Origin: Pseudomonadota bacterium
GTDB lineage: Bacteria; Pseudomonadota; Gammaproteobacteria; Burkholderiales; JABEVD01
DNA length: 64,000 nucleotides
NCBI GenBank assembly: GCA_021835845.1
Contig: JAKBJU010000004.1
Coordinates: 1 to 64,000 of the forward strand
Direction of reading: 5' to 3'
Below the pieces are notes generated by a model, which saw only the letters and a list, made by a program, of their open reading frames with translations, searched no databases and was not told where the DNA came from. The first letter of the stretch is position 1; each line of letters starts with the position of its first letter. This document shows positions 1 to 64,000 of the stretch, one piece after another. The position numbers and the translations under genes were made by a program.

Positions 1-2
1 TC

Positions 3-1964
3 ATGGGGAGCCTTCAGGAAGCCATCGCGCCCTTCATGCGGCTCGACGAAACCCTGGGTCTGCTGCTCGAAGAGCGCAGAAAGCAGTGGCAGCAGAACGA
101 AAAGAATCTGCTCCAGGTCATGCTCGAGTTCGACCAGATTTCCTCCGAGCTCGGCGGCACCCTGATCGAGAAGGATCTCCTGGAGCGGCAGAGCAATGTC
201 CTGGAAAGCATCATCCTTTCCCATGAAAAGGTGACCCAGTGGAAGGAATTCGTCCAGGAAATACTGGTCGGCCTCCACAACATTTTCCCCTTCAACGTTT
301 TTTTCGTCGCTTTTGCCGATGAGCACGGGCTTTCCGTATTCATCTACCATCTGGGCGGCTGCTTGGAAGAAACCAGGTCGCAGGTGAGAAGCCAACTGAT
401 TCAGGAATTGGCCGCGCAGCTCGGACTTCCGCCCGATGTGCTGATGGATGTCGAGGAATTCACCATCGATGCCGCCGCCGATCAATCCGATGTCGTCGAC
501 GACGTCAAGATAATCACGGTTCCGGTTCTGAATCTGGAAAAGATCGATCTGGCCGGCCTGCTCGGGGTGGCCTACGGGTCGAGCCGTACGCTGACTGCGC
601 AGGAGGAAAGCGTGATCCGCTCCATCCTGGCGGTGATGGTGATGGTGGTGGGGTCGAGCAAGGCATTGAGCCGGACCCTGTCCGAACTCGAATACTATTC
701 CACCCACGACCCCCTGACCGGGCTGCACAACCGCCGCTACTTCAACGAAATGCTGGAATACGAGGTGGGCCGCTCGGAGCGGCACAACCATGAATTCACC
801 GTGCTCATGCTGGATCTCGACAACTTCAAGGACGTCAACGACACTTACGGCCATCCCTGCGGCGATTCGGTCCTCATGCAGATAGCCGAGACCATGCATG
901 CCAACATGCGCAAGGGGGATCTCGCGACCCGCATCGGCGGAGACGAGTTCGCCATTCTCCTGACCGAAACGGGGAGAGACGGGGCGATGGTGGTGGCCGA
1001 GAAGCTGAGAATCCAGCTGCGCGAAATCACTTTCACGAGCCCGGAAGGAAAGCACTTTCATGTCACCACCTCCATCGGTCTGGTGACCTATCCGCATGAC
1101 GCACAAAGCGTTCAGGATTTGATGACCGCAGTCGATCTTGGTCTTTACCGCGCCAAGGAAATGGGCAAGGACGGGATCGCCATGCTGGAGTCGGCCAAGG
1201 ATCATATCCAGATTGGCCGCAGCACCCGGGATCATGCCGAGAAGCTCCGGGATGCCCTGAAGGACGAAAGGATCGTTCCCTACTACCAGCCCATTTTCGA
1301 CTGCAGGAGCGGCAAGATCTGGGCCTTTGAGACGCTGGCAAGGCTCGTCGAGCCGAACGGGGAAACCCTGTCTGCGGGCATGTTCATCGAAACGATAGAG
1401 AAATACGGGCTGGGGCGGGAGCTCGACCGGGCCATCATACGCCAAGCCCTGGCAGCCATGAGAGGCCGCATGGAGGCAGGCGATGAGCCGCCCCGCCTCT
1501 TCATCAATCTCTCTGCCCAGGAAATCCAGGGCAGGGGAATACTCGGCTTTGCCGAGCAGCTGTGCATCGAAATGGACATTCCCCCCAGTGCGATCGTGTT
1601 CGAAATCCTGGAGCGGGATGCCATCGGCGACATGACCCACATGCGCAAGTTCCTTTCCAACCTGAGGGAGAAGGGATTCTCCTTTGCCCTGGACGATTTC
1701 GGCAGCGGCTACAATTCCTTCCATTACCTCCGGGAACTGCATTTCGATTATGTGAAAATCGACGGCGCCTTCGTCAGGAACATCCTCAATTCCAAAATCG
1801 ACCATGCGCTGGTGACGAATCTCAGCCACCTTTGCCAGGACATCGGCATCCTGACCGTGGCGGAATTCGTCGAGTCGGAAGAAATTCTGCACGCCCTCAA
1901 GGAGATGGGCATCGACTACGTGCAGGGCTTTCACCTCGCCCTGCCGCGGTCTTCGATGAACTAG
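3..1964 (+). CDS. GGDEF/EAL dual-domain c-di-GMP enzyme with GAF-like sensor (5' end possibly outside window)
   Basis: Probable cytoplasmic enzyme that makes and/or degrades cyclic di-GMP. Residues about 80-220 look like a GAF-type sensor region, preceded by a charged helical stretch. The diguanylate cyclase domain follows, with RIGGDEF (GGDEF at 312-316) and an upstream RKGD at 303-306 fitting the RxxD product-inhibition site. The EAL phosphodiesterase domain starts near 427; its signature is ETL (443-445), N502, DDFGSGY (564-570), K585, E621 and Q641 are present, so phosphodiesterase activity is plausible. The ATG is the third base of the window and no ribosome site can be seen, so the true start may lie upstream. 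The gene ends inside the left arm of an inverted repeat shared with the convergent neighbour. Whether synthesis or hydrolysis dominates cannot be told from sequence. Confidence 0.9.
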   Translation: MGSLQEAIAPFMRLDETLGLLLEERRKQWQQNEKNLLQVMLEFDQISSELGGTLIEKDLLERQSNVLESIILSHEKVTQWKEFVQEILVGLHNIFPFNVFFVAFADEHGLSVFIYHLGGCLEETRSQVRSQLIQELAAQLGLPPDVLMDVEEFTIDAAADQSDVVDDVKIITVPVLNLEKIDLAGLLGVAYGSSRTLTAQEESVIRSILAVMVMVVGSSKALSRTLSELEYYSTHDPLTGLHNRRYFNEMLEYEVGRSERHNHEFTVLMLDLDNFKDVNDTYGHPCGDSVLMQIAETMHANMRKGDLATRIGGDEFAILLTETGRDGAMVVAEKLRIQLREITFTSPEGKHFHVTTSIGLVTYPHDAQSVQDLMTAVDLGLYRAKEMGKDGIAMLESAKDHIQIGRSTRDHAEKLRDALKDERIVPYYQPIFDCRSGKIWAFETLARLVEPNGETLSAGMFIETIEKYGLGRELDRAIIRQALAAMRGRMEAGDEPPRLFINLSAQEIQGRGILGFAEQLCIEMDIPPSAIVFEILERDAIGDMTHMRKFLSNLREKGFSFALDDFGSGYNSFHYLRELHFDYVKIDGAFVRNILNSKIDHALVTNLSHLCQDIGILTVAEFVESEEILHALKEMGIDYVQGFHLALPRSSMN

Positions 1965-2007
1965 GGCCTGTTAACACTTGTCCGGTGGGCAAGTGTTAAC
2001 AGTCCCT
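1963..2007. terminator. Long inverted repeat between convergent genes, probable bidirectional terminator
   Basis: Arms 1963-1980 and 1990-2007 match at 17 of 18 positions around a 9-base loop; the core arm is CTGTTAACACTTG. The repeat overlaps the TAG stop of the GGDEF/EAL gene (1962-1964) and the stop of the opposite-strand gene (complement of 2006-2008). Position and symmetry suit a two-way terminator, but no T-run follows on either strand, so an intrinsic terminator is not proven. Confidence 0.55.
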
Positions 2008-2368
2008 AGATATTGGCCTCGACGCCTGAATTCCAGGTGCGAAATCCGCCCATCCTTCTCACGAATTCGAAGGAAAGCTCCTTCTTTTTCGCCAACTCGA
2101 CAACCCTGTGCCAGGTCTGGCTGCAGTTCAGGGTATCCAGCAACTCCCATCCCTCGGCGGTCATTTCCGTGACCGCAGCCCACATCACATAGCCGTGCGC
2201 CCGGATGACGAGGGCCTTGAGACAGCCCGCATCGTTGAGCGCTGCGATGTGGTCTCCGACCAGCATCAAGAAATGCCCGCTTACCTCGGTGTGAAGCATT
2301 TTTTCTCCGGGTGCCTTGCTGCTCGCGACAGCCAGAATCTCCCGAATCAGAGCCCAATCCCGTTGCAT
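2006..2368 (-). CDS. DUF2513-like small protein
   Basis: 120 residues beginning MQRDWALIREIL, matching the typical start of DUF2513 proteins, and containing GWELLDTLNCSQTWHRV, which resembles the family's later conserved block. The function is unknown; family members are often seen in phage-derived or accessory DNA. The start at 2368 is preferred over the longer frame to 2419 because GGGGAG lies 6-7 bases upstream and the family begins at this methionine. It stands alone, convergent with the GGDEF/EAL gene. No catalytic motif is visible. Confidence 0.65.
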   Translation of the reverse strand: MQRDWALIREILAVASSKAPGEKMLHTEVSGHFLMLVGDHIAALNDAGCLKALVIRAHGYVMWAAVTEMTAEGWELLDTLNCSQTWHRVVELAKKKELSFEFVRRMGGFRTWNSGVEANI

Positions 2369-2533
2369 ATGTCTCCCCTGTCCGATGGTTCTCACATGAA
2401 TCGTGTCCGAGGAGCCCATTGTGGCATGTATCGCCGAAAATTTCTATATATTGTTGTTTTTTTCACAGCTAGCACAACATGCTGTGCCTGCTGACATCCT
2501 GCAACGATCGCCGCCGCATCGGCCGCATCCATG

Positions 2534-2546
2534 TTACAAATTGTAA
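2534..2546. promoter_or_regulatory. Palindrome TTACAAATTGTAA, possible operator
   Basis: A 6-1-6 palindrome lies about 120 bases upstream of the predicted -35 element of the RND operon. Its form resembles sites of dimeric or response-regulator proteins. The binding protein is unknown and chance occurrence is possible. Confidence 0.3.
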
Positions 2547-2659
2547 TTCCGGGGAATTCCGCCTGTTCGTGAACCCGGGATTCTGCTAGCATCGGCAATT
2601 GCCTTCGAGCCCGCATCTGTTCATAAGATTTTCTTACGCGCAGGGCAAAAAATTCTCGT

Positions 2660-2688
2660 TTGTTCGGCACGATTATTCACCCTAGAAT
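2660..2688 (+). promoter_or_regulatory. Possible sigma-70 promoter of the RND operon
   Basis: TTGTTC (2660-2665) and TAGAAT (2683-2688) are separated by 17 bases. The -10 is close to consensus and the -35 matches only its first half. Transcription would start near 2695, giving a short leader to the GTG at 2719. The same CTAGAAT element recurs upstream of other genes in the window. Confidence 0.4.
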
Positions 2689-2718
2689 CGAAGATCGTTA
2701 AACTGTCCCGGAGACCCT

Positions 2719-5700
2719 GTGTGGATTGTTAGAATCGCCCTGAGGCGGCCCTATACCTTCATCGTGATGGCGCTCGTCATCGTGCTGATGGGATTGTACG
2801 CGCTCTACACCACGGCGACGGATATCTTCCCGGCAATACGCATTCCCGTGGTTTCCGTGGTCTGGAACTATACCGGGCTGCCGCCCGAGGAGATGGCCAA
2901 CCGCATCGTCTCCTTCACCGAGCGGGTTGCCACCACCACGGTCAACGACATCGAGCACATCGAGTCGAATTCGCTGAACGGCATCGCCGTGGTGAAGTAT
3001 TTCTTCCAGCCCCATGTCAACGAAGATCTGGCAGTGGCGCAGATCACTGCCATTTCCCAGACCATGCTGCGGCAGATGCCGAGCGGAACCACCCCTCCCT
3101 TCATCTTGGCCTACAACGCTTCCAGCGTGCCGGTATTGCAGATCGCACTGGCAAGTCCGAAACTATCCGAAGCGCAGCTTTTCGATCTGGGCAACAATTT
3201 CATCCGCACCCAGCTGTCGACTGTGGCCGGCGTCTCGCTTCCCTGGCCCTACGGCGGCAAGCAGCGTCAGGTCCAGGTGGACATCGACCCTGCCGCGCTG
3301 CGGGCCAAAGGGATTTCGGCGCTCGACGTGACGCAGGCGATCGGCAACCAGAACCTGATCATTCCGGCCGGCACCCAGAAGATCAGCGATCTCGAATACT
3401 ATATCAAGCTCAATGCCAGCCCCTCCAGAATCGAGGAACTCAACAACATACCGGTCAAAAGCGTCAACGGTACGGTGATTTATCTGCGCGATGTGGCGCA
3501 CGTGCGGGACGGCTACCCGCCCCAGACCAACATGGTGCGCATGGAAGGGCATCGCGCCGTGTTGATGAGCGTGCTGAAGACCGGCAGCGCGTCGACCCTG
3601 AACATCGTCGACAGCATCAAGGCGATGATGCCCGAAGTGAAGGCCGGGCTGCCGAACGACCTCAGGATTTCGCTGCTTGCAGACCAGTCGCTGTTCGTGC
3701 GCTCTGCCATATCGGGCGTGGTGCGCGAAGGGCTTATCGCAGCCGCCTTGACTGCGGCCATGATCCTGTTCTTTCTGGGGAGCTGGCGCAGCACCTTCAT
3801 CATCGCCATCTCCATTCCGCTTTCCGTACTCGCCTCCATCGTCTGCCTTTCTCTGCTGGGGGAAACCATCAACATCATGACCCTGGGTGGGCTCGCGCTG
3901 GCGGTGGGAATCCTGGTGGACGACGCCACGGTAACCATCGAAAACATCAACTGGCATCTCGAACATGGCAAGAGCGTGCATGACGCCATACTCGACGGTG
4001 CCGAGCAGATCGCCATTCCCGCGCTGGTTTCGACCCTGTGCATTTGCATCGTGTTCGCCCCGATGTTCCTGCTGGGCGGCGTGGCGCGCTACCTCTTCGT
4101 GCCGATGGCGGAAGCGGTGGTGTTCGCCATGCTCGCCTCCTATCTGCTATCGCGCACGCTGGTGCCCACGCTCGCCATGTATTGGCTGAAGCCGCACGAT
4201 ATGGAAAAAGCCCCTTCTGCTTCGCTCTTTTCCCGGATCAACCATGCCTTCGAAAACGGCTTCGAGCGCCTGCGCGGTCATTACCATGACGGTCTCGCCG
4301 CAGTGCTGCAGGCGCCGAAGCAGTTCGTCGCCGGCTTTCTTGCGCTCGTTCTGCTGAGCTTCGGACTCGCCCCCTTTCTCGGTTCCGATTTCTTTCCCTC
4401 GGTCGATGCCGGCCAGATCAAGCTGCACCTGCGCGCAAGAACCGGCTTTCGCATCGAGCAGACGGCCGTGCTGTGTGATCAGGTGGAATCCGCCGTGAAA
4501 GCTGCCATTCCGGCAAAGGATCTGGACAGCATGGTGGACAATATCGGCCTGCCCTACAGCGGCATCAACCTCTCCTACAGTACCTCGGCCCCCATCGGCC
4601 CCGGAGATGCCGACATCCTGATTTCATTGAAACGCGGACACCGCCCCACCGAGGACTATATCCAGAGGCTGCGCCAAGAGCTCAACCGGCGCTTTCCCGA
4701 CACCCAGTTCGCCTTCCTGCCTGCAGACATCATCAGCCAGATACTCAATTTCGGCCTGCCGGCGCCGGTGGATGTCCAGATCGCAGGCTTCAACGTCAAG
4801 GCCAACCACCTGTATGCCGACAAGCTGCTGCAGTCCCTGAATCAGGTACCGGGTCTGGTCGATCAGCGCATCCAGCAGCGCTACGATTACCCGCAGATCA
4901 ATGTCGACGTCGATCGCACCCGCGCCAGCCTGCTCGGACTCACCGAAAACGATGTGGCGCGCAACCTGCTCATCACCCTTTCTGGAAGCTTCCAGACCAA
5001 CCCCACTTTCTGGGTGGACCCCAAGACAGGCGTGCAATACAACATTGCCACCCAGGCGCCGCAGTACGACATGCAGAACCTGAACGACCTCGCCCAGATG
5101 CCCGTCACCGGCGGCCAGGGGCAGCCCCCCCAGCTGCTTTCCAATCTGGCCAGCTTCAAGCGCACTGCCGGGCCGGCAGTGATCACGCACTACAATGTCA
5201 AGCCTGTTTTCGACATTTACGCCAGCACATCGAGCCGGGATCTGGGAAGCACGGCCCGGGAAATCGGAGCGATCGTGGCAAAATCTCCCGCCCTCGCCAA
5301 GGGAAGCACCCTCACGATTCGCGGGCAGGTCGAAACCATGAAAAACGCCTTCCACGGTCTTGCCTGGGGACTGCTTGCGGCAGTCATCCTGATCTATCTC
5401 CTGATCGTGGTGAATTTCCAGTCCTGGCTCTATCCTTTCATCATCATCACCGCCTTGCCCGCTGCGCTCGCCGGGATCATCTGGATGCTGTTCCTGACAA
5501 ACACCACGATCAGCGTGCCTGCGCTCACCGGCGCAATCATGTGCATGGGAGTTGCCACCGCCAACAGCATCCTGGTGGTCAGCTTCGCACGCGAACGCAT
5601 GAAGGCGGGCGACAATCCAGTACAGGCAGCGCTTGCCGCAGGCTATACTCGCCTGCGCCCGGTGCTGATGACGGCGCTCGCCATGATCATCGGCATGGTG

Positions 5701-5859
5701 CCCATGGCGCTCGGCCTCGGTGAAGGCGGCGAGCAGAACGCGCCGCTGGGCCGCGCAGTTATCGGCGGACTGGTGCTCGCCACTGTCGCCACCCTGTTCT
5801 TCGTGCCGGCAATATTTTCCCTGATCCGCCACAAGCCAGAAGTACCGGAGAACCCATGA
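2719..5859 (+). CDS. RND efflux transporter permease (HAE-1 type)
   Basis: Inner-membrane proton-driven pump of 1046 residues, the usual length for AcrB-like permeases. It has an N-terminal transmembrane helix (about 10-30), a large periplasmic loop, a helix block from about 335, a second loop and a C-terminal helix block. The proton-relay aspartates sit in GILVDDATVTIEN as D401 and D402. The GTG start at 2719 has GGAG about 5 bases upstream. The adaptor gene overlaps its stop by 4 bases (ATGA), so the two are translationally coupled. The permease-adaptor-outer-membrane-factor order is the reverse of the usual adaptor-first arrangement. The substrate cannot be told from sequence. Confidence 0.93.
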   Translation: MWIVRIALRRPYTFIVMALVIVLMGLYALYTTATDIFPAIRIPVVSVVWNYTGLPPEEMANRIVSFTERVATTTVNDIEHIESNSLNGIAVVKYFFQPHVNEDLAVAQITAISQTMLRQMPSGTTPPFILAYNASSVPVLQIALASPKLSEAQLFDLGNNFIRTQLSTVAGVSLPWPYGGKQRQVQVDIDPAALRAKGISALDVTQAIGNQNLIIPAGTQKISDLEYYIKLNASPSRIEELNNIPVKSVNGTVIYLRDVAHVRDGYPPQTNMVRMEGHRAVLMSVLKTGSASTLNIVDSIKAMMPEVKAGLPNDLRISLLADQSLFVRSAISGVVREGLIAAALTAAMILFFLGSWRSTFIIAISIPLSVLASIVCLSLLGETINIMTLGGLALAVGILVDDATVTIENINWHLEHGKSVHDAILDGAEQIAIPALVSTLCICIVFAPMFLLGGVARYLFVPMAEAVVFAMLASYLLSRTLVPTLAMYWLKPHDMEKAPSASLFSRINHAFENGFERLRGHYHDGLAAVLQAPKQFVAGFLALVLLSFGLAPFLGSDFFPSVDAGQIKLHLRARTGFRIEQTAVLCDQVESAVKAAIPAKDLDSMVDNIGLPYSGINLSYSTSAPIGPGDADILISLKRGHRPTEDYIQRLRQELNRRFPDTQFAFLPADIISQILNFGLPAPVDVQIAGFNVKANHLYADKLLQSLNQVPGLVDQRIQQRYDYPQINVDVDRTRASLLGLTENDVARNLLITLSGSFQTNPTFWVDPKTGVQYNIATQAPQYDMQNLNDLAQMPVTGGQGQPPQLLSNLASFKRTAGPAVITHYNVKPVFDIYASTSSRDLGSTAREIGAIVAKSPALAKGSTLTIRGQVETMKNAFHGLAWGLLAAVILIYLLIVVNFQSWLYPFIIITALPAALAGIIWMLFLTNTTISVPALTGAIMCMGVATANSILVVSFARERMKAGDNPVQAALAAGYTRLRPVLMTALAMIIGMVPMALGLGEGGEQNAPLGRAVIGGLVLATVATLFFVPAIFSLIRHKPEVPENP

Positions 5860-6995
5860 CCCCATCCCTTAAAAAAACCTTCATTCTGGCATTGCTGGCC
5901 ATGCTCCTGCTCGCCGGAGCCGGCATACTCGAACGCCGTCATCACCTCGACGAGCTGGAAAAGACCGCACATGAAAATGCCTTGCGGCAAGTGATCGCCT
6001 TCAATCCGCTGGCCGAGTCTTCGACTGGAACTCTCGAACTTCCGGGGAATGTTGTCGCATTCAAGGACGCCGCCCTCTATGCGAGAAGCCCCGGATATCT
6101 CAGGAAATGGTATGCCGACATCGGAACCGAAGTCAAAGCGGGGGACCCCATCGCAAAAATCGAGACCCCTGAACTGGACCAGCAGGTTCTGCAAGCCAGA
6201 TCCGATCTGGCCACCGCGAAAGCGAACTACGACCTGGCACAGGTCACAGCCGTGCGCTGGCAGTCTCTGGTGAAGACGCGAACCGTCTCGGAACAGGATC
6301 TGGAGAACAAGCTCGGGGATGCCGCAGCCAAAAAGGCCATCCTGGGCTCGGCCAGGGCGCACCTGCGCCAGCTTCTCGCGCTGCAGTCATTCGAGCATAT
6401 CCGCGCCCCTTTCGACGGCACCCTGTCGGCACGAAACGTCGACATAGGAGACCTCGTCGAGGCCGCCCCATCGGGGCGCGAGCTGTTCCATCTGGTGGAC
6501 AGCAGCAGACTGCGCATCTTCGTTCAGGTACCGCAAGTCCAGTCCAACGGGGTCAAGGTCGGCATGCATGCCGAATTCTCCGTCCCGGAGCATCCCGGCA
6601 GAAAATTCAATGCCGAGGTCATCCAGATTGCCGGCGGGCTGGATACCCAGTCGCGCACCGTGCTGGTCGAACTCCTGTTCGACAATGCCATGCGCGCCAT
6701 CCACCCCGGGGACTATGCCAGCGTCGGATTCAAGGTCAAGGGCGAAACGATCAGGCTGCGCATCCCGATCACCGCCCTGGTATTCCGCGGTGACGGGCTG
6801 CAGGTGGCGACCGTTGGTCCAGACCATCACGTGCATCTGGTGACAGTCGTTCCGGGGCGCGACTTCGGCAAGAGCCTGGAGATATTGTCCGGGCTCGACG
6901 AGCATGACAGCGTCATCGACAATCCGCCTGACTCGATCATGGAAGGCGAGCAGGTCGCCATCGCCTCGGTCCGCAAGCTCAAGGCCGAGCCATGA
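5856..6995 (+). CDS. RND efflux periplasmic adaptor (HlyD/membrane fusion family)
   Basis: 379 residues with an N-terminal membrane anchor (about 8-25). A lipoyl-like half-domain is near ARSPGYLRKWYADIGTEVKAG (split here only for naming), followed by a helical hairpin (about 105-175), the second lipoyl half at IRAPFDGTLSARNVDIGDLV, then beta-barrel and membrane-proximal domains. It would bridge the permease encoded just upstream and the outer-membrane factor just downstream. Both junctions are 4-base ATGA overlaps, which indicates one tightly coupled operon. Confidence 0.92.
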   Translation: MTPSLKKTFILALLAMLLLAGAGILERRHHLDELEKTAHENALRQVIAFNPLAESSTGTLELPGNVVAFKDAALYARSPGYLRKWYADIGTEVKAGDPIAKIETPELDQQVLQARSDLATAKANYDLAQVTAVRWQSLVKTRTVSEQDLENKLGDAAAKKAILGSARAHLRQLLALQSFEHIRAPFDGTLSARNVDIGDLVEAAPSGRELFHLVDSSRLRIFVQVPQVQSNGVKVGMHAEFSVPEHPGRKFNAEVIQIAGGLDTQSRTVLVELLFDNAMRAIHPGDYASVGFKVKGETIRLRIPITALVFRGDGLQVATVGPDHHVHLVTVVPGRDFGKSLEILSGLDEHDSVIDNPPDSIMEGEQVAIASVRKLKAEP

Positions 6996-8380
6996 TACGC
7001 CCGGTCATCCCCTTCATCGCGCTGCTCTGCTCTGCCTGCTCTCTCGCCCCGGACTACCATCGTCCGACGGTGGACATGCCGAAGCAGTTCGGAAGCCGGG
7101 ACCTGTTCCAGAAGGCGCAGCCTGCAGACAGCCTGCCCAAGGGTGCCTGGTGGAAAATCTATTCCGACAGGACGCTCAATGCGCTCGAAGGCGAACTCGG
7201 CGCGAACCAGGATCTGAAAGCTGCGCTTTCGCGCCTGCAGCAGGCGCAAAGCGCGCTCAAGGCGCAGCGTGCAACGCTTTTCCCGACCGTGAGCGTTGGC
7301 GCCGCCTCCCAGAAAATCAACACTTCCCAGAATAAGGCCTATTATTTCAAAAGCATGCCGACGCACTACCAGGACAATCTGCTGACTGCGGATGTTTCCT
7401 ACGAACCGGACGTGTTCGGGCGGCTTGCGAACATGGTTGCCGTCAGCCGCCGGCAGATGGAAGCCTCCCAGGCGGATCTTGCATCCCTGCAGCTCTCCTT
7501 GCAGGCCGAACTCGCCGCCGACTACTTCACCCTGCAAGCCCTTCGGATGGAACATGAGGCGCTGCAGAATCTGGTGGAAAACGAAGGCGAATACCTGAAA
7601 CTTACCCGTGCGCTTCTGGATGGAGGAGCTGCGCCGGAAGCCGACGTCGACGAAGCCGAGCTCACCCTGCAGAATGCGAAAGCGCAGGAACAGGATGCGG
7701 CATTGCAGGCGGCCACGATGACCCATGCCATCGCCCTGCTGCTCGGCAAACCGGCCACAGGCTTCGAAGTGCCTGCAAGCGACAGCAGCCCCGAACCCTG
7801 GATGGGAACCACGCTGCCTTCCAGGCTCCTGGAGCGGCGCCCCGACATCGCCAGCGCGGAACGTCAGGTGGAAGCCGCCAATGCCGCCATCGGCATCGCA
7901 AAAGCCGCCTATTTTCCGCAATTCGCCCTCAACGCACAGGGCGGGTACGAAAGCAGTCAGCTGGGCAACTGGGTGAGCGTCCCCAGCGAATTGTGGTCCC
8001 TGGGCGCCAGCACCGTGGTCGTGCTGTTCGATGCGGGGCAGCGCAGCGCGTTGACCGATGAAGCGAGGGAACATTACGAAGAGACGGTGGCCAGCTACAG
8101 GCAGACTGTGCTCAATGCCTACCGCGAAGTCGAAGACAGCCTGAGCGCCGTGCACCAGTTGAATCTGGAGCATGCATCGGCAAAACATGCCCTCCTATCG
8201 GCGACGCGAGCTGCGGAACAGGCGGGATTCCGCTACCAGGGCGAGATGGCCAGCTATCTGGATGTGGTCACGGCGCGAACCCAGGTCCTGCAGGCAAGGG
8301 AGCAGCTCGCCCTCCTGCAGGGGCGGCGCATGACGGCCAGCGTGCTGCTGGTGAAGGCCCTCGGAGGAGGGCCCAGGTAA
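6992..8380 (+). CDS. Outer-membrane efflux factor, NodT/OprM family lipoprotein
   Basis: 462 residues with a hydrophobic leader and a cysteine at C16 followed by SLAPDYHRP, the typical mature start of NodT-type outer-membrane lipoproteins. The lipobox preceding C16 is imperfect. Two repeated coiled-coil halves, each with LLERRPDIASAERQ-like or QAREQLALLQ-like helices, form the trimeric channel that completes the tripartite pump. Its start overlaps the adaptor stop by 4 bases. It is the last gene of the plus-strand efflux operon and faces the DUF4156 gene. Confidence 0.92.
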   Translation: MIRPVIPFIALLCSACSLAPDYHRPTVDMPKQFGSRDLFQKAQPADSLPKGAWWKIYSDRTLNALEGELGANQDLKAALSRLQQAQSALKAQRATLFPTVSVGAASQKINTSQNKAYYFKSMPTHYQDNLLTADVSYEPDVFGRLANMVAVSRRQMEASQADLASLQLSLQAELAADYFTLQALRMEHEALQNLVENEGEYLKLTRALLDGGAAPEADVDEAELTLQNAKAQEQDAALQAATMTHAIALLLGKPATGFEVPASDSSPEPWMGTTLPSRLLERRPDIASAERQVEAANAAIGIAKAAYFPQFALNAQGGYESSQLGNWVSVPSELWSLGASTVVVLFDAGQRSALTDEAREHYEETVASYRQTVLNAYREVEDSLSAVHQLNLEHASAKHALLSATRAAEQAGFRYQGEMASYLDVVTARTQVLQAREQLALLQGRRMTASVLLVKALGGGPR

Positions 8381-8406
8381 GCCGGGCTATCCTGCGCGAA
8401 CAAGCC

Positions 8407-8736
8407 TCAGGGGCGGCACTTGTAGATCGAGAAGGTGCGCCTTCCGATCTCGGGCCTATCCCCTTTCACAACCGTATCTCCCCCGGCATCCACTGCGCCG
8501 TTCTTGGCCAGCTGCAGCAAATCGGCATCCACATCCTTGACGCTGCGAGTGAAAAGCCCGACCTTGGCCAGGACGCTGACGGTAATTGCCCCCTTGGGCT
8601 GGCAGCTTGCCACCTGGCTCGCATCCGCCAGGGATACGCGGTCCGACCCCTGGCGCACCTCGATGAGGTCGCTGGCGCATCCGCCCAATGCGGCAACCAT
8701 GGAGGCCAATACCAGCATTGCCTTGAAATTTCGCAT
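8407..8736 (-). CDS. DUF4156 family lipoprotein
   Basis: 109 residues with a lipoprotein signal peptide ending in LGGC (C20). The mature part has two cysteines, in VASCQPKG and near the C-terminus (IYKCRP), and matches the general pattern of DUF4156 proteins such as E. coli YjeI. The function is unknown. It lies between two convergent efflux systems, downstream of the mdt-like operon but 164 bases from it, so it may have its own promoter. Confidence 0.75.
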   Translation of the reverse strand: MRNFKAMLVLASMVAALGGCASDLIEVRQGSDRVSLADASQVASCQPKGAITVSVLAKVGLFTRSVKDVDADLLQLAKNGAVDAGGDTVVKGDRPEIGRRTFSIYKCRP

Positions 8737-8900
8737 TCCGACTCCTGTTTCTCCAAAAATGTTGCGCGAAGCATAGCGCTGTCGCGCTCAAGAAGCAACT
8801 GCCCGCCGCTCCGGTAGACTGGCGCGGGTTGCGGCATTTCTCCCAAACCCGGGGTCATGGGCGCGGGAAGAAGGCGAAGCGGGACGAACCCGGATTCGCA

Positions 8901-10295
8901 TCAATCGACTCCCCATCCCCCGCCGATCGCCTTGATCAGCGTGACACAGGCCGTCATTCTCCGGCCTGTCAGGTCCATCTCCACCTTTTCTGAGGCGAGT
9001 TCGCTTGCCTGGGCCGTAATGACATTGAGATAACTGACCGTCCCTGCCCGGTACTGGTTGATCGCCACATCGAGGGATTTCTTCGCAAAATCGGCGGACG
9101 CCCGGTCCGCCTTTGCTTCCCCCGCCAGGATATGCTGGGCGGCGAGATTGTCCTCGACTTCCTGGAAGCCGGAAAGCACGGTCTGCCTGTAGTTTGCGAC
9201 CGCGGCATCGTAAGCGGCTATGGCCGAATTCGTCTGGGCCCGGGTCAGCCCTCCGTTGAACAGGGTCTGGGCGAGGGCCGGCCCCAGCGACCATGTTCTC
9301 ATCGGAGCGGTGACCCAGCTCGCGAAGCTCGTGCTCTGGTAGCCTGCCGTGGGCGAAATGGACAGACTGGGAAAGAATGCCGATTTCGCCACCCCTATCT
9401 GCGCATTCGCCGCCGCGACAAGGCGCTCGGATTCGGCGATGTCCGGTCTGCGCTGCAGCAGCTGGGAAGGAATGCCGACCGGAATTTCAGGAATGCGATA
9501 AGTCATCTTGACCGGCTTGATCGAGAATTCGGCAGGCGCCTTTCCGAGCAGGGCGGCGATGGCATGCTCGTACTGCGCCCGCGCCAGACGAAGGTCTATG
9601 GCCTGGGATCGTGCCGATTCCAGCTGGGTTTGGGCCTGATCGACGCTGGCGCTGGAAGCATAGCCTGCATGGTACTGATTCTTGACGATCCGCAGATAAT
9701 GCCCGTAGTTTTCGGTTACCCTGTCGAGCAGGGCGATATCGTCATCGCTCACTCTCAGGAGGAAATAGTCCTGTGCCAGCGTTGCCCTGGTGCTGAGCCG
9801 CACCGATTCGAGATTTTTCCCGCTCGCCTCGGCATTCGCAGTGCCGGCCTCTATGGATCGCCTGATGCCCCCCCAGAGATCCGGCTCCCACGATGCATTC
9901 AGCCCCATGGCATAAAGGGTGCGCGTGCTGCCCGAAATGGACTGGGTCGGGTTCGACAGCGGCACCAGGGCGGAATACTGCGACCTCGTGCCCTGCACGT
10001 TGGCATTCAGGGTCGGGTAAAGCGCCGCCCTGGCGGCATCGGCATTGGCGAGCGCCTGACGATATTGGGCCTCGGCGGCGCGAATATTCTGATTCGAAAT
10101 ATTCACCTGCTCCTCCAGCCCATTGAGCACGGGATCCTGGAAGGTTTCCCACCATTTTCCCCTGGGCACGCTGTCTCCGGGATTCGCGCTCGCCCATTCC
10201 TTGTAAGCGGCTGGCGCATGCATCTTGGGGCGAACGTAATCCGGACCGACCGTGCAGCCAGCCAGAAGTGCGCAAAACAGCAAACCGTATCTCAT
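8901..10295 (-). CDS. Outer-membrane efflux factor (NodT/OprM family) of the mdtABC-like operon
   Basis: 464 residues. The start at 10295 gives the lipoprotein leader [14 protein letters not shown] with lipobox LAGC (C14) followed by TVGPDYVRPK; the longer frame to 10337 adds only an unlikely extension. The ATG overlaps the upstream permease stop (TCAT on the plus strand, 10292-10295). Duplicated helical halves (LLQRRPDIAESERLVAAANA and the C-terminal ITAQASELASEKV region) fit the TolC/OprM fold. E. coli mdtABC has an MFS gene and a two-component system downstream; here an outer-membrane channel takes that place. Confidence 0.92.
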   Translation of the reverse strand: MRYGLLFCALLAGCTVGPDYVRPKMHAPAAYKEWASANPGDSVPRGKWWETFQDPVLNGLEEQVNISNQNIRAAEAQYRQALANADAARAALYPTLNANVQGTRSQYSALVPLSNPTQSISGSTRTLYAMGLNASWEPDLWGGIRRSIEAGTANAEASGKNLESVRLSTRATLAQDYFLLRVSDDDIALLDRVTENYGHYLRIVKNQYHAGYASSASVDQAQTQLESARSQAIDLRLARAQYEHAIAALLGKAPAEFSIKPVKMTYRIPEIPVGIPSQLLQRRPDIAESERLVAAANAQIGVAKSAFFPSLSISPTAGYQSTSFASWVTAPMRTWSLGPALAQTLFNGGLTRAQTNSAIAAYDAAVANYRQTVLSGFQEVEDNLAAQHILAGEAKADRASADFAKKSLDVAINQYRAGTVSYLNVITAQASELASEKVEMDLTGRRMTACVTLIKAIGGGWGVD

Positions 10296-13200
10296 GCCGC
10301 ATCTCCCAGAATTGGTTTTTTCCCTGCCCTTGACCATTTCAACCTGAGCCGGTCGAGGTAAAGATAGATCACCGGGACGGTATAAAGGGTAAGCAGCTGG
10401 CTCACCAGCAGGCCGCCGACGATCGCGATGCCCAGCGGCCTGCGCAGTTCGGAACCCTCCCCCGAAACCAGCGCGAGGGGAAGCGCGCCCAGCAGGGCTG
10501 CCGCCGTGGTCATCATGATGGGCCTGAATCTCAGCACCGCAGCATGATGGATGGCCTCCTCGGTATTCATCCCCTCCCTTTCGGCAGCGAGCGCAAAATC
10601 GATCATCATGATCGCATTTTTCTTGACTATGCCTATCAGCAGGAACACGCCTATCAGGGTGATCACGGTGAACTGGATCTTGAAGGCCAGGATCGCCAGC
10701 AGCGCACCCACCCCCGCAGAGGGAAGCGTGGAAAGAATGGTCAGGGGATGCATATAGCTTTCATAGAGCATGCCGAGCACGATGTAAATTGCCAGTATGG
10801 CAGCCAGTATCAGCCAGATCTGGTTGGACAGGGAGCTCTGGAAAGCTTTCGCCGTGCTCTGGAAGCCGCCATGGATCGAAACCGGCACCCGAAGCTCGGT
10901 CATGGTATCGCCTATGATTCTGACGGCATCGCTCAACGATTCGCTTTCCGGGAGATTGAAGGAAACCGTACTCGCCACGAAAGGCCCCTGGTGATTGACC
11001 GCGAGGGATGTCATCTTGGTCTCGAAGCGGCTGATCGCCGGCAGCGGCACCTCCTGCCCTGTCGCGCTCGTCACGTAGACATCCTTCAGCGATTCGGGAT
11101 TCTGCCAGTATTTCGGGGCAGCTTCCAGCACGACAAAGTACTGGTTGAGCTGAGAATAGATGACCGAAACCAGCCGCTGCCCGAAGGCATCCTGAAGCGC
11201 GGCATCGATCAGCGCAGGAGTCACACCGAGTCGGGCCGCAGTCTGTCGATCGATCAGCAGCCGGGTTTCCAGCCCCCTGTCCTGCTGGTCGGTATTCACA
11301 TCCAGCAGCTCCTGGCGTCGGCTCAGGGCGCGCTCTATCCTGGGTGTCCATGCAGCGAGTTCTCCCAGGTCATCTCCCTGAAGCGTGTACTGATACTGGG
11401 AATTGCTGGGCCGCCCCCCTATCCGGATATCCTGAATGGACTGGAGATAGAGGCGCGCTCCGGGTTCCCTGGCGAGCTTCCCCCTCAGCCTCGCGATGAC
11501 TTCATCGGCATTGATTCTGCGGACGCTGACAGGTTTCAGCACGATGAACATGAAGCCGGAATTGATCTGGCCGCCCCCGGTGAACCCGACAACGTGCTGG
11601 ACGGCGGGATCCTTGCGCACGATCTCGACGAAGTCGGCGAGCTTGTTGCGCATCGCCTGGAAGGAGATGCTCTGGTCGGCCTGGATCGAACCGATGAGTT
11701 TGCCGGTGTCCTGCTGCGGAAAGAACCCCTTGGGCACGATCGCATAAAGATAGACATTTAGGCCTATGGTCGCGAAAAGCACGGCAAGCACTATTCCGGG
11801 GCGGGAAAGCGCCAGTCCGAGGCTTGCCCGGTAACGCGAAATGAGCCAGTCGAACGCCTTCCCGCTGAATCTCGTCACCCTCCCGGGCTTTCTTGCCGAT
11901 TCCGGAACGGCGAGTCTCGCAGCCATGGCAGGCGTGATGGTCAGCGAAACCAGCAGGGACACGAGGATGGCGATCGAGAGCGTCACTGAAAACTCGCGGA
12001 AAAGGCGCCCGATGATGCCGCCCATCAGCAAAATCGGAATGAATACCGCGATCAGGGAAAGACTCATGGAAAGCACTGTGAAACCGACTTCCCTTGCGCC
12101 AATCAGGGCGGCCTCGAAAGGCGGCTTGCCGGAATCGACATGACGGGATATGTTTTCCAGAACCACGATGGCATCGTCGACCACGAAACCAGTTGCGATG
12201 ATCAATGCCATGAGGGAGAGATTGTCGAGGCTGTAGCCCATGAGATACATGAAGGCGAATGTGGCAATCAGCGAGATCGGGACGGCGACGGCCGGAATCA
12301 GGGTGGTTCTCGCATCCCTTAGAAAAAGGAAAACAACCAGCACCACCAGCAGCACGGAGATGGAAAGCGTCAATTCCATGTCGTGCAGGGATGAGCGGAT
12401 GGTCGGGGTGCGATCCATCACGATGTTCAGGTTGATGGCGGCAGGAATGGCGGCTCTCAGGGTCGGGAGCATGGCTCTCACCAGATCCACTGTTTCGATG
12501 ATGTTGGCGCCGGGCTGCCGGCTGACAATGACGAGCACGGCAGGCTTGCCGTCCGCGATGCCGGCATTCCTCAGGTCCTGAACGCTGTCGTCCACCTGCG
12601 CCAGATCGGAAAGCCTGACCGGCATGTTGTTGCGATAGGAAACTATCAGGGGCAGGTACTCTCCGGCCTTTTTCATCTGGTCGTTTGCCTGGATCTGCCA
12701 GTAGCGTCCCCCTTCCTCGAGGTTGCCCTTGGGCCGATTGATGTTGCTTGAAGCAATCGCCGTCCTCAGGCTCTCGAATCCTATGCCGTACTTGTTGAGC
12801 GCATCGGGATTGACCTCGACCCTCACCGCAGGCAGCGAACTGCCGCCCACCGTGACCTGCCCGACGCCCTTGATCTGGGAAAGCTTCTGGGCCAGCAGCG
12901 TGGAAGCCGCATCGTACATCTGCCCTCGGTTCAGGGTTTCCGAAGTCAGGGAAAGAATCATGATCGGGGCATCAGCCGGATTCACCTTGCGGTAGGTCGG
13001 GTTGGAAGGCAGATTGGGCGGAAGCAGGGCGCGAGCCGCATTGATCGCCGCCTCGACATCCCTTGCCGCCCCGTCGATGTTCCTGTCCAGATCGAATTGC
13101 AGCGTGATTCGGGTCGTCCCGAGCGTGCTGGAAGAAGTCATCTCGTTCACGCTCGCGATGTGACCGAGCTCCCGCTCCAGCGGCATGGCCACGGAAGTCG

Positions 13201-13378
13201 CCATGGTTTCCGGACTCGCACCGGGAAGCGTTGAAAACACCGTAATAGTCGGGAAGTCGACCTGGGGAAGCGGCGAAACGGGAAGCAGGCGAAAAGCGAC
13301 CAGCCCTGCAAAGACCAGCCCCAAACCGATCAGCGTGGTCGCCACCGGGCGGCGGATAAAAACCGAGGAAAAGCTCAC
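10292..13378 (-). CDS. mdtC: RND efflux permease, MdtC-like
   Basis: 1028 residues if translation starts at the GTG whose first base is 13378 ([16 protein letters not shown]), which overlaps the stop of the upstream permease by 4 bases. The frame stays open to 13606 but that part only shadows the neighbour. Typical HAE-1 permease layout, with the proton-relay pair D401-D402 in [15 protein letters not shown]. It pairs with the MdtB-like protein to form a heterotrimeric pump, as known for E. coli MdtBC. Known MdtABC substrates include bile salts and novobiocin; the substrate here is unproven. Confidence 0.9.
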
Positions 13379-16300
13379 GCGCGGCCCCTCAGCCGCAGGA
13401 ATTTCCGCGACAGCCTGTTCATGGCAAGATAAATGACCGGCGTGGTGTAAAGCGTGAGCACCTGGCTCACCATCAATCCGCCGACCATGGCGACCCCCAG
13501 GGGATGCCGCAGCTCGGCCCCGATGCCGCCCCCCAGCATCAGGGGAAGCGCGCTCAGCAAGGCGGCTAGCGTCGTCATCAATATCGGGCGAAAGCGCAGC
13601 AGGCATGCCTGGTGGATGGCTTCCCTGGGTGATTTCCCTTCGCTGCGCTCGGCTTCCAGCGCGAAATCGATCATCATGATCGCGTTCTTCTTGACTATGC
13701 CGATCAGCAGCACTATGCCGATGATGCCGATGACGCCAAGGTCGATCCGGGAAAACTCAAGCGCGAGCAGCGCGCCCACCCCTGCAGAAGGCAAGGTGGA
13801 CAGGATGGTGACGGGATGGATGAAGCTCTCGTATAGGATGCCGAGCACGATGTACATGGTGACGATCGCCGCGAAAAGCAGGAAGGCCTCGTTGCCGAGG
13901 GAGGCTCTGAAGGCGAGCGCCGCGCCCTGGTAGCGGGTCTGCATGCCGGCGGGGATTTCCGCTTCCCGCTCGGCAGACTCGATGGAGTTCACCGCTTCCC
14001 CGAGGGATGCGCCCGGCGCGAGATCGAAGGAGAGATTGACTGAAGGGAACTGCCCTTCGTGGTTGATGGAAAGGGAGGCCGGCTTCTCTGCGATTTTCGC
14101 CAGCATGGCAAGCGGCACCTGCTTTCCGGAAGCGGAACTCACATAAATATGGCTCAGGGCTTCCGGCCCGAGCCGGTATCTGGGATCGACTTCGAGCACC
14201 ACGCGGTACTGGTTGGCCTGGGTGAAGATGGTCGAAACCAGCCGCTGGCCGAAAGCATCGTACAGCGCGCTGTCGATCGCGGCAACCGTGACGCCCAGCT
14301 CCCCTGCAGTATCCCGGTTGATCGAAATGTAGGTCTGCAGCGCATTGTCCTGGAGGTCGCTCGACACGTTGCGCAATGCCGGACTCGCATTCAGCCGTGC
14401 AACCAGCTTCGGAACGAATTCGGCCAGTTCCCCGGAATCGGCGTCTTCCAGGCTGAACTGGTACTGTCCCCTGCCCACCCTGTCCTCTATGGTGAGATCC
14501 TGAACCGGCTGCAAGAACAGGCTGACTCCCTGCACGCGCCTCACCCTGGCATTGAGCCTGTCGATGATTTCGGTGGCGCTCGCCTTCCTTTCCTCCAGGG
14601 GCTTGAGATTGATGAGAAACCTGCCCCTGTTGAGCGTATCGTTCTCGCCGTCCACCCCGATGAAGGACGAAAGGCTTTTCACTGCCGGATCCTGGAGCAG
14701 GATGTCCGCGAGCGATTCCTGAAGCTTCGCCATGGCAGGAAAGGATACGGTCTGCGGCGCTTCCGATATTCCCCGTATCACGCCCGTATCCTGAATCGGG
14801 AAGAATCCCTTCGGAATGAACACATACAGCATCACGGAAAGCAGCAGGGTTCCCGCGGCAACGAGCAATGTCCGCCCCTGACGGTCGAGCACCCAGTTCA
14901 GGCTGTCGCCATAATGCGCGATCAGCTTCGGGATGAATCCGCCCGGGCTTTCGCGGGATGCTCCGCGCAGCAGCTTGGCGCACATCATGGGAGTCAGCGT
15001 CAGGGAAACGAAAGCGGAAATCAGGATGGCAACGGCCAGGGTGATGGAGAACTCCCTGAAAAGACGACCCACCACATCGCCCATGAAAAGCAGCGGAATC
15101 AGCACGGCAATCAGGGAGAATGTCAGGGAGATGATGGTGAATCCGATCTGCTTCGCCCCTTTCAGCGCGGCATCGAGGGGATTGTATCCTTCCTCGACGT
15201 AGCGGCTGATGTTCTCGATCACGACGATCGCATCGTCCACCACGAACCCCGTCGCAATGGTGAGCGACATCAGGGTCAGATTGTTGATGCTGAATCCTGC
15301 AAGATACATGATGCCGAACGTGCCGATCAGCGAGATGGGCACTGCAACGCTGGGGATGATGGTTGCCGGGACGTTGCGCAGAAAGACGAATATGACCATG
15401 ATCACGAGCGCGATGGCGAGCACCAGTTCGAAGCGGGTGTCGCTGACCGAGGCCCTGATGGTCGTGGTGCGGTCGGTCAGGACGGCCACGTCAATCGACG
15501 CCGGGAGCCCTGCCTGAAGCTGGGGCAGCAGGCGCTTGATGTTGTCGACGACCTGGATGACATTGGCTCCAGGCTGGCGCTGGATATTCAGTATCACGCC
15601 CGGCGTCCGGCCCGACCATGCCGCAAGCCGGGTATTTTCAGCCGCATCGGCCACTTCTGCGATATCCGACAGGAAAACCGGCGCTCCATTCCTGTAGGCG
15701 ATCACTACGGAGGCATAATCCTTCGCCGAACGCAGCTGGTCGTTGGCATCGATTGCGTAGGATCGGGTGGGGCCGTCGAAACTTCCCTTGGGCTGATTGA
15801 CGTTGTTCGCGGCGATAGCCGTTCTAACATCGTCGAAGCCGATGCCGTAGGAAGCCAGCACATCGGGATTCAGCCTGATCCTCACCGCAGGGCGCTGCCC
15901 GCCGCTGATGCTCACGAGTCCCACTCCAGGCAACTGGGATATTTTCTGCGCCAGCCTGGTGTCCGCATAATCTTCAACGCGGGATACGGGAAGGGTTCTG
16001 GAAGTCAGCGCCAGGGTCAGGATGGGTGCATCTGCCGGGTTGATCTTGTTGTATATGGGCGGATTGGGCAAATCAGCCGGCAGGAAGGTCGTTGACGCAT
16101 TGATCCCTTCCTGGACTTCCTGCTCGGCCACATCCAGGCCGAGTCCGAGATTGAACTGGAGAGTGACGACCGATGCGCCGCCCGAACTGCTGGAAGTCAT
16201 CTGGTCGAGGCCGGGCATCTGCCCGAACTGCCGCTCGAGCGGAGCGGTCACGCTTGATGCCATCACATCCGGGCTTGCGCCGGGATAGAGCGTCACCACC

Positions 16301-16437
16301 TGGATCGTCGGATAATCGACCTGGGGAAGCGCCGAGAGGGGAAGCAGCCTGTAAGCCAGGATTCCCGTCAGCAGTATCGCCGCCATCAGCAGTGAGGTGG
16401 CGACAGGCCTCAGTATGAAAATGCGCGAAGGGTTCAT
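13375..16437 (-). CDS. mdtB: RND efflux permease, MdtB-like
   Basis: 1020 residues beginning [21 protein letters not shown]. It has the standard RND pattern of one N-terminal helix, two large periplasmic loops and two helix blocks, with aspartates D401-D402 in [15 protein letters not shown]. It overlaps the adaptor upstream by 4 bases and the MdtC-like gene downstream by 4 bases. Two consecutive, clearly related but different permeases behind one adaptor is the hallmark of the MdtABC arrangement. Confidence 0.9.
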
Positions 16438-17585
16438 GAACCGGAAGGCTTGGAAGCGGTGCCGTGCTTCCCATTTCCGGAAAATTCGACCCTAGCCCCG
16501 GACCTGAGCTTGTCCGCCCCGTCCACCACGACGGTTTCTCCAGAGGAAAGCCCGCTCTCGACGGAAGCCGTTTCGCCATCGACCGGCCCGACTCGAACCG
16601 GCCTGAGCGAGACCGTACTATCCTTCCCCACCACGTAGACGAACGGCCCCTGCACGCCCCTTTGAATCGCGGCCGAAGGCACCAGGACCATGTTCTTTCG
16701 CGCATCGGCGAGCAGCCTGACGTTCACGAACTGGTTGGGAAAGAGCCGATTGTCGCTGTTGGGAAACTCCGCGCGGAGTTTCACCATCCCCGTCGTGGTA
16801 TCGATCTGGTTGTCAACGGTGAGCAGCTTGCCTTCGGCCAGTTTCGCCGTCCAGTCGCGGTCATAGGCTTCCACCTTGAGCGGGGAGCCGCCGGCTATTT
16901 TTTCGAGCACAAGGGGCAGGCTGTCTTCCGGCAGGGTGAACACCACGGTAATCGGGCTGAGCTGGGTGATGACGACCAATCCATTGGTGTCTGTCGCATG
17001 GATGATGTTCCCGATATCGACCTGCCTGAGTCCCAGGCGGCCGTCTATGGGGGAGTCGATGTGGGCATAGATCATCTGAAGCCTGTCATTCTCGAGAACG
17101 CCCTCATCCGCCCTGACCGCACCCTTGTATTGGTTGACGAGCGCCTTTTGCGTGTCGAGCTGCTGGGTGGCGATCGAATCCTGGGCCACCAGCCCGCTGT
17201 AGCGCGCCAGATCGAGCTCGGCATCCTTCAGGAGCGCTCTGTCTTTCATCAATTGCCCTTCGGCCTGAACGATCTGCGCATGAAATGGGCGCGGGTCGAT
17301 CAGGGCGAGGGGATCCCCCTTCTTGACGATCTGCCCTTCCCTGAAATCGATTTTCATGAGTTCGCCGTCTACGCGAGACTTCACCGTGACGGTCGTCACC
17401 GGAATCACCGAACCCAGTCCTTTCAGGATGACATCGATGCTGCCGGTTCTTGCCGTTGCCGCCACCACCCGCATTGCATGTCCCTGTGGCCCGGCCTTGG
17501 GCGCGGCATGACGATGCATGAACCAGTAGCCCGAAACGGCCAGGATAATCGCGGAAGCTGCCAACCCGTAATATTGCTTCTTCAT
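16434..17585 (-). CDS. mdtA: RND efflux periplasmic adaptor, MdtA-like
   Basis: 383 residues. The start at 17585 ([20 protein letters not shown]) places a membrane anchor or signal at residues 7-22; the longer frame to 17696 adds a low-complexity leader with no support. Lipoyl halves, a short helical hairpin ([20 protein letters not shown]) and the barrel region [18 protein letters not shown], well conserved in MdtA proteins, are all present. It is first in the adaptor-MdtB-MdtC-channel operon. The spacing to the next gene upstream is 58 bases, so the promoter is close to 17600. Confidence 0.9.
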
Positions 17586-17643
17586 GATCTCAACGCCTGC
17601 CCCAGTAGATTGATTGCCCCGATTCGCCGCGCAAACATTCGCC

Positions 17644-18279
17644 TTACCTGCCGCCGACGGAATAGTCGGCGCCGGCCATGTTGCGGGGAAGCGCATTCCA
17701 TGATGCGATGACCGGAACGCCGGGGTGATGGGGGTCGAAGGAAAGAATGCTGAGCGATGCCGTGCCGAGCGAAAAATGCCTTGCCTCGGCCACTTCCAGG
17801 CCGATCCAGCGCACGGCTATGGCGCTGCCGATCTGGCCATGCGCAAAAAGCGCGATATTTCCCTCTCTCGCTTTCAGCCGGGCAATGAGACGATCCGCGC
17901 GGGCAGAGACCTGTTCCGGCATTTCGCCGCCTGGGCAGCCATCCCGGTAAACGACCCAGTCCGGAAACTGCCTGCGTATCTCCGCAGAGCGTCGCCCTTC
18001 GTAATCGCCGTAATCCCATTCGGCAAGCTCGGGCGAAATTTCCGGATCTTTGCCCAGGCCGGCCAGTTCGCAGGTTTGCAGCGCGCGCTTGAGCGGGCTG
18101 CTCATCACATGCGCAAACTGGATCTCCCTGAGGTGCCCGGCCAGTTCGCGCGCCTCGTCCTCGCCATGCGGCGTCAGCGGAATGTCGGTGCGGCCGGTGT
18201 GCTGGCCGGTGAGCGACCACGCGGTTTCTCCATGCCTGACCAGAAACAGGCGTAGCGGGGTGGCCGGGATCGATTTCAT
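17644..18279 (-). CDS. Histidine phosphatase family protein (phosphoglycerate mutase-like)
   Basis: 211 residues with the catalytic RHG motif near the start ([10 protein letters not shown]15-H16-G17), a [16 protein letters not shown] segment, the catalytic glutamate region ([11 protein letters not shown]) and the second histidine in FAHGQIGS. The start at 18279 was chosen because the next gene upstream stops there with a 4-base ATGA overlap. The family includes alpha-ribazole phosphatases, sugar-phosphate phosphatases and phosphoglycerate mutases; the substrate cannot be assigned. Tight coupling to the TPR/ATP-grasp gene suggests they work on one pathway. Confidence 0.85.
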
Positions 18280-20084
18280 GATATGCTCGGTTGCTGGTGA
18301 AGTGCTGGAAGCAGAGTCTGCACATTTCCCAGGCGTTCCGCAAACATTCGCCTCGCCGCCATCAATGCATTCGTGATGGCAGGGCGCCTGTAATCCCATG
18401 TCTTTTCGCTCGTCGGGGCAACGATGCTCATGGTTGCATTGGCTTCATACAGCAGCAATCTGCCATCGCGGTCGATGCCGAAATCCATGCCGCAATAATC
18501 CAGACCCAGGCTCCGGGCGACCCCTTCCAGCGCCGACACCTTGGCCGCGCCGAGATAGGCCGTGAAATCGTTCAGGAAGGCCTCTTCCTCCTTCCGGCAG
18601 GATGCATTTTCCGCCATGTCCGAACTGAAATAATGGACCTTCCATTGCCTGGAGGCAGCCATGTGCACCGGATAGAGCGCACCGTCGATCGACATGACCC
18701 TGAATTTTCTGAACAGGCCATCTTCCTGGCGCGATTCCAGATAGGTCATGACGAACAATTCCTCCCCGGGCAGTTCGCTCAGGGCAGGCTTGAGTGCATC
18801 ATGATCGTCCACCCGCAAGAAATAATTGCCGCCCTGGAACCCGGGAGAACGCAGCAGCAGGGGAAATGCCAGGTCCGATTCCGAGAGCAATGCCGCCTTC
18901 GAAAGCAAGCGAATGTCCGGCGCGATCACGCCGGGAAGCTTTGCCAGCCTCGCGGCATTATCCAGCCGCCCGGTCTTGAGCACCGCACCGGGAGGATTGA
19001 TCAAGGGGGCGGCGCTTCTCCCGGCAAGCATGCAGGCAATTTCAAGGCCTTCGCGGCAAAGATCGGCATCCCCGATCGCATTGAAAAGCAGGCTGTGCTC
19101 CGGCAGCGCCTGCAGGGGCTCGAAGCATTCCACTGCAACGATGGTGGCTTCGAACAATCGCTGATCGACCAGGAATCGCCAGGGCACATTCCCCTCACGG
19201 GAAGACGCCAGGATCAGCAGCGAGGCCGGCTTCCCCGCGCCGCGACAGGGCACGAACAACAACGGCTTGCCGCCAAATCCCCTGATTCGGTGGTAATCCG
19301 CCTTGTCCGGGTTTCCCTGCCGGTGATAAGCCGAAGCAAGCCCCTGGTGCGCTTCCGGAAATTCGGGATCAATGTCCAGCGCCGTCCTGAAATGGGTTTG
19401 TGCAGCATCGGGATTTCCCATGTGCAACAGCACGTTTCCGAGATTGACATGGGCAGATGCCTCGCCCGGATGATAAGTGGCTGCGGCTGTGTAGGCAGTA
19501 TGGGCGGCGGAGACATATCCGGTCTCGAAAAGAAGATTGCCCAGATTGACCCATGCCCCGAAATGAGTAGGCATGATCCTGATCGCTTCCAGAAATGCCG
19601 ACTTGGCCTTTTCGAGGTCGTCCTCGCCCCCCGTTCCGGCAAGGAAATTGGCCAGATTGAACCGCATTTCTGCGGATCCTCCATCCAGATCGACAGCCTG
19701 GCAGTGATATTTCCGGGCTTCTTCCATCCTCCCCTGCTTCTCGAGCAGCAGGGCAAGATTGGCGCAAGCCGCCGCGCTTTCAGGAGCAAGGCCCAGGGCG
19801 CGCCTGAAGCACTGTTCTGCCTGGTCATGGCGCCCCAGGTCGGAATACAGCGCGCCCAGGTTGAGCAGGGGCTGGCACGCCTGCGAATCGAGCTCGATCG
19901 CCTTCAGCCAGAAGGTCTCGGCCTGCCTGGCGTTACCGAGCCTGCTCGCGCACATGCCTGCAAGGTCGCACCACCTGGCATCGCCCGGCTCGCCTTCCAG
20001 ACAGATCCTGTCCAGCGCCGACTGGAACTGACCTTCGGCCATCAGGCGGGCTACAAGTTGCTCGGATATGCCGGACTGCCTCAT
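18276..20084 (-). CDS. TPR repeat protein fused to an ATP-grasp-like domain
   Basis: 602 residues in two parts. Residues about 10-275 hold roughly seven tetratricopeptide repeats, for example ACQPLLNLGALYSDLGRHDQ and AWVNLGNLLFETGYVSAAH. From about 280 the protein changes to an alpha/beta region with FPLLLRSPGFQGGNYFLRV, a segment FRKFRVMSIDGALYPVHMA near 456, and a late GMDFGIDRDGRLLLYEANATM (about 528-548), which resembles the metal-binding end of ATP-grasp ligases. A carboxylate-amine or peptide ligase activity would follow from that fold; the substrate is unknown. It overlaps the phosphatase gene downstream. Confidence is high for the TPR part and moderate for ATP-grasp. Confidence 0.8.
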   Translation of the reverse strand: MRQSGISEQLVARLMAEGQFQSALDRICLEGEPGDARWCDLAGMCASRLGNARQAETFWLKAIELDSQACQPLLNLGALYSDLGRHDQAEQCFRRALGLAPESAAACANLALLLEKQGRMEEARKYHCQAVDLDGGSAEMRFNLANFLAGTGGEDDLEKAKSAFLEAIRIMPTHFGAWVNLGNLLFETGYVSAAHTAYTAAATYHPGEASAHVNLGNVLLHMGNPDAAQTHFRTALDIDPEFPEAHQGLASAYHRQGNPDKADYHRIRGFGGKPLLFVPCRGAGKPASLLILASSREGNVPWRFLVDQRLFEATIVAVECFEPLQALPEHSLLFNAIGDADLCREGLEIACMLAGRSAAPLINPPGAVLKTGRLDNAARLAKLPGVIAPDIRLLSKAALLSESDLAFPLLLRSPGFQGGNYFLRVDDHDALKPALSELPGEELFVMTYLESRQEDGLFRKFRVMSIDGALYPVHMAASRQWKVHYFSSDMAENASCRKEEEAFLNDFTAYLGAAKVSALEGVARSLGLDYCGMDFGIDRDGRLLLYEANATMSIVAPTSEKTWDYRRPAITNALMAARRMFAERLGNVQTLLPALHQQPSIS

Positions 20085-20165
20085 GACAATTCATTGCCCC
20101 GTTTGATTGAACTGAACCGGGAATTCTAGCCTCTGGTTCGGTCAGCCCTGATTAGCTGAGCGTTT

Positions 20166-20186
20166 CAAATTGTAAGCAATTGTAAG
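20166..20186. repeat. Tandem CAAATTGTAAG/CAATTGTAAG direct repeat
   Basis: Two near-identical blocks (20166-20176 and 20177-20186) follow each other directly about 85 bases upstream of the TPR/ATP-grasp start. The second runs into the end of the truncated repeat element. Tandem AATTGTAAG blocks resemble response-regulator sites, but no regulator can be named. Confidence 0.35.
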
Positions 20187-20229
20187 GGAACCACTGATTT
20201 ATTCCCACACGGTCGCGACGCGACTTTGC
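20185..20229. mobile_element. Truncated end of the MITE-like element (copy A)
   Basis: The 45 bases beginning AGGGAACCACTGATTTATTC, preceded by TA, match one end of the complete copies at 31147-31455 and 51727-52035. It is nearest to the reverse complement of the copy at 51727-52035, matching through CGGTCGCGACGCGACTTTGC. Similarity then stops abruptly and no second terminal repeat is found before motD. This is a remnant, or a solo end, of the same element. Confidence 0.75.
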
Positions 20230-20280
20230 CCATTGCAGTCTACCTTTCACTGTGCCGAGTCAATAGGTGACAAGCCATAG

Positions 20281-21030
20281 TCACTGCTTACTGACAGGAA
20301 TATCGGTCTCTTGCACGGGAGCCGCAGCCAGGATCATGACAGTGACCCGCCTGTTCCTCGCCCTGCCTGCAGCCGTATCATTGGAATCTACCGGGTGATT
20401 TTCCGCATAGCCTTCCACCACCATGCGCGCAGGATCGATGCCGTTTGTGGCGAACAGCCTCACCACACTGCTCGCACGCGCCGAGGAGAGTTCCCAATTC
20501 GACGGAAAAGACGGAGTGCTGATCGGCGTGTCGTCGGTATAGCCCATAACCTTGATGTCATGATTGTCGTTTTTCAGCACTTGGGCGACCGCCTGGAGCG
20601 CCTTGACGGATTTCGGCTCGAGATCGGCCTCCCCTGACTTGAACAGCAGGCTCGCGTTGATCTCCACTGTCACACCGATATTGCTTTGCATGACCCTGAC
20701 CTTGCCGGCATTCACCAGCGGAGACATGACCGAAAGGATATTTTGCGCGATGCCCTGCATCTTTTCGCGGCGCTGCTCGGCCAGCAGGCTCTTCCCGGAA
20801 TCGGGCACAGGACGGGGCGGCAGCAGCCGACTCGACTTGGGGGGAGGAGCGGATGTCTTGTTGAGAAAAGCATCCGAAAGTGAAACGCCGAAAGTGCGAT
20901 ACTTCCCCTCATTGACGGAAGAAGTGGCATACATCACCACGAAGAAGGCAAAAAGCAGCGTGATGAAATCGGAGTACGAAATCATCCACCTTTCATGGTT
21001 GTCGCGATCCTCCTCCCGCTTTTTGCGCAC
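20281..21030 (-). CDS. motD: Flagellar stator protein MotB/MotD
   Basis: 249 residues. The GTG start at 21030 has AGGAGG just upstream; the open frame continues to 21345 but that part only shadows motC. The N-terminus is strongly charged, then NHERWMISYSDFITLLFAFFVVMYA gives the single transmembrane helix with the proton-carrying aspartate in SYSDF. The C-terminal OmpA-like peptidoglycan-binding domain contains NWELSSARASSVVRLF and GYAENHPVDSND. Together with MotC it forms the ion channel that drives flagellar rotation. It is 8 bases from motC. Sequence style favours MotD over MotB. Confidence 0.88.
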   Translation of the reverse strand: MRKKREEDRDNHERWMISYSDFITLLFAFFVVMYATSSVNEGKYRTFGVSLSDAFLNKTSAPPPKSSRLLPPRPVPDSGKSLLAEQRREKMQGIAQNILSVMSPLVNAGKVRVMQSNIGVTVEINASLLFKSGEADLEPKSVKALQAVAQVLKNDNHDIKVMGYTDDTPISTPSFPSNWELSSARASSVVRLFATNGIDPARMVVEGYAENHPVDSNDTAAGRARNRRVTVMILAAAPVQETDIPVSKQ

Positions 21031-21038
21031 GGCCCCTC

Positions 21039-21785
21039 CTAGACGACATAACCCAGCAGTTTTTCCTCGATGATGCGCGGATTCTCCCCCTGCGCGATGG
21101 CAACCAGACCGTCGATCAGCATTTCCCGCCAGATGACCTGCTGGTTGATCAGCGTCTTGAGCTTGTTTGCAATGGGCAGGAATACCAGATTGGCAAGCCC
21201 CACGCCGTATATGGTCGCAACGAAGGCAACTGCAATCCCCCCGCCGAGCTTGGCCGGATTGGACAGGTTTTCCATGACATGAATGAGACCGAGAACCGCC
21301 CCCAGAATCCCGATCGTCGGAGCATATCCGCCAGCCGCCTCCCACACTCTGGCGGACTGACGCCCGAAATCCTCGAAGGCATTGATGTCAACTTCCAGCA
21401 TTTCCCGCATCTTTTCCGGAGGCGTGCCGTCCACGAGAAGGTGCATCCCCTTCCTGACGAAAGGATCCTTGATCTCTTCCACGCCGGCATCCAGGATCAG
21501 AAGCCCTTCCTTGCGAACCGCGCTGCTCCATACCGTGATCTGGCGAATCAGCGATTCCGAAGCATAATTGGGGGGGATGAAAATCCACTCAAGCATCCTG
21601 ATTCCGCCCCAGAATACCCTGATCGGCGTCTGCAGCATCACCGCTCCGACAGTCCCTCCGGCCACGATCACGAAGGCGGTCACCTGAAGCAGCGAATCGA
21701 CATGGCCGCCTTCCAGGATATGCCCTCCGACGATCCCGGAGAGTGCCAGAATCAGTCCGATTGCGCTGTTGAAATCGAATCTCAT
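21039..21785 (-). CDS. motC: Flagellar stator protein MotA/MotC
   Basis: 248 residues with four predicted membrane helices (about 7-22, 33-50, 150-170 and 183-203). It contains the family's cytoplasmic loop and the conserved GGYAPTIGILGAVLGLIHVMENL segment with prolines near the channel. With MotD it makes the stator that couples ion flow to torque. The gene lies 3 bases downstream of fliA. The placement fleN/flhG-fliA-motC-motD recalls Pseudomonas, where chemotaxis genes lie between; none are present here. Confidence 0.9.
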   Translation of the reverse strand: MRFDFNSAIGLILALSGIVGGHILEGGHVDSLLQVTAFVIVAGGTVGAVMLQTPIRVFWGGIRMLEWIFIPPNYASESLIRQITVWSSAVRKEGLLILDAGVEEIKDPFVRKGMHLLVDGTPPEKMREMLEVDINAFEDFGRQSARVWEAAGGYAPTIGILGAVLGLIHVMENLSNPAKLGGGIAVAFVATIYGVGLANLVFLPIANKLKTLINQQVIWREMLIDGLVAIAQGENPRIIEEKLLGYVV

Positions 21786-21788
21786 GAG

Positions 21789-22502
21789 CTAGCGCATCCC
21801 CTTGAGCTTGCTGCGCAGCCTTGCGATTGCCTGACTGTGCAGCTGACACACCCGCGATTCCCCAACGCCGAGAACTTCGCCGATTTCCTTGAGATTGAGT
21901 TCCTCGTCGTAATACAGCGCCATCACCAGCTTTTCCCTCTCCGGCAGATTGGCTATCGCCTTGGTGAGCTCGCTGTGGAAGCTCTCGCCCATAAGTCTTG
22001 CCAGGGGCTCGGATGTGCTGTCCCCGCAATGACGATCGAGAAAATGATCTTCCCCCTCTTCGTCATAATCGTTGTAATAGACCAATTGATTGCCGCGGGC
22101 CTCCAGAAGAAGCTTGTGGTATTCTTCGAGCGGGATGCCCAATTCATCCGCCACTTCACGCTCGCTTACCGTTCGCCCCAGACGCTGCTCGGTTGCATGG
22201 ATGGCATCTTCAACGCGCCTCGAATTTCTTCGCACCTCGCGAGGAAACCAGTCGCTCGAACGCAGCCCGTCCAGCATCGCACCCCTGATCCTCTGGGAAG
22301 CATAGGTCTCGAACTGCGCCCCCTGGGCGGCATCATAGCGCTGAATGGCATCCAGAAGCCCCAGCATGCCGGTCTGAACCAGATCTTCCACCTGCACGTT
22401 GGCAGGCAGCCTCGCCATCATGTGGTGTGCGATTCGTTTCACCAGCGGCGCATACTGGGCGATTCTGCCATCCAGATCGGTCAGTCCCGAAGGGGTATAC
22501 AT
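21789..22502 (-). CDS. fliA: RNA polymerase sigma factor for flagellar operons (sigma-28)
   Basis: 237 residues with sigma region 2 (APLVKRIAHHMMARLPANVQVEDLVQTGMLGLLDAI, FETYASQRIRGAMLDGLRSSDW), region 3 (RRVEDAIHATEQRLGRTVSEREVADELG) and region 4 helix-turn-helix (LNLKEIGEVLGVGESRVCQLHSQAIARLR). It directs late flagellar and motility gene transcription and is normally held by the anti-sigma factor FlgM, which is not in this window. It sits 32 bases downstream of flhG. Confidence 0.95.
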   Translation of the reverse strand: MYTPSGLTDLDGRIAQYAPLVKRIAHHMMARLPANVQVEDLVQTGMLGLLDAIQRYDAAQGAQFETYASQRIRGAMLDGLRSSDWFPREVRRNSRRVEDAIHATEQRLGRTVSEREVADELGIPLEEYHKLLLEARGNQLVYYNDYDEEGEDHFLDRHCGDSTSEPLARLMGESFHSELTKAIANLPEREKLVMALYYDEELNLKEIGEVLGVGESRVCQLHSQAIARLRSKLKGMR

Positions 22503-22534
22503 TTGGAATCAGGGGCAAAAAAACATATTATGCC

Positions 22535-23413
22535 CTAAATACTGGCGGGGCTTAACCTGTCGCTTCGTAACAGATGCTGCAGAAATTCGCTCAGGCTCAT
22601 GTCCGTGTGCTGCGGGCAGGGCCAGCGAACGACCGAATCGGCAATCTGCCTGAAGCTCGAACTGGCTGCCGAAAGCGGGAATGCCCCGATCACGGAGCCT
22701 TTCAGGCGGGATGCCTGCCGCAGCGATTCATCTAGCGGAACCTGTCCCATGAAATCGAGCGAAATGGCGAGAAAGCGCCTTGCGACCTTCGACATGCTGT
22801 CGAACACTGCGCGCGCCTCTTCGTCACTCCTAACCTTGTTGACCAGTATCCTGAAGTGGCGCTTGCCGTAATGCCGGTTCATCGTCTTGATCAGCGCGTA
22901 AGCATCGGTGATCGAATCTCCCTCCGCTGACACCACGACGACAATCTCCTGGGCGGGCAAACTCAGGGAAAGCAGGTGGCTGGCGCTGCCAGCCGCCGTA
23001 TCGACCAGAACGACATCCACTGGCCTTGCGATATTGCTCATGCAGGCAACCAGCCTCTCCTGACTCAATTCGTCCAGCCCGGCCAGCGCCTGCATGCCTT
23101 GAGCCGCCTGCAATATGGCAATGCCGTCCGGTCCGGGAATCATGACTTCCTCGAAACTCATGCCGCATCTTGCCACATCCAGAAGATCGTGGGACTTCCT
23201 GATGCCAAGCAGGGAGGTCAGGTTGCCCTTGCCGGGATTCTCGTCAAGGATCATGACATTCTTTCCGGCGCCGGACAGGGCTGTCGCGAGATTGAAAACG
23301 GTTGTCGTCTTTCCCACTCCCTTGCCCGAGCTTGTCAGGGTGAGTATCCTGACGAAATCCCGGCCCAGGAGCCTGCGCAACCCTTCCGCCTGGTCGATCA
23401 CGAATTGCCCCAT
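22535..23413 (-). CDS. flhG: Flagellar number regulator FlhG/FleN (MinD-like ATPase)
   Basis: 292 residues with the deviant Walker A SGKGVGKTT (29-37), the DENPGKGN region and the VLVDTAAG Walker B-type strand. FlhG family proteins control flagellar number and placement, usually by stimulating FlhF GTPase and restraining the master regulator. The start lies directly at the flhF stop with no gap, which fits the flhF-flhG coupling seen in polar flagellates. A C-terminal amphipathic stretch (MSLSEFLQHLLRSDRL) could act as a membrane-targeting helix. Confidence 0.92.
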   Translation of the reverse strand: MGQFVIDQAEGLRRLLGRDFVRILTLTSSGKGVGKTTTVFNLATALSGAGKNVMILDENPGKGNLTSLLGIRKSHDLLDVARCGMSFEEVMIPGPDGIAILQAAQGMQALAGLDELSQERLVACMSNIARPVDVVLVDTAAGSASHLLSLSLPAQEIVVVVSAEGDSITDAYALIKTMNRHYGKRHFRILVNKVRSDEEARAVFDSMSKVARRFLAISLDFMGQVPLDESLRQASRLKGSVIGAFPLSAASSSFRQIADSVVRWPCPQHTDMSLSEFLQHLLRSDRLSPASI

Positions 23414-24541
23414 TTATACCTCGAAGCCACCCGTCATCATCAATGGGTATTCGACGTCCTTGAGCGCATGCGGAGAATCTTCCTTGACGGCCCGGAATGC
23501 ACGGTCGATCAAGTATTTCGAATTCGCCGCATGCAGATCTTCAGGAACGCGCTGGCCGTTTGCGATGAAATGCAACACAAGCCTGTTGCGCATCACCACA
23601 TCGAGCGCCGAGCCCATGCCGATCGCCTCATCCACTTTGGTCAGGATGCATCCGCTCAAGTCCCTTCCCCTGTAAGCCCTCACCACATCATCCAGAGTCT
23701 CTCCGCTGGAAGTGGCATTAAGCAGCAGCACCCTTTCGACATCGGCTTCGCAGCCGGAAAGCATCGCGACCTGATCGAGCACTTTTTGATCCTTCTGGCT
23801 CATGCCTATGGTGTCGATCAGCACCAGATGCTTGTCCTTCAATTCATGCAGGATAAGATTCAATTCTGCCGCATCCTTGACGGCATGCACCGGCACGCCG
23901 AGTATTCTGCCGTATATCCTGAGCTGTTCGTAGGCGCCGATACGGTAGCTATCCGTGGTCACCAGGGCGAGCTTGCCTGCGCCATGGCGAACCACGCAGC
24001 GCGCTGCAAGCTTTGCGGTGGTCGTGGTCTTGCCGACTCCCGTTGGCCCCACCAGGGCGAAAACTCCGCCCCTGTCGACAATGTCCGCTTCCGGATTCGC
24101 CACGGCGAGATTCCTCACAAGCGCGGTCTTGATCCACTCGATCGCCTCCCTCTCCGATTTCAGGGGCGGCATCTTGTCCATCATCTGCCTCGAAAGCCTC
24201 GGGCTGAAGCCCGCACCCAAAACCTTTCGCATCGCCGAAACCTTCACGGGATCGCGCCTTTCCATATCCCCCCAGGCAAACCCGGCGAGCTGCTCTTCCA
24301 GCATGCTGCGCATCGTCCTGATTTCGTCCATGATTTCGGCCATTTCAGCCCTGTCGATCTGGGGCTCTTCGGCCTGAACGGGTTGGCTCAGAACTGCCGC
24401 ATCATCGCTTGCAAGCGCCGTGATCTCCACCCCTCCCGCAACGGGCCGGTTGGAAAGAATGAGCGCATCCGCCCCGAGCGCTTCCTTGACCTTGCGCAAT
24501 GCCTCGCCGGCCGTCTTTCCGCTGAACTTCCTGACTCTCAT
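23414..24541 (-). CDS. flhF: Flagellar biosynthesis SRP-like GTPase FlhF
   Basis: 375 residues: an N-terminal B domain starting MRVRKFSGKTAGEALRKVKEALG, a middle helical N domain, then the SRP-type GTPase G domain with GPTGVGKTTTTAKLA (P-loop about 165-172), DSYRIGAYEQLRIY and DTIGMSQKD. FlhF marks the pole and recruits early flagellar parts. It overlaps flhA by 4 bases and abuts flhG. Confidence 0.95.
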   Translation of the reverse strand: MRVRKFSGKTAGEALRKVKEALGADALILSNRPVAGGVEITALASDDAAVLSQPVQAEEPQIDRAEMAEIMDEIRTMRSMLEEQLAGFAWGDMERRDPVKVSAMRKVLGAGFSPRLSRQMMDKMPPLKSEREAIEWIKTALVRNLAVANPEADIVDRGGVFALVGPTGVGKTTTTAKLAARCVVRHGAGKLALVTTDSYRIGAYEQLRIYGRILGVPVHAVKDAAELNLILHELKDKHLVLIDTIGMSQKDQKVLDQVAMLSGCEADVERVLLLNATSSGETLDDVVRAYRGRDLSGCILTKVDEAIGMGSALDVVMRNRLVLHFIANGQRVPEDLHAANSKYLIDRAFRAVKEDSPHALKDVEYPLMMTGGFEV

Positions 24542-26613
24542 GCCCTACCTCCCAATACTGCTGTAACTTTGATCGATCTTGTGTCCGGCACTTCCGTGTG
24601 CGCCAATACCTTCAACTGGGGAATGGCTCTCCTCAGGAAGCGGGAAAGCAGCGTCCTGAGCTGGGATGGCACCAGCAAGACCGGGGGAATTCCCATGTTT
24701 TCCTGATTCTGCGTAGCCACATTGGCCTCCCTGAGCAAGGTATCCGCAAGCCCGGGTTCGATGGCCGCCTCCGCACCTCCGGATTGCATCGCCTGCATCA
24801 GAAGCCGCTCAAGCTTGGGATCGATGGTGATCACCTGAAGTTCGCTTGAAGCCGGGGCAATCTGCTGGACGATGGAACGCGAAAGCCTTGCCCGAACCAG
24901 AGCGGTCAGCTCTTCGGGATCCTGGGTTTTGGCGGCATGGTCGATCATGGCTTCGAGTATGGAACGGATGTCGCGTATCGGAATGCTCTCGTCGAGCAAA
25001 TTCTGCAGCACTTTCTGTACCACGGAGAGCGAAACGAGCTTGGGCGTGAGATCCTCGACAAGCTTGGGCAGCTCGCGCGAAGCATGGTCGAGCAGCTTCT
25101 GCAATTCCTCCCGGCCCAGAAGTTCGGAGGAATGCTTCTGGATCAGGTGATTGAGGTGCGTGGCCACCACCGTGCTCGCATCGACCACCGTATAGCCCTG
25201 AATCTGCGCCTGCTCGCGAAGCCCTGCCTCCACCCAGACTGCCGGCAGTCCGAAAGCGGGATCCTGAGTCACCGTGCCCGGCAAGCTTCCCGTTACCCTG
25301 CCGGGATTGATTGCAAGAAACATCCCGGGATACACGTCGCCCGTACCGACTGTCACCCCTTTCAGGCTGATCTTGTAGGCATTGGGCTTCAATTCAAGGT
25401 TGTCGCGGATGTGCACGGAAGGCGGCAAGAACCCGATGTCCTGGGCGAATTTCTTCCTTATCCCCTTGATCCTTTTGAGAAGATCGCCATCCTGAGCCTT
25501 ATCCACCAAGGATATCAGCCTGTACCCCACTTCCAATCCAAGCACATCGACCAGCGCGACATCATCCCAGCTCACTTCCTGGGCTTCCGCAGCCGGCGCT
25601 TCGACCGGAGGCGGCGCCTTTGCGACCCTGGCCAGCCTGCTGCGGAAATAGGCCAGGGCTCCGAGCAAGATCGAAAACAGGATGAAAGGAAAATGGGGCA
25701 TGCCAGGAATGATCCCGAGCCCGCCGATGATGGCCGCCGCAATCAGAATGATCTGGGGATTGGTGAAAAGCTGCGCGAGGAACTGCTGGCCGATATTCTC
25801 GTCCGAACCGACTCTTGCCACCATCAGACCAGCAGCGGTCGAAATCATCAAGGAAGGGATCTGCGCCACGAGGCCGTCGCCGATGGTCAGGAGCGTATAG
25901 GTTTTGGCAGCGACCCCGATATCCAGGCCATGCTGCAGCACGCCGACTATCAATCCCCCGACGATGTTGATCAGCATGACCATTACCCCTGCCATCGCAT
26001 CCCTGACCACGAACGAACCCGCGCCATCCATCGCGCCGAAAAAGTCTGCTTCCTGCGAAAGCTCGGCCCGCCGCCTCTTCGCTTCATCCTCGCCGATCAA
26101 CCCGGAATTGAGATCGGCATCGATCGCCATCTGCTTGCCAGGCATTGCATCCAGCGTGAACCTCGCCCCGACCTGGGCGATCCGATGCGCGCCGTGCGTG
26201 ACCACGTAGAAGTTGATGATCACCAGGATGACGAAGACCACGATCCCGATGGTGTAATTGCCCCCCACCAGAAAATGACCGAATGCGCCGATCACCCTGC
26301 CCGCAGCATCCTCGCCCTCGTGTCCGCGCATCAGCACGACCCGGGCCGATGCCACATTGAGGGACAGGCGCAGCAAGGTCGTGATCAGAATGACCGCGGG
26401 AAAGGAAGAGAATTCCAGCGGCTTGACGGTATTGATGCTCAGCATCAGCACGATCACGGAAAGCGATATGTTGAAAGTGAACAGGATGTCGAGCAGGAAG
26501 GGGGGCAAGGGCAGGACCATCATCGACAGGATCATGACGATCAGAAGAGGCCCGGCAATGTTTTTCAGGCTGGCAGCATTTTTCAGCGAAAGCAGATTGG
26601 CCAGGCCGTTCAT
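24538..26613 (-). CDS. flhA: Flagellar type III export gate component FlhA
   Basis: 691 residues: eight membrane helices in the first about 310 residues, with the conserved cytoplasmic loop (GKQMAIDADLNSGLIGEDEAKRRR), then a linker and the cytoplasmic substrate- and chaperone-docking domain. Normal length for the family. It is the large proton-linked gate of the export apparatus together with FlhB. It overlaps flhB and flhF by 4 bases each. Confidence 0.96.
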   Translation of the reverse strand: MNGLANLLSLKNAASLKNIAGPLLIVMILSMMVLPLPPFLLDILFTFNISLSVIVLMLSINTVKPLEFSSFPAVILITTLLRLSLNVASARVVLMRGHEGEDAAGRVIGAFGHFLVGGNYTIGIVVFVILVIINFYVVTHGAHRIAQVGARFTLDAMPGKQMAIDADLNSGLIGEDEAKRRRAELSQEADFFGAMDGAGSFVVRDAMAGVMVMLINIVGGLIVGVLQHGLDIGVAAKTYTLLTIGDGLVAQIPSLMISTAAGLMVARVGSDENIGQQFLAQLFTNPQIILIAAAIIGGLGIIPGMPHFPFILFSILLGALAYFRSRLARVAKAPPPVEAPAAEAQEVSWDDVALVDVLGLEVGYRLISLVDKAQDGDLLKRIKGIRKKFAQDIGFLPPSVHIRDNLELKPNAYKISLKGVTVGTGDVYPGMFLAINPGRVTGSLPGTVTQDPAFGLPAVWVEAGLREQAQIQGYTVVDASTVVATHLNHLIQKHSSELLGREELQKLLDHASRELPKLVEDLTPKLVSLSVVQKVLQNLLDESIPIRDIRSILEAMIDHAAKTQDPEELTALVRARLSRSIVQQIAPASSELQVITIDPKLERLLMQAMQSGGAEAAIEPGLADTLLREANVATQNQENMGIPPVLLVPSQLRTLLSRFLRRAIPQLKVLAHTEVPDTRSIKVTAVLGGRA

Positions 26614-27734
26614 TCAGACTCTCCCGGATCGAGTTCCCGGGGAACCGGCAGATTCACCGGCAGCTGCGCATTCATTCCCCGCTTCAACTGATAAACGTAG
26701 GCGAGCACTTCAGCAACTGCGGCATACAGCGCTTCCGGAATTTCATCCCCAACCTCGGCATTGAAATAAAGCGCCCGCGCAAGGGGAGGGGCTTCCAGAA
26801 TGGGGATCGAGTTCTCTTCGGCGATTTCCCTGATGCGGCCGGCGAGCAGATGGGCGCCGCTTGCAACAATCTTGGGGGCCCCCATGTTTTCCTGGTAGCG
26901 CAAAGCTACGGCATAATGGGTCGGATTGGTCACAACCACGTCGGCCTTGGGGATCTCCGCCATCATGCGGCGACGGGCCATTTCGCGCTGCATCTGCCTG
27001 ATCTTACCCTTGACCTCCGGACTGCCGTTGTCCTCCTTGTTCTCCTGCTTCACCTCGTCCTTGGTCATCTTGAGCTTGTCTTTATAGTCCCATTTCTGGT
27101 ACGGAATATCGACCGCAACAATCAGCAGCATGGATCCGACAATCTCGAGAAAACTGACTGCCATCGTGTGCCCCAGATGAGCGAGCCCCATCCTGAGCGG
27201 CTCCTTTGCCAGATCGAAAAAAACGCCCCGGTTGTGCCAGATCACGAAGGTGGCCATGGTGCCGACCAGGATGGCTTTCAGGGTCGCCTTCCCCAGCTCG
27301 ACGAAGCCTTTCAGGGAAAACATCCGGGCGAGCCCGGCCAGCGGATTCAAGGCTCCGAAATTGAGCGTCAGCCGCTTCAATGAAAATACCCAGCCGCCCA
27401 CAAGAGAAGGGGACCACAGGATGACGATCACCAGAAGCAGCATGAAGGGAAGAAACTCGAGGAGGGTGTTCGAGGAGAGGACGTAGAATCTGCGGATCAC
27501 GAGAAACGGATCGTCGAAAGCCAGCGCCCGTTCGAAAACCAGACCCTGGGTCATCATGTTCGACAGGTATCCCATGAGATGGGAGCCCATCGCCCAGAGC
27601 CCCGCACCCGAGGCAATCAGGAGTGCAAAAGTCGCCAATTCCCTGGACTGGGGAACCTGCCCTTCTTCCTGACGCGCTTTTTCGAGCCGTCGATACGAAG
27701 GGGCTTCTGTTCGCTGGTCTTTGTCTTCAGCCAT
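26610..27734 (-). CDS. flhB: Flagellar type III export switch protein FlhB
   Basis: 374 residues with four membrane helices in the first about 210 residues and a cytoplasmic domain carrying the autocleavage motif NPTH (N270-P271-T272-H273). Cleavage there switches export from rod/hook to filament substrates. It is the first gene of the flhB-flhA-flhF-flhG-fliA-motC-motD run; the start has GGGTAAAG just upstream. The promoter should lie in 27735-27837, which has no convincing sigma-54 or sigma-28 box. Confidence 0.95.
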   Translation of the reverse strand: MAEDKDQRTEAPSYRRLEKARQEEGQVPQSRELATFALLIASGAGLWAMGSHLMGYLSNMMTQGLVFERALAFDDPFLVIRRFYVLSSNTLLEFLPFMLLLVIVILWSPSLVGGWVFSLKRLTLNFGALNPLAGLARMFSLKGFVELGKATLKAILVGTMATFVIWHNRGVFFDLAKEPLRMGLAHLGHTMAVSFLEIVGSMLLIVAVDIPYQKWDYKDKLKMTKDEVKQENKEDNGSPEVKGKIRQMQREMARRRMMAEIPKADVVVTNPTHYAVALRYQENMGAPKIVASGAHLLAGRIREIAEENSIPILEAPPLARALYFNAEVGDEIPEALYAAVAEVLAYVYQLKRGMNAQLPVNLPVPRELDPGESE

Positions 27735-27837
27735 CTTTACCCGAATTCAAGGCAGAATCCATCAAACCTAATCCTGTTTGTCACCTGGCTAGCATAATCA
27801 CATGTTTTTCTTGAAAAGTAAATGCAAAAGTGAAATT

Positions 27838-28896
27838 TCAACGCAAATGTTGCGCCAATGCCCAGAGAACATGCTCTCGCACCAGTTCAGACGCCTGAAA
27901 GAGCCTGTATTTCAACGCACTGACGACCGGCTCGGAAGACTGGGCATTGCCCAATGCAACCGCGACATTCCTGAGCCAGCGCTCGTATCCTATTCTGCGG
28001 ATGGCAGATCCTTCCAGCTTGGCATTGAACTCTTCCTCCGACCAGTAAGAAAGCGCGACGAGATCAACCCTGTCGAGATCATTTCTGACTGCAAAATCGG
28101 ATTCCGGGGACATTTTCGCGAAGCGGTTCCAGGGGCAGACCAGCTGGCAGTCATCGCAGCCGTAAATCCGGTTGCCTATGGCCTTGCGAAATTCGACCGG
28201 AATGGCACCATGATGCTCGATGGTGAGATAGGAAATGCAGCGCCTGGCATCAAGCAGGTAAGGCGCCACGATCGCGCCTGTCGGGCAGATGTCGATGCAC
28301 TTCGTGCAATTGCCGCAATGATTTTCGACCGGCGCATCGCTGACCAGCGGCAGGCTCGTGTAGATCTCGCCCAAGAAAAAAAAGGAACCCGATTGCCTGT
28401 TGAGCAACAGGGTGTGCTTGCCTCGCCAGCCGAGCCCAGCGTTGCCGGCAAGCTCGACTTCCATGACAGGCGCGCTGTCCGTGAAAACGCGGCAATTGAA
28501 TTGCCCCGCATGCGCTTCGATTCTTTGGGCAAGCATCCCGAGTTTTTTTCGCAGCACCTTGTGGTAATCGCGGCCCAGCGCATAGCGGGAAACATAGGCC
28601 TTTTCGGGATCTTCCAGAACATCCCATGCCTCGGCCGGATTTCCGGCAAGATAATTCATCGCCACCGAAATCACGTTCACCGTTCCGGGATGCAGGGACT
28701 CAGGTTTCGAACGCAAGGCGGCATGTTTTGCCATATAATGCATTTCGCCGTGAAATCCCTTGTCCAGCCAGCCAGCGAGGCGCAAACCGGCCTCTCCAAG
28801 GTCTGTGCCGCTGAAGCCCACTGCCGAAAAGCCGAGCTCACGCGCCCAGGATCTGATTTTTTCCTCGACCGAACTGAAAGGCGGATCGAATTGCAT
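27838..28896 (-). CDS. queG: Epoxyqueuosine reductase QueG
   Basis: 352 residues. Last step of queuosine tRNA modification, reducing epoxyqueuosine in a cobalamin-dependent reaction. Two ferredoxin-like 4Fe-4S motifs are visible: CGNCTKCIDICPTGAI with a later cysteine in RRCISYLTIEH, and CDDCQLVCPWNRFA. The C-terminal HEAT-like part (RWLRNVAVALGNAQSS) is also present. Its ATG (28896) overlaps the proposed tsaE start on the other strand, so the two genes share a divergent start region. Confidence 0.94.
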   Translation of the reverse strand: MQFDPPFSSVEEKIRSWARELGFSAVGFSGTDLGEAGLRLAGWLDKGFHGEMHYMAKHAALRSKPESLHPGTVNVISVAMNYLAGNPAEAWDVLEDPEKAYVSRYALGRDYHKVLRKKLGMLAQRIEAHAGQFNCRVFTDSAPVMEVELAGNAGLGWRGKHTLLLNRQSGSFFFLGEIYTSLPLVSDAPVENHCGNCTKCIDICPTGAIVAPYLLDARRCISYLTIEHHGAIPVEFRKAIGNRIYGCDDCQLVCPWNRFAKMSPESDFAVRNDLDRVDLVALSYWSEEEFNAKLEGSAIRRIGYERWLRNVAVALGNAQSSEPVVSALKYRLFQASELVREHVLWALAQHLR

Positions 28897-29361
28897 GACA
28901 CGCTACACCTTCATCTCAAAGACAAACAGGATACGGCTGCGCTGGGCAGCAAAATCGCCGCAATTTTGCACCCCGGCCTGACCCTCCATCTCGTTGGCGA
29001 ACTCGGGGCAGGGAAAACATCGCTTGCCAGGAGCATCCTCAAGGCGCTGGGCTATGCCGGAAAAGTCAAAAGCCCGACCTATGCGCTGGTTGAACTTTAC
29101 ACGATTTCTAGGCTAAACTTATATCATTTTGATTTGTATCGTTTCAGCAGCCCGAGCGAATGGATCGAATCCGGATTTCGCGAATATTTCAACCCGGAAT
29201 CGATCTGCCTCGTCGAGTGGCCTGAAAAGGGCGGGGCATACATTCCGAAGCCCGACATCAGGATATCTCTGGATATCGAAGGGAAAGGCAGACATGTCAG
29301 AATCGACGCAACCTCGGAGGCAGGCGGGCAGTGCTTGAAGCGCTTAAAAGAAACCGTCTGA
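28891..29361 (+). CDS. tsaE: tRNA threonylcarbamoyladenosine biosynthesis ATPase TsaE
   Basis: 156 residues from a TTG start at 28891 (HDTLHLHLKDKQDTAALG follows). The frame is open far upstream, but that portion is antisense to queG. P-loop GELGAGKTSLARSIL, the KSPTYALVELY motif and YHFDLYRF are diagnostic of TsaE, which powers t6A37 formation in tRNA with TsaB/TsaD/TsaC. It overlaps amiB by 31 bases. The TTG start is preferred because it gives normal family length, with GGCGGA about 5-10 bases upstream; it is not certain. Confidence 0.88.
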   Translation: MHDTLHLHLKDKQDTAALGSKIAAILHPGLTLHLVGELGAGKTSLARSILKALGYAGKVKSPTYALVELYTISRLNLYHFDLYRFSSPSEWIESGFREYFNPESICLVEWPEKGGAYIPKPDIRISLDIEGKGRHVRIDATSEAGGQCLKRLKETV

Positions 29362-30533
29362 TGGCGCTTGCGGCAGCGTGTCTTGTCGCATCCGCCGCCA
29401 ATGCGGCATCCCGCGTCGATTCAGCCCGCATCTGGCCGGCCGAGGACTACACCCGGCTCACCTTCGAATCGAAGCAACCCATCCGGCAGTCGCTGCTCAT
29501 CATCGAGCATCCCGACAGGCTGGTTCTCGACCTCGACGATGTCGAGCTCGACGATGCCCTGAAGGCGCTCCCGTCCAAAGTCGGCCAAAGCGACCCCTAC
29601 ATCAAGGCCATCCGCATCGGCAGATTCAAGCCCGGCGTGATCCGCATCGTGCTCGACCTGAAAACCAAGGTATCTCCACAGATTTTCTCGCTCAAGCCGA
29701 TCGCGGATTATGGCAACAGGCTGGTTCTGGATATTTACCCCAGACAGGACGCATTGATGGGCCTCCTGTCCAAGCCCCAGGAAAAACCGGACTCGAATCC
29801 CCCACCCGAGAAGTCTCGCTCCATCACCATTGCAGTCGATGCCGGGCATGGCGGCGAAGACCCCGGCGCACACGGGCTGCACGGCTCGCTCGAAAAGAAT
29901 GTCACGCTCGCCATCGCCAGGAGGCTCCGGAAACTGATTGACGACGATCCCGGCATGCATGCCATCCTCACCCGCGACGGCGACTATTTCATCCCGCTTC
30001 AGGGCAGGGTGATCAAGGCGCGCAAGGCGAAAGCCGATCTTTTCGTTTCCATCCACGCCGATGCCTCACCCAGCCGGGATGCGCGAGGGTCTTCCGTTTT
30101 CGCTCTATCCGAACGGGGAGCGACTTCGGTTGCCGCCAGGTGGCTCGCCAAGCGCGAAAACGAGTCGGACTTGATCGGCGGCGTCGACCTTTCTGTGAAG
30201 GATCCCTATCTCGCAAAAACCCTGCTCGACCTATCCCAAACCGCATCCATCAACGACAGCCTGAGACTGGGGAAGGACGTGCTGCACGAGCTGAAGGCGC
30301 TGAACCCTCTCCATAGCCGCCAGGTCGAACAGGCCGGATTTGCGGTGCTCAAAGCGCCGGACATCCCTTCCATCCTGGTCGAAACCGCATTCATCAGCAA
30401 CCCGGACGAGGAAACGAGGCTGGACGACGATGCCTATCAGGAAAAAATTGCCGAAGCCATCTTCGACGGGATCAAGGTCTATTTTTCCCAAAACCCCGCC
30501 CTGGCAAGATCCAGACTGGTCATGAACCGATAA
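29331..30533 (+). CDS. amiB: N-acetylmuramoyl-L-alanine amidase (AmiB/AmiC type)
   Basis: 400 residues from a GTG at 29331. Signal peptide (RLMALAAACLVASAANA), an N-terminal AMIN domain (about 30-138), a proline-rich linker, then the zinc Amidase_3 domain with AVDAGHGGEDPGA (H173), SLEKNV (E188), FVSIHADA and the late catalytic glutamate in VETAFISNPDEE. It cleaves septal peptidoglycan during daughter-cell separation. tsaE-amiB linkage is widespread, usually followed by mutL; here a ParA-like gene follows, overlapping by 1 base. Confidence 0.93.
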   Translation: MLEALKRNRLMALAAACLVASAANAASRVDSARIWPAEDYTRLTFESKQPIRQSLLIIEHPDRLVLDLDDVELDDALKALPSKVGQSDPYIKAIRIGRFKPGVIRIVLDLKTKVSPQIFSLKPIADYGNRLVLDIYPRQDALMGLLSKPQEKPDSNPPPEKSRSITIAVDAGHGGEDPGAHGLHGSLEKNVTLAIARRLRKLIDDDPGMHAILTRDGDYFIPLQGRVIKARKAKADLFVSIHADASPSRDARGSSVFALSERGATSVAARWLAKRENESDLIGGVDLSVKDPYLAKTLLDLSQTASINDSLRLGKDVLHELKALNPLHSRQVEQAGFAVLKAPDIPSILVETAFISNPDEETRLDDDAYQEKIAEAIFDGIKVYFSQNPALARSRLVMNR

Positions 30534-31147
30534 TGCGCACCCTGCTCGTCGCGAATCCCAAGGGTGGGAGCGGAAAAACCACTCTCGCAACCAATATCGC
30601 CGGCTACCTTGCCAACAGGAACGAGCGCGTGGTGCTATGGGATCTCGACCGCCAGCGTTCCGCGCTCAAGTGGCTGGAAGCTCGCCCCGAGGAATTGCCC
30701 AGAATTGCGCCCTTCAACTCGAAGCAGGAGGAGAATCTAGGCGGCATGAACTGGCTGGTTCTGGATTCCCCTGCAGGGCTTCACGGGAAAGGCCTGACGA
30801 GACTGTTGAAGCTTGCCGACAAGGTGGTGGTGCCGGTGCAGCCTTCCATTTTCGACATGGAGGCCACCCGGGATTTCATGCGGGTTTTGAGCGAAGCGAA
30901 GGCGGTACGGAAGCAGAACACCCTGGTCAGCATGGTCGGGATGCGCGTCGACCCGAGGACGCGCGCATCCAGCCATCTCGAAGCCTTCCTCGGCGAATTC
31001 GACCTGCCCGTGCTCGCCTACCTGCGCAACACCCAGATTTACGTGAACTCGGCCTTCGAAGGCAGCAGCATTTTCGACCTGCCGGAAAATCTCGTCAGGC
31101 GCGATCTGGAGCAGTGGGCGCCGCTTCTCGAGTGGATCGAGGATTAA
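30533..31147 (+). CDS. ParA/MinD-like P-loop ATPase, orphan
   Basis: 204 residues with deviant Walker A KGGSGKTT near residue 10, LWDLDRQRSALKWL and the Walker B-like LVLDSPAG. It is short for chromosomal ParA (no N-terminal helix-turn-helix) and has no parB partner next to it. Its start overlaps the amiB stop by 1 base, so it is probably co-expressed with the amidase; a role in positioning or division is inference. The last coding bases reach the end of a MITE-like element, whose flanking TAA (31145-31147) serves as stop codon. Confidence 0.85.
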   Translation: MRTLLVANPKGGSGKTTLATNIAGYLANRNERVVLWDLDRQRSALKWLEARPEELPRIAPFNSKQEENLGGMNWLVLDSPAGLHGKGLTRLLKLADKVVVPVQPSIFDMEATRDFMRVLSEAKAVRKQNTLVSMVGMRVDPRTRASSHLEAFLGEFDLPVLAYLRNTQIYVNSAFEGSSIFDLPENLVRRDLEQWAPLLEWIED

Positions 31148-31455
31148 GGAATCACTGATTTATTCCTACGCGGGCGCGACGGTTGGCTTCGCGGGATGAG
31201 ATTCACGAAGGACGGCGCAGCGAATGGTCATTCCATTCGCAAGCCGCGCGACAAAGAATATCGCCCGCAAAGCCCCGTCCCTGAAGGGTTGCGTGCAAAT
31301 CGAGCGCTCGCTTTGGCGCGCGCCAGTGCATTGTAGACCCGGCTACAACCTGCGTCGCGCGTCCGGCGATCATCTCGATTTGGCCGTACCTCGAAACTAC
31401 GCTTCGCTTCGTTTCCCAGCAACGCGCACCACGGGGGAATAAATCAGTGGTTCCT
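31147..31455. mobile_element. MITE-like element, full copy B (309 bp, TA-flanked)
   Basis: The ends read AGGAATCACTGATTTATTCC and, on the other strand, AGGAACCACTGATTTATTCC, giving terminal inverted repeats of about 20 bases. TA lies just outside each end (31145-31146 and 31456-31457). The interior has no plausible transposase but keeps a small palindrome (31221-31239) and blocks shared with the copy at 51727-52035 in inverse orientation. Exact length equality (309 bp) with that copy supports a defined mobile unit. TA duplication suggests mobilisation by an IS630/Tc1-mariner-type transposase, which is inference. Confidence 0.88.
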
Positions 31456-32015
31456 TAAGCTGCGACGCGCTTCCTGAATTCGCCGGTGCGGGTGTCAATT
31501 TCTATCCTGTCGCCAATCTCGCAAAATGCAGCGACGGGCAGCTCCCATCCAGTGCTGATTTTCGCCGGCTTCATCACCTTGCCGGAAGTGTCGCCGCGAA
31601 CCGCGGGTTCCGTGTAGACGATCTCGCGCACCACGCTGTTGGGCAGCTCGATTGAAATCGGCTTGTCGTTGTAGAAAACGACTTCGCAGGGCATGCCTTC
31701 TTCGAGGTAATTGAGCGCATCTCCCAGGTTGTCCTTTTCCACTTCGTGCTGGTTGTACTCCTCGTCCATGAAGACGTACATCGGGTCGGAGAAATAGGAA
31801 TAGGTGCATTCCTTCCTGTCGAGGACCACCACGTCGAACTTGTCGTCCGCCCTGTAAATGGCTTCGCTGGGGGAATCCGTCAGCAGATTCTTGAATTTCA
31901 TCTTGACCACGGAGGCATTGCGCCCGGACTTGGAAAATTCCGCCTTCTGGACGACCAGAGGCTGGTCGCCGACCATGATCACGTTGCCTGCGCGAACTTC
32001 CTGTGCTGTTTTCAT
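31455..32015 (-). CDS. efp: Translation elongation factor P, arginine-type
   Basis: 186 residues, three beta-barrel domains. EF-P relieves ribosome stalling at proline runs. The modification loop reads SKSGRNAS, with arginine at position 32, as in the EF-P group activated by EarP with rhamnose; other groups carry lysine there. The earP gene lies 35 bases upstream on the same strand. The TAA stop is formed by the flank of the MITE-like element, so the last residues after GEFRKRV may have been altered by the insertion. Confidence 0.96.
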
Positions 32016-32050
32016 GTTACCTGGACTCGAAAATTTGAAAATCGCTCATT

Positions 32051-33154
32051 CTAGCGCCTTCTCCTGCAGAAATCCAGAAGATTCGAAGCCAGATTGTTCC
32101 CGGACAATTGCCCCGCCCAGCTTTTCCCATGTGCATTCAGTTCCGCCCTGAATTTGATGAAATTCCTCCATGCCGATCCCGCATTCCCATTCCCGTTCCA
32201 CGCCTGCCACATTGCCCTGACCGCACCCGCAGCAGATGGATCCAGGCCCTCGCAGTAATGGGAAAGGAATGCTTCGAGCTTCTTCAGATGCGCTCCCTGC
32301 TCCTGAGGATAGATCTGCCAGACGAAAGGTTTTCCCGCCCACTGCGCCCGCACGAAGGAATCCTCTCCGCGCACGAAATTGACGTCGCAGGCCCAGAGCA
32401 GGTGATCGTATTTTTCCTGGGGAACGAAAGGGATGATTCGGACTTCGAGGCCGCCTCTCGAAAGGGGGCCGCTTCCGAAAAAATCCTTCACCCGCCGCAC
32501 GATCCCTCCCTCCGGAACCAGGCAAAGAATGGCTTCCCCCCCTTCGGCCCAGGCTTCGAAAAGCGAATCGAGCGCGGGATTCTCGTAGCAGAAAAGGGAA
32601 ACCCCGGTTCTGCCTTTCGGATCGATACCGAGTTCGCGCCAGAAATTCGATCCTGAATCAGAATCGCCCAGAAATGCGTCGCGCTGTTCGAGCAGATCCT
32701 TCTCCAGAAGCAGCCCGCCCGTATCCCCGGAAAACCCAGGGAAGAAGAAATATTTCACGAGAGGCAGTTTCGGATGGGGAGAGGGCATGCAGTGGACTTC
32801 CTTCACCCAGTCTTCCGCGGAGAGGTATTCGAGGTTGATCCAGACCGGCTTCTCCGGCATTTGCGCCATCTTTTCGACATAGCATTCGGGCAGCCTGCAG
32901 CCGAAAGACTCGATCACCACGTCAAACGGCAAGACATCCGGGAAGGGGCTGCTCCAGTGCCTCACTTCCACTCCCTTCAGGCGCTGAGAATCGACCTTCT
33001 TTCCTTCAGGGCAGAGCCGAAGAAAGCTTTCCAGATCGTCGACCCAGAGGCGCACCTTCTGCCCATGTTCGTTCGCAAGCTGGCGCGCGAGGCGCCATGA
33101 GACGCCGATGTCGCCGTAATTGTCGACGACGTTGCAGAAGATGTCCCAGTTCAT
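32051..33154 (-). CDS. earP: EF-P arginine 32 rhamnosyltransferase EarP
   Basis: 367 residues beginning MNWDIFCNVVDNYGDIGVSWRLARQL, the family's N-terminal signature, and ending in the conserved LWACDVNFVRGEDSFVRAQWAGKPFVWQIYPQ region that binds dTDP-rhamnose (positions about 260-290). It is a GT-B fold cytoplasmic enzyme. It is transcribed toward efp with a 35-base gap, which supports the assignment. Its TAG stop lies within a CTAGAAT element that might provide efp with its own -10 box. Confidence 0.94.
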   Translation of the reverse strand: MNWDIFCNVVDNYGDIGVSWRLARQLANEHGQKVRLWVDDLESFLRLCPEGKKVDSQRLKGVEVRHWSSPFPDVLPFDVVIESFGCRLPECYVEKMAQMPEKPVWINLEYLSAEDWVKEVHCMPSPHPKLPLVKYFFFPGFSGDTGGLLLEKDLLEQRDAFLGDSDSGSNFWRELGIDPKGRTGVSLFCYENPALDSLFEAWAEGGEAILCLVPEGGIVRRVKDFFGSGPLSRGGLEVRIIPFVPQEKYDHLLWACDVNFVRGEDSFVRAQWAGKPFVWQIYPQEQGAHLKKLEAFLSHYCEGLDPSAAGAVRAMWQAWNGNGNAGSAWRNFIKFRAELNAHGKSWAGQLSGNNLASNLLDFCRRRR

Positions 33155-33157
33155 TCC

Positions 33158-33739
33158 TTATTCACCAAAGCTCTTCCTCAGCTTTTCCATTGAATCATGG
33201 TAGCTTTGCGCATCCCCGTAATCGAGAAATCGCCTGTATCTCGAATGCGTGCCCAGGATCCGGCTCGCATGCTTGATCGGGCACCAGTACTGCTCCGTCC
33301 TGCCTGCGATTTCCCTCACATAGGCGATGAGGCCGTTGCCGTAGGAGCAGTAGGCGCAGTTGAATTTTTCGATGAGGTTGAGATAGGCGAGGTGATGCCT
33401 GTCGAAGACGATGAAATCGCGCCGCCTCACCTTCGGGATGCCGTAGATCGGAAAGCAGATCGCCTGGTAGAGGCTGACGAAGAAATCGAGAAGAAGAAAG
33501 GGGAGAATCAGGGAATAGATGATGGGGGCGATGAGGACATGCTTGAGTTCGGACTGGATCAGATAGGAAAGAAGGGAAGTCTTGAGCCGCCTGTGCTCCT
33601 CGATTATTTCCTTTTCGAAGCGGACCTTCCTGTCGTGAATCGAAAAGCGCAGCTCATCGCGCTTTTTGGCGAGCTCCGTCTCGAGTTCCTCTTCGAGTTC
33701 CCTGATCTTGCCGAGAAGATTGCTGATGTTCCGGTCCAT
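33158..33739 (-). CDS. Conserved membrane protein of unknown function with CxxC motif
   Basis: 193 residues from MDRNISNLLGKI; the frame extends 8 codons further to 33763, but AAGGGCGAC directly precedes this ATG. It has an N-terminal charged coiled coil (about 5-60), one or two membrane helices around HVLIAPIIYSLILPFLLLDFFV, then a soluble part with FNCAYCSYGNGLIAYVREI and TEQYWCPIKHA, giving a CxxC and a further cysteine. The conserved-looking motif suggests a real protein family; no function is known to me. It sits between pntB and earP, 3 bases from earP. Confidence 0.75.
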   Translation of the reverse strand: MDRNISNLLGKIRELEEELETELAKKRDELRFSIHDRKVRFEKEIIEEHRRLKTSLLSYLIQSELKHVLIAPIIYSLILPFLLLDFFVSLYQAICFPIYGIPKVRRRDFIVFDRHHLAYLNLIEKFNCAYCSYGNGLIAYVREIAGRTEQYWCPIKHASRILGTHSRYRRFLDYGDAQSYHDSMEKLRKSFGE

Positions 33740-33773
33740 GTCGCCCTTTCGCGGATGGACCAAGATATCAGAC

Positions 33774-35159
33774 TTACAGCGACTTCACCATCTCCTCGAC
33801 GACCTTCTTTGCGTCCCCGAACACCATCATGGTCTTGTCCATGTAGAAGAGATCGTTGTCGAGCCCGGAATAGCCTGCGGCCATGCTGCGCTTGACCACG
33901 ATGATGGTCCTCGCCTTGTAGGCCTCCAGTATCGGCATGCCGTAGATCGGGCTGCCCGGATTGTTCTTGGCCGCCGGATTCACCACGTCGTTCGCACCGA
34001 CCACGAGCACAACGTCGGTATCGGAAAATTCGCTGTTGATTTCATCCATCTCCAGCACCTGCTCGTAAGGCACTTCGGCCTCCGCGAGCAGCACGTTCAT
34101 GTGCCCAGGCATCCTGCCCGCAACAGGGTGGATCGCGTAGCGCACCTTGATGCCCTTCTCGGTCAGGATATGGGTCATCTCCTGCATGGCATGCTGGGCT
34201 CGCGCAACGGCAAGCCCGTAGCCCGGGACGATGACGATGCTCTCGGCATTGCCCATGAGGTAAGCGGCATCTTCCGGGCTTCCGCTCCTCACGCTCTTCT
34301 GGGCGCCTCCGGCAACGGCTTCCTCAAGTGGGGCGGCGCCGAATCCGCCCAGCATCACGTTGATGAAGGAGCGGTTCATCGCCTTGCACATGATGTAGGA
34401 GAGAATCGCACCCGAGCTACCGACCAGCGATCCTGCCACGATCAGCATGTTGTTGTTGAGGGTGAAGCCGATCCCGGCCGCAGCCCATCCCGAATAGGAA
34501 TTCAGCATGGAAACCACGACGGGCATGTCCGCGCCGCCGATGGGGATGATGAGCAGCACTCCGAGGAGCAGGGCTATCGCCGTCATGGCGATGAAGGGCG
34601 TCCAGCTCTGGGTGATGAAAAAGCTGACGCCGAATCCCAACATGGCAAGTCCCAACGCGAGATTGACCCAATGCTGCCCGGCAAAGGAAACCGGCGCGCT
34701 CCTGATCTTCCCGGAAAGTTTGCCGAAGGCGACGACCGATCCCGTGAAGGTGATCGCGCCGACGAATGTGCCGATGAAGAGCTCGATCAGGCTCTCGGAA
34801 CGAAGCGAGCCGTCAGCATCTGCAATGCCGTAGGCGACAGGATTGTTGAGCGCGGATACCGCAATGAAAACCGCAGCGAGCCCCACCAGGGAGTGCATCG
34901 CCGCGACAAGCTCCGGCATCGAGGTCATCTCGATCTTTCTCGCGACCGTCCCCCCTATCGACCCGCCTATCAAAATGCAGACGAGGATCAGGGCGTAATT
35001 GTGGGTGAGGGTGAGCGTGGTCAGCACGGCAATGACCATGCCGACCATGCCGAAGGCGTTTCCCCGCCTTGCCGAAACCGGCGACGAGAGCCCCTTCAGC
35101 GAAAGAATGAAGAGGACCGCAGCAGCGAGATAAGCGAGGGCGACCTGATTCGCGGACAT
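33774..35159 (-). CDS. pntB: NAD(P) transhydrogenase subunit beta PntB
   Basis: 461 residues from MSANQVALAYLAAAVLFIL; the open frame to 35381 is only a shadow of pntAB. It has about nine membrane helices followed by the NADP-binding domain with GYGLAVARAQHAMQEM, the RYAIHPVAGRMPGHMNVLLAEA segment, and the DVVLVVGANDVVNPAA and MPILEA motifs. With PntAA/PntAB it moves hydride from NADH to NADP+, driven by proton entry. The start is 2 bases from the pntAB stop. Confidence 0.96.
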   Translation of the reverse strand: MSANQVALAYLAAAVLFILSLKGLSSPVSARRGNAFGMVGMVIAVLTTLTLTHNYALILVCILIGGSIGGTVARKIEMTSMPELVAAMHSLVGLAAVFIAVSALNNPVAYGIADADGSLRSESLIELFIGTFVGAITFTGSVVAFGKLSGKIRSAPVSFAGQHWVNLALGLAMLGFGVSFFITQSWTPFIAMTAIALLLGVLLIIPIGGADMPVVVSMLNSYSGWAAAGIGFTLNNNMLIVAGSLVGSSGAILSYIMCKAMNRSFINVMLGGFGAAPLEEAVAGGAQKSVRSGSPEDAAYLMGNAESIVIVPGYGLAVARAQHAMQEMTHILTEKGIKVRYAIHPVAGRMPGHMNVLLAEAEVPYEQVLEMDEINSEFSDTDVVLVVGANDVVNPAAKNNPGSPIYGMPILEAYKARTIIVVKRSMAAGYSGLDNDLFYMDKTMMVFGDAKKVVEEMVKSL

Positions 35160-35161
35160 GT

Positions 35162-35458
35162 TTACCTCTTTTTCTTCTTGAACATTTCGAGCATGCGGCG
35201 GGTCACGAGGAAGCCGCCGAAAACGTTGATTGACGCGAGCGTCACGGCAATTGCGCCGACTATCGTCCCGAAATCGATTCTGGAGGGGCCTGCGGCGAGC
35301 ATGGCGCCGACGATGATGATCCCGCTGATTGCATTCGTTACCGCCATCAGGGGGGTGTGCAACGCCGGGGTGACATTCCACACGACATGGTATCCGACGA
35401 AAATCGCCAGCACGAAAACCGTGAGATTGATGACAAAGGGATCGACTGCGCCGCCCAT
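35162..35458 (-). CDS. pntAB: NAD(P) transhydrogenase subunit alpha part 2 (membrane part)
   Basis: 98 residues with three membrane helices ([60 protein letters not shown]). This is the separate membrane piece of a split alpha subunit, as found in many bacteria whereas E. coli has one fused PntA. It lies 10 bases after pntAA and 2 bases before pntB. Confidence 0.95.
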
Positions 35459-35468
35459 GATTTTCTCC

Positions 35469-36581
35469 TTACTTTTTGACCAGTTCGCCGTTCACGCAAA
35501 CCAGGGTGCCCGCGATGATTTCGTCCTCGCGGTCGATCTTCAATTCCCCGGTTTTGGGCTCGAACAGCAGGTTGATGAAATTCAGCATGTTTCTCGCATA
35601 AAGCGCGCTCGCATCGGCTGCCATCATGGCAGGCAGATTGGTATGGCCGATCAGGGTCACGCCGTGCTTTTCGACGACCCTGTCCTTCTCCGACAGGGGG
35701 CAGTTGCCGCCGGATTCGACAGCCATGTCGACCACCACCGAGCCATGCTTCATCGCCGCAACCGTTTCCTCTTTCAGGAGAATGGGAGCTGGCCTTCCCG
35801 GGATCAGGGCAGTCGTGATGACGATGTCGGACTGTATCGCTCTGGCATGAATGAGCTCGGCCTGCTTCTGCTTGTATTCCTCTGACATTTCCCTGGCATA
35901 GCCTCCGGAAGTTTCGGCGGACTCTCCTTCTGCGAGCGGCACTTCGACGAATTTCGCGCCGAGGCTCAGCACCTGCTCCTTGACCGCGGGGCGCACGTCG
36001 AAAGCCTCGATCACCGCACCCAGCCTTTTCGCTGTTGCGATCGCCTGCAGACCCGCCACTCCCACGCCAAGCACGAGCACGCGCGCGGCCTTGACCGTTC
36101 CCGCTGCAGTCATCAGCATGGGAAAGAAGCGCCCGTAGGCATTTGCGGCCAGGATCACCGACTTGTATCCGCCGATGTTGGCCTGGGATGAAAGCACATC
36201 CATGCTCTGCGCGCGGCTGATCCGCGGGATCGATTCCATGGCGAATGCGGTGAGGCCGTGTCTCGCACAGGCTTCCATTTTCTCCTTCTCGTGCGGAGAA
36301 AGGAGTCCGACCAGAATGGAGTCTTTCTTCACCAGGGAAAATTCGGACTCTTCCAGCCCCCTGACCTTCAGGACGAGCTGGGATGCGGCATAAAGTTCTG
36401 CGGCGCTTCCCAGGACTTTCGCCCCTGCAGCCTCATATTCGGAATCGGGAATGCTCGCTCCGAGGCCTGCCCCCGCCTGCACGAAAACGGAATGGGCCGA
36501 GGCAAGCTTCTTCACCGTCTCGGGAGTCGCCGCGACCCGCTTCTCCCCCGCCCGGATCTCAAGAGGGATGCCTATCTGCAT
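35469..36581 (-). CDS. pntAA: NAD(P) transhydrogenase subunit alpha part 1 (NAD-binding)
   Basis: 370 residues from [23 protein letters not shown], the standard start of this family; the frame to 36923 is spurious. It contains the NAD-binding fold [22 protein letters not shown] and the RxxS-like [18 protein letters not shown] segment of the hydride-transfer site. Domain I of the proton-translocating transhydrogenase. It begins 35 bases downstream of hoxW in the same direction, so hydrogenase and transhydrogenase may share transcripts. Confidence 0.95.
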
Positions 36582-36616
36582 TTCGATTCTCCTGCCTGCA
36601 ACAAAATTCTTCAATT

Positions 36617-37084
36617 CTAACCCGGAATGGCAGCTTTCCCCAAGTCGCTCTTCAGTCCCATGAAATCCTGCAGAAAAACCCATGCCGCATCGAGATTCTT
36701 CTGCGCATTGGCGCTCAAAGGCTCGCCGAGGCCGAAGGACTCCCCCCTCACACTCAAGAGATAGGCTTTCGGAGCAAAGCTTTTCATGACTTTCTCGTAG
36801 ACATCGAGGAGCGCCTCGGGAGACAGGGCATGCGTGCTGTGGCTCGCGTCTCGTTTTGGAAAGATTTCGCGCATTTCGAACGGCCCGGCAATGTCCACTG
36901 CGGCATCGACAAAAATCACGCATTCCCTGTCGTGCATATCGAAAACATGCTCAATCTGCAGCTGGTAATCGCAAAAGGCATCGAACTCTCCTGATGAGTT
37001 TCCCAGCCTGCCGAAAAACAGATGACCCAGCGCATCGTCACCGCGGCTGGGATTGCCGCAGCAGATGACCGCAGTTCTGCTCAT
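36617..37084 (-). CDS. hoxW: Hydrogenase maturation protease HoxW
   Basis: 155 residues beginning MSRTAVICCGNPSRGDDALG, the nickel-binding N-terminus typical of HybD/HoxW endopeptidases, with conserved acidic residues at GDD (about 15-17), a DAAVDIAG segment and a histidine in SHSTHALSPEALL. It removes the C-terminal extension of the hydrogenase large subunit once nickel is inserted. It overlaps the hoxH stop by 4 bases, fitting its partner role. Confidence 0.9.
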   Translation of the reverse strand: MSRTAVICCGNPSRGDDALGHLFFGRLGNSSGEFDAFCDYQLQIEHVFDMHDRECVIFVDAAVDIAGPFEMREIFPKRDASHSTHALSPEALLDVYEKVMKSFAPKAYLLSVRGESFGLGEPLSANAQKNLDAAWVFLQDFMGLKSDLGKAAIPG

Positions 37085-38496
37085 TTCTCCACGCTCCAGA
37101 TCACATCCCCTGCCGCATCGACGGCCTCGACCCGAAGGGGCATCTTGCCCACGGCATGGGTTGCGCAGGAAAGGCAGGGGTCGAAAGCGCGGATTGCGAC
37201 TTCGATGCGGTTGAGCATGCCTTCGGTGACCTCTTTTTTTCCGCCGATCTCCTGCTTCGCCACCTGGAGCACGGCTTCGTTCATCGCCCGGTTGTTGTGC
37301 GTCGTCGAAACGATCAGGTTCGCCATCTCGATCAGCCCCTGATCGTCGACACGATAGTGGTGGATGAGCGTGCCGCGCGGCGCCTCGATCACTCCGACTC
37401 CCTCGCGCCCCATTGCCGTTTCGACCCTGAGATCGCCTCCGGTGATGTCCGCATCATCAAGAAGCTCCCTGATTTTCTCCGCGCAATGCAGGAGCTCGAT
37501 CATCCTGGCCCAGTGGTAAGCGAGCGGCGCATGCACGGGCCAGCCATCGGAGACGAATTCTCTCCTTCTCGCCTCGGCCATGGGGCTGGAAATCAGATCG
37601 CAATTATTGATTCTGGCGAGCGGCCCCACCCTGTACCATCCCGCTTCCGTTCCCAGCATGACGAGATAGGGAAACTTCATGTAGCTCCAGGACTTCACTT
37701 CTTCCCTGATGAGTCCGGCATAGCCCGAATCCGCGATCTCGTCGAAAACAATCTCCCCCTCGGCGTTCCTGCAGCGCAGATGCCCGTCGTACAGTTCATG
37801 CTCGCCGCACTTTCCGGAAAGGGAAAGGAAGGGAGAGGAGATTTTCGCGAAATTCCGGCATCCGGGAGCCGAAAGAAAAATCTCCCGGGCAAGATCGACC
37901 GAAGCGTCCGCCCAGGAAATGATCTCGTCGATATTTTCGAGCAGAGCATCCCTTTCCTCGAAGGACAATGCCTTGTTCATGCCGCCGGCAATTGCGGCGG
38001 TACCGTGAATGCGTTTGCCCATGATCATGCGGATCACTTCCTGCCCGTACTTCCTGAGCCTCACCCCCTTCAAGGCAAGATCGGGATAGTTCTTCAAAAG
38101 CCCTGCGATGTTCCTTTGCGCAACTTCGGAATCGAAGCCGAAAAGAAGATCCGGGGAAGCGAGATGAAAAAAATGCAGCGCATGCGACTGCAGCACCTGC
38201 CCGAAATGCAGCAGCCTTCTCAGTTTTTCGGCTGTCGGCGTGAGCTTTTCGACCCCCATGATTCCATCTATCGCCTTGGCTGCGGCAAGATGATGACTGA
38301 CCGGGCAGATGCCGCACAACCGCTCCACCAGGACCGGCACTTCCCAGTAAGGGCGGCCCTGGATGAATTTCTCGAACCCCCTGAATTCGACGATATGGAG
38401 GCGCGCCTCGGCTACCCTGTTTTCTGCGTCTAGCCGCAGCGTAACCTTGCCGTGCCCTTCGACCCGGCTCAGGGGATCGATGACGATTCTAGTCAT
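37081..38496 (-). CDS. hoxH: NAD-reducing [NiFe] hydrogenase large subunit HoxH
   Basis: 471 residues. Nickel-iron ligands are in the N-terminal RLCGICPVSHH (C61, C64) and C-terminal DPCLSCATHA (C441, C444), followed by a tail of 24 residues after the histidine that HoxW should cleave. The sequence pattern fits group 3d bidirectional, NAD-linked cytoplasmic hydrogenases. It overlaps hoxY by 8 bases. Maturation genes (hypA-F) are not in the window and must lie elsewhere. Confidence 0.95.
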   Translation of the reverse strand: MTRIVIDPLSRVEGHGKVTLRLDAENRVAEARLHIVEFRGFEKFIQGRPYWEVPVLVERLCGICPVSHHLAAAKAIDGIMGVEKLTPTAEKLRRLLHFGQVLQSHALHFFHLASPDLLFGFDSEVAQRNIAGLLKNYPDLALKGVRLRKYGQEVIRMIMGKRIHGTAAIAGGMNKALSFEERDALLENIDEIISWADASVDLAREIFLSAPGCRNFAKISSPFLSLSGKCGEHELYDGHLRCRNAEGEIVFDEIADSGYAGLIREEVKSWSYMKFPYLVMLGTEAGWYRVGPLARINNCDLISSPMAEARRREFVSDGWPVHAPLAYHWARMIELLHCAEKIRELLDDADITGGDLRVETAMGREGVGVIEAPRGTLIHHYRVDDQGLIEMANLIVSTTHNNRAMNEAVLQVAKQEIGGKKEVTEGMLNRIEVAIRAFDPCLSCATHAVGKMPLRVEAVDAAGDVIWSVEK

Positions 38497-39019
38497 AATG
38501 GATGAGCTTCTCCGGCAATACCGGCTTTTCCCCTTTCAGCAATGCTTCCAGGAGCACCTCGAATGCGCCTGCAGGAGGCGGGCACCCTGGCAGAAAGTAG
38601 TCGATTCTGACGGCTTCGTGCACCGGGCAAACCTTTTTCAGGAGCACGGGAAGTTCGGGATCGGCAGGGATCTGCGGATTCTCTATCCCGATTCCGTCGA
38701 GATAGGCTTCGGCAAGGCATTCGTCCATTGAAAAGCGATTCCTCATCGCCGGAATTCCGCCATTGATCGCACAGGCGCCGACTGCGACCAGAATTGAGCA
38801 GTTTTCCCTGAATTCTTTCAGAGCCGCCAGATTCTCCTCGTTGCACAGCCCCCCTTCCACCAGCCCGATATCGCATTTCCCGACCGACTTGATGTCGGTA
38901 AAGGGGCTCCTGTCGAATTCGACTCTTTCAACGAGAGCGAGGAATTTCTCATCCATGTCGAGAAAGGACATGTGGCAGCCGAAACAGCCAGCCAGCGAAC
39001 AGGTGGCGAGCCTAATCAT
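38489..39019 (-). CDS. hoxY: NAD-reducing hydrogenase small subunit HoxY
   Basis: 176 residues beginning MIRLATCSLAGCFGCHMSFLDMD; C12 and C15 with later cysteines in VGACAINGG and FLPGCPPPAG ligate the proximal 4Fe-4S cluster. It is short, with no signal peptide, as expected of a cytoplasmic group 3d hydrogenase. It passes electrons from HoxH toward the HoxFU diaphorase. It overlaps hoxU by 8 bases. Confidence 0.95.
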   Translation of the reverse strand: MIRLATCSLAGCFGCHMSFLDMDEKFLALVERVEFDRSPFTDIKSVGKCDIGLVEGGLCNEENLAALKEFRENCSILVAVGACAINGGIPAMRNRFSMDECLAEAYLDGIGIENPQIPADPELPVLLKKVCPVHEAVRIDYFLPGCPPPAGAFEVLLEALLKGEKPVLPEKLIHYD

Positions 39020-39674
39020 AAAGCCGCTTCCCGATGGGAACTTCGAATCCTCGCCCCTTGACCAGAATCGCCCCTACCGGACAGACTTCGACTGCCCTGT
39101 CCTGCGCCGAAATATCCGTATCGGCGAGCAGCCCGCTTTTCGAATTGACGACAAGGCGGGTATCGATCCCGCGTCCGGAAATCCCGAATATGTTTTTCCC
39201 GTCGACATCCCTGCTCGCCTTCACGCAAAGCTCGCAGAAAATGCAGCGGTCCCTGTCGATGAGGACATCCGGATGGGAGGCATCCATTTGCCTGTTGGGA
39301 TACCAGGGCCGGTAATGCAGGTCGAGCATGCCTTCGTCATAGGCCGCCTTCTGCAGCCTGCAGCTTCCGCTCTTTTCGCACGCAGGGCAGTAATGATTTC
39401 CCTCTACGAAAAGCATTCTGAGCAGGGAAAGCCTCACCTGCCGCAACTCTTCCGTGTCGATTTCGACATGCTGCCCTTCCATGGCAGGCTGGGTGCATGC
39501 GGATGCGAATCTTCCGTCGATTTTCACGGTGCAGAGCCTGCAGCTTCCGTGAGGTGCAAACCCGGGAAGATAGCATAGATGAGGAATGGGAATGTTCGCG
39601 GCGAGCGCGCATTCCATGACGGTCTGTCCCTCGGCGAGTGGCACCATTGCGCCATCCAGGCTGATTGTCTTCAA
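39012..39674 (-). CDS. hoxU: Hydrogenase diaphorase subunit HoxU
   Basis: 220 residues from a TTG start whose bases overlap the hoxF stop (TTGA). The open frame runs to 39881 but the first part is a shadow of hoxF; GAGAGGGGCG just upstream is the likely ribosome site. Cluster ligands: plant-type 2Fe-2S cysteines in CYLPGFAPHGSCRLC and FASACTQP, the NuoG-like HYCPACEKSGSC motif, a 4Fe-4S set in CIFCELCVKASRD and VCPVGAIL. It relays electrons between HoxY and HoxF. Confidence 0.93.
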   Translation of the reverse strand: MKTISLDGAMVPLAEGQTVMECALAANIPIPHLCYLPGFAPHGSCRLCTVKIDGRFASACTQPAMEGQHVEIDTEELRQVRLSLLRMLFVEGNHYCPACEKSGSCRLQKAAYDEGMLDLHYRPWYPNRQMDASHPDVLIDRDRCIFCELCVKASRDVDGKNIFGISGRGIDTRLVVNSKSGLLADTDISAQDRAVEVCPVGAILVKGRGFEVPIGKRLYD

Positions 39675-41305
39675 TTGACGCCCCTCTCGAAATGCTCCGG
39701 AAATTTCCTCAGCATGTCGAGCACCGCGCGGTTCGCGCTCTGCCCGAGCCCGCAATGGCTCGCCCTGAGGATGCTGCCCAGATTGCCGATCTCTGCGATA
39801 TCTTCTCCGCTCCCGCGCCCCGCCGAAATCCCTTCCATGGCTTGCGCCAATATTTCGGTTCCGACCCGGCAGGGCGTGCAAAAACCGCAGGATTCATGGG
39901 CAAAGAATCTGGAAAAGTTGAGCGCCGCTTCCCGCATGTCCCTGCTCCTGTCAAAAACCATCACAGAACCGCTGGTGGGAAGATCCTCGAAACAGATTTT
40001 CCTGCCGAATTCCGATGCATCCAGGCAGTTGCCCGCAGCCCCCCCGACCTGCACTGCAAGAACATTGCCGGCGCCGCAATCTTCCAGTATCCGGTCGACC
40101 GAAACGCCGAAAGAATATTCGTAGATGCCCGGCCTGGCACAATCTCCGGACACCGAGAGAAGCTTGGTCCCACATGACTCTGCCGTCCCGAGAGAGCGGA
40201 ACTCCCTCCCCCCGCCTGCAGCAATTGCTGCTGCCGCGCAGAACGTTTCCACATTGTCGACAACGGTGGGCATGCCATGGACTCCGAATGTGACGGGAAA
40301 CGGAGGGCGCACCCTGGGTATGCCCCGCTTCCCCTCGATCGATTCAAGAAGAGCGGACTCTTCCCCGCAGATATAGGCTCCCGCCCCCCAGTGGAGCTCG
40401 ATTTCGAAATCGGCATCGCGCCGCGCAGCGAGCAGCGCCTCCAGGTGCGCTTCGAGGTAGCGGTATTCTCCCCTGACATAGAGGAAGCCTTTCTTGGCTT
40501 TGATGATGCGCGCGCAAAGCGCCATGCCTTCGAACAGGCGCCCGGCGCAGTGCTGCAGCAGCACCCTGTCCTTGAACGTTCCGGGCTCACCCTCGTCGGC
40601 ATTGCAGACGACATGCCGCTCGCCCCCCGGTGCATCGCGGCATGACGCCCATTTCTTCGCAGTCGGATAGCCCGCCCCTCCCCGCCCCCTCAGCCCGGCA
40701 TCCGTCATTTCCTGTAGCAGGGCTTCCCCTTCCAGGATGGGGCCTCGCCAATCCTGGAAAAGCCAGTCGCGACGCCTGATGTTCGATTCAACATGAAAAT
40801 ATTCATCCGGCCACGCGGCAAGCGGGATCCGCTTTTCCATGAGGCGCGAGATGGCATCGATGCGGTCATCGCTGAGATTCGCAACGGCGGTGCCATTCAC
40901 GAGCAGGGCAGGGCCCTGATCGCACATTCCCGTGCAGGAGGTTTTGCCCACCGTCGCCAGCCCGTCGTGCCGCATGACTCTCGGGCTCACCCCGAGATTC
41001 CCGCACAGCCTCAGAAACAGTTCCCGGCTGCCGAGCATCCAGTCCGTGATGCTGTCGCTCATCAAGACGGAATAGGTTCCCAGCGGTTCGCGACTCAGGA
41101 AACTGTAAAACTCGACATCCCCGAGAATCCGGGAAAGCGGAAGGCCGAGGGCCGAGGCGACCCTGCAAATCGCATCGTCTGAAACATGGTTGAACGCCTT
41201 CTGGGTCGCGATCAGAATCTGGAGCGGGTTGTTTCCCATTCGCTCAATCAGCAGGTCAGCATGTTCTGCGGCGCAAGCCATCTTCTTGTCCCAGGCCAAG
41301 GTCAT
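39671..41305 (-). CDS. hoxF: Hydrogenase diaphorase subunit HoxF (NuoE-NuoF fusion)
   Basis: 544 residues. The N-terminal NuoE-like part (to about 150) holds a 2Fe-2S motif including GKTSCTGMCDQGPALLVNG. The NuoF-like part has the FMN/NAD site GLRGRGGAGYPTAKKW, NADEGEPGTFKDR and the 4Fe-4S motif ESCGFCTPCRVGT with C in SHCGLGQS. It reduces NAD+ with electrons from hydrogen. First gene of hoxFUYHW. The start is uncertain: a TAGAAT box (complement of 41309-41314) lies only 3 bases before the ATG at 41305, so the next ATG at 41281 may be the real start. Confidence 0.93.
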   Translation of the reverse strand: MTLAWDKKMACAAEHADLLIERMGNNPLQILIATQKAFNHVSDDAICRVASALGLPLSRILGDVEFYSFLSREPLGTYSVLMSDSITDWMLGSRELFLRLCGNLGVSPRVMRHDGLATVGKTSCTGMCDQGPALLVNGTAVANLSDDRIDAISRLMEKRIPLAAWPDEYFHVESNIRRRDWLFQDWRGPILEGEALLQEMTDAGLRGRGGAGYPTAKKWASCRDAPGGERHVVCNADEGEPGTFKDRVLLQHCAGRLFEGMALCARIIKAKKGFLYVRGEYRYLEAHLEALLAARRDADFEIELHWGAGAYICGEESALLESIEGKRGIPRVRPPFPVTFGVHGMPTVVDNVETFCAAAAIAAGGGREFRSLGTAESCGTKLLSVSGDCARPGIYEYSFGVSVDRILEDCGAGNVLAVQVGGAAGNCLDASEFGRKICFEDLPTSGSVMVFDRSRDMREAALNFSRFFAHESCGFCTPCRVGTEILAQAMEGISAGRGSGEDIAEIGNLGSILRASHCGLGQSANRAVLDMLRKFPEHFERGVN

Positions 41306-41366
41306 ACGATTCTAGCATGGCGAACTCCCCCCTGAATTCAACCGAACATCAGATGCACGCATCAAC

Positions 41367-41380
41367 TTGTTTTTATTCAA
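41367..41380. promoter_or_regulatory. FNR/CRP-like half-palindromic site
   Basis: TTGTTTTTATTCAA, read on the hox strand as TTGAATAAAAACAA, agrees with the FNR consensus TTGAT-N4-ATCAA at 8 of 10 positions. It lies about 60-75 bases upstream of the hoxF ATG at 41305. Control of hydrogenase genes by oxygen-responsive regulators is common. This is a motif match only. Confidence 0.4.
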
Positions 41381-41420
41381 AATACCAAAGCCAACCCGGC
41401 GACTCTTTGCCGAGATATCA

Positions 41421-41447
41421 AAAAACCATCTTACTATTATGGTTTTT
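41421..41447. repeat. Inverted repeat AAAAACCAT...ATGGTTTTT
   Basis: Perfect 9-base arms (41421-41429 and 41439-41447) around a 9-base loop. It could be an operator or a weak bidirectional terminator-like hairpin; its A/T-rich arms and position just upstream of a TATAAG sequence favour a regulatory role. Confidence 0.4.
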
Positions 41448-41594
41448 GTGTTATAAGAACATTTGCGTCGGCACGAACCGTTGCCGCCGCATTGTTCAGG
41501 GTTAGCTTAAAGAGGAGATAAAGGGGCGGCATCCGGCAGGTCTTGAGCGGGCATCGCCAAATAATATCAAAGCATTTTCGACCAGGAGGGTAAG

Positions 41595-41876
41595 ATGGCA
41601 AGCAGAAGTCTATCGAGCAAGGCGTTTTGGTCAACCATAGTCGGCGGAATGCTGACCGGAATGGGAAACGGAAGCGTGTTTGGCGCAGCGACGATGTGTC
41701 TTGTAGGCCGTGGTTCCTTCGGCAACTGGGGCGGAGACGGCCATCTTGCCTTCGATCCCACCAGTTTCAGCGGTTTCGTTGACTGGTGCATGATCATCTT
41801 CGGCATTGCCTATGTCGTCATCCTGGCAATTTCGATGACCCGCCACGGCGCACTGGAAGCGCAGGCCCGCGGCTGA
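41595..41876 (+). CDS. Small membrane protein of unknown function
   Basis: 93 residues, not recognised. A strong ribosome site (AGGAGGGTAAG) precedes the ATG. Two membrane helices are likely (about 10-38, glycine-rich: VGGMLTGMGNGSVFGAATMCLV; and about 60-82: FVDWCMIIFGIAYVVILAISM). The loop between them contains GNWGGDGHLAFDPTSF. A strong intrinsic terminator follows at once, as expected for a well-expressed single gene. It is divergent from hoxF; any link to hydrogen metabolism is unproven. Confidence 0.7.
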   Translation: MASRSLSSKAFWSTIVGGMLTGMGNGSVFGAATMCLVGRGSFGNWGGDGHLAFDPTSFSGFVDWCMIIFGIAYVVILAISMTRHGALEAQARG

Positions 41877-41887
41877 GGCAGCGCAGC

Positions 41888-41915
41888 AAAGGTCCGGTGA
41901 AAGCCGGACCTTTTT
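41888..41915 (+). terminator. Rho-independent terminator
   Basis: AAAGGTCCGG and CCGGACCTTT form a 10-base stem with a 6-base loop (TGAAAG), followed by further Ts. It ends the transcript of the 93-residue membrane protein gene and lies 26 bases before the next gene, which therefore needs read-through or its own promoter. Confidence 0.88.
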
Positions 41916-41940
41916 CGGTCATCGAAAGAGGAGCCTCGTC

Positions 41941-42246
41941 ATGCAGATCAATGCCCATTCGAAGAACGATCTATCCTATTACATGGTCAGATGGCTGGCT
42001 TTCGGTGCTTGCGCCGGCCTTTTCTCCCCGGTCACGCCTCATGAAGCCATGACGACAGGGGTTCTGTGGGGGATGAAAACCCAGCATTTCATCTGGGGCC
42101 TGCTGTTTGGAGCCGCCTGCGGCTATGCCTTCACCTGGTCGCAAAACAGGTTCAACATGGCCCGGGACAAGAAAACCACCTGGAGCATCGCATTGGCATT
42201 CTGGATGGGATTCAACATCGCCTTCGCCGGGATGTCCATGCTGTAG
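41941..42246 (+). CDS. Small membrane protein of unknown function
   Basis: 101 residues, not recognised. AAAGAGGAG is 8 bases upstream of the ATG. Three hydrophobic segments are seen (MVRWLAFGACAGLFS, TQHFIWGLLFGAACGYAF and SIALAFWMGFNIAFAGMSM) with an NRFNMARDKKTT polar loop before the last. It follows the other small membrane gene beyond a terminator; the two may belong together functionally. Confidence 0.68.
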   Translation: MQINAHSKNDLSYYMVRWLAFGACAGLFSPVTPHEAMTTGVLWGMKTQHFIWGLLFGAACGYAFTWSQNRFNMARDKKTTWSIALAFWMGFNIAFAGMSML

Positions 42247-42304
42247 AGATTCCTTGACGGCAGGAAACGGGCTAGAATGATCCGTCGAAACCATTCCCAG
42301 GTCA

Positions 42305-42934
42305 ATGAAGCTCGGCCCTCGCGATCTCGAAAACATCTCGTCCGCCACGCTGGAGCATTATGCTTCTCGCGCGCAGGATTTCTTCGAGGGAACGAAGGAT
42401 CATGACGTCAGCCAGAACATCGCTGCGCTGCTGAAGCATATTCCCGGCAGTCCTCCATTTTCAATCCTCGATTTCGGCTGCGGACCTGGAAGGGATCTCA
42501 GGACCTTCTCGAAAATGGGGCACATCGCCATAGGGCTTGAGGGATGCGAAAATTTCGCACGGATGGCCCGCGACTACAGCGGCTGCGAAGTCTGGCACCA
42601 GGACTTCCTGAAGCTCGATCTGCCCGCATGCCGTTTCGACGGCATATTCGCCAATGCCTCCCTCTTCCACATACCCAGACAGGAACTGCCGCGCGCACTG
42701 AATCAATTGCATGCCTCGCTCAGGCAGGATGGCGTGCTTTTCAGTTCCAACCCGCGCGGAGCGAACGAGGAAGGCTGGCGAAATGGAAGATACGGCACCT
42801 ACCATGACCTCGCATCATGGCGCCAATTCATGCTGGATGCGGGTTTTCTCGAACTCGATCATTATTACCGCCCTGCCAACCTGCCTTTCGAGCAGCAACT
42901 CTGGCTCGCCAGCGTATGGCGCAAGATAAGTTAG
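42305..42934 (+). CDS. SAM-dependent class I methyltransferase
   Basis: 209 residues with motif [16 protein letters not shown] for S-adenosylmethionine binding, an acidic residue after GLEGCENF, and the later motif [22 protein letters not shown]. The fold is that of class I methyltransferases acting on small molecules; the substrate is unknown. A CTAGAAT element at 42272-42278 lies 27 bases upstream of the ATG, and hisC follows after 28 bases, so they may be co-transcribed. Confidence 0.85.
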
Positions 42935-42962
42935 AATAGCCTTTTTAACGCAAATCGAAAAA

Positions 42963-44024
42963 ATGAGCCGATACTGGAGCGACGTCGTAACCAGCCTGAC
43001 CCCCTACGTTCCCGGGGAGCAGCCCAAAATCGACAACCTAATCAAGCTGAACACCAACGAGAACCCCTACCCGCCCTCCCCCAGGGTGATCGAGGCCTTG
43101 AAACTCGAGGCGGGGCCGAGCCTCAGGCTCTATCCCGACCCCAACGGAGAACGCCTCAAGGCGGCGATCGCCGATTATTACCATATCGGCCCGGACTCGG
43201 TTTTCGTCGGCAACGGATCGGACGAAGTCCTTGCCCATGTATTTCATGCCCTGCTCAAGCATGAAAAGCCCATTCTATTTCCCGACGTGACCTACAGTTT
43301 CTACCCTGTCTACGCCAGGCTCTATGGCATCGCTTTCGAGACCGTGCCTCTGGACGAGAATTTCTCGATAAATGCAGAAGATTATTTCAGGCCCAACGGC
43401 GGCATCATCTTTCCCAACCCGAATGCGCCGACAGGCTGCCTGCTCGAACCCGCGGCGATCGAGAAAATCGTCGAAGCCAATCCGGATTCGGTCGTTGTCG
43501 TTGACGAAGCCTACATCGATTTCGGAGGAGATTCCGTCGTTTCCTTGACGCGGCGCCATGCGAACCTGCTGGTGATTCAGACGCTGTCGAAATCCCGTTC
43601 CCTCGCAGGGCTCAGGGTCGGCTTCGCAGTGGGAAACCCCGATCTGATCGAGGCTCTGGAGCGCCTCAAGAACAGCTTCAACTCCTACCCCCTGGGGCGC
43701 CTCGCAATTTCAGGCGCTGTCGCCGCATTCGAGGACCGGGATTATTTCGAGCATACCTGCCGGAGCGTGATATCGAGCCGCGCAATACTGGTTTCCGGGC
43801 TGAAGAAGCTCGGCTTCTTGGTCCTACCTTCCATGGCAAACTTCGTTTTTGCAAGGCACCCTGAATGGGATGCTGCGCTGATCGCATCGAAACTGAGGGA
43901 AAACCGCATCATCGTCCGCCATTTCAGGCAACCCAGAATAGACCAGTTCCTGCGCATCACCGTGGGAACGGATGAAGCCTGCAGCGCGCTTCTCGCCTCC
44001 CTGGGCGAAATCCTATCCCGATGA
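42963..44024 (+). CDS. hisC: Histidinol-phosphate aminotransferase
   Basis: 353 residues of the PLP-dependent fold type I family. Visible are [54 protein letters not shown] and the lysine-containing [18 protein letters not shown], where the lysine binds PLP. It acts in histidine biosynthesis (imidazole acetol-phosphate to histidinol phosphate). It stands apart from other his genes. TAGAAT (42932-42937) lies just upstream. Confidence 0.94.
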
Positions 44025-44068
44025 TCGTGGCTTATAATGAAATCTCAATGGCATAGAACGCGTCAACA

Positions 44069-47000
44069 ATGAGCCAATTCAACCTATCGGAATGGGCGCT
44101 CGGGCAGAAAACGCTTGTGCTCTATTTTCTCGCCGCTCTTCTGATATCCGGCTTCTATGCCTACACCCAGCTCCCTCGCAAGGAAGATCCCGACTTCACC
44201 TTCAAGGACATGACCATCGAAGTGCGCTGGCCTGGAGCTACCGCGCACGAAATGGAAAGCCAGATCACGGACAAGATCGAGCACAAGCTCCAGGAAACCC
44301 CCTGGCTGGGCAATATGGGAAGCTACTCCAAACCTGGGGAAGCGGTGATTTACCTCACGCTCAAGGATTCGATACCGTCCTCCGAGCTGCAGCGCACCTG
44401 GAACGAGGTGCGCAACGAGCTGGCCGATCTTCGTCCTTCCCTGCCTGCAAACATGACCGGCCCCGTCATCAACGACAAGTTCGGAGAGACTTTCGGCCTG
44501 ATCTATGCCTTCACTTCGAAAAGCGCGGACAATGCCGAACTTGCAAAACAGGCCGGCATGGCAAGACAGGCACTTCTCGGGACCGAGCATATCGGCAAAA
44601 TCAGCCTGATCGGGGTACGGGACGAGAAGATCTATATCGATTTTCCGAACCTGAAGCTTGCCGAACTCGGAATCGACCCGCTGGCGCTTGCATCGCTTCT
44701 GAAAAATCGCAACGCCATGCTCCCTTCCGGCAAGATCGTCACGGATTTCAACACGGTGCGCATGCGCGCAAGCGGAGACTTCGATTCGCTGGGATCGATA
44801 CAGGATCTGGAAATTCACGCGGGAGGAAAAACCTACAGGCTCGGGGACATCAGCCATGTCTACAGAAGCTATGCCGATCCCCAGACCTTCGAGATGCGCT
44901 TTGACGGACAGGATGCGGTGGGACTCGCCATTTCCCTGGCGCAAAACGCCGATGCCATCGAAGCAGGCCATGCTGTCGATCGGGTGATGTCCAGGATTCG
45001 ATCCCGCCTGCCTCCCGGAATCGAAGTGCACCGCGTCGCGAACCAGCCTGCAGTAATCGACAAGTCGATCAGCCAGTTCATGAGATCCCTGCTCGAAGCC
45101 CTTCTCATCGTGCTCGCAGTGGGATTTCTCAGCCTGAAAACGAGGGCCGGCCTGGTAGTTGCGTTTTCCGTCCCCATCGTGCTGGCAGGCACATTCCTGC
45201 TCATGAAGCTTTTCGGCATCGACCTGCAGCGCGTCTCTCTCGGCGCACTCATCATCGCGCTCGGACTCCTGGTCGACGATGCGATGATCGCCGTGGAAAT
45301 GATGAAAGTGAAGATAGAGGAAGGCTGGGGAAAGGCGAGAGCCGCGACTTTCGCCTACAAGAGCACTGCATTTCCCATGCTCACCGGAACCCTCGTCACG
45401 GCGGCCGCCTTCCTCCCCGTGGGCCTCGCAAGATCGTCGGCCGGCGAATACACCTTCTCGCTCTGCATCGTCGTCACTCTGGCGCTGCTCGTCTCATGGC
45501 TGGTCGCCGTAATCTTCACCCCCTATCTCGGCTACAAACTGCTCGAAGAAAGTCATGTCCATGCTCCGCAGGACGATTACTACGACAAGGGCTTCTTTGC
45601 CATTTTCAGGAAAATCGTCATCTGGTGCCTGGATCGGCGCTGGATGGTCGTCGCAGCGACACTGCTCGCATTCCTGCTTTCGGTGCTCGGCTTTTCCAGA
45701 GTCGAACAGGAATTCTTTCCGCCCTCCGAGCGCCCCGAACTCCTGGCGGACATCTGGCTTCCCGAAGGAATGACCTTCTCGGCAACGGAAAAGGTCGTCA
45801 AGGATCTTGAAAACCGCATCAGGCAGGAACAAGGGGTGGCTGATTTCGCAAGCTACGTGGGGGGCAATACGCCGCGCTTCTATCTCCCCCTCGATCTCGG
45901 GCTGCCCTCTCCGAATTACGCACAGATCGTGGTCATGACAACCGACATCGCGATGCGCGAAAAGGTGCTGCAGCATTTGCGCATGGCGTTCTCTTCAGCC
46001 TATCCGGAATACGGCATCAGGATTTCGAGGCTGGAAAATGGCCCGCCCGTGGGCTACCCCATCCAGTATCGGGTGACAGGCGAGAATATCTACAAGCTGA
46101 GGCAGATCGCCGGCGAAGTCGCAAAAATCCTGAAGGAAAACGGCCGCGCCAAGAACATCAGCTTCGATTCCGGGGAAAACACCAGGATCTACGACATCGA
46201 GGTGGATCAGGCCAAGGCAAGACAATTCGGCATTCATGATCTCTCGAACCAGCTCCGCATCCTTTCCAGCGGCATCACGGTCAGCCATTACCGGGAAAGC
46301 GACAGAAGCATCGGCATCGTCATGCGCGCAGACAAGGCAGAACGCGGCGACATCGATTACCCCGGCCGGATGAAGGTCCATGCAGATGACGGCAGCTTCG
46401 TGCCCCTGGCAAAAATCGCGTCTATCAACGACGATGTCGAGGAAGGCATTCTCTGGCACAAGAACGGACTTCCTGTGGCGACAGTACGGGCCGACGTTCC
46501 AGACGGAATTCAAGCCCAGGACGTGAATGCGCAAATCGAGAGCCGGCTCTCCGCCATCAGGCTTCCGGAAGGGTACAAAATAGAAACCGGAGGCGCAGCC
46601 GAAGACAGCGGGAAAGCACAGGAATCGATCATGGCGGTTCTGCCCGTCACGGCCGTCCTCATCATCACCCTGCTCATGCTCCAGTTGAAACGTTTCCATC
46701 TGGCCGTCATCGTTCTCCTGACGGCGCCGCTCGGCATCATCGGCGTCACTTCCTCCCTGCTCCTGTTCCACGTCCCGTTCGGCTTCGTCTCGATGCTCGG
46801 CATGATCTCGCTTGCCGGAATGATCATGCGCAATTCCGTCATCCTGGTCGACCAGATAGCACAGGACCTGTCGGAAGGGCTCACCCTATGGGATGCAGTA
46901 GTGGAGTCGACGGTGAGGCGCTCGCGGCCCATCCTGCTCACTGCGTCAAGCGCGATACTCGCAATGATCCCCCTTGCGCAGAACAGCTTCTGGGGGCCGA

Positions 47001-47119
47001 TGGCGGTCGTCATCATGGGCGGCCTCCTGGTCGCGACCCTGCTCACCCTGCTTTTCCTTCCCGCCCTGTACTGCTGCTGGTTCAGGGTAAGGCGACCCGA
47101 CCCAACGCTGCAGTCATGA
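44069..47119 (+). CDS. RND efflux permease without adjacent adaptor
   Basis: 1016 residues, full length. It starts MSQFNLSEWALGQKTLVLYF; the region LPRKEDPDFTFKDMTIEVRWPGATAHEM is typical of the TriC-like subgroup. The proton-relay pair D403-D404 lies in GLLVDDAMIAVEMM. Such permeases are normally encoded after one or two HlyD-type adaptors; here hisC precedes and only a 65-residue membrane protein follows (overlap ATGA). The adaptor must be encoded elsewhere or is dispensable. The substrate is unknown. Confidence 0.92.
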   Translation: MSQFNLSEWALGQKTLVLYFLAALLISGFYAYTQLPRKEDPDFTFKDMTIEVRWPGATAHEMESQITDKIEHKLQETPWLGNMGSYSKPGEAVIYLTLKDSIPSSELQRTWNEVRNELADLRPSLPANMTGPVINDKFGETFGLIYAFTSKSADNAELAKQAGMARQALLGTEHIGKISLIGVRDEKIYIDFPNLKLAELGIDPLALASLLKNRNAMLPSGKIVTDFNTVRMRASGDFDSLGSIQDLEIHAGGKTYRLGDISHVYRSYADPQTFEMRFDGQDAVGLAISLAQNADAIEAGHAVDRVMSRIRSRLPPGIEVHRVANQPAVIDKSISQFMRSLLEALLIVLAVGFLSLKTRAGLVVAFSVPIVLAGTFLLMKLFGIDLQRVSLGALIIALGLLVDDAMIAVEMMKVKIEEGWGKARAATFAYKSTAFPMLTGTLVTAAAFLPVGLARSSAGEYTFSLCIVVTLALLVSWLVAVIFTPYLGYKLLEESHVHAPQDDYYDKGFFAIFRKIVIWCLDRRWMVVAATLLAFLLSVLGFSRVEQEFFPPSERPELLADIWLPEGMTFSATEKVVKDLENRIRQEQGVADFASYVGGNTPRFYLPLDLGLPSPNYAQIVVMTTDIAMREKVLQHLRMAFSSAYPEYGIRISRLENGPPVGYPIQYRVTGENIYKLRQIAGEVAKILKENGRAKNISFDSGENTRIYDIEVDQAKARQFGIHDLSNQLRILSSGITVSHYRESDRSIGIVMRADKAERGDIDYPGRMKVHADDGSFVPLAKIASINDDVEEGILWHKNGLPVATVRADVPDGIQAQDVNAQIESRLSAIRLPEGYKIETGGAAEDSGKAQESIMAVLPVTAVLIITLLMLQLKRFHLAVIVLLTAPLGIIGVTSSLLLFHVPFGFVSMLGMISLAGMIMRNSVILVDQIAQDLSEGLTLWDAVVESTVRRSRPILLTASSAILAMIPLAQNSFWGPMAVVIMGGLLVATLLTLLFLPALYCCWFRVRRPDPTLQS

Positions 47120-47313
47120 TCAGAAAACTCGCAAAAATCCTCTTTCTACTCGTTCTCATATTCGCCGGCACGGTCGTCACCGTGGCCGACCATCTTTTCA
47201 TCGGCGTCATCATCTTCATCGCGATGACCGTGATGGTCGCAACCGGACCGAAGGCCGGAGAAGCCAGGGAGCTTTCCGAACTGGAAAAAGCGAAAGCCAG
47301 ATCGGACCGATAG
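47116..47313 (+). CDS. Small single- or double-helix membrane protein following the RND permease
   Basis: 65 residues from an ATG that overlaps the permease stop (ATGA). MIRKLAKILFLLVLIFAGTVVTVAD and FIGVIIFIAMTVMVATG are two hydrophobic helices; the tail is charged (ARELSELEKAKARSDR). The overlap suggests translation coupling, and it might be a small accessory subunit of the pump, as AcrZ is for AcrB; that is inference. The frame also reads through upstream inside the permease gene, but that portion is a shadow. Confidence 0.7.
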   Translation: MIRKLAKILFLLVLIFAGTVVTVADHLFIGVIIFIAMTVMVATGPKAGEARELSELEKAKARSDR

Positions 47314-47328
47314 GCGCAGAACGGGGGA

Positions 47329-47356
47329 TTCGGGGTGTGCAAGCGCACACCCCGAA
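47329..47356. terminator. Hairpin between convergent genes, probable terminator
   Basis: TTCGGGGTGTGC and GCACACCCCGAA form a perfect 12-base stem with loop AAGC. It separates the plus-strand small membrane gene from the end of htpG. There is no long T-run (CTTCATTTT follows on the plus strand), so strength is uncertain. Confidence 0.6.
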
Positions 47357-47358
47357 CT

Positions 47359-49227
47359 TCATTTTCCGGACAGGGCCAGCATCAGGCCGTTGAGGCGCTT
47401 GACGAAACCGGCAGGATCCTCGAGTTGCCCGCCCTCGGAGAGGAGGGCCTGGTCGAACAGGATATGGCTCCAGTCCGAAAAGCGCTCCTCCTCGTATTTT
47501 AGGCTTTGGACGATGGGATGATGGGGGTTGATCTCGAGAATGGGCTTGGTCGTCGGCACCTTCTGCCCAGCCGATTTCAGCAGGCGCTCGAGATTCATCC
47601 CCATGTCGTGCTGGTCCGCAACGAGACAGGCGGGCGACTCGGTGAGGCGCAGGGTGACGCGCACGTCCTTGACCTTCTCTTCCAGCGCCGCCTTGATTTT
47701 CTCGACGAGATCCTTGTACTCGCCGCTCTCCTTTTCCTGCTCCTTCTTCTCTTCCTCGTCCTCGAGTTGCCCGAGATCGAGCCCCCCCTTGGCAACCGAC
47801 TGCAACGGCTTTCCCTCGAATTCGTGCAAGTTCGATACCAGCCATTCGTCCACCCGGTCGGAAAGCAGCAGCACTTCTATGCCCTTCTTCCTGAAGATTT
47901 CAAGATGCGGGCTGTTCTTCGCCGCGGCAAAAGTTTCAGCCGTCACGAAATAGATCTTTTCCTGCCCTTCCTTCATTCTCGAAACGTAGTCGGAAAGGGA
48001 AGCGGATTCTTCGTCGGTATCCAGGCGTGTGGAAGCGAACCGCAGCAATTTCGCGATCTTGTCCCGGTTGGCAAAATCCTCGCCCACGCCCTCCTTCATC
48101 ACCTTGCCGAATTCCTTCCAGAATTTGGCGTACTTCTCGGCATCCTTCTCCAGATCCTCGATCATGGACAAAACCTTCTTGACGCATCCCGACCTGATCG
48201 CCTCGATGGTTTTGGACTCCTGCAGGATTTCGCGAGAAACGTTGAGCGGCAGGTCGTTCGAATCGATCACGCCTTTCACGAATCTCAGATACTGCGGCAT
48301 CAGCTGATCGGCATCGTCCATGATGAACACGCGGCGCACGTAAAGCTTGATGCCGTGCCGATGCTCGCGGTCGAAAAGGTCGAAGGGCGCGCGCGAAGGA
48401 ATGTAGAGCAGCTGCGTATATTCCTGCTTGCCTTCCACCTTCGCGTGCACATGAGCGAGCGGCGCTTCACTGTCGTGGCCGACATGCCTGTAGAATTCTT
48501 CGTACTGCTCCTGGGTGATCTCGGATTTTGGCCTCGCCCAAAGCGCCGAAGCCTGGTTGACGGTCTCCTCCTTGCCCTCCTCGTCTTTCAGGACGATGGG
48601 GAGCTGGATATGGTCGGAATATTTCCTGACGATGGACTTGATGCGCCAGGCATCCAGCAGCGACTCCTCGTCCTCGCGCAGATGGAGCGTGATTTCGGTT
48701 CCCCTGGATGCCCTCTCGATCGTCTCCAGGGTGTATTCGCCTTCCCCTGTCGACTCCCATCTCACCCCGTGCTCCGGAGTCAATCCGGCCCTGCGGGTGA
48801 CGAGAGAGACCCGATCGGCGACGATGAATGCGGAATAAAACCCCACCCCGAACTGGCCGATGAGATTGGCATCCTTCGCCTGATCTCCGGTGAGCTTGCC
48901 AAAAAATTCCCGGGTGCCGGATTTGGCGATCGTGCCGATATTGTCGATCACTTCCTGCCTCGACATGCCGATCCCGTTGTCGGAAATCGTGATGGTTTTC
49001 GCCTCCCTGTCGAAGGCAAGATGTATCTTGAGGTCGGAATCGTCTTCGAAAAGCGCGCTGTCGGTGAGCGCCTCGAACCTCAGCTTGTCCGTCGCATCCG
49101 ATGCGTTCGAAATGAGTTCCCTCAGGAAAATTTCCTTGTTGCTGTAGAGGGAATGGATCATGAGGTTCAGCAACTGCCTGACCTCAGTCTGAAAGCCCAA
49201 AGTTTCCTTGACCGATTCTTGCTGCAT
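47359..49227 (-). CDS. htpG: Molecular chaperone HtpG (bacterial Hsp90)
   Basis: 622 residues. The N-terminal GHKL ATPase domain shows [41 protein letters not shown] and [15 protein letters not shown]; the middle and C-terminal dimerisation domains follow at normal length. ATP-dependent cytoplasmic chaperone. A heat-shock promoter is clear upstream (49263-49290). It has a charged linker ([20 protein letters not shown]) before the C-terminal domain. Confidence 0.97.
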
Positions 49228-49262
49228 GTTTGAAGACTCCGTTCTGTTATATCTGCGGGTTC

Positions 49263-49290
49263 AATTGGGGACTGATGCCCGGATTTCAAG
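49263..49290 (-). promoter_or_regulatory. Sigma-32 heat-shock promoter of htpG
   Basis: On the minus strand CTTGAAA (complement of 49284-49290) is followed by 13 bases and CCCCAATT (complement of 49263-49270). This closely fits the sigma-32 consensus CTTGAAA-N13-CCCCATnT. Transcription would begin about 28 bases upstream of the htpG ATG at 49227. Confidence 0.85.
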
Positions 49291-49341
49291 TTATTTCCAG
49301 AACTGGCGCATCCGGTCTAAAATAAACAGCATCGTCTTCCA

Positions 49342-50568
49342 GTGACCATTCAATTGCAATTCAGTTTCCTGCCCCAATGGCCCATGACGGGAAACGACTT
49401 TCTGCTTTTCGGTGCCATTTTGCTCGTCGGCATCGTTGGCGGAGAGTTAGCCCAGCGCACCAGCTTCCTGCCGAGAATCACCGGATTCGTCGCAACCGGG
49501 CTCATTCTCGGACCCAGCATGCTCGGCCTGCTCGATGCGAACATGCTCGCCGATGCGAAGCTCTTCACCGACATCGCGCTCGGCCTCATCCTGTTCCAGC
49601 TCGGCATGCAGCTCGACTTCAAGGCATTGCGCGGCGACAGGATACTGATTCTTTCCAGTCTTGCCGAAGCTTCTTTCTCCTTCTTGCTGGTCTTTTTCGT
49701 GCTGGGGCTGTTTCATGTCGGGAAGCTCCATGCCGCCCTGGCCGCCGCAATCGGGATTTCTTCATCCCCTGCCGTGGTTCTGCTCGTGGTGCGGGAATTC
49801 AAGGCCGAAGGTCCTGTGACCAGGCGCGCATTGAACCATGTCGCCATCAACAACGTGCTTGCCTTTTTCGCCTACACGGTGCTGCTCCCGTTCCTGCATT
49901 ACAAGCAGCAGGCGGACTGGGCCACGATCCTGCTGCAACCCCTCTACCAGGCCCTGGCCTCCCTCGTCCTCGCCTGGCTGCTGGCCCATGCCTGCATCCG
50001 GATCGCCCGCCTCCTGGGAAGGAACGAAAACCTGCAATTCGCCCTGCTCGTCGGGCTGATCATTTCCGCAATCGGACTGTCCAAGCTGTTCAGCTGTTCC
50101 AATCTCCTCACCCTGCTCGCGCTCGGCATCATGGCGCGCAATCTCGACACCCGGAACGACCTCATGGAAATCGAATTTGGCCACGGCGGGGAAATATTTT
50201 TCGTGCTGCTGTTCGTCATCGCGGGCGCCAACCTTCATCTGAAGGAACTCGCCTCGGTGGGCTGGGCGGCGCTCGCTTTCGTCGGCATCCGGTTCATTGG
50301 AAAAACCGCCGGGCTCCTCGTCCTGACCCCCTTCTCGCCGCTATCGACAGGACAGTCTGCGCTTCTCGGCCTGACGCTCGTGCCCATGGCCGGGCTTGCG
50401 ATCGGACTCACCGAAGAGACCGCCCATCTGTACCCCGAGTTTTCCAGGGAGCTCTCCGCAATCGTCCTGGGTTCGGTCGCCATCCTCGAAACCGTCGGCC
50501 CCATCCTGACCGAGTTCGCCCTGAAGCGCGCAGGAGAGGTCAGTTCCGACCAGAAGCTGGAGCACTGA
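49342..50568 (+). CDS. Kef-type cation:proton antiporter membrane protein
   Basis: 408 residues of 11-12 membrane helices, with the N-terminal block (LLFGAILLVGIVGGELAQRTSFLPRITGFVATGLILGPS) and later FVLLFVIAGANLHLKELASVG typical of the monovalent cation:proton antiporter-2 family. It lacks the C-terminal NAD-binding RCK domain of KefB/KefC, so potassium specificity is not assured. The GTG at 49342 is used; a start at 49384 is possible. The end faces the HD-GYP gene with only 5 bases between. Confidence 0.85.
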   Translation: MTIQLQFSFLPQWPMTGNDFLLFGAILLVGIVGGELAQRTSFLPRITGFVATGLILGPSMLGLLDANMLADAKLFTDIALGLILFQLGMQLDFKALRGDRILILSSLAEASFSFLLVFFVLGLFHVGKLHAALAAAIGISSSPAVVLLVVREFKAEGPVTRRALNHVAINNVLAFFAYTVLLPFLHYKQQADWATILLQPLYQALASLVLAWLLAHACIRIARLLGRNENLQFALLVGLIISAIGLSKLFSCSNLLTLLALGIMARNLDTRNDLMEIEFGHGGEIFFVLLFVIAGANLHLKELASVGWAALAFVGIRFIGKTAGLLVLTPFSPLSTGQSALLGLTLVPMAGLAIGLTEETAHLYPEFSRELSAIVLGSVAILETVGPILTEFALKRAGEVSSDQKLEH

Positions 50569-50573
50569 AAGCG

Positions 50574-51707
50574 TCAGCCGAAGCTGTTCTCGGCGAACTG
50601 GCTCTGTATTTCCTCTATCTCCGCTCTGGAATCGACGAAAGCCGATACGCACGCGGGATCCAGCTTGATTCCGCTCCATTGGCGCAGCATGGAAAAAGCC
50701 TCGTCATTGCTCCAGGAATCCTTGTAGGGCCGCTTGCTGGTAAGGGCATCGAAAATGTCCGCAACCGCCACGATTCTGGCCTCGATGGGAATCTGGTCTC
50801 CTTTCCTTCCCATCGGATACCCACTGCCGTCCATGGCCTCGTGATGGAATTCGGCGATATTGCGCATGATCCCGACATAATCGACCCGGCTCAGCTCGAA
50901 ATTCTCGACCATGCGGTCTATGATCTGCCTGCCCTTGGTGGTATGGGTTTTCATCTGGAAATATTCCTCTTCATTGAGGCGGCCCGCCTTGAGCAATATC
51001 TGGTCCGGAACCCCCATTTTCCCGATATCGTGCAATGGGGCGAAAATGAAGACATTCTCGATATATTCGTCGGAAAAGCCGTATTCCGGAGCAAGCTTCC
51101 TGGCGATCAATCTGGCATAGCGCGACATCCTGTCCTGATGCGCGCCGGTTTCCTCATCCCGCAAATGCGCCATGTCTCTGGCGGTCTTGACCGTCGCGAG
51201 CAGGGTCTGGGCGGTAGAAAGCTCGGAGATAATGGTCAGCGCGATCAGATGCCCGAAGGGATCGATCCGGCTCAGCACTTCCTCGGTAAAGGAGGCGAGT
51301 TGCCGCGAATTGAAAAAAATGAAACCGAAAAATACGCCGCGCACATACATCGGCATGGTATAGCTCGAAACATGCCGTTCTCCCTCGATGCGCCGGGTAT
51401 GCTCGTGCTCACCCGCCGAGAAAAGGGCAAGGTCGTTGACGACGCGCGGACGGCCCTTCTCCAGAATTTCAGCGAGGGAAGGAGCATCGGCAAGCTTCGC
51501 CTGATAGTTCACCAGTGGATTGGTTTCATCGCCGCTGCACACGAATGTCTTCAGAATATCGCTCTTGGGGTCGTACAGCGCGGCGGCCACCCTCGAAATG
51601 AAGGGGAAAGCCGTTTTCAGGGTCCTGTATATCGAATCGATTTTCCTGCCGAGCGAAACATTCTGATGAATTTCGCCTAACCTGTCTTCGTGAGCAAACA
51701 TCGCCAT
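50574..51707 (-). CDS. HD-GYP c-di-GMP phosphodiesterase with GAF-like domain
   Basis: 377 residues. Residues about 20-170 resemble a GAF sensor (PFISRVAAALYDPKSD, VRGVFFGFIFFNSRQ). The HD-GYP domain follows, with EETGAHQDRMSRYARLIA, the metal-binding HDIGKMGVPD, a histidine in MKTHTTKGRQII, and HHEAMDGSGYPMG, which contains the GYP triad; all expected ligands seem present. It hydrolyses c-di-GMP to pGpG or GMP. Convergent with the antiporter gene. Its 5' side borders a full MITE-like element. Confidence 0.9.
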   Translation of the reverse strand: MAMFAHEDRLGEIHQNVSLGRKIDSIYRTLKTAFPFISRVAAALYDPKSDILKTFVCSGDETNPLVNYQAKLADAPSLAEILEKGRPRVVNDLALFSAGEHEHTRRIEGERHVSSYTMPMYVRGVFFGFIFFNSRQLASFTEEVLSRIDPFGHLIALTIISELSTAQTLLATVKTARDMAHLRDEETGAHQDRMSRYARLIARKLAPEYGFSDEYIENVFIFAPLHDIGKMGVPDQILLKAGRLNEEEYFQMKTHTTKGRQIIDRMVENFELSRVDYVGIMRNIAEFHHEAMDGSGYPMGRKGDQIPIEARIVAVADIFDALTSKRPYKDSWSNDEAFSMLRQWSGIKLDPACVSAFVDSRAEIEEIQSQFAENSFG

Positions 51708-51726
51708 TTGCCGCCCCTCCCCTCTA

Positions 51727-52035
51727 AGGAACCACTGATTTATTCCCGCGCAGATCGCGTTACTGGGAAAATCAAGATGATCGCGCGGAGCGCGACGCAG
51801 ATCGTAGCCGGGCCTACGACATCAAGGAGCGCGACAAGGCGAGCGCTCGATTTTGAGATGCCCCGAAACTGCGCTTCGCTTCGTTTTCACGCAACCCGAT
51901 TGGGACGGGGCTTTGCGGGCGTTCTTCTTTGTTACGCGGCTCGCGAATGGAATGACCATTCGACTTCGCCGCGCGCCTCGAATCTCATCCCGCAAAGTCG
52001 CGTCGCGACCGCGTGGGAATGAATCAGTGGTTCCT
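51727..52035. mobile_element. MITE-like element, full copy C (309 bp, TA-flanked)
   Basis: The left end AGGAACCACTGATTTATTCC and right end (opposite strand AGGAACCACTGATTCATTCC) form terminal inverted repeats of about 20 bases with one mismatch. TA flanks at 51725-51726 and 52036-52037. The interior shares many blocks with copy B in inverse orientation, including the palindrome here at 51944-51962 and the GCCCGCAAAGCCCCGTCCC-type block. No transposase is encoded. It lies between the HD-GYP gene start and the lplT stop. Confidence 0.88.
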
Positions 52036-52054
52036 TAAGAAGGATAGCACAGAT

Positions 52055-53245
52055 TCACGTCCTCCAGAGCCTGCGCCTGTGGGCAGTTATGAAGATCATT
52101 CCCGCCAGTATGAACAGCCCAAAAACGGCAACGGATGTCTTTTCCGCAAATCCGGCCCGCTCGGTCGCCGCATAGAGGCCCACCATAGCGGCAATGGCGA
52201 TGTTTTCGAAAAAATTCTGTACGGCGAGCGCCCGGCCAGCGCCTATCAGCTCATGCCCCCTTTCCTGCAGGAGCGCATTCAGCGGCACGGCGAACAGTCC
52301 GCCGCAAAGACCGATCAGCATCATCAGAATCATCGCCTGCGATTCACTGTCCGCTTGAGAGAGCACCATAACCAGGGGGCCGATCGCAATCCCTGCGAGC
52401 AGCACCCGGTTTACCTGCTCGATCCTGACCCATGCCGCTGCAGCAATCGCCCCCAGAACGATTCCCATCGATACCATGCCCATCAGTATCCCGGGCGTCT
52501 TGTTGCCGGAAATCGAAAGGACAGCGGGAACCCATGCGAAGAGGGCGATTCTCAAGGTTGCGCCCGTCCCCCAGAACAGGCTCGTTCCAATCAGAGTGAA
52601 GCGCGCATCCCCGTTTCGGACAAGTCGCATGAAGGCCGCAAGAAAATCGGGAAGCAGCGATCTGAAGACAATCTCTTTCCGCTCCGGAGGCAATTTCGGA
52701 ATCATCAGGTTCACCATGGCAGCCAGCCCGTAACACAGGAAGACGAAGCGCAGGGCGGCTTCGACAGACCTGTCGGAAATCATGCCCCCTGCGAGCACGC
52801 CCAGAAGGATGGCAATAATGGTCGATCCTTCCAGCAAGCCGTTCGCCTTAACCAGTTTCTCGGCACTGAAAAGCTGGGGAAGGATGCCGTATTTGGCGGG
52901 AGAGTAGGCGGCCGCCCCGATTCCCGCCATGGCGTAGGAAAGCAGCGGGCTGACGCCCATGATCATGAGTCCGGAGCCTGCCAGCTTCATGGCATTGGAG
53001 AGGAACATCACCCTTCCCTTGGGAAGGGCATCGGCAAGTGAACCGACAAAGGGGGCGAGCAGGATGAACGGCACGACGAAGCATTCCTGCAGCATGGGGG
53101 CGAGCCCCGCCGAATTTTGCTGCTTCAGGAGTGCGATGGCCGCAACCAGCAAGGCATTGTCGGCGAAAGCGGAAAGAAATTGCGCACTCAGCACCGCCAG
53201 CATCGGGCGGGAAAGAAGGGAAATCTCAGCCCTTGGTTTTGTCAC
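52055..53245 (-). CDS. lplT: Lysophospholipid transporter LplT (MFS family)
   Basis: 396 residues from the GTG at 53245 ([33 protein letters not shown]), matching LplT in N-terminal pattern and length (about 397 in E. coli); the frame to 53326 is not needed. Twelve helices; conserved [11 protein letters not shown] and [15 protein letters not shown] blocks. It flips lysophospholipids inward for re-acylation. The proposed start lies 20 bases inside the folE2 coding end, an unusually deep overlap; an ATG at 53203 is the alternative. Confidence 0.88.
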
Positions 53246-54023
53246 GCTCGATGAGGGCGTAGGCTGAATGATTGTGGATCGACTCGAAATTCTCGGATTC
53301 GACGGTGTACCCGCTGATCCTTGCATCCCGGTTCAGCACTGCGGCGACATCCCGCACCATGTCCTCGACGAATTTCGGGTTGTCGTAAGCGCGCTCGGTG
53401 ACATATTTCTCGTCCGGCCGCTTCAATAGCCCGTAAAGCTCGCAGGACGCCTGCCCCTCCACGATGCCCACGATATCCTCGATCCAGACGAAATCGTTCG
53501 TGCAGGCCGTCACGGTCACATGGGATCTCTGGTTGTGCGCGCCGTAATCCGATATCTTTTTCGAACACGGGCACAGACTGGTGACGGGAACCATCACCTT
53601 CATCTTGAAGCGGTATTTGCCCTTCTCTATCTCGCCGATGAAGGTGACATCGTAATCCAGCAGGCTCGTCACCCCGGAAACCGGGGCGGCCTTGTTGACG
53701 AAATAGGGAAAACTCATTTCGATGTAGCCGGACTCGGCTTCAAGCTTCTCGACCATCTGGCGCAGCATGCTCTCGAAGGATTCGACTGAGATTTCGCGCT
53801 CCCTGCCGTTCAGTATCTCGACGAAGCGCGACATATGCGTCCCCTTGAAATTGTGGGGAAGATGGACATACATGTTGAAGATCGCAACGGTATGCTGCAC
53901 CCCTCCGCTCTTGTCCGCCACCTTGACGGGATGCCGGATCGACTTGATGCCGACCCGGTCTATGGCGAGGTGCCTCAGATCCTCCGTGCTCTGCACGTCA
54001 GGGATGTTTTCTGCTGAAATCAC
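53226..54023 (-). CDS. folE2: GTP cyclohydrolase I type 2 (FolE2)
   Basis: 265 residues, beginning [33 protein letters not shown]. Typical FolE2 segments are the [14 protein letters not shown] and [25 protein letters not shown] regions; the latter carries the active-site cysteine pair. It makes dihydroneopterin triphosphate for folate and queuosine precursors and is a zinc-independent alternative to FolE. Its gene lies between dxs and lplT in one direction. Confidence 0.95.
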
Positions 54024-54089
54024 GTCATTCCTTCCATTCTGGCCCTGTCGAATTATAGCCGCCGGACAATCCCGAGTAAACCGCTCGGA

Positions 54090-55940
54090 TTAACGGGTCG
54101 ATGCAAGCCGCTCCCTGACTGCATAGAGAATGCCCTCGCCATCGAGCAGACATTCCGCAAGCAGTCCGGCAGGATCCCCCTGCTCGATGTAGCTATCCGG
54201 GAGCCCCAGATGGAGTATGGGAACAGTCCTGCCGTGGCGGCTCAGGCATTCCGAGACTGCGCTTCCCGCCCCCCCCATGACGGCGTTCTCCTCCACCGTC
54301 ACCAGAAGCTCGTGGGTTCCGGCAAGCTCGAGAACCAGTTTTTCGTCAAGGGGCTTGACAAAGCGCATGTTGACTACAGTCCCGCCCAGTTCGACACCCG
54401 CCTTGAGAGAGGGTTCAACCATGCTCCCGAAAGCAAGCAGCGCGACCTTTTCGCCCTCATGCAGAACCGCGCCTCGCCCGATTTCGATGGCCTGCATTTC
54501 TGCCTCGATACTTTTTCCGGGACCCTGCCCCCTCGGATAGCGCACCGCGACAGGCGAATCCATGGCAAATGCAGTGTAGAGCATCTGCCTCAGCTCGTTC
54601 TCGTTTGAAGCTGCCATCACCGTCATATTGGGAATGCAGCGCAGGAAGGACAGATCGAAGCTGCCGGCATGGGTCGGTCCGTCCGCACCGACGAGACCCG
54701 CCCTGTCTATGGCGAAAACCACCGGCAGGTTCTGGATCGCGATGTCGTGGATCAGCTGGTCGTAAGCCCTTTGCAGGAATGTCGAATAAATCGCGACGAC
54801 AGGCTTCATTCCTTCGCACGCAAGGCCAGCGGCAAAAGTGAGCGCATGCTGCTCCGCTATTCCAACATCGAAGTACCGATCCGGGAAGCGCTCCGAAAAC
54901 TCGACCATCCCCGAGCCTTCCCGCATCGCAGGAGTGATGCCGACCAGCCTTTCATCCTTCCCGGCCATGTCGCACAGCCATTGCCCGAAAACTTCCGTGT
55001 AGCTCGGCTTCCTGGGGGCGGCGCCGAGTATCCCGCTCCTGGAATCGAATTTTCCGACGCCGTGATAAAGTATGGGATCTTCCTCGGCCAGACTGTAGCC
55101 TTTCCCCTTTTTCGTGACGACATGCAGGAACTGCGGCCCCTGAAGCTTTTTGACATTGGACAGGGTCGACACCAGCGCTTCAAGGTCGTGTCCGTCTATG
55201 GGACCGATGTAGTTAAATCCGAATTCCTCGAAAAGCGTTCCCGGAGTCACCATTCCCTTGACGTGCTCCTCGGCCCTTTTCGCCAGTTCCAGCACCGGCG
55301 GGACGACGCTCAACACCTTTTCGCTGGCGCGCCTCGCAGCCGAATAGATGCTGCCGGAAAGTATTCTCGCGAGATAGTTGTCGAGTGCCCCCACATTCTT
55401 CGAAATGGACATTTCGTTGTCGTTGAGGACGACGAGCAGGTTGGCATCCATCGCCCCCGCATTGTTGAGTGCCTCGAATGCCATGCCTCCTGTCATCGCG
55501 CCATCCCCGATCACCGCAACGGCGCGCCGCGGCATCCCTTCGAGCTTGGCAGCAACCGCCATCCCCAATGCCGCGCTGATCGATGTGCTGGAATGGGCTG
55601 TGCCGAAGGCATCGTATTCACTCTCGCTTCTTTTCGGAAAGCCCGAGATGCCGCCTTTCATCCTCAGGCCGCTCATCGCCTCGCGCCTTCCCGTCAATAT
55701 CTTGTGCGCATAAGTCTGATGCCCGACATCCCACACTACCCTGTCGTAAGGGGTGTTGAATACGTAATGCAGCGCGATGGTGAGTTCAATGGTGCCGAGA
55801 TTGGAAGAAAGGTGCCCGCCCGTTTGGCAAACGGACTCGATGATGTATTGACGCAATTCTTCCGCGAGCTTCGCCAGGGATTTCCTGTCCAGCGCGCGCA
55901 AGTCTTCCGGAGAATCGATCTTGTCGAGAAGCGGATGCAT
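54090..55940 (-). CDS. dxs: 1-deoxy-D-xylulose-5-phosphate synthase
   Basis: 616 residues, normal length. Thiamine-diphosphate motif [18 protein letters not shown] with ND in [10 protein letters not shown], catalytic histidines ([15 protein letters not shown]), and the transketolase pyrimidine region [20 protein letters not shown]. First step of the non-mevalonate isoprenoid pathway. The ATG shares one base with the ispA stop (TGATG), so the two are coupled. Confidence 0.97.
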
Positions 55941-56833
55941 CAGAATTGCCTCTGAACCACGAAATCCGCCATCTGCCGCAATCGGCCGGCACGCGCTCCG
56001 AATCCCGCCAGGGCAGAAAGCGCGGAATCGTAGAGCTCCCGCGCCATTTCCTTCGCCTGCCTTGCCCCGAGCAGGGAAACGTAGGTCGGCTTGTTGTCCT
56101 TGCTGTCCTTTCCCGCGGTCTTGCCGAGGGTTGCCGTGGAAGATTCCGCATCGAGCACATCGTCGACGACCTGAAAGGCGAGGCCGATCGACTTTGCGAA
56201 ACGGTCGAGCTGCCCGAGTCCGGCTTCATCGATTTCGCCGCAGCGCGCCCCGAGCACGACAGACGCCCTGATGAGCTCCCCGGTCTTTCTGATATGCATG
56301 TTCTCGAGCTCAGGCAGCTCCAGCGTTTTTCCGGTGCTTTCAAGATCGATGGCCTGCCCGCCCGCCATCCCCCTCGATCCGGATGCCTCCGCGAGCAGGC
56401 GGATCATTTCCACCTGGACGCCGCCATCGTCCGAAAGTCCGGGATGAGCCAGCATTTCGAATGCCAGCGACTGCAGGCTGTCGCCGACAAGCAGGGCCGT
56501 GGCTTCATCGTATTCGACATGGCAGGTCGGCTTTCCCCGGCGCAGCACGTCGTCGTCCATGCAGGGCAGATCGTCGTGAACCAGGGAATAGGCATGAACC
56601 AGTTCGACCGCGCAGGCAGCGCGCGTGACTCGCCCCAGGTCCGCACCGGACAGTTCCCCCGAAGCGTACGCGAGCAGCGGGCGAACCCGCTTCCCGCCTC
56701 CCAGAACCGCATAGCGCATCGCACCGTGAAGCCGCGCAGGAGAAACGCCGGCTTGCGGCAGGCAGTCCTGAAGCGCGGATTCGATCAGCGCCTGGTGCGC
56801 CTGCACCCAGGACTGGAAATCGTCATTTGTCAT
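55940..56833 (-). CDS. ispA: Farnesyl/geranyl diphosphate synthase (polyprenyl synthetase)
   Basis: 297 residues from [14 protein letters not shown]; the upstream frame to 56947 shadows xseB. Both aspartate-rich motifs are visible: DDLPCMDDD (D87-D95) and DDVLDAES, with the [10 protein letters not shown] substrate-binding segment. It makes farnesyl diphosphate from IPP and DMAPP. It overlaps xseB by 11 bases and dxs by 1. Confidence 0.95.
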
Positions 56834-57053
56834 CGGCAGACCAGTTCTTGAGGGTGCCGCCCTCCAGGATCGAGACTTGCTGCTCCGCATCCTTGAGCGC
56901 TTCCTGGCAATACTGGAGCAGGAAAGCGCCGCGCTTGTATGCGGCAAGGGACGCTTCCAGCGTCAACTGCCCTGCTTCCATTGTCGCCACGATGGATTCG
57001 AGCTCAAGCAGCGCTGCTTCGAAATTCTCGGGAGATTTTTCCTGTTTGCTCAT
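56823..57053 (-). CDS. xseB: Exodeoxyribonuclease VII small subunit
   Basis: 76 residues: FEAALLELESIVATMEAGQLTLEASLAAYKRGAFLLQYCQEALKDAEQQV (two-helix coiled coil) is diagnostic. It partners XseA, encoded elsewhere. First gene of the xseB-ispA-dxs-folE2-lplT run. The region 57054-57181 upstream is the divergent promoter area shared with the Rieske gene. Confidence 0.95.
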   Translation of the reverse strand: MSKQEKSPENFEAALLELESIVATMEAGQLTLEASLAAYKRGAFLLQYCQEALKDAEQQVSILEGGTLKNWSADDK

Positions 57054-57181
57054 GAAACTTTCCTAAACCGTAAAAATAGCCTAATCGAAGCATCCCGGTC
57101 AATCGCGAAAGAAATATTGCTCTTTTCCCGGATTTCATAAAAAATATAACGTTTAACCACAAGTTTCGTGAGGAAGCGATA

Positions 57182-58279
57182 ATGTCCGATGCTATCGATG
57201 TTTCGGCTGGACTTGCGCCTTTGCCGGTGGACTGGTACTGCAGCCGGGAAGTGGCCGACCTGGAGAAGCGTCTGATTTTCGACAGCGGTCCGGGCTATGT
57301 CGGGCACGAACTGATGGTGCCGAACATCGGCGACTTCCATACCCTCGACTGGATGGACAACGCCAGGCTTCTGCTCAGAAACGAGAAAGGCGTGGAGCTT
57401 CTGAGCAACATCTGCCGCCATCGCCAGGCGACCATGCTCGAAGGCAGGGGAAACGCCAGGAACATCGTCTGTCCGCTCCATCGCTGGACTTACGACCTGG
57501 AAGGCAAGCTCATCGGGGCGCCCCATTTTCCGGAAAACCCCTGCCTCGACCTCGGCAAGACGCCGCTTTCGAACTGGAACGGCCTGCTGTTCTCGGGAAA
57601 GCGCGACGTCAGGCGGGATCTGGCCAGTTTTTCCTGCTTCAAGGACATCGACTTCTCGAACCATGTCTTCGACAGGGTTCAGATCGACGAATACGACTGC
57701 AACTGGAAAACCTTCATCGAGGTCTACCTTGAGGATTACCATGTCGCCCCCTGCCATCCCGGCCTCGACAGCTTCGTCGACTGCGACGCGCTGACCTGGG
57801 AATTCGGCGACTGGTACAGCGTCCAGGTGGTCGGCGCAAGATACGCGAAAGTGAGAGCCGGCAGCTCCGTCTACCGGAACTGGCAGGAACTCCTGCTGAA
57901 ATACGATCATGGCAGGGAGTTTCCGCGCGGCGCAATCTGGGTCGTGTATTACCCCAACATCATGATCGAATGGTATCCCCATGTCCTCGTGATCAGCACC
58001 GTCGTGCCGCGAGGCCCCGACCATTGCACGAACATCGTGGAATTCTACTATCCTGAAGATATCGCGCTTTTTGAGCGGGATCTCGTCGAAGCAGAGAAAG
58101 CGGCCTACCAGGAAACGGCGGTGGAGGATGCCGTCATCTGCAGGAAAATGACCGAAGGCCGCAAGGCGCTTTACCATGCAGAAAGCACGGAATCCGGCCC
58201 CTACCAATCCCCGATGGAAGACGGCATGAAGCATTTTCATGACTTCCTGATCCGGGAAATTTCACCGTATCTGGAATGA
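57182..58279 (+). CDS. Rieske-type ring-hydroxylating oxygenase, alpha subunit
   Basis: 365 residues. The Rieske 2Fe-2S site is C78-x-H80 with C97-x2-H100 in CRHRQ...NIVCPLHRW. The catalytic domain has NWKTFIEVYLEDYHVAPCHPG, whose H187 and H192 with a later aspartate would bind mononuclear iron. It therefore looks like an active oxygenase alpha subunit, but no reductase, ferredoxin or beta subunit lies beside it and the substrate is unknown. It is divergent from xseB; the mscS-type gene follows after 13 bases. Confidence 0.88.
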   Translation: MSDAIDVSAGLAPLPVDWYCSREVADLEKRLIFDSGPGYVGHELMVPNIGDFHTLDWMDNARLLLRNEKGVELLSNICRHRQATMLEGRGNARNIVCPLHRWTYDLEGKLIGAPHFPENPCLDLGKTPLSNWNGLLFSGKRDVRRDLASFSCFKDIDFSNHVFDRVQIDEYDCNWKTFIEVYLEDYHVAPCHPGLDSFVDCDALTWEFGDWYSVQVVGARYAKVRAGSSVYRNWQELLLKYDHGREFPRGAIWVVYYPNIMIEWYPHVLVISTVVPRGPDHCTNIVEFYYPEDIALFERDLVEAEKAAYQETAVEDAVICRKMTEGRKALYHAESTESGPYQSPMEDGMKHFHDFLIREISPYLE

Positions 58280-58292
58280 CGCCCAGGGTACC

Positions 58293-59534
58293 GTGGATAA
58301 TCTAGCACAGCTTCTCTCGGGGCGCCCGGAATCCGTGCTGCAGGCGTCCGTCATCGCCATTTGCCTCCTCGCGGCCTGGATTTCCTCTCGCCTCGCCTCG
58401 CCCAAAATCAACTCGGAAGATGCGAGAAGACTCGTCTTCCCGCTCTCGGCTCTCGCCTTCGCGCTGATCGGCAAGGCCGTACTCAAGTACCCCCATCACG
58501 CAACAAACCTGCTCGACATCGCCACGCAGATGCTGATTGCGCTCGCCGTCATTCGCGTTCTGGTTTACATGCTGCAGACGATTTTCACCCAGAAAGCGTG
58601 GATTCAGTCCATGGAAAGAGCCATCGCATGGCTGATCTGGATCGTTCTCGCGCTGCACATATCCGGCCTGTCCCAGGACATCGTCGAATCCCTGGACGAA
58701 ATCAGCTTCAGCTTCGGCAAGCAACGCATTTCGGTCCTCCTCGTCATGCAGGCGCTGGTCGTTGTCGCGACGAGCTTCCTGGTTTCGCTCTGGGCAAGCC
58801 GCGCCATCGAAAAGCGGATCATGGGAGCCGATCTCATGGACATGAACCTCAGGGTCATGCTTTCCAAGGTTACCCGAACGCTTTTCATCGTGATCGCCGC
58901 CATCGCCTCCCTTTCCGCCGCCGGGATCGACATGACTGCGCTTTCGATGTTCGGGGGAGCGCTTGGCGTCGGCCTCGGCCTCGGCCTGCAGAAAATCGCG
59001 AGCAATTACGTGAGCGGATTCATCATCCTGCTGGACCGATCCATCCACATCAACGACGTCGTCAGCATCGAGGACAAAATGGGGGTGCTCACCAAGCTCA
59101 CCACAAGATATGTCGTCCTGAAAAGTCCCAACGGCAGCGAGGCATTGATCCCGAACGACACCCTGATCACCTCGACCGTGGTCAACCATACCTATACTGA
59201 CAGGAAGGTATGGCTCTCGGTCACGGTCCAGGTCGGCTATTCAAGCGACCTCGAGCTTGCCATGAAAATCATGGCGGACGCGGCGAAGCATCATAAGCGC
59301 ACACTCAAGGATCCCGAACCTCGCGTGTATCTCAAGGACTTTGCCGACAGCGGCATCGACCTCGAGCTCGGATTCTGGATCGCCGATCTCGAAGAAGGCC
59401 GGCTGGGGCTGTGCTCGGACATCAACCTCGAAATCTGGCGCGAATTCAAGAAAAACGGCATCGAAATACCCTTCCCGCAAAGGGAAGTGCGGCTGCTCGG
59501 GCCGCAGCAGACTCTTCCTTCGGATACCGATTGA
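58293..59534 (+). CDS. MscS-family mechanosensitive ion channel
   Basis: 413 residues from a GTG. About five membrane helices, then the pore-lining segment (MTALSMFGGALGVGLGLGLQKIASNYVSGFIILLDRSI), the beta domain with VVLKSPNGSEALIPNDTLI and a C-terminal alpha/beta cytoplasmic domain (SVTVQVGYSSDLELAMKIM...). It releases solutes on hypo-osmotic shock. It follows the Rieske gene closely and may be co-transcribed. Confidence 0.9.
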   Translation: MDNLAQLLSGRPESVLQASVIAICLLAAWISSRLASPKINSEDARRLVFPLSALAFALIGKAVLKYPHHATNLLDIATQMLIALAVIRVLVYMLQTIFTQKAWIQSMERAIAWLIWIVLALHISGLSQDIVESLDEISFSFGKQRISVLLVMQALVVVATSFLVSLWASRAIEKRIMGADLMDMNLRVMLSKVTRTLFIVIAAIASLSAAGIDMTALSMFGGALGVGLGLGLQKIASNYVSGFIILLDRSIHINDVVSIEDKMGVLTKLTTRYVVLKSPNGSEALIPNDTLITSTVVNHTYTDRKVWLSVTVQVGYSSDLELAMKIMADAAKHHKRTLKDPEPRVYLKDFADSGIDLELGFWIADLEEGRLGLCSDINLEIWREFKKNGIEIPFPQREVRLLGPQQTLPSDTD

Positions 59535-59575
59535 CTCAATAATCCATTTTTCCAGAAATATTCAACGGAGCACCC

Positions 59576-61744
59576 ATGGACGAACAGTTGCGCAAGAATG
59601 CGCTCGAATATCACCGCTTGCCGCAGCCCGGAAAGATAGCCGTCGTCCCGTCCAAGGGACTCACCAACCAGAGCGACCTGGGCCTTGCCTACACGCCGGG
59701 AGTTGCCGCGGTATGCGAAGCCATTGCAGAAAACCCCGAAGAAGCATTCAACCTGACGGCAAGAGGAAACCTCGTCGCGGTCATCACCAACGGGACGGCA
59801 GTGCTGGGCCTTGGCGCAATCGGGCCGCTCGCGGCAAAACCCGTCATGGAAGGCAAGGGTATCCTGTTCAAGAAATTCGCCGGAATCGACGTATTCGACC
59901 TCGAAATCGACGAGCGCAATCCGGACAAGCTGGTCGAAATCATCGCCAGCCTGGAACCGACCTTCGGCGGGATCAATCTCGAAGACATCAAGGCGCCGGA
60001 ATGCTTCGAGATCGAAAGGAAATTGCGAGAAAGGATGAAAATCCCCGTCTTTCACGATGACCAGCACGGCACTGCGATCATCGTCGGGGCCGCCGTCATC
60101 AACGGGCTCAAGGTGGTGGGCAAGGATATCGCCGATGTGAAGCTCGTCGTCTCCGGGGCGGGCGCTGCCGCGCTCGCCTGCCTCGACATGCTGGTGAGCC
60201 TTGGCCTTGCCATGGAAAACATCGTTGTCACCGACATCAAGGGCGTGGTCTACGAAGGCCGGATCGAGGAGATGGATCCCAACAAGGCGCGCTATGCGAA
60301 ACAGACCGATGCCAGAAGCTTGAGCGAAGTGATTGGCGGCGCGGACATTTTTCTCGGTCTTTCCGCAGGAGGCGTGCTGAAGCCTGAAATGGTCGAAAAA
60401 ATGGCGGAAAACCCCCTCATTCTGGCGCTCGCCAACCCCGAACCCGAGATCCATCCCGCAATTGCCAAACAGGCGAGGCCCGATGTCGTGATCGCAACCG
60501 GCCGCTCCGACTATCCCAACCAGGTCAACAACGCGCTCTGCTTTCCCTTCATCTTCAGGGGGGCTCTCGACGTTGGCGCGACGTCCATCGACGAGGCGAT
60601 GAAAAAGGCAGCGGTTTACGCCATTGCCGAACTCGCCCACGCCGAACATTCGGATGCTGCCGCGATGGCCTATGGGGGAAAACTGCCGGCTTTCGGCAGG
60701 GACTATCTGATTCCGAAGCCGTTCGACCCGAGACTGGTCATGAGAATCGCGCCCGCAGTAGCCAAGGCAGCCATGGAAAGCGGTATCGCCACAAGGCCGA
60801 TTCGCGATTTCGAAGCCTACAGGGAACACCTGTCGCGCTTCATTTACCAGTCGGCGCTGGTCATGAAACCCGTGTTCGCCGCAGCCAAATCCGGCAAGAA
60901 GCGGGTGATTTATGCCGAAGGAGAGGACGACCGCGTTTTGCGGGCCGTCCAGACCGTCGTCGACGAAGAACTCGCAAGGCCGGTCCTTGCAGGCCGACCT
61001 GAAGTCATCGAAGCGGCAATTGCGCGTCTGGGGCTGCGCATCCGGGCCAATGCCGATTTTGAAGTCACGCTTCCCGGGCAGGACGCAACGGGACATGCGG
61101 CCCACCTGCTGAACGAAGGCAGCGTGGATGCGATGCTCTGCGGCCTACACGGAGACTATTCACGGCACCTTGACCGCATCAGACTGCTGATCGGACTGAA
61201 GCCCGGGGCGCACACATTCGCCGCCATGAACCTGCTCCTGCTCGACAACGGCAACCTTTTCGTTTGCGACACTTACGTGAACCCTGATCCGGACGTGCAG
61301 CAGATCGCCGAAATGACCCTGCTTGCCGCAGATCAGGTCAGGCACTTCGGCATGACGCCCAAAGTCGCACTGCTTTCCCACTCGAATTTCGGCAGCGCCA
61401 ACACCCCCTCGTCGGGAAAAATGCGCCAGGCGCTGGCCCTGGTGAGGAAAATCGCCCCGGACCTCGAAATCGAAGGGGAAATGCATTCCGACGCTGCGCT
61501 TTCGGAAGAAATCAGGCACCAGCATTTCAAAACCTCGAAACTCCATGGCGAGGCAAATTTGCTGATCATGCCCAATCTCGACGCGGCAAACATCGCCTTC
61601 AACCTGCTCAAGATGGAGGCAGGCGGCGGGATCACGGTAGGTCCGATCCTGCTGGGCTGCGCAAAACCTGCCCATATCCTGACCCCTACCGCAACCGTGC
61701 GCAGGATCGTCAACATGACGGCTGTCGCCGCCGGCAGCGTATAG
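59576..61744 (+). CDS. maeB: NADP-dependent malic enzyme fused to phosphotransacetylase-like domain
   Basis: 722 residues. The N-terminal half (about 1-425) is malic enzyme with [44 protein letters not shown] and the dinucleotide site [15 protein letters not shown]. The second half (about 430-722) resembles phosphotransacetylase ([21 protein letters not shown], then [17 protein letters not shown] at the end), which in MaeB is regulatory rather than catalytic. Oxidative decarboxylation of malate to pyruvate yields NADPH. CGGAGCA is the ribosome site. Confidence 0.95.
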
Positions 61745-61790
61745 ATCGAACCCTTTTTACGGTAGAATGGATTTTCGAAAGGAGTATGCC

Positions 61791-62045
61791 ATGACGCATG
61801 TCTTGCATGAACAGGAGATTTCAATGCTGCGCGCGGAAATCGAAATGCTGATGAACGAACGGCGCAGCCTCCTCAGAGTCGCAGGTTCGGCTGCCGTCTT
61901 CGTCGCCAACCTCGACACGAAAAAACTGCCCCCGGACATGTACGAGTCCGCAGAGATGCTGTCCAAATGCCTCAATGACATGAGCGAAGACACGCTCCGG
62001 GAGGCTCTCGAAGGCGTGAAGGCCGAGCCGGTGGAAAGCGAGTAA
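61791..62045 (+). CDS. Small helical protein of unknown function
   Basis: 84 residues from MTHVLHEQEISMLRAEIEMLM; AAAGGAG lies 6 bases upstream, so this ATG is preferred over 61767. It is mostly helical with a heptad-like N-terminus and an acidic tail (EGVKAEPVESE), and no motif I recognise. TAGAAT (61763-61768) precedes it. The stop is directly followed by the CobD/CbiB-like gene, so the two are probably one transcript. Confidence 0.65.
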   Translation: MTHVLHEQEISMLRAEIEMLMNERRSLLRVAGSAAVFVANLDTKKLPPDMYESAEMLSKCLNDMSEDTLREALEGVKAEPVESE

Positions 62046-62957
62046 ATGACGTTTTTCTCGCTGATCGTGGCGCTTTTGCTGGAACAGGTGAGGCCTTTCA
62101 ACGGAAAGACGCTGGCTTTCATGCTGGGCTATTTCGACTGGCTCAGAAAGCATTTCACAACGGGGGAAGCCCGCCACGGCGTCCTTGCCTGGATGACTGC
62201 AGCGATCCCGCTGACTCTCGCAGTCGGGGCCGCGTCCCTGCTGCTCCACAAGCTCAGCCCAACCCTCGGCTGGGTCTGGAATGTGTTCGTGCTGTACTTG
62301 ACCATGGGATTCAGGCAATTCAGCCATGCTTACACCGCAATCGACAAGGCCTTGAAGAGCGGCGACCTGCAAAAGGCCAGGGAATTGCTCGGCGCATGGC
62401 AAGGCGCTTCGGCTGCAGAATTCAACGCCGAGGAAATTTCGCGGGTTTCGATCGAACTGGGCCTGGTCTATTCTCATGTCTATGTTTTCGGGGTGATATT
62501 TTTCTACGCCCTGCTGGGTCCGATGGGCGCAGTGCTTTACCGCCTGTCGACAGCCCTCAATGATGAATGGAACCGCTATCCCGAAGAGGCCGGGGAACTG
62601 GGGAAATTTGCGGCCCAGGCTTTCGAGATCATCGACTGGATCCCCGCTCGCCTCACGGCATTGAGCTTCGCAATCGTGGGCGATTTCGAGGACGCGCTTT
62701 ACTGCTGGAGAACGCAGGCCGCTTCCTGGCGCCCGGCCGCGCACGGCATACTGCTTTCCAGCGGCGCAGGAGCCCTTGGCGTAAGGCTTGGCGAGGCATT
62801 GCCAGAAAACGGCCTGCAGCAATTCAGGCCGCTCATGGGCATGGGGGACGAGGCAGACAGCGCCTACATGCAAAGCGCTGTCGGACTCATCTGGAGAAGC
62901 CTGCTGCTCTGGCTGCTTTTGATCCTGCTGCTCACCATCGCCAACCTGATCGGCTGA
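62046..62957 (+). CDS. CobD/CbiB-like membrane protein
   Basis: 303 residues beginning MTFFSLIVALLLEQVRPFNGKTLAFM. It has four to five membrane helices, a SGDLQKARELLGAWQ segment, an RVSIELGLVYSHVYVFGVIFFYALLGPMGAVLYRL block and WIPARLTALSFAIVGDFEDALYCW, all matching the CobD/CbiB and AmpE-like family pattern. True CobD makes adenosylcobinamide; family members outside cobalamin operons have unknown jobs and no cobalamin genes are adjacent here. Starts one base after the previous stop codon. Confidence 0.75.
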   Translation: MTFFSLIVALLLEQVRPFNGKTLAFMLGYFDWLRKHFTTGEARHGVLAWMTAAIPLTLAVGAASLLLHKLSPTLGWVWNVFVLYLTMGFRQFSHAYTAIDKALKSGDLQKARELLGAWQGASAAEFNAEEISRVSIELGLVYSHVYVFGVIFFYALLGPMGAVLYRLSTALNDEWNRYPEEAGELGKFAAQAFEIIDWIPARLTALSFAIVGDFEDALYCWRTQAASWRPAAHGILLSSGAGALGVRLGEALPENGLQQFRPLMGMGDEADSAYMQSAVGLIWRSLLLWLLLILLLTIANLIG

Positions 62958-62961
62958 AGAC

Positions 62962-64000
62962 ATGATTGACTCAATGCGCCTGATCGGATCCGGTTGCAGC
63001 CTTGCGGATTTTGCCGTTCGGCTCGATTCGCAAGGCATCATTCGCGACGTCGATTCCGCATCCTTTCTCGACGATTCGCGCTCCCTGATTGGGGAGCCCT
63101 TCTCCAGCCTGACCCATCCGGAAGACGCGAACAGGATCGAGAAAGCGATGGAATCGGCCTTGTTCCTCGCGCAAAAGCAGTCTTTCGTCTGCCGCCTGCT
63201 GAAAAAGGGCGCCCCGGTGTGGGTGGATTGCCACCTGGCTCAACTGCCTGATCTTTCGCCCCCGGAATTCGTTCTGATCGCGTTCGATGTTTCGCACTGG
63301 CAGGAAGATCAAAGCAGGATTTCCCATCTCGCCACCCATGATCCGCTGACCGATCTTCCCAACCGGCTCCTCCTCAATGACCGCATCAAGGTGGGCATCT
63401 CCGCCGTGCAAAGGCGGCAGCAGCCCGGGCTGGCGCTGCAGCTTCTCGATCTCGACAGCTTCAAGAAAATCAACGATTCGCTGGATCATGCAGGAGGAGA
63501 CGAACTGATCCAGGCGGTTGCAGAAAGACTGAAAACACTAGTCAGGGAAACCGACACCCTGGCAAGAATCGGCGGCGACGAATTCGCATTCATCCTGAAC
63601 GGCATCAGCCAGGAAAAGGAAGCCGAGATCGTCGTGAAAAAAGTATTGACCGCGATGCAGCGCCCTTTCCGCATCCAGAACAAAGACATTTACATCAGCG
63701 CGAGCATAGGCGCCGCGATTCACCCCGACCATGGCCATGACCCCGTTTCGCTTTTCAAGCATGCCGAAATGGCCATGTACAGCGCAAAAAACCTCGGCGG
63801 GAACTGCTGGCGGCTCTACGACAAAACCGTCAATCCGGAAACCAGCGATGTTTCGCTGGAATCGGCGATGCACGAAGGCATCCGCAACGGCGAGTTCCTG
63901 CTCCACTATCAGCCCATATTCTGCGCCGCTTCCGGCAAGCTGAAAGGTGCGGAAACCCTGATGCGATGGGAAAATCCGGAAAGAGGAACGATTTCCCCCG
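62962..64000 (+). CDS. GGDEF/EAL c-di-GMP protein with PAS-like sensor (3' end outside window)
   Basis: The ATG at 62962 lies 4 bases after the CobD/CbiB-like stop. The frame stays open to the window end (346 codons seen). A PAS-like region covers about 1-115 (VRLDSQGIIRDVDSA, EDANRIEKAMESA). GGDEF is intact at residues 204-208 in LARIGGDEFAFIL, with RETD eight residues upstream fitting the inhibitory RxxD site. An EAL domain begins at LLHYQPIFCAASGKLKGAETLMRW and continues beyond the window. Activity of the EAL part cannot be judged. Confidence 0.88.
   Translation, partial: MIDSMRLIGSGCSLADFAVRLDSQGIIRDVDSASFLDDSRSLIGEPFSSLTHPEDANRIEKAMESALFLAQKQSFVCRLLKKGAPVWVDCHLAQLPDLSPPEFVLIAFDVSHWQEDQSRISHLATHDPLTDLPNRLLLNDRIKVGISAVQRRQQPGLALQLLDLDSFKKINDSLDHAGGDELIQAVAERLKTLVRETDTLARIGGDEFAFILNGISQEKEAEIVVKKVLTAMQRPFRIQNKDIYISASIGAAIHPDHGHDPVSLFKHAEMAMYSAKNLGGNCWRLYDKTVNPETSDVSLESAMHEGIRNGEFLLHYQPIFCAASGKLKGAETLMRWENPERGTISP

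Follow-up and report, generated by a model that had tools for sequence, protein, structure and literature searches.

What might a protein do that joins a TPR array to an ATP-grasp-like domain, is encoded next to a block of flagellar genes, and has a gene that overlaps that of a histidine phosphatase? Such a protein, which we call the ligase after its predicted activity, is encoded in the window (the whole 64,000-nucleotide stretch of DNA that was analysed). A sequence-only reading had described a 602-residue protein with about seven TPR units and an ATP-grasp-like end, and had suggested that it forms an uncharacterised modification or biosynthetic system together with the phosphatase. The open reading frame agreed with this description in position and length (Table 1). 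In the literature that we searched, we found no paper on the ligase family and no function shown for any of its members.

Table 1. Positions of the ligase gene, its domains and motifs, and neighbouring features in the window.
Feature	Position	Strand	Basis
RND permease (MdtB/MuxB family)	13375..16437	−	family match
RND adaptor (MdtA/MuxA family)	16434..17585	−	family match
Histidine phosphatase, 211 aa	17644..18279	−	His_Phos_1 E = 1e-49
TPR-ATP-grasp protein (ligase), 602 aa	18276..20084	−	ORF, Pfam, AlphaFold2
ATP-grasp region (predicted), residues 275–591	18312..19262	−	AlphaFold2 model and family profile
EAN motif (E547, N549)	18438..18446	−	homolog alignment
D534 codon	18483–18485	−	homolog alignment
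Eight TPR helix pairs, N-terminal, residues 8–270	19275..20063	−	Pfam and AlphaFold2
Perfect direct repeat TTACAATTGCTTACAATTTGAAACG = TTACAA-N4-TTACAATTTGAAACG, upstream of ligase	20161..20185	−	sequence
motD (MotB-type), last gene of flagellar block upstream of ligase	20281..21030	−	profile match
Flagellar genes motC, fliA, flhG, flhF, flhA, flhB	21039..27734	−	profile matches

Domain architecture and predicted catalytic residues

Pfam TPR models matched the protein with E values down to 2e-31, and a full-length AlphaFold2 model of the 602 residues (pLDDT 91.4, pTM 0.85) contained 16 helices at residues 8–270, followed by an alpha/beta domain at residues 275–591. Tandem TPR helix pairs are thus present in the ligase, as had been proposed, and their number is eight rather than about seven. 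When the C-terminal region was modelled alone (pLDDT 94.4, pTM 0.91), inspection by eye showed strands and helices in the sequence expected for an ATP-grasp domain. No Pfam or NCBIfam family matched this region above its curated cut-off; among the Pfam ATP-grasp families (YheCD, ST, R2K, and RimK), none reached the cut-off with the window protein, and the weak YheCD match (18.2 bits, cut-off 26.8) covered the C-terminal end. A profile of the family weakly matched RimK/LysX and carbamoyl-phosphate synthetase/biotin carboxylase chains, with the RimK/LysX-type chain 3vpd as the best solved-structure match (E 0.002), and a few family members matched Pfam CPSase_L_D2 (5e-7) or RimK (3e-4) by themselves. 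The sole PDB match of the single sequence, to a sugar kinase at E 0.42, was at chance level, and a likeness to sugar kinases was rejected. On the AlphaFold2 model and the sequence profile, the C-terminal domain is a confidently modelled domain of ATP-grasp type, and the protein is predicted to act as an ATP-dependent ligase. The ATP-grasp-like ending perceived earlier is therefore borne out by the model and the weak YheCD match.

Across 86 homologs, residues R373, R412, K460, R462, H474, D534, and E547 (full-protein numbering) were invariant. Position 549 is Asn in the clade of the window protein and mostly Asp in the other clade. E547 and N549, together with D534, are likely metal ligands, and the D...E-x-N pattern fits what would be expected of such ligands in ATP-grasp enzymes. 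By motif reading, R412, which belongs to an RP/RSP motif, would stand at the place of the usual Lys of the first nucleotide-binding strand. The structure prediction that the sequence-only reading had proposed as a check, and the alignment, thus showed an ATP-grasp-like fold with D534 and E547 kept, rather than an unrelated fold or a family that had lost its ligand residues.

Spread of the ligase family

A scan of ~85,000 species genomes gave at least 574 confirmed ligase loci, the best 80 of which came from Proteobacteria, Acidobacteriota, Eremiobacterota, and one MAG labelled Bacillota. The window's own genome encodes two ligase paralogs, on contigs C3 and C14. The ligase tree has two main clades. 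In clade one, the N-terminal part of the protein is short and the motif reads E-x-D; five of these proteins were tested for TPRs, two with weak matches and three with none, and some members of this clade may carry no recognisable TPRs. Clade two, which contains the window protein, has longer TPR arrays and an EANATM motif. Several window-clade genes (L045–L050, L065, L068, L069, and L072) lie directly downstream of aspS, in seven cases with a uvrA-like gene next on the opposite strand; this context is conserved and contains no decarboxylase or flagellar genes. One pattern scan found no viral relatives of the ligase, and a defence system was rejected as PADLOC gave only TPR matches.

The histidine phosphatase and the genes around the ligase

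The stop codon of the ligase and the start codon of the phosphatase overlap in an ATGA at 18279–18276, as the sequence-only reading had seen. The phosphatase has the RHG motif and second catalytic His of branch 1 of the histidine phosphatase superfamily; a longer, 251-aa ORF results from an upstream start inside the ligase gene. Among 116 ligase loci, the phosphatase gene accompanied the ligase in just two, the window and one sister locus (L008, in which the ligase gene is 88% identical). The phosphatases of these two loci are 96% identical, both keep the RHG motif and second His, and the ATGA overlap is present in both, features that would suit a functional pair in which a phospho-substrate made by one enzyme is released by the other. 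Such a pair is nonetheless very improbable, as it is confined to two close relatives and largely refuted by the neighbourhood survey. We therefore rejected the phosphatase as a conserved partner, contrary to the pairing first suggested, and its position next to the ligase is probably incidental.

Directly downstream of the phosphatase lies an MdtABC-type RND efflux operon with an outer-membrane component (8901–17585, minus strand). In the window and in its closest orthologs, L008 and L009, the ligase is the first gene of an apparent operon with this pump; in L009 it overlaps the RND adaptor gene directly, and in the window the adaptor is probably on the same transcript as the ligase. A perfect TTACAA-N4-TTACAA repeat precedes the ligase in these three loci, and no examined locus without one of these three ligase genes has it. 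From its shape, the repeat may be a response-regulator site. Scans for sigma-70 promoters and terminators gave nothing above chance.

Upstream, the ligase does adjoin a flagellar block (flhB-flhA-flhF-flhG-fliA-motC-motD), in which flhG matched only as a MinD-like ATPase and owes its name to gene order. No flagellar gene was found around the ligase on the short contigs of L008 and L009, and flagellar proximity in the window alone is therefore weak evidence. Elsewhere in the window, positions 31455–33154 (minus strand) encode EF-P and the arginine rhamnosyltransferase EarP.

A PLP decarboxylase often accompanies the ligase

We called genes of at least 60 aa by codon scoring and clustered the neighbours around 80 collection loci plus relatives. 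The stand-out neighbour was a PLP group-II decarboxylase. Its gene lies directly beside that of the ligase in 23 loci, among them one of the window's own genome; in six Acidobacteria genomes or MAGs, the two are fused and encode a decarboxylase-TPR-ligase protein. A second PLP-type enzyme, which matched no Pfam or NCBIfam model, was the next neighbour in 12 loci, and SerC took its place in six others. The neighbourhood survey suggested by the sequence-only reading thus did reveal partners, namely the decarboxylase and the second PLP enzyme or SerC rather than the phosphatase. Among 60 relatives, 16 genomes carried the ligase, including all 14 with the decarboxylase (Fisher < 1e-10); among 398 genomes of the phylum, the decarboxylase occurred in 22 of 31 ligase genomes (Fisher 4e-19). 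The window copy of the ligase has no decarboxylase neighbour. Both PLP enzymes of this genome are encoded on contig C3, where the decarboxylase adjoins the ligase paralog. The match of the decarboxylase to the MfnA model scored far under the cut-off.

The PLP-enzyme-like class without a Pfam or NCBIfam family (L006:7040–8389 and homologs) is operonic with the decarboxylase and ligase, and SerC stands in its stead at other loci. In one further locus (L201, genome G155), the neighbours of the decarboxylase and PLP enzyme include a DJ-1/PfpI protein and an ATP-grasp protein of 804 aa that is unrelated to the ligase; the ligase may have been displaced there.

Association with flagella

Ligase genes lie near flagellar genes in several gene orders. 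In all seven loci from genomes that are Bradyrhizobium-like by gene order, the ligase-decarboxylase genes sit between fliC/flbT and flgL/flgK/flgE. Elsewhere, the ligase operon follows fliD-fliT-fliS (L126), and the ligase gene lies near fliS and fliD (L095 and L103), near fliK and flhX (L143), near flgD/flgE (L079, L082, and L085), near flgE-like and flgK-like genes (L076), before flhB-flhA-flhF (L014), or, in the window, after motC-motD. Flagellar genes were present in 8 of 74 independent ligase contexts vs 1 of 40 random regions, a difference that was not significant (Fisher P 0.11); a binomial test of the 8 contexts gave P 5e-4 at an assumed rate of 2.5% and 0.03 at 5%. The other 66 contexts contained no flagellar gene of the reference set.

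For Bradyrhizobium, published gene order ruled out the lateral flagellar cluster as home of the operon. The subpolar cluster fits, since the seven genes that lie between fliC4 (bll5846) and the hook gene (bll5854) match the seven in L130, and we infer that the operon resides there. A text search of the literature for bll5848–bll5851 gave nothing. Between the PLP enzyme and a FlgL-like gene, these Bradyrhizobium-like loci also encode a short glycosyltransferase-like protein with a DADIGF motif (L130:9569–10348 and L131:3871–4647), which matched no Pfam family.

At the level of genomes, the association is stronger than that of gene placement: the ligase family occurs almost only in flagellated bacteria. 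When genomes were reached through their ligase loci, 40 of 42 encoded Flagellin_N. Flagellin was found in 6/6 ligase genomes vs 71/144 in Acidobacteriaceae, in 15/16 vs 28/44 among Burkholderiales relatives, and in 30/31 vs 299/367 in the phylum sample. A stratified test of these three groups, of which the phylum and relatives samples share some genomes, gave a combined odds ratio of 9.9 (one-sided P 1.3e-4). Seven of seven known carriers in Eremiobacterota were flagellated vs 61 of 149 genomes overall (hypergeometric ~0.0016). These P values are optimistic, because the genomes are related by descent. Ligase genomes G004 (of the window's genus), G460, and G468 had no flagellin match. The argument for a flagellar role is carried by the family-wide association.

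Proposed function and alternatives

We favor a reading, to which we assign a probability of roughly 40%, in which the protein is an amide-forming carboxylate-amine ligase of an unnamed ATP-grasp family that works with the flagellar apparatus, and in which the TPR arm binds a protein substrate or partner, most likely a flagellar one. From the partner genes, the amine in relatives would be made by the PLP decarboxylase encoded beside or fused to the ligase, from a precursor prepared by the second PLP enzyme or SerC; the window copy would use amine from the enzymes encoded on contig C3. ATP-grasp ligases generally use ATP to turn a carboxylate into an acyl phosphate, and this ligase would do the same. 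The TPR arm, by its fold and the precedent of FlmG, may dock a flagellar protein such as flagellin while it is still in the cytoplasm, ahead of its export, and an amide would be formed on that protein. The domain structure, by model and sequence, the kept catalytic residues, the coupling and fusion with the decarboxylase in relatives, and the statistical link to flagella are results; that this link reflects a function, exerted on a flagellar target, is our inference, and so are the nature of the amine and that of the carboxylate. The fuller proposal of an amide modification dedicated to the flagellum, in which the decarboxylase amine is put on carboxylates of flagellar proteins in Proteobacteria, Acidobacteriota, and Eremiobacterota, is somewhat unlikely in our estimate. 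The earlier idea of an uncharacterised system for modification or biosynthesis is plausible, and the phosphatase drops out of it as a partner.

The main rival, which we hold to be a tentative possibility, is that the ligase joins the decarboxylase-derived amine to an acid to give a soluble amide or dipeptide, that the TPRs serve just to hold several enzymes together in a complex, and that in the window's genus the product is exported by the MdtABC-type pump or made under the same stress as the pump. The decarboxylase-TPR-ligase fusions resemble a metabolic enzyme complex, the apparent operon with the RND adaptor stands behind a conserved repeat in the window, L008, and L009, and the one genome with an unrelated ATP-grasp protein near both PLP enzymes looks like a small-molecule pathway; however, production of a metabolite leaves unexplained both the tracking of flagella across three phyla and the placement beside filament genes. 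A flagellin glycan precursor could instead receive an amino-acyl or amide decoration, the ligase acting on a sugar-borne group and not on protein. The ATP-grasp protein SfmE in a Shewanella oneidensis flagellin modification operon (PMC3765264) and the DADIGF protein of the Bradyrhizobium-like loci would agree with this idea, but no nonulosonate or other sugar genes recurred in the neighbour clustering and the DADIGF protein belongs to no Pfam family, and we consider it improbable. Cyclisation of a ribosomal precursor peptide by a graspetide-type ligase would have precedent in an existing ATP-grasp class, the loci of which sometimes hold TPR proteins (PMC8939145). The same-strand ORFs in the gap upstream of the ligase are, however, just 22 and 32 aa long, apart from a 53-aa ORF that overlaps the ligase start, and the clustering, which covered genes of at least 60 aa, gave no small conserved neighbour, making this explanation highly unlikely.

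If flagellin is modified as our favored reading proposes, amidation-type chemistry would join glycosylation and methylation, the main modifications known in this field. Genes inside a Bradyrhizobium-type flagellar cluster would gain a role, in organisms amenable to culture and mutagenesis, and so might a PLP enzyme family that has no Pfam model.

Comparison with known systems

RimK glutamylates ribosomal protein S6, LysX acts in LysW-dependent lysine biosynthesis, and enzymes of this family take protein-borne carboxylates as substrates. The predicted ATP-grasp domain is common to these enzymes and the ligase, as indicated by the 3vpd match at E 0.002 and by the members that match Pfam RimK. 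The similarity is weak and partial, however, and the ligase differs in having R412 where many ATP-grasp enzymes have Lys, a TPR arm, and a decarboxylase partner. In methanofuran biosynthesis, an archaeal coenzyme pathway, the PLP decarboxylase MfnA supplies the amine to the ATP-grasp ligase MfnD, with which it is coupled. This system resembles that of the ligase in its combination of decarboxylase and ATP-grasp enzyme but is not known to include a TPR arm or any connection with flagella. Graspetide ligases share the ATP-grasp class and the formation of amides or esters on peptides, whereas their partners differ and no precursor peptide was seen here among called genes of at least 60 aa.

Two flagellin modification systems offer further parallels. 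In Shewanella oneidensis, the sfmABCDE operon for flagellin modification encodes the ATP-grasp protein SfmE (PMC3765264); by description, it has 412 aa and an ATP-grasp_4 domain, its neighbours are a methyltransferase and a protein resembling PseI, and that description, unlike ours of the ligase, mentions neither a TPR arm nor a decarboxylase. FlmG, a TPR-glycosyltransferase of Caulobacter, binds flagellins through its TPR region (PMC7591256). It is of about the same size as the ligase and likewise combines an N-terminal TPR region with a C-terminal modifying enzyme and a link to flagella, but its catalytic domain is a GT-B glycosyltransferase, whereas that of the ligase is ATP-grasp-like. By analogy only, the TPR arm of the ligase may be likened to the flagellin-binding region of FlmG.
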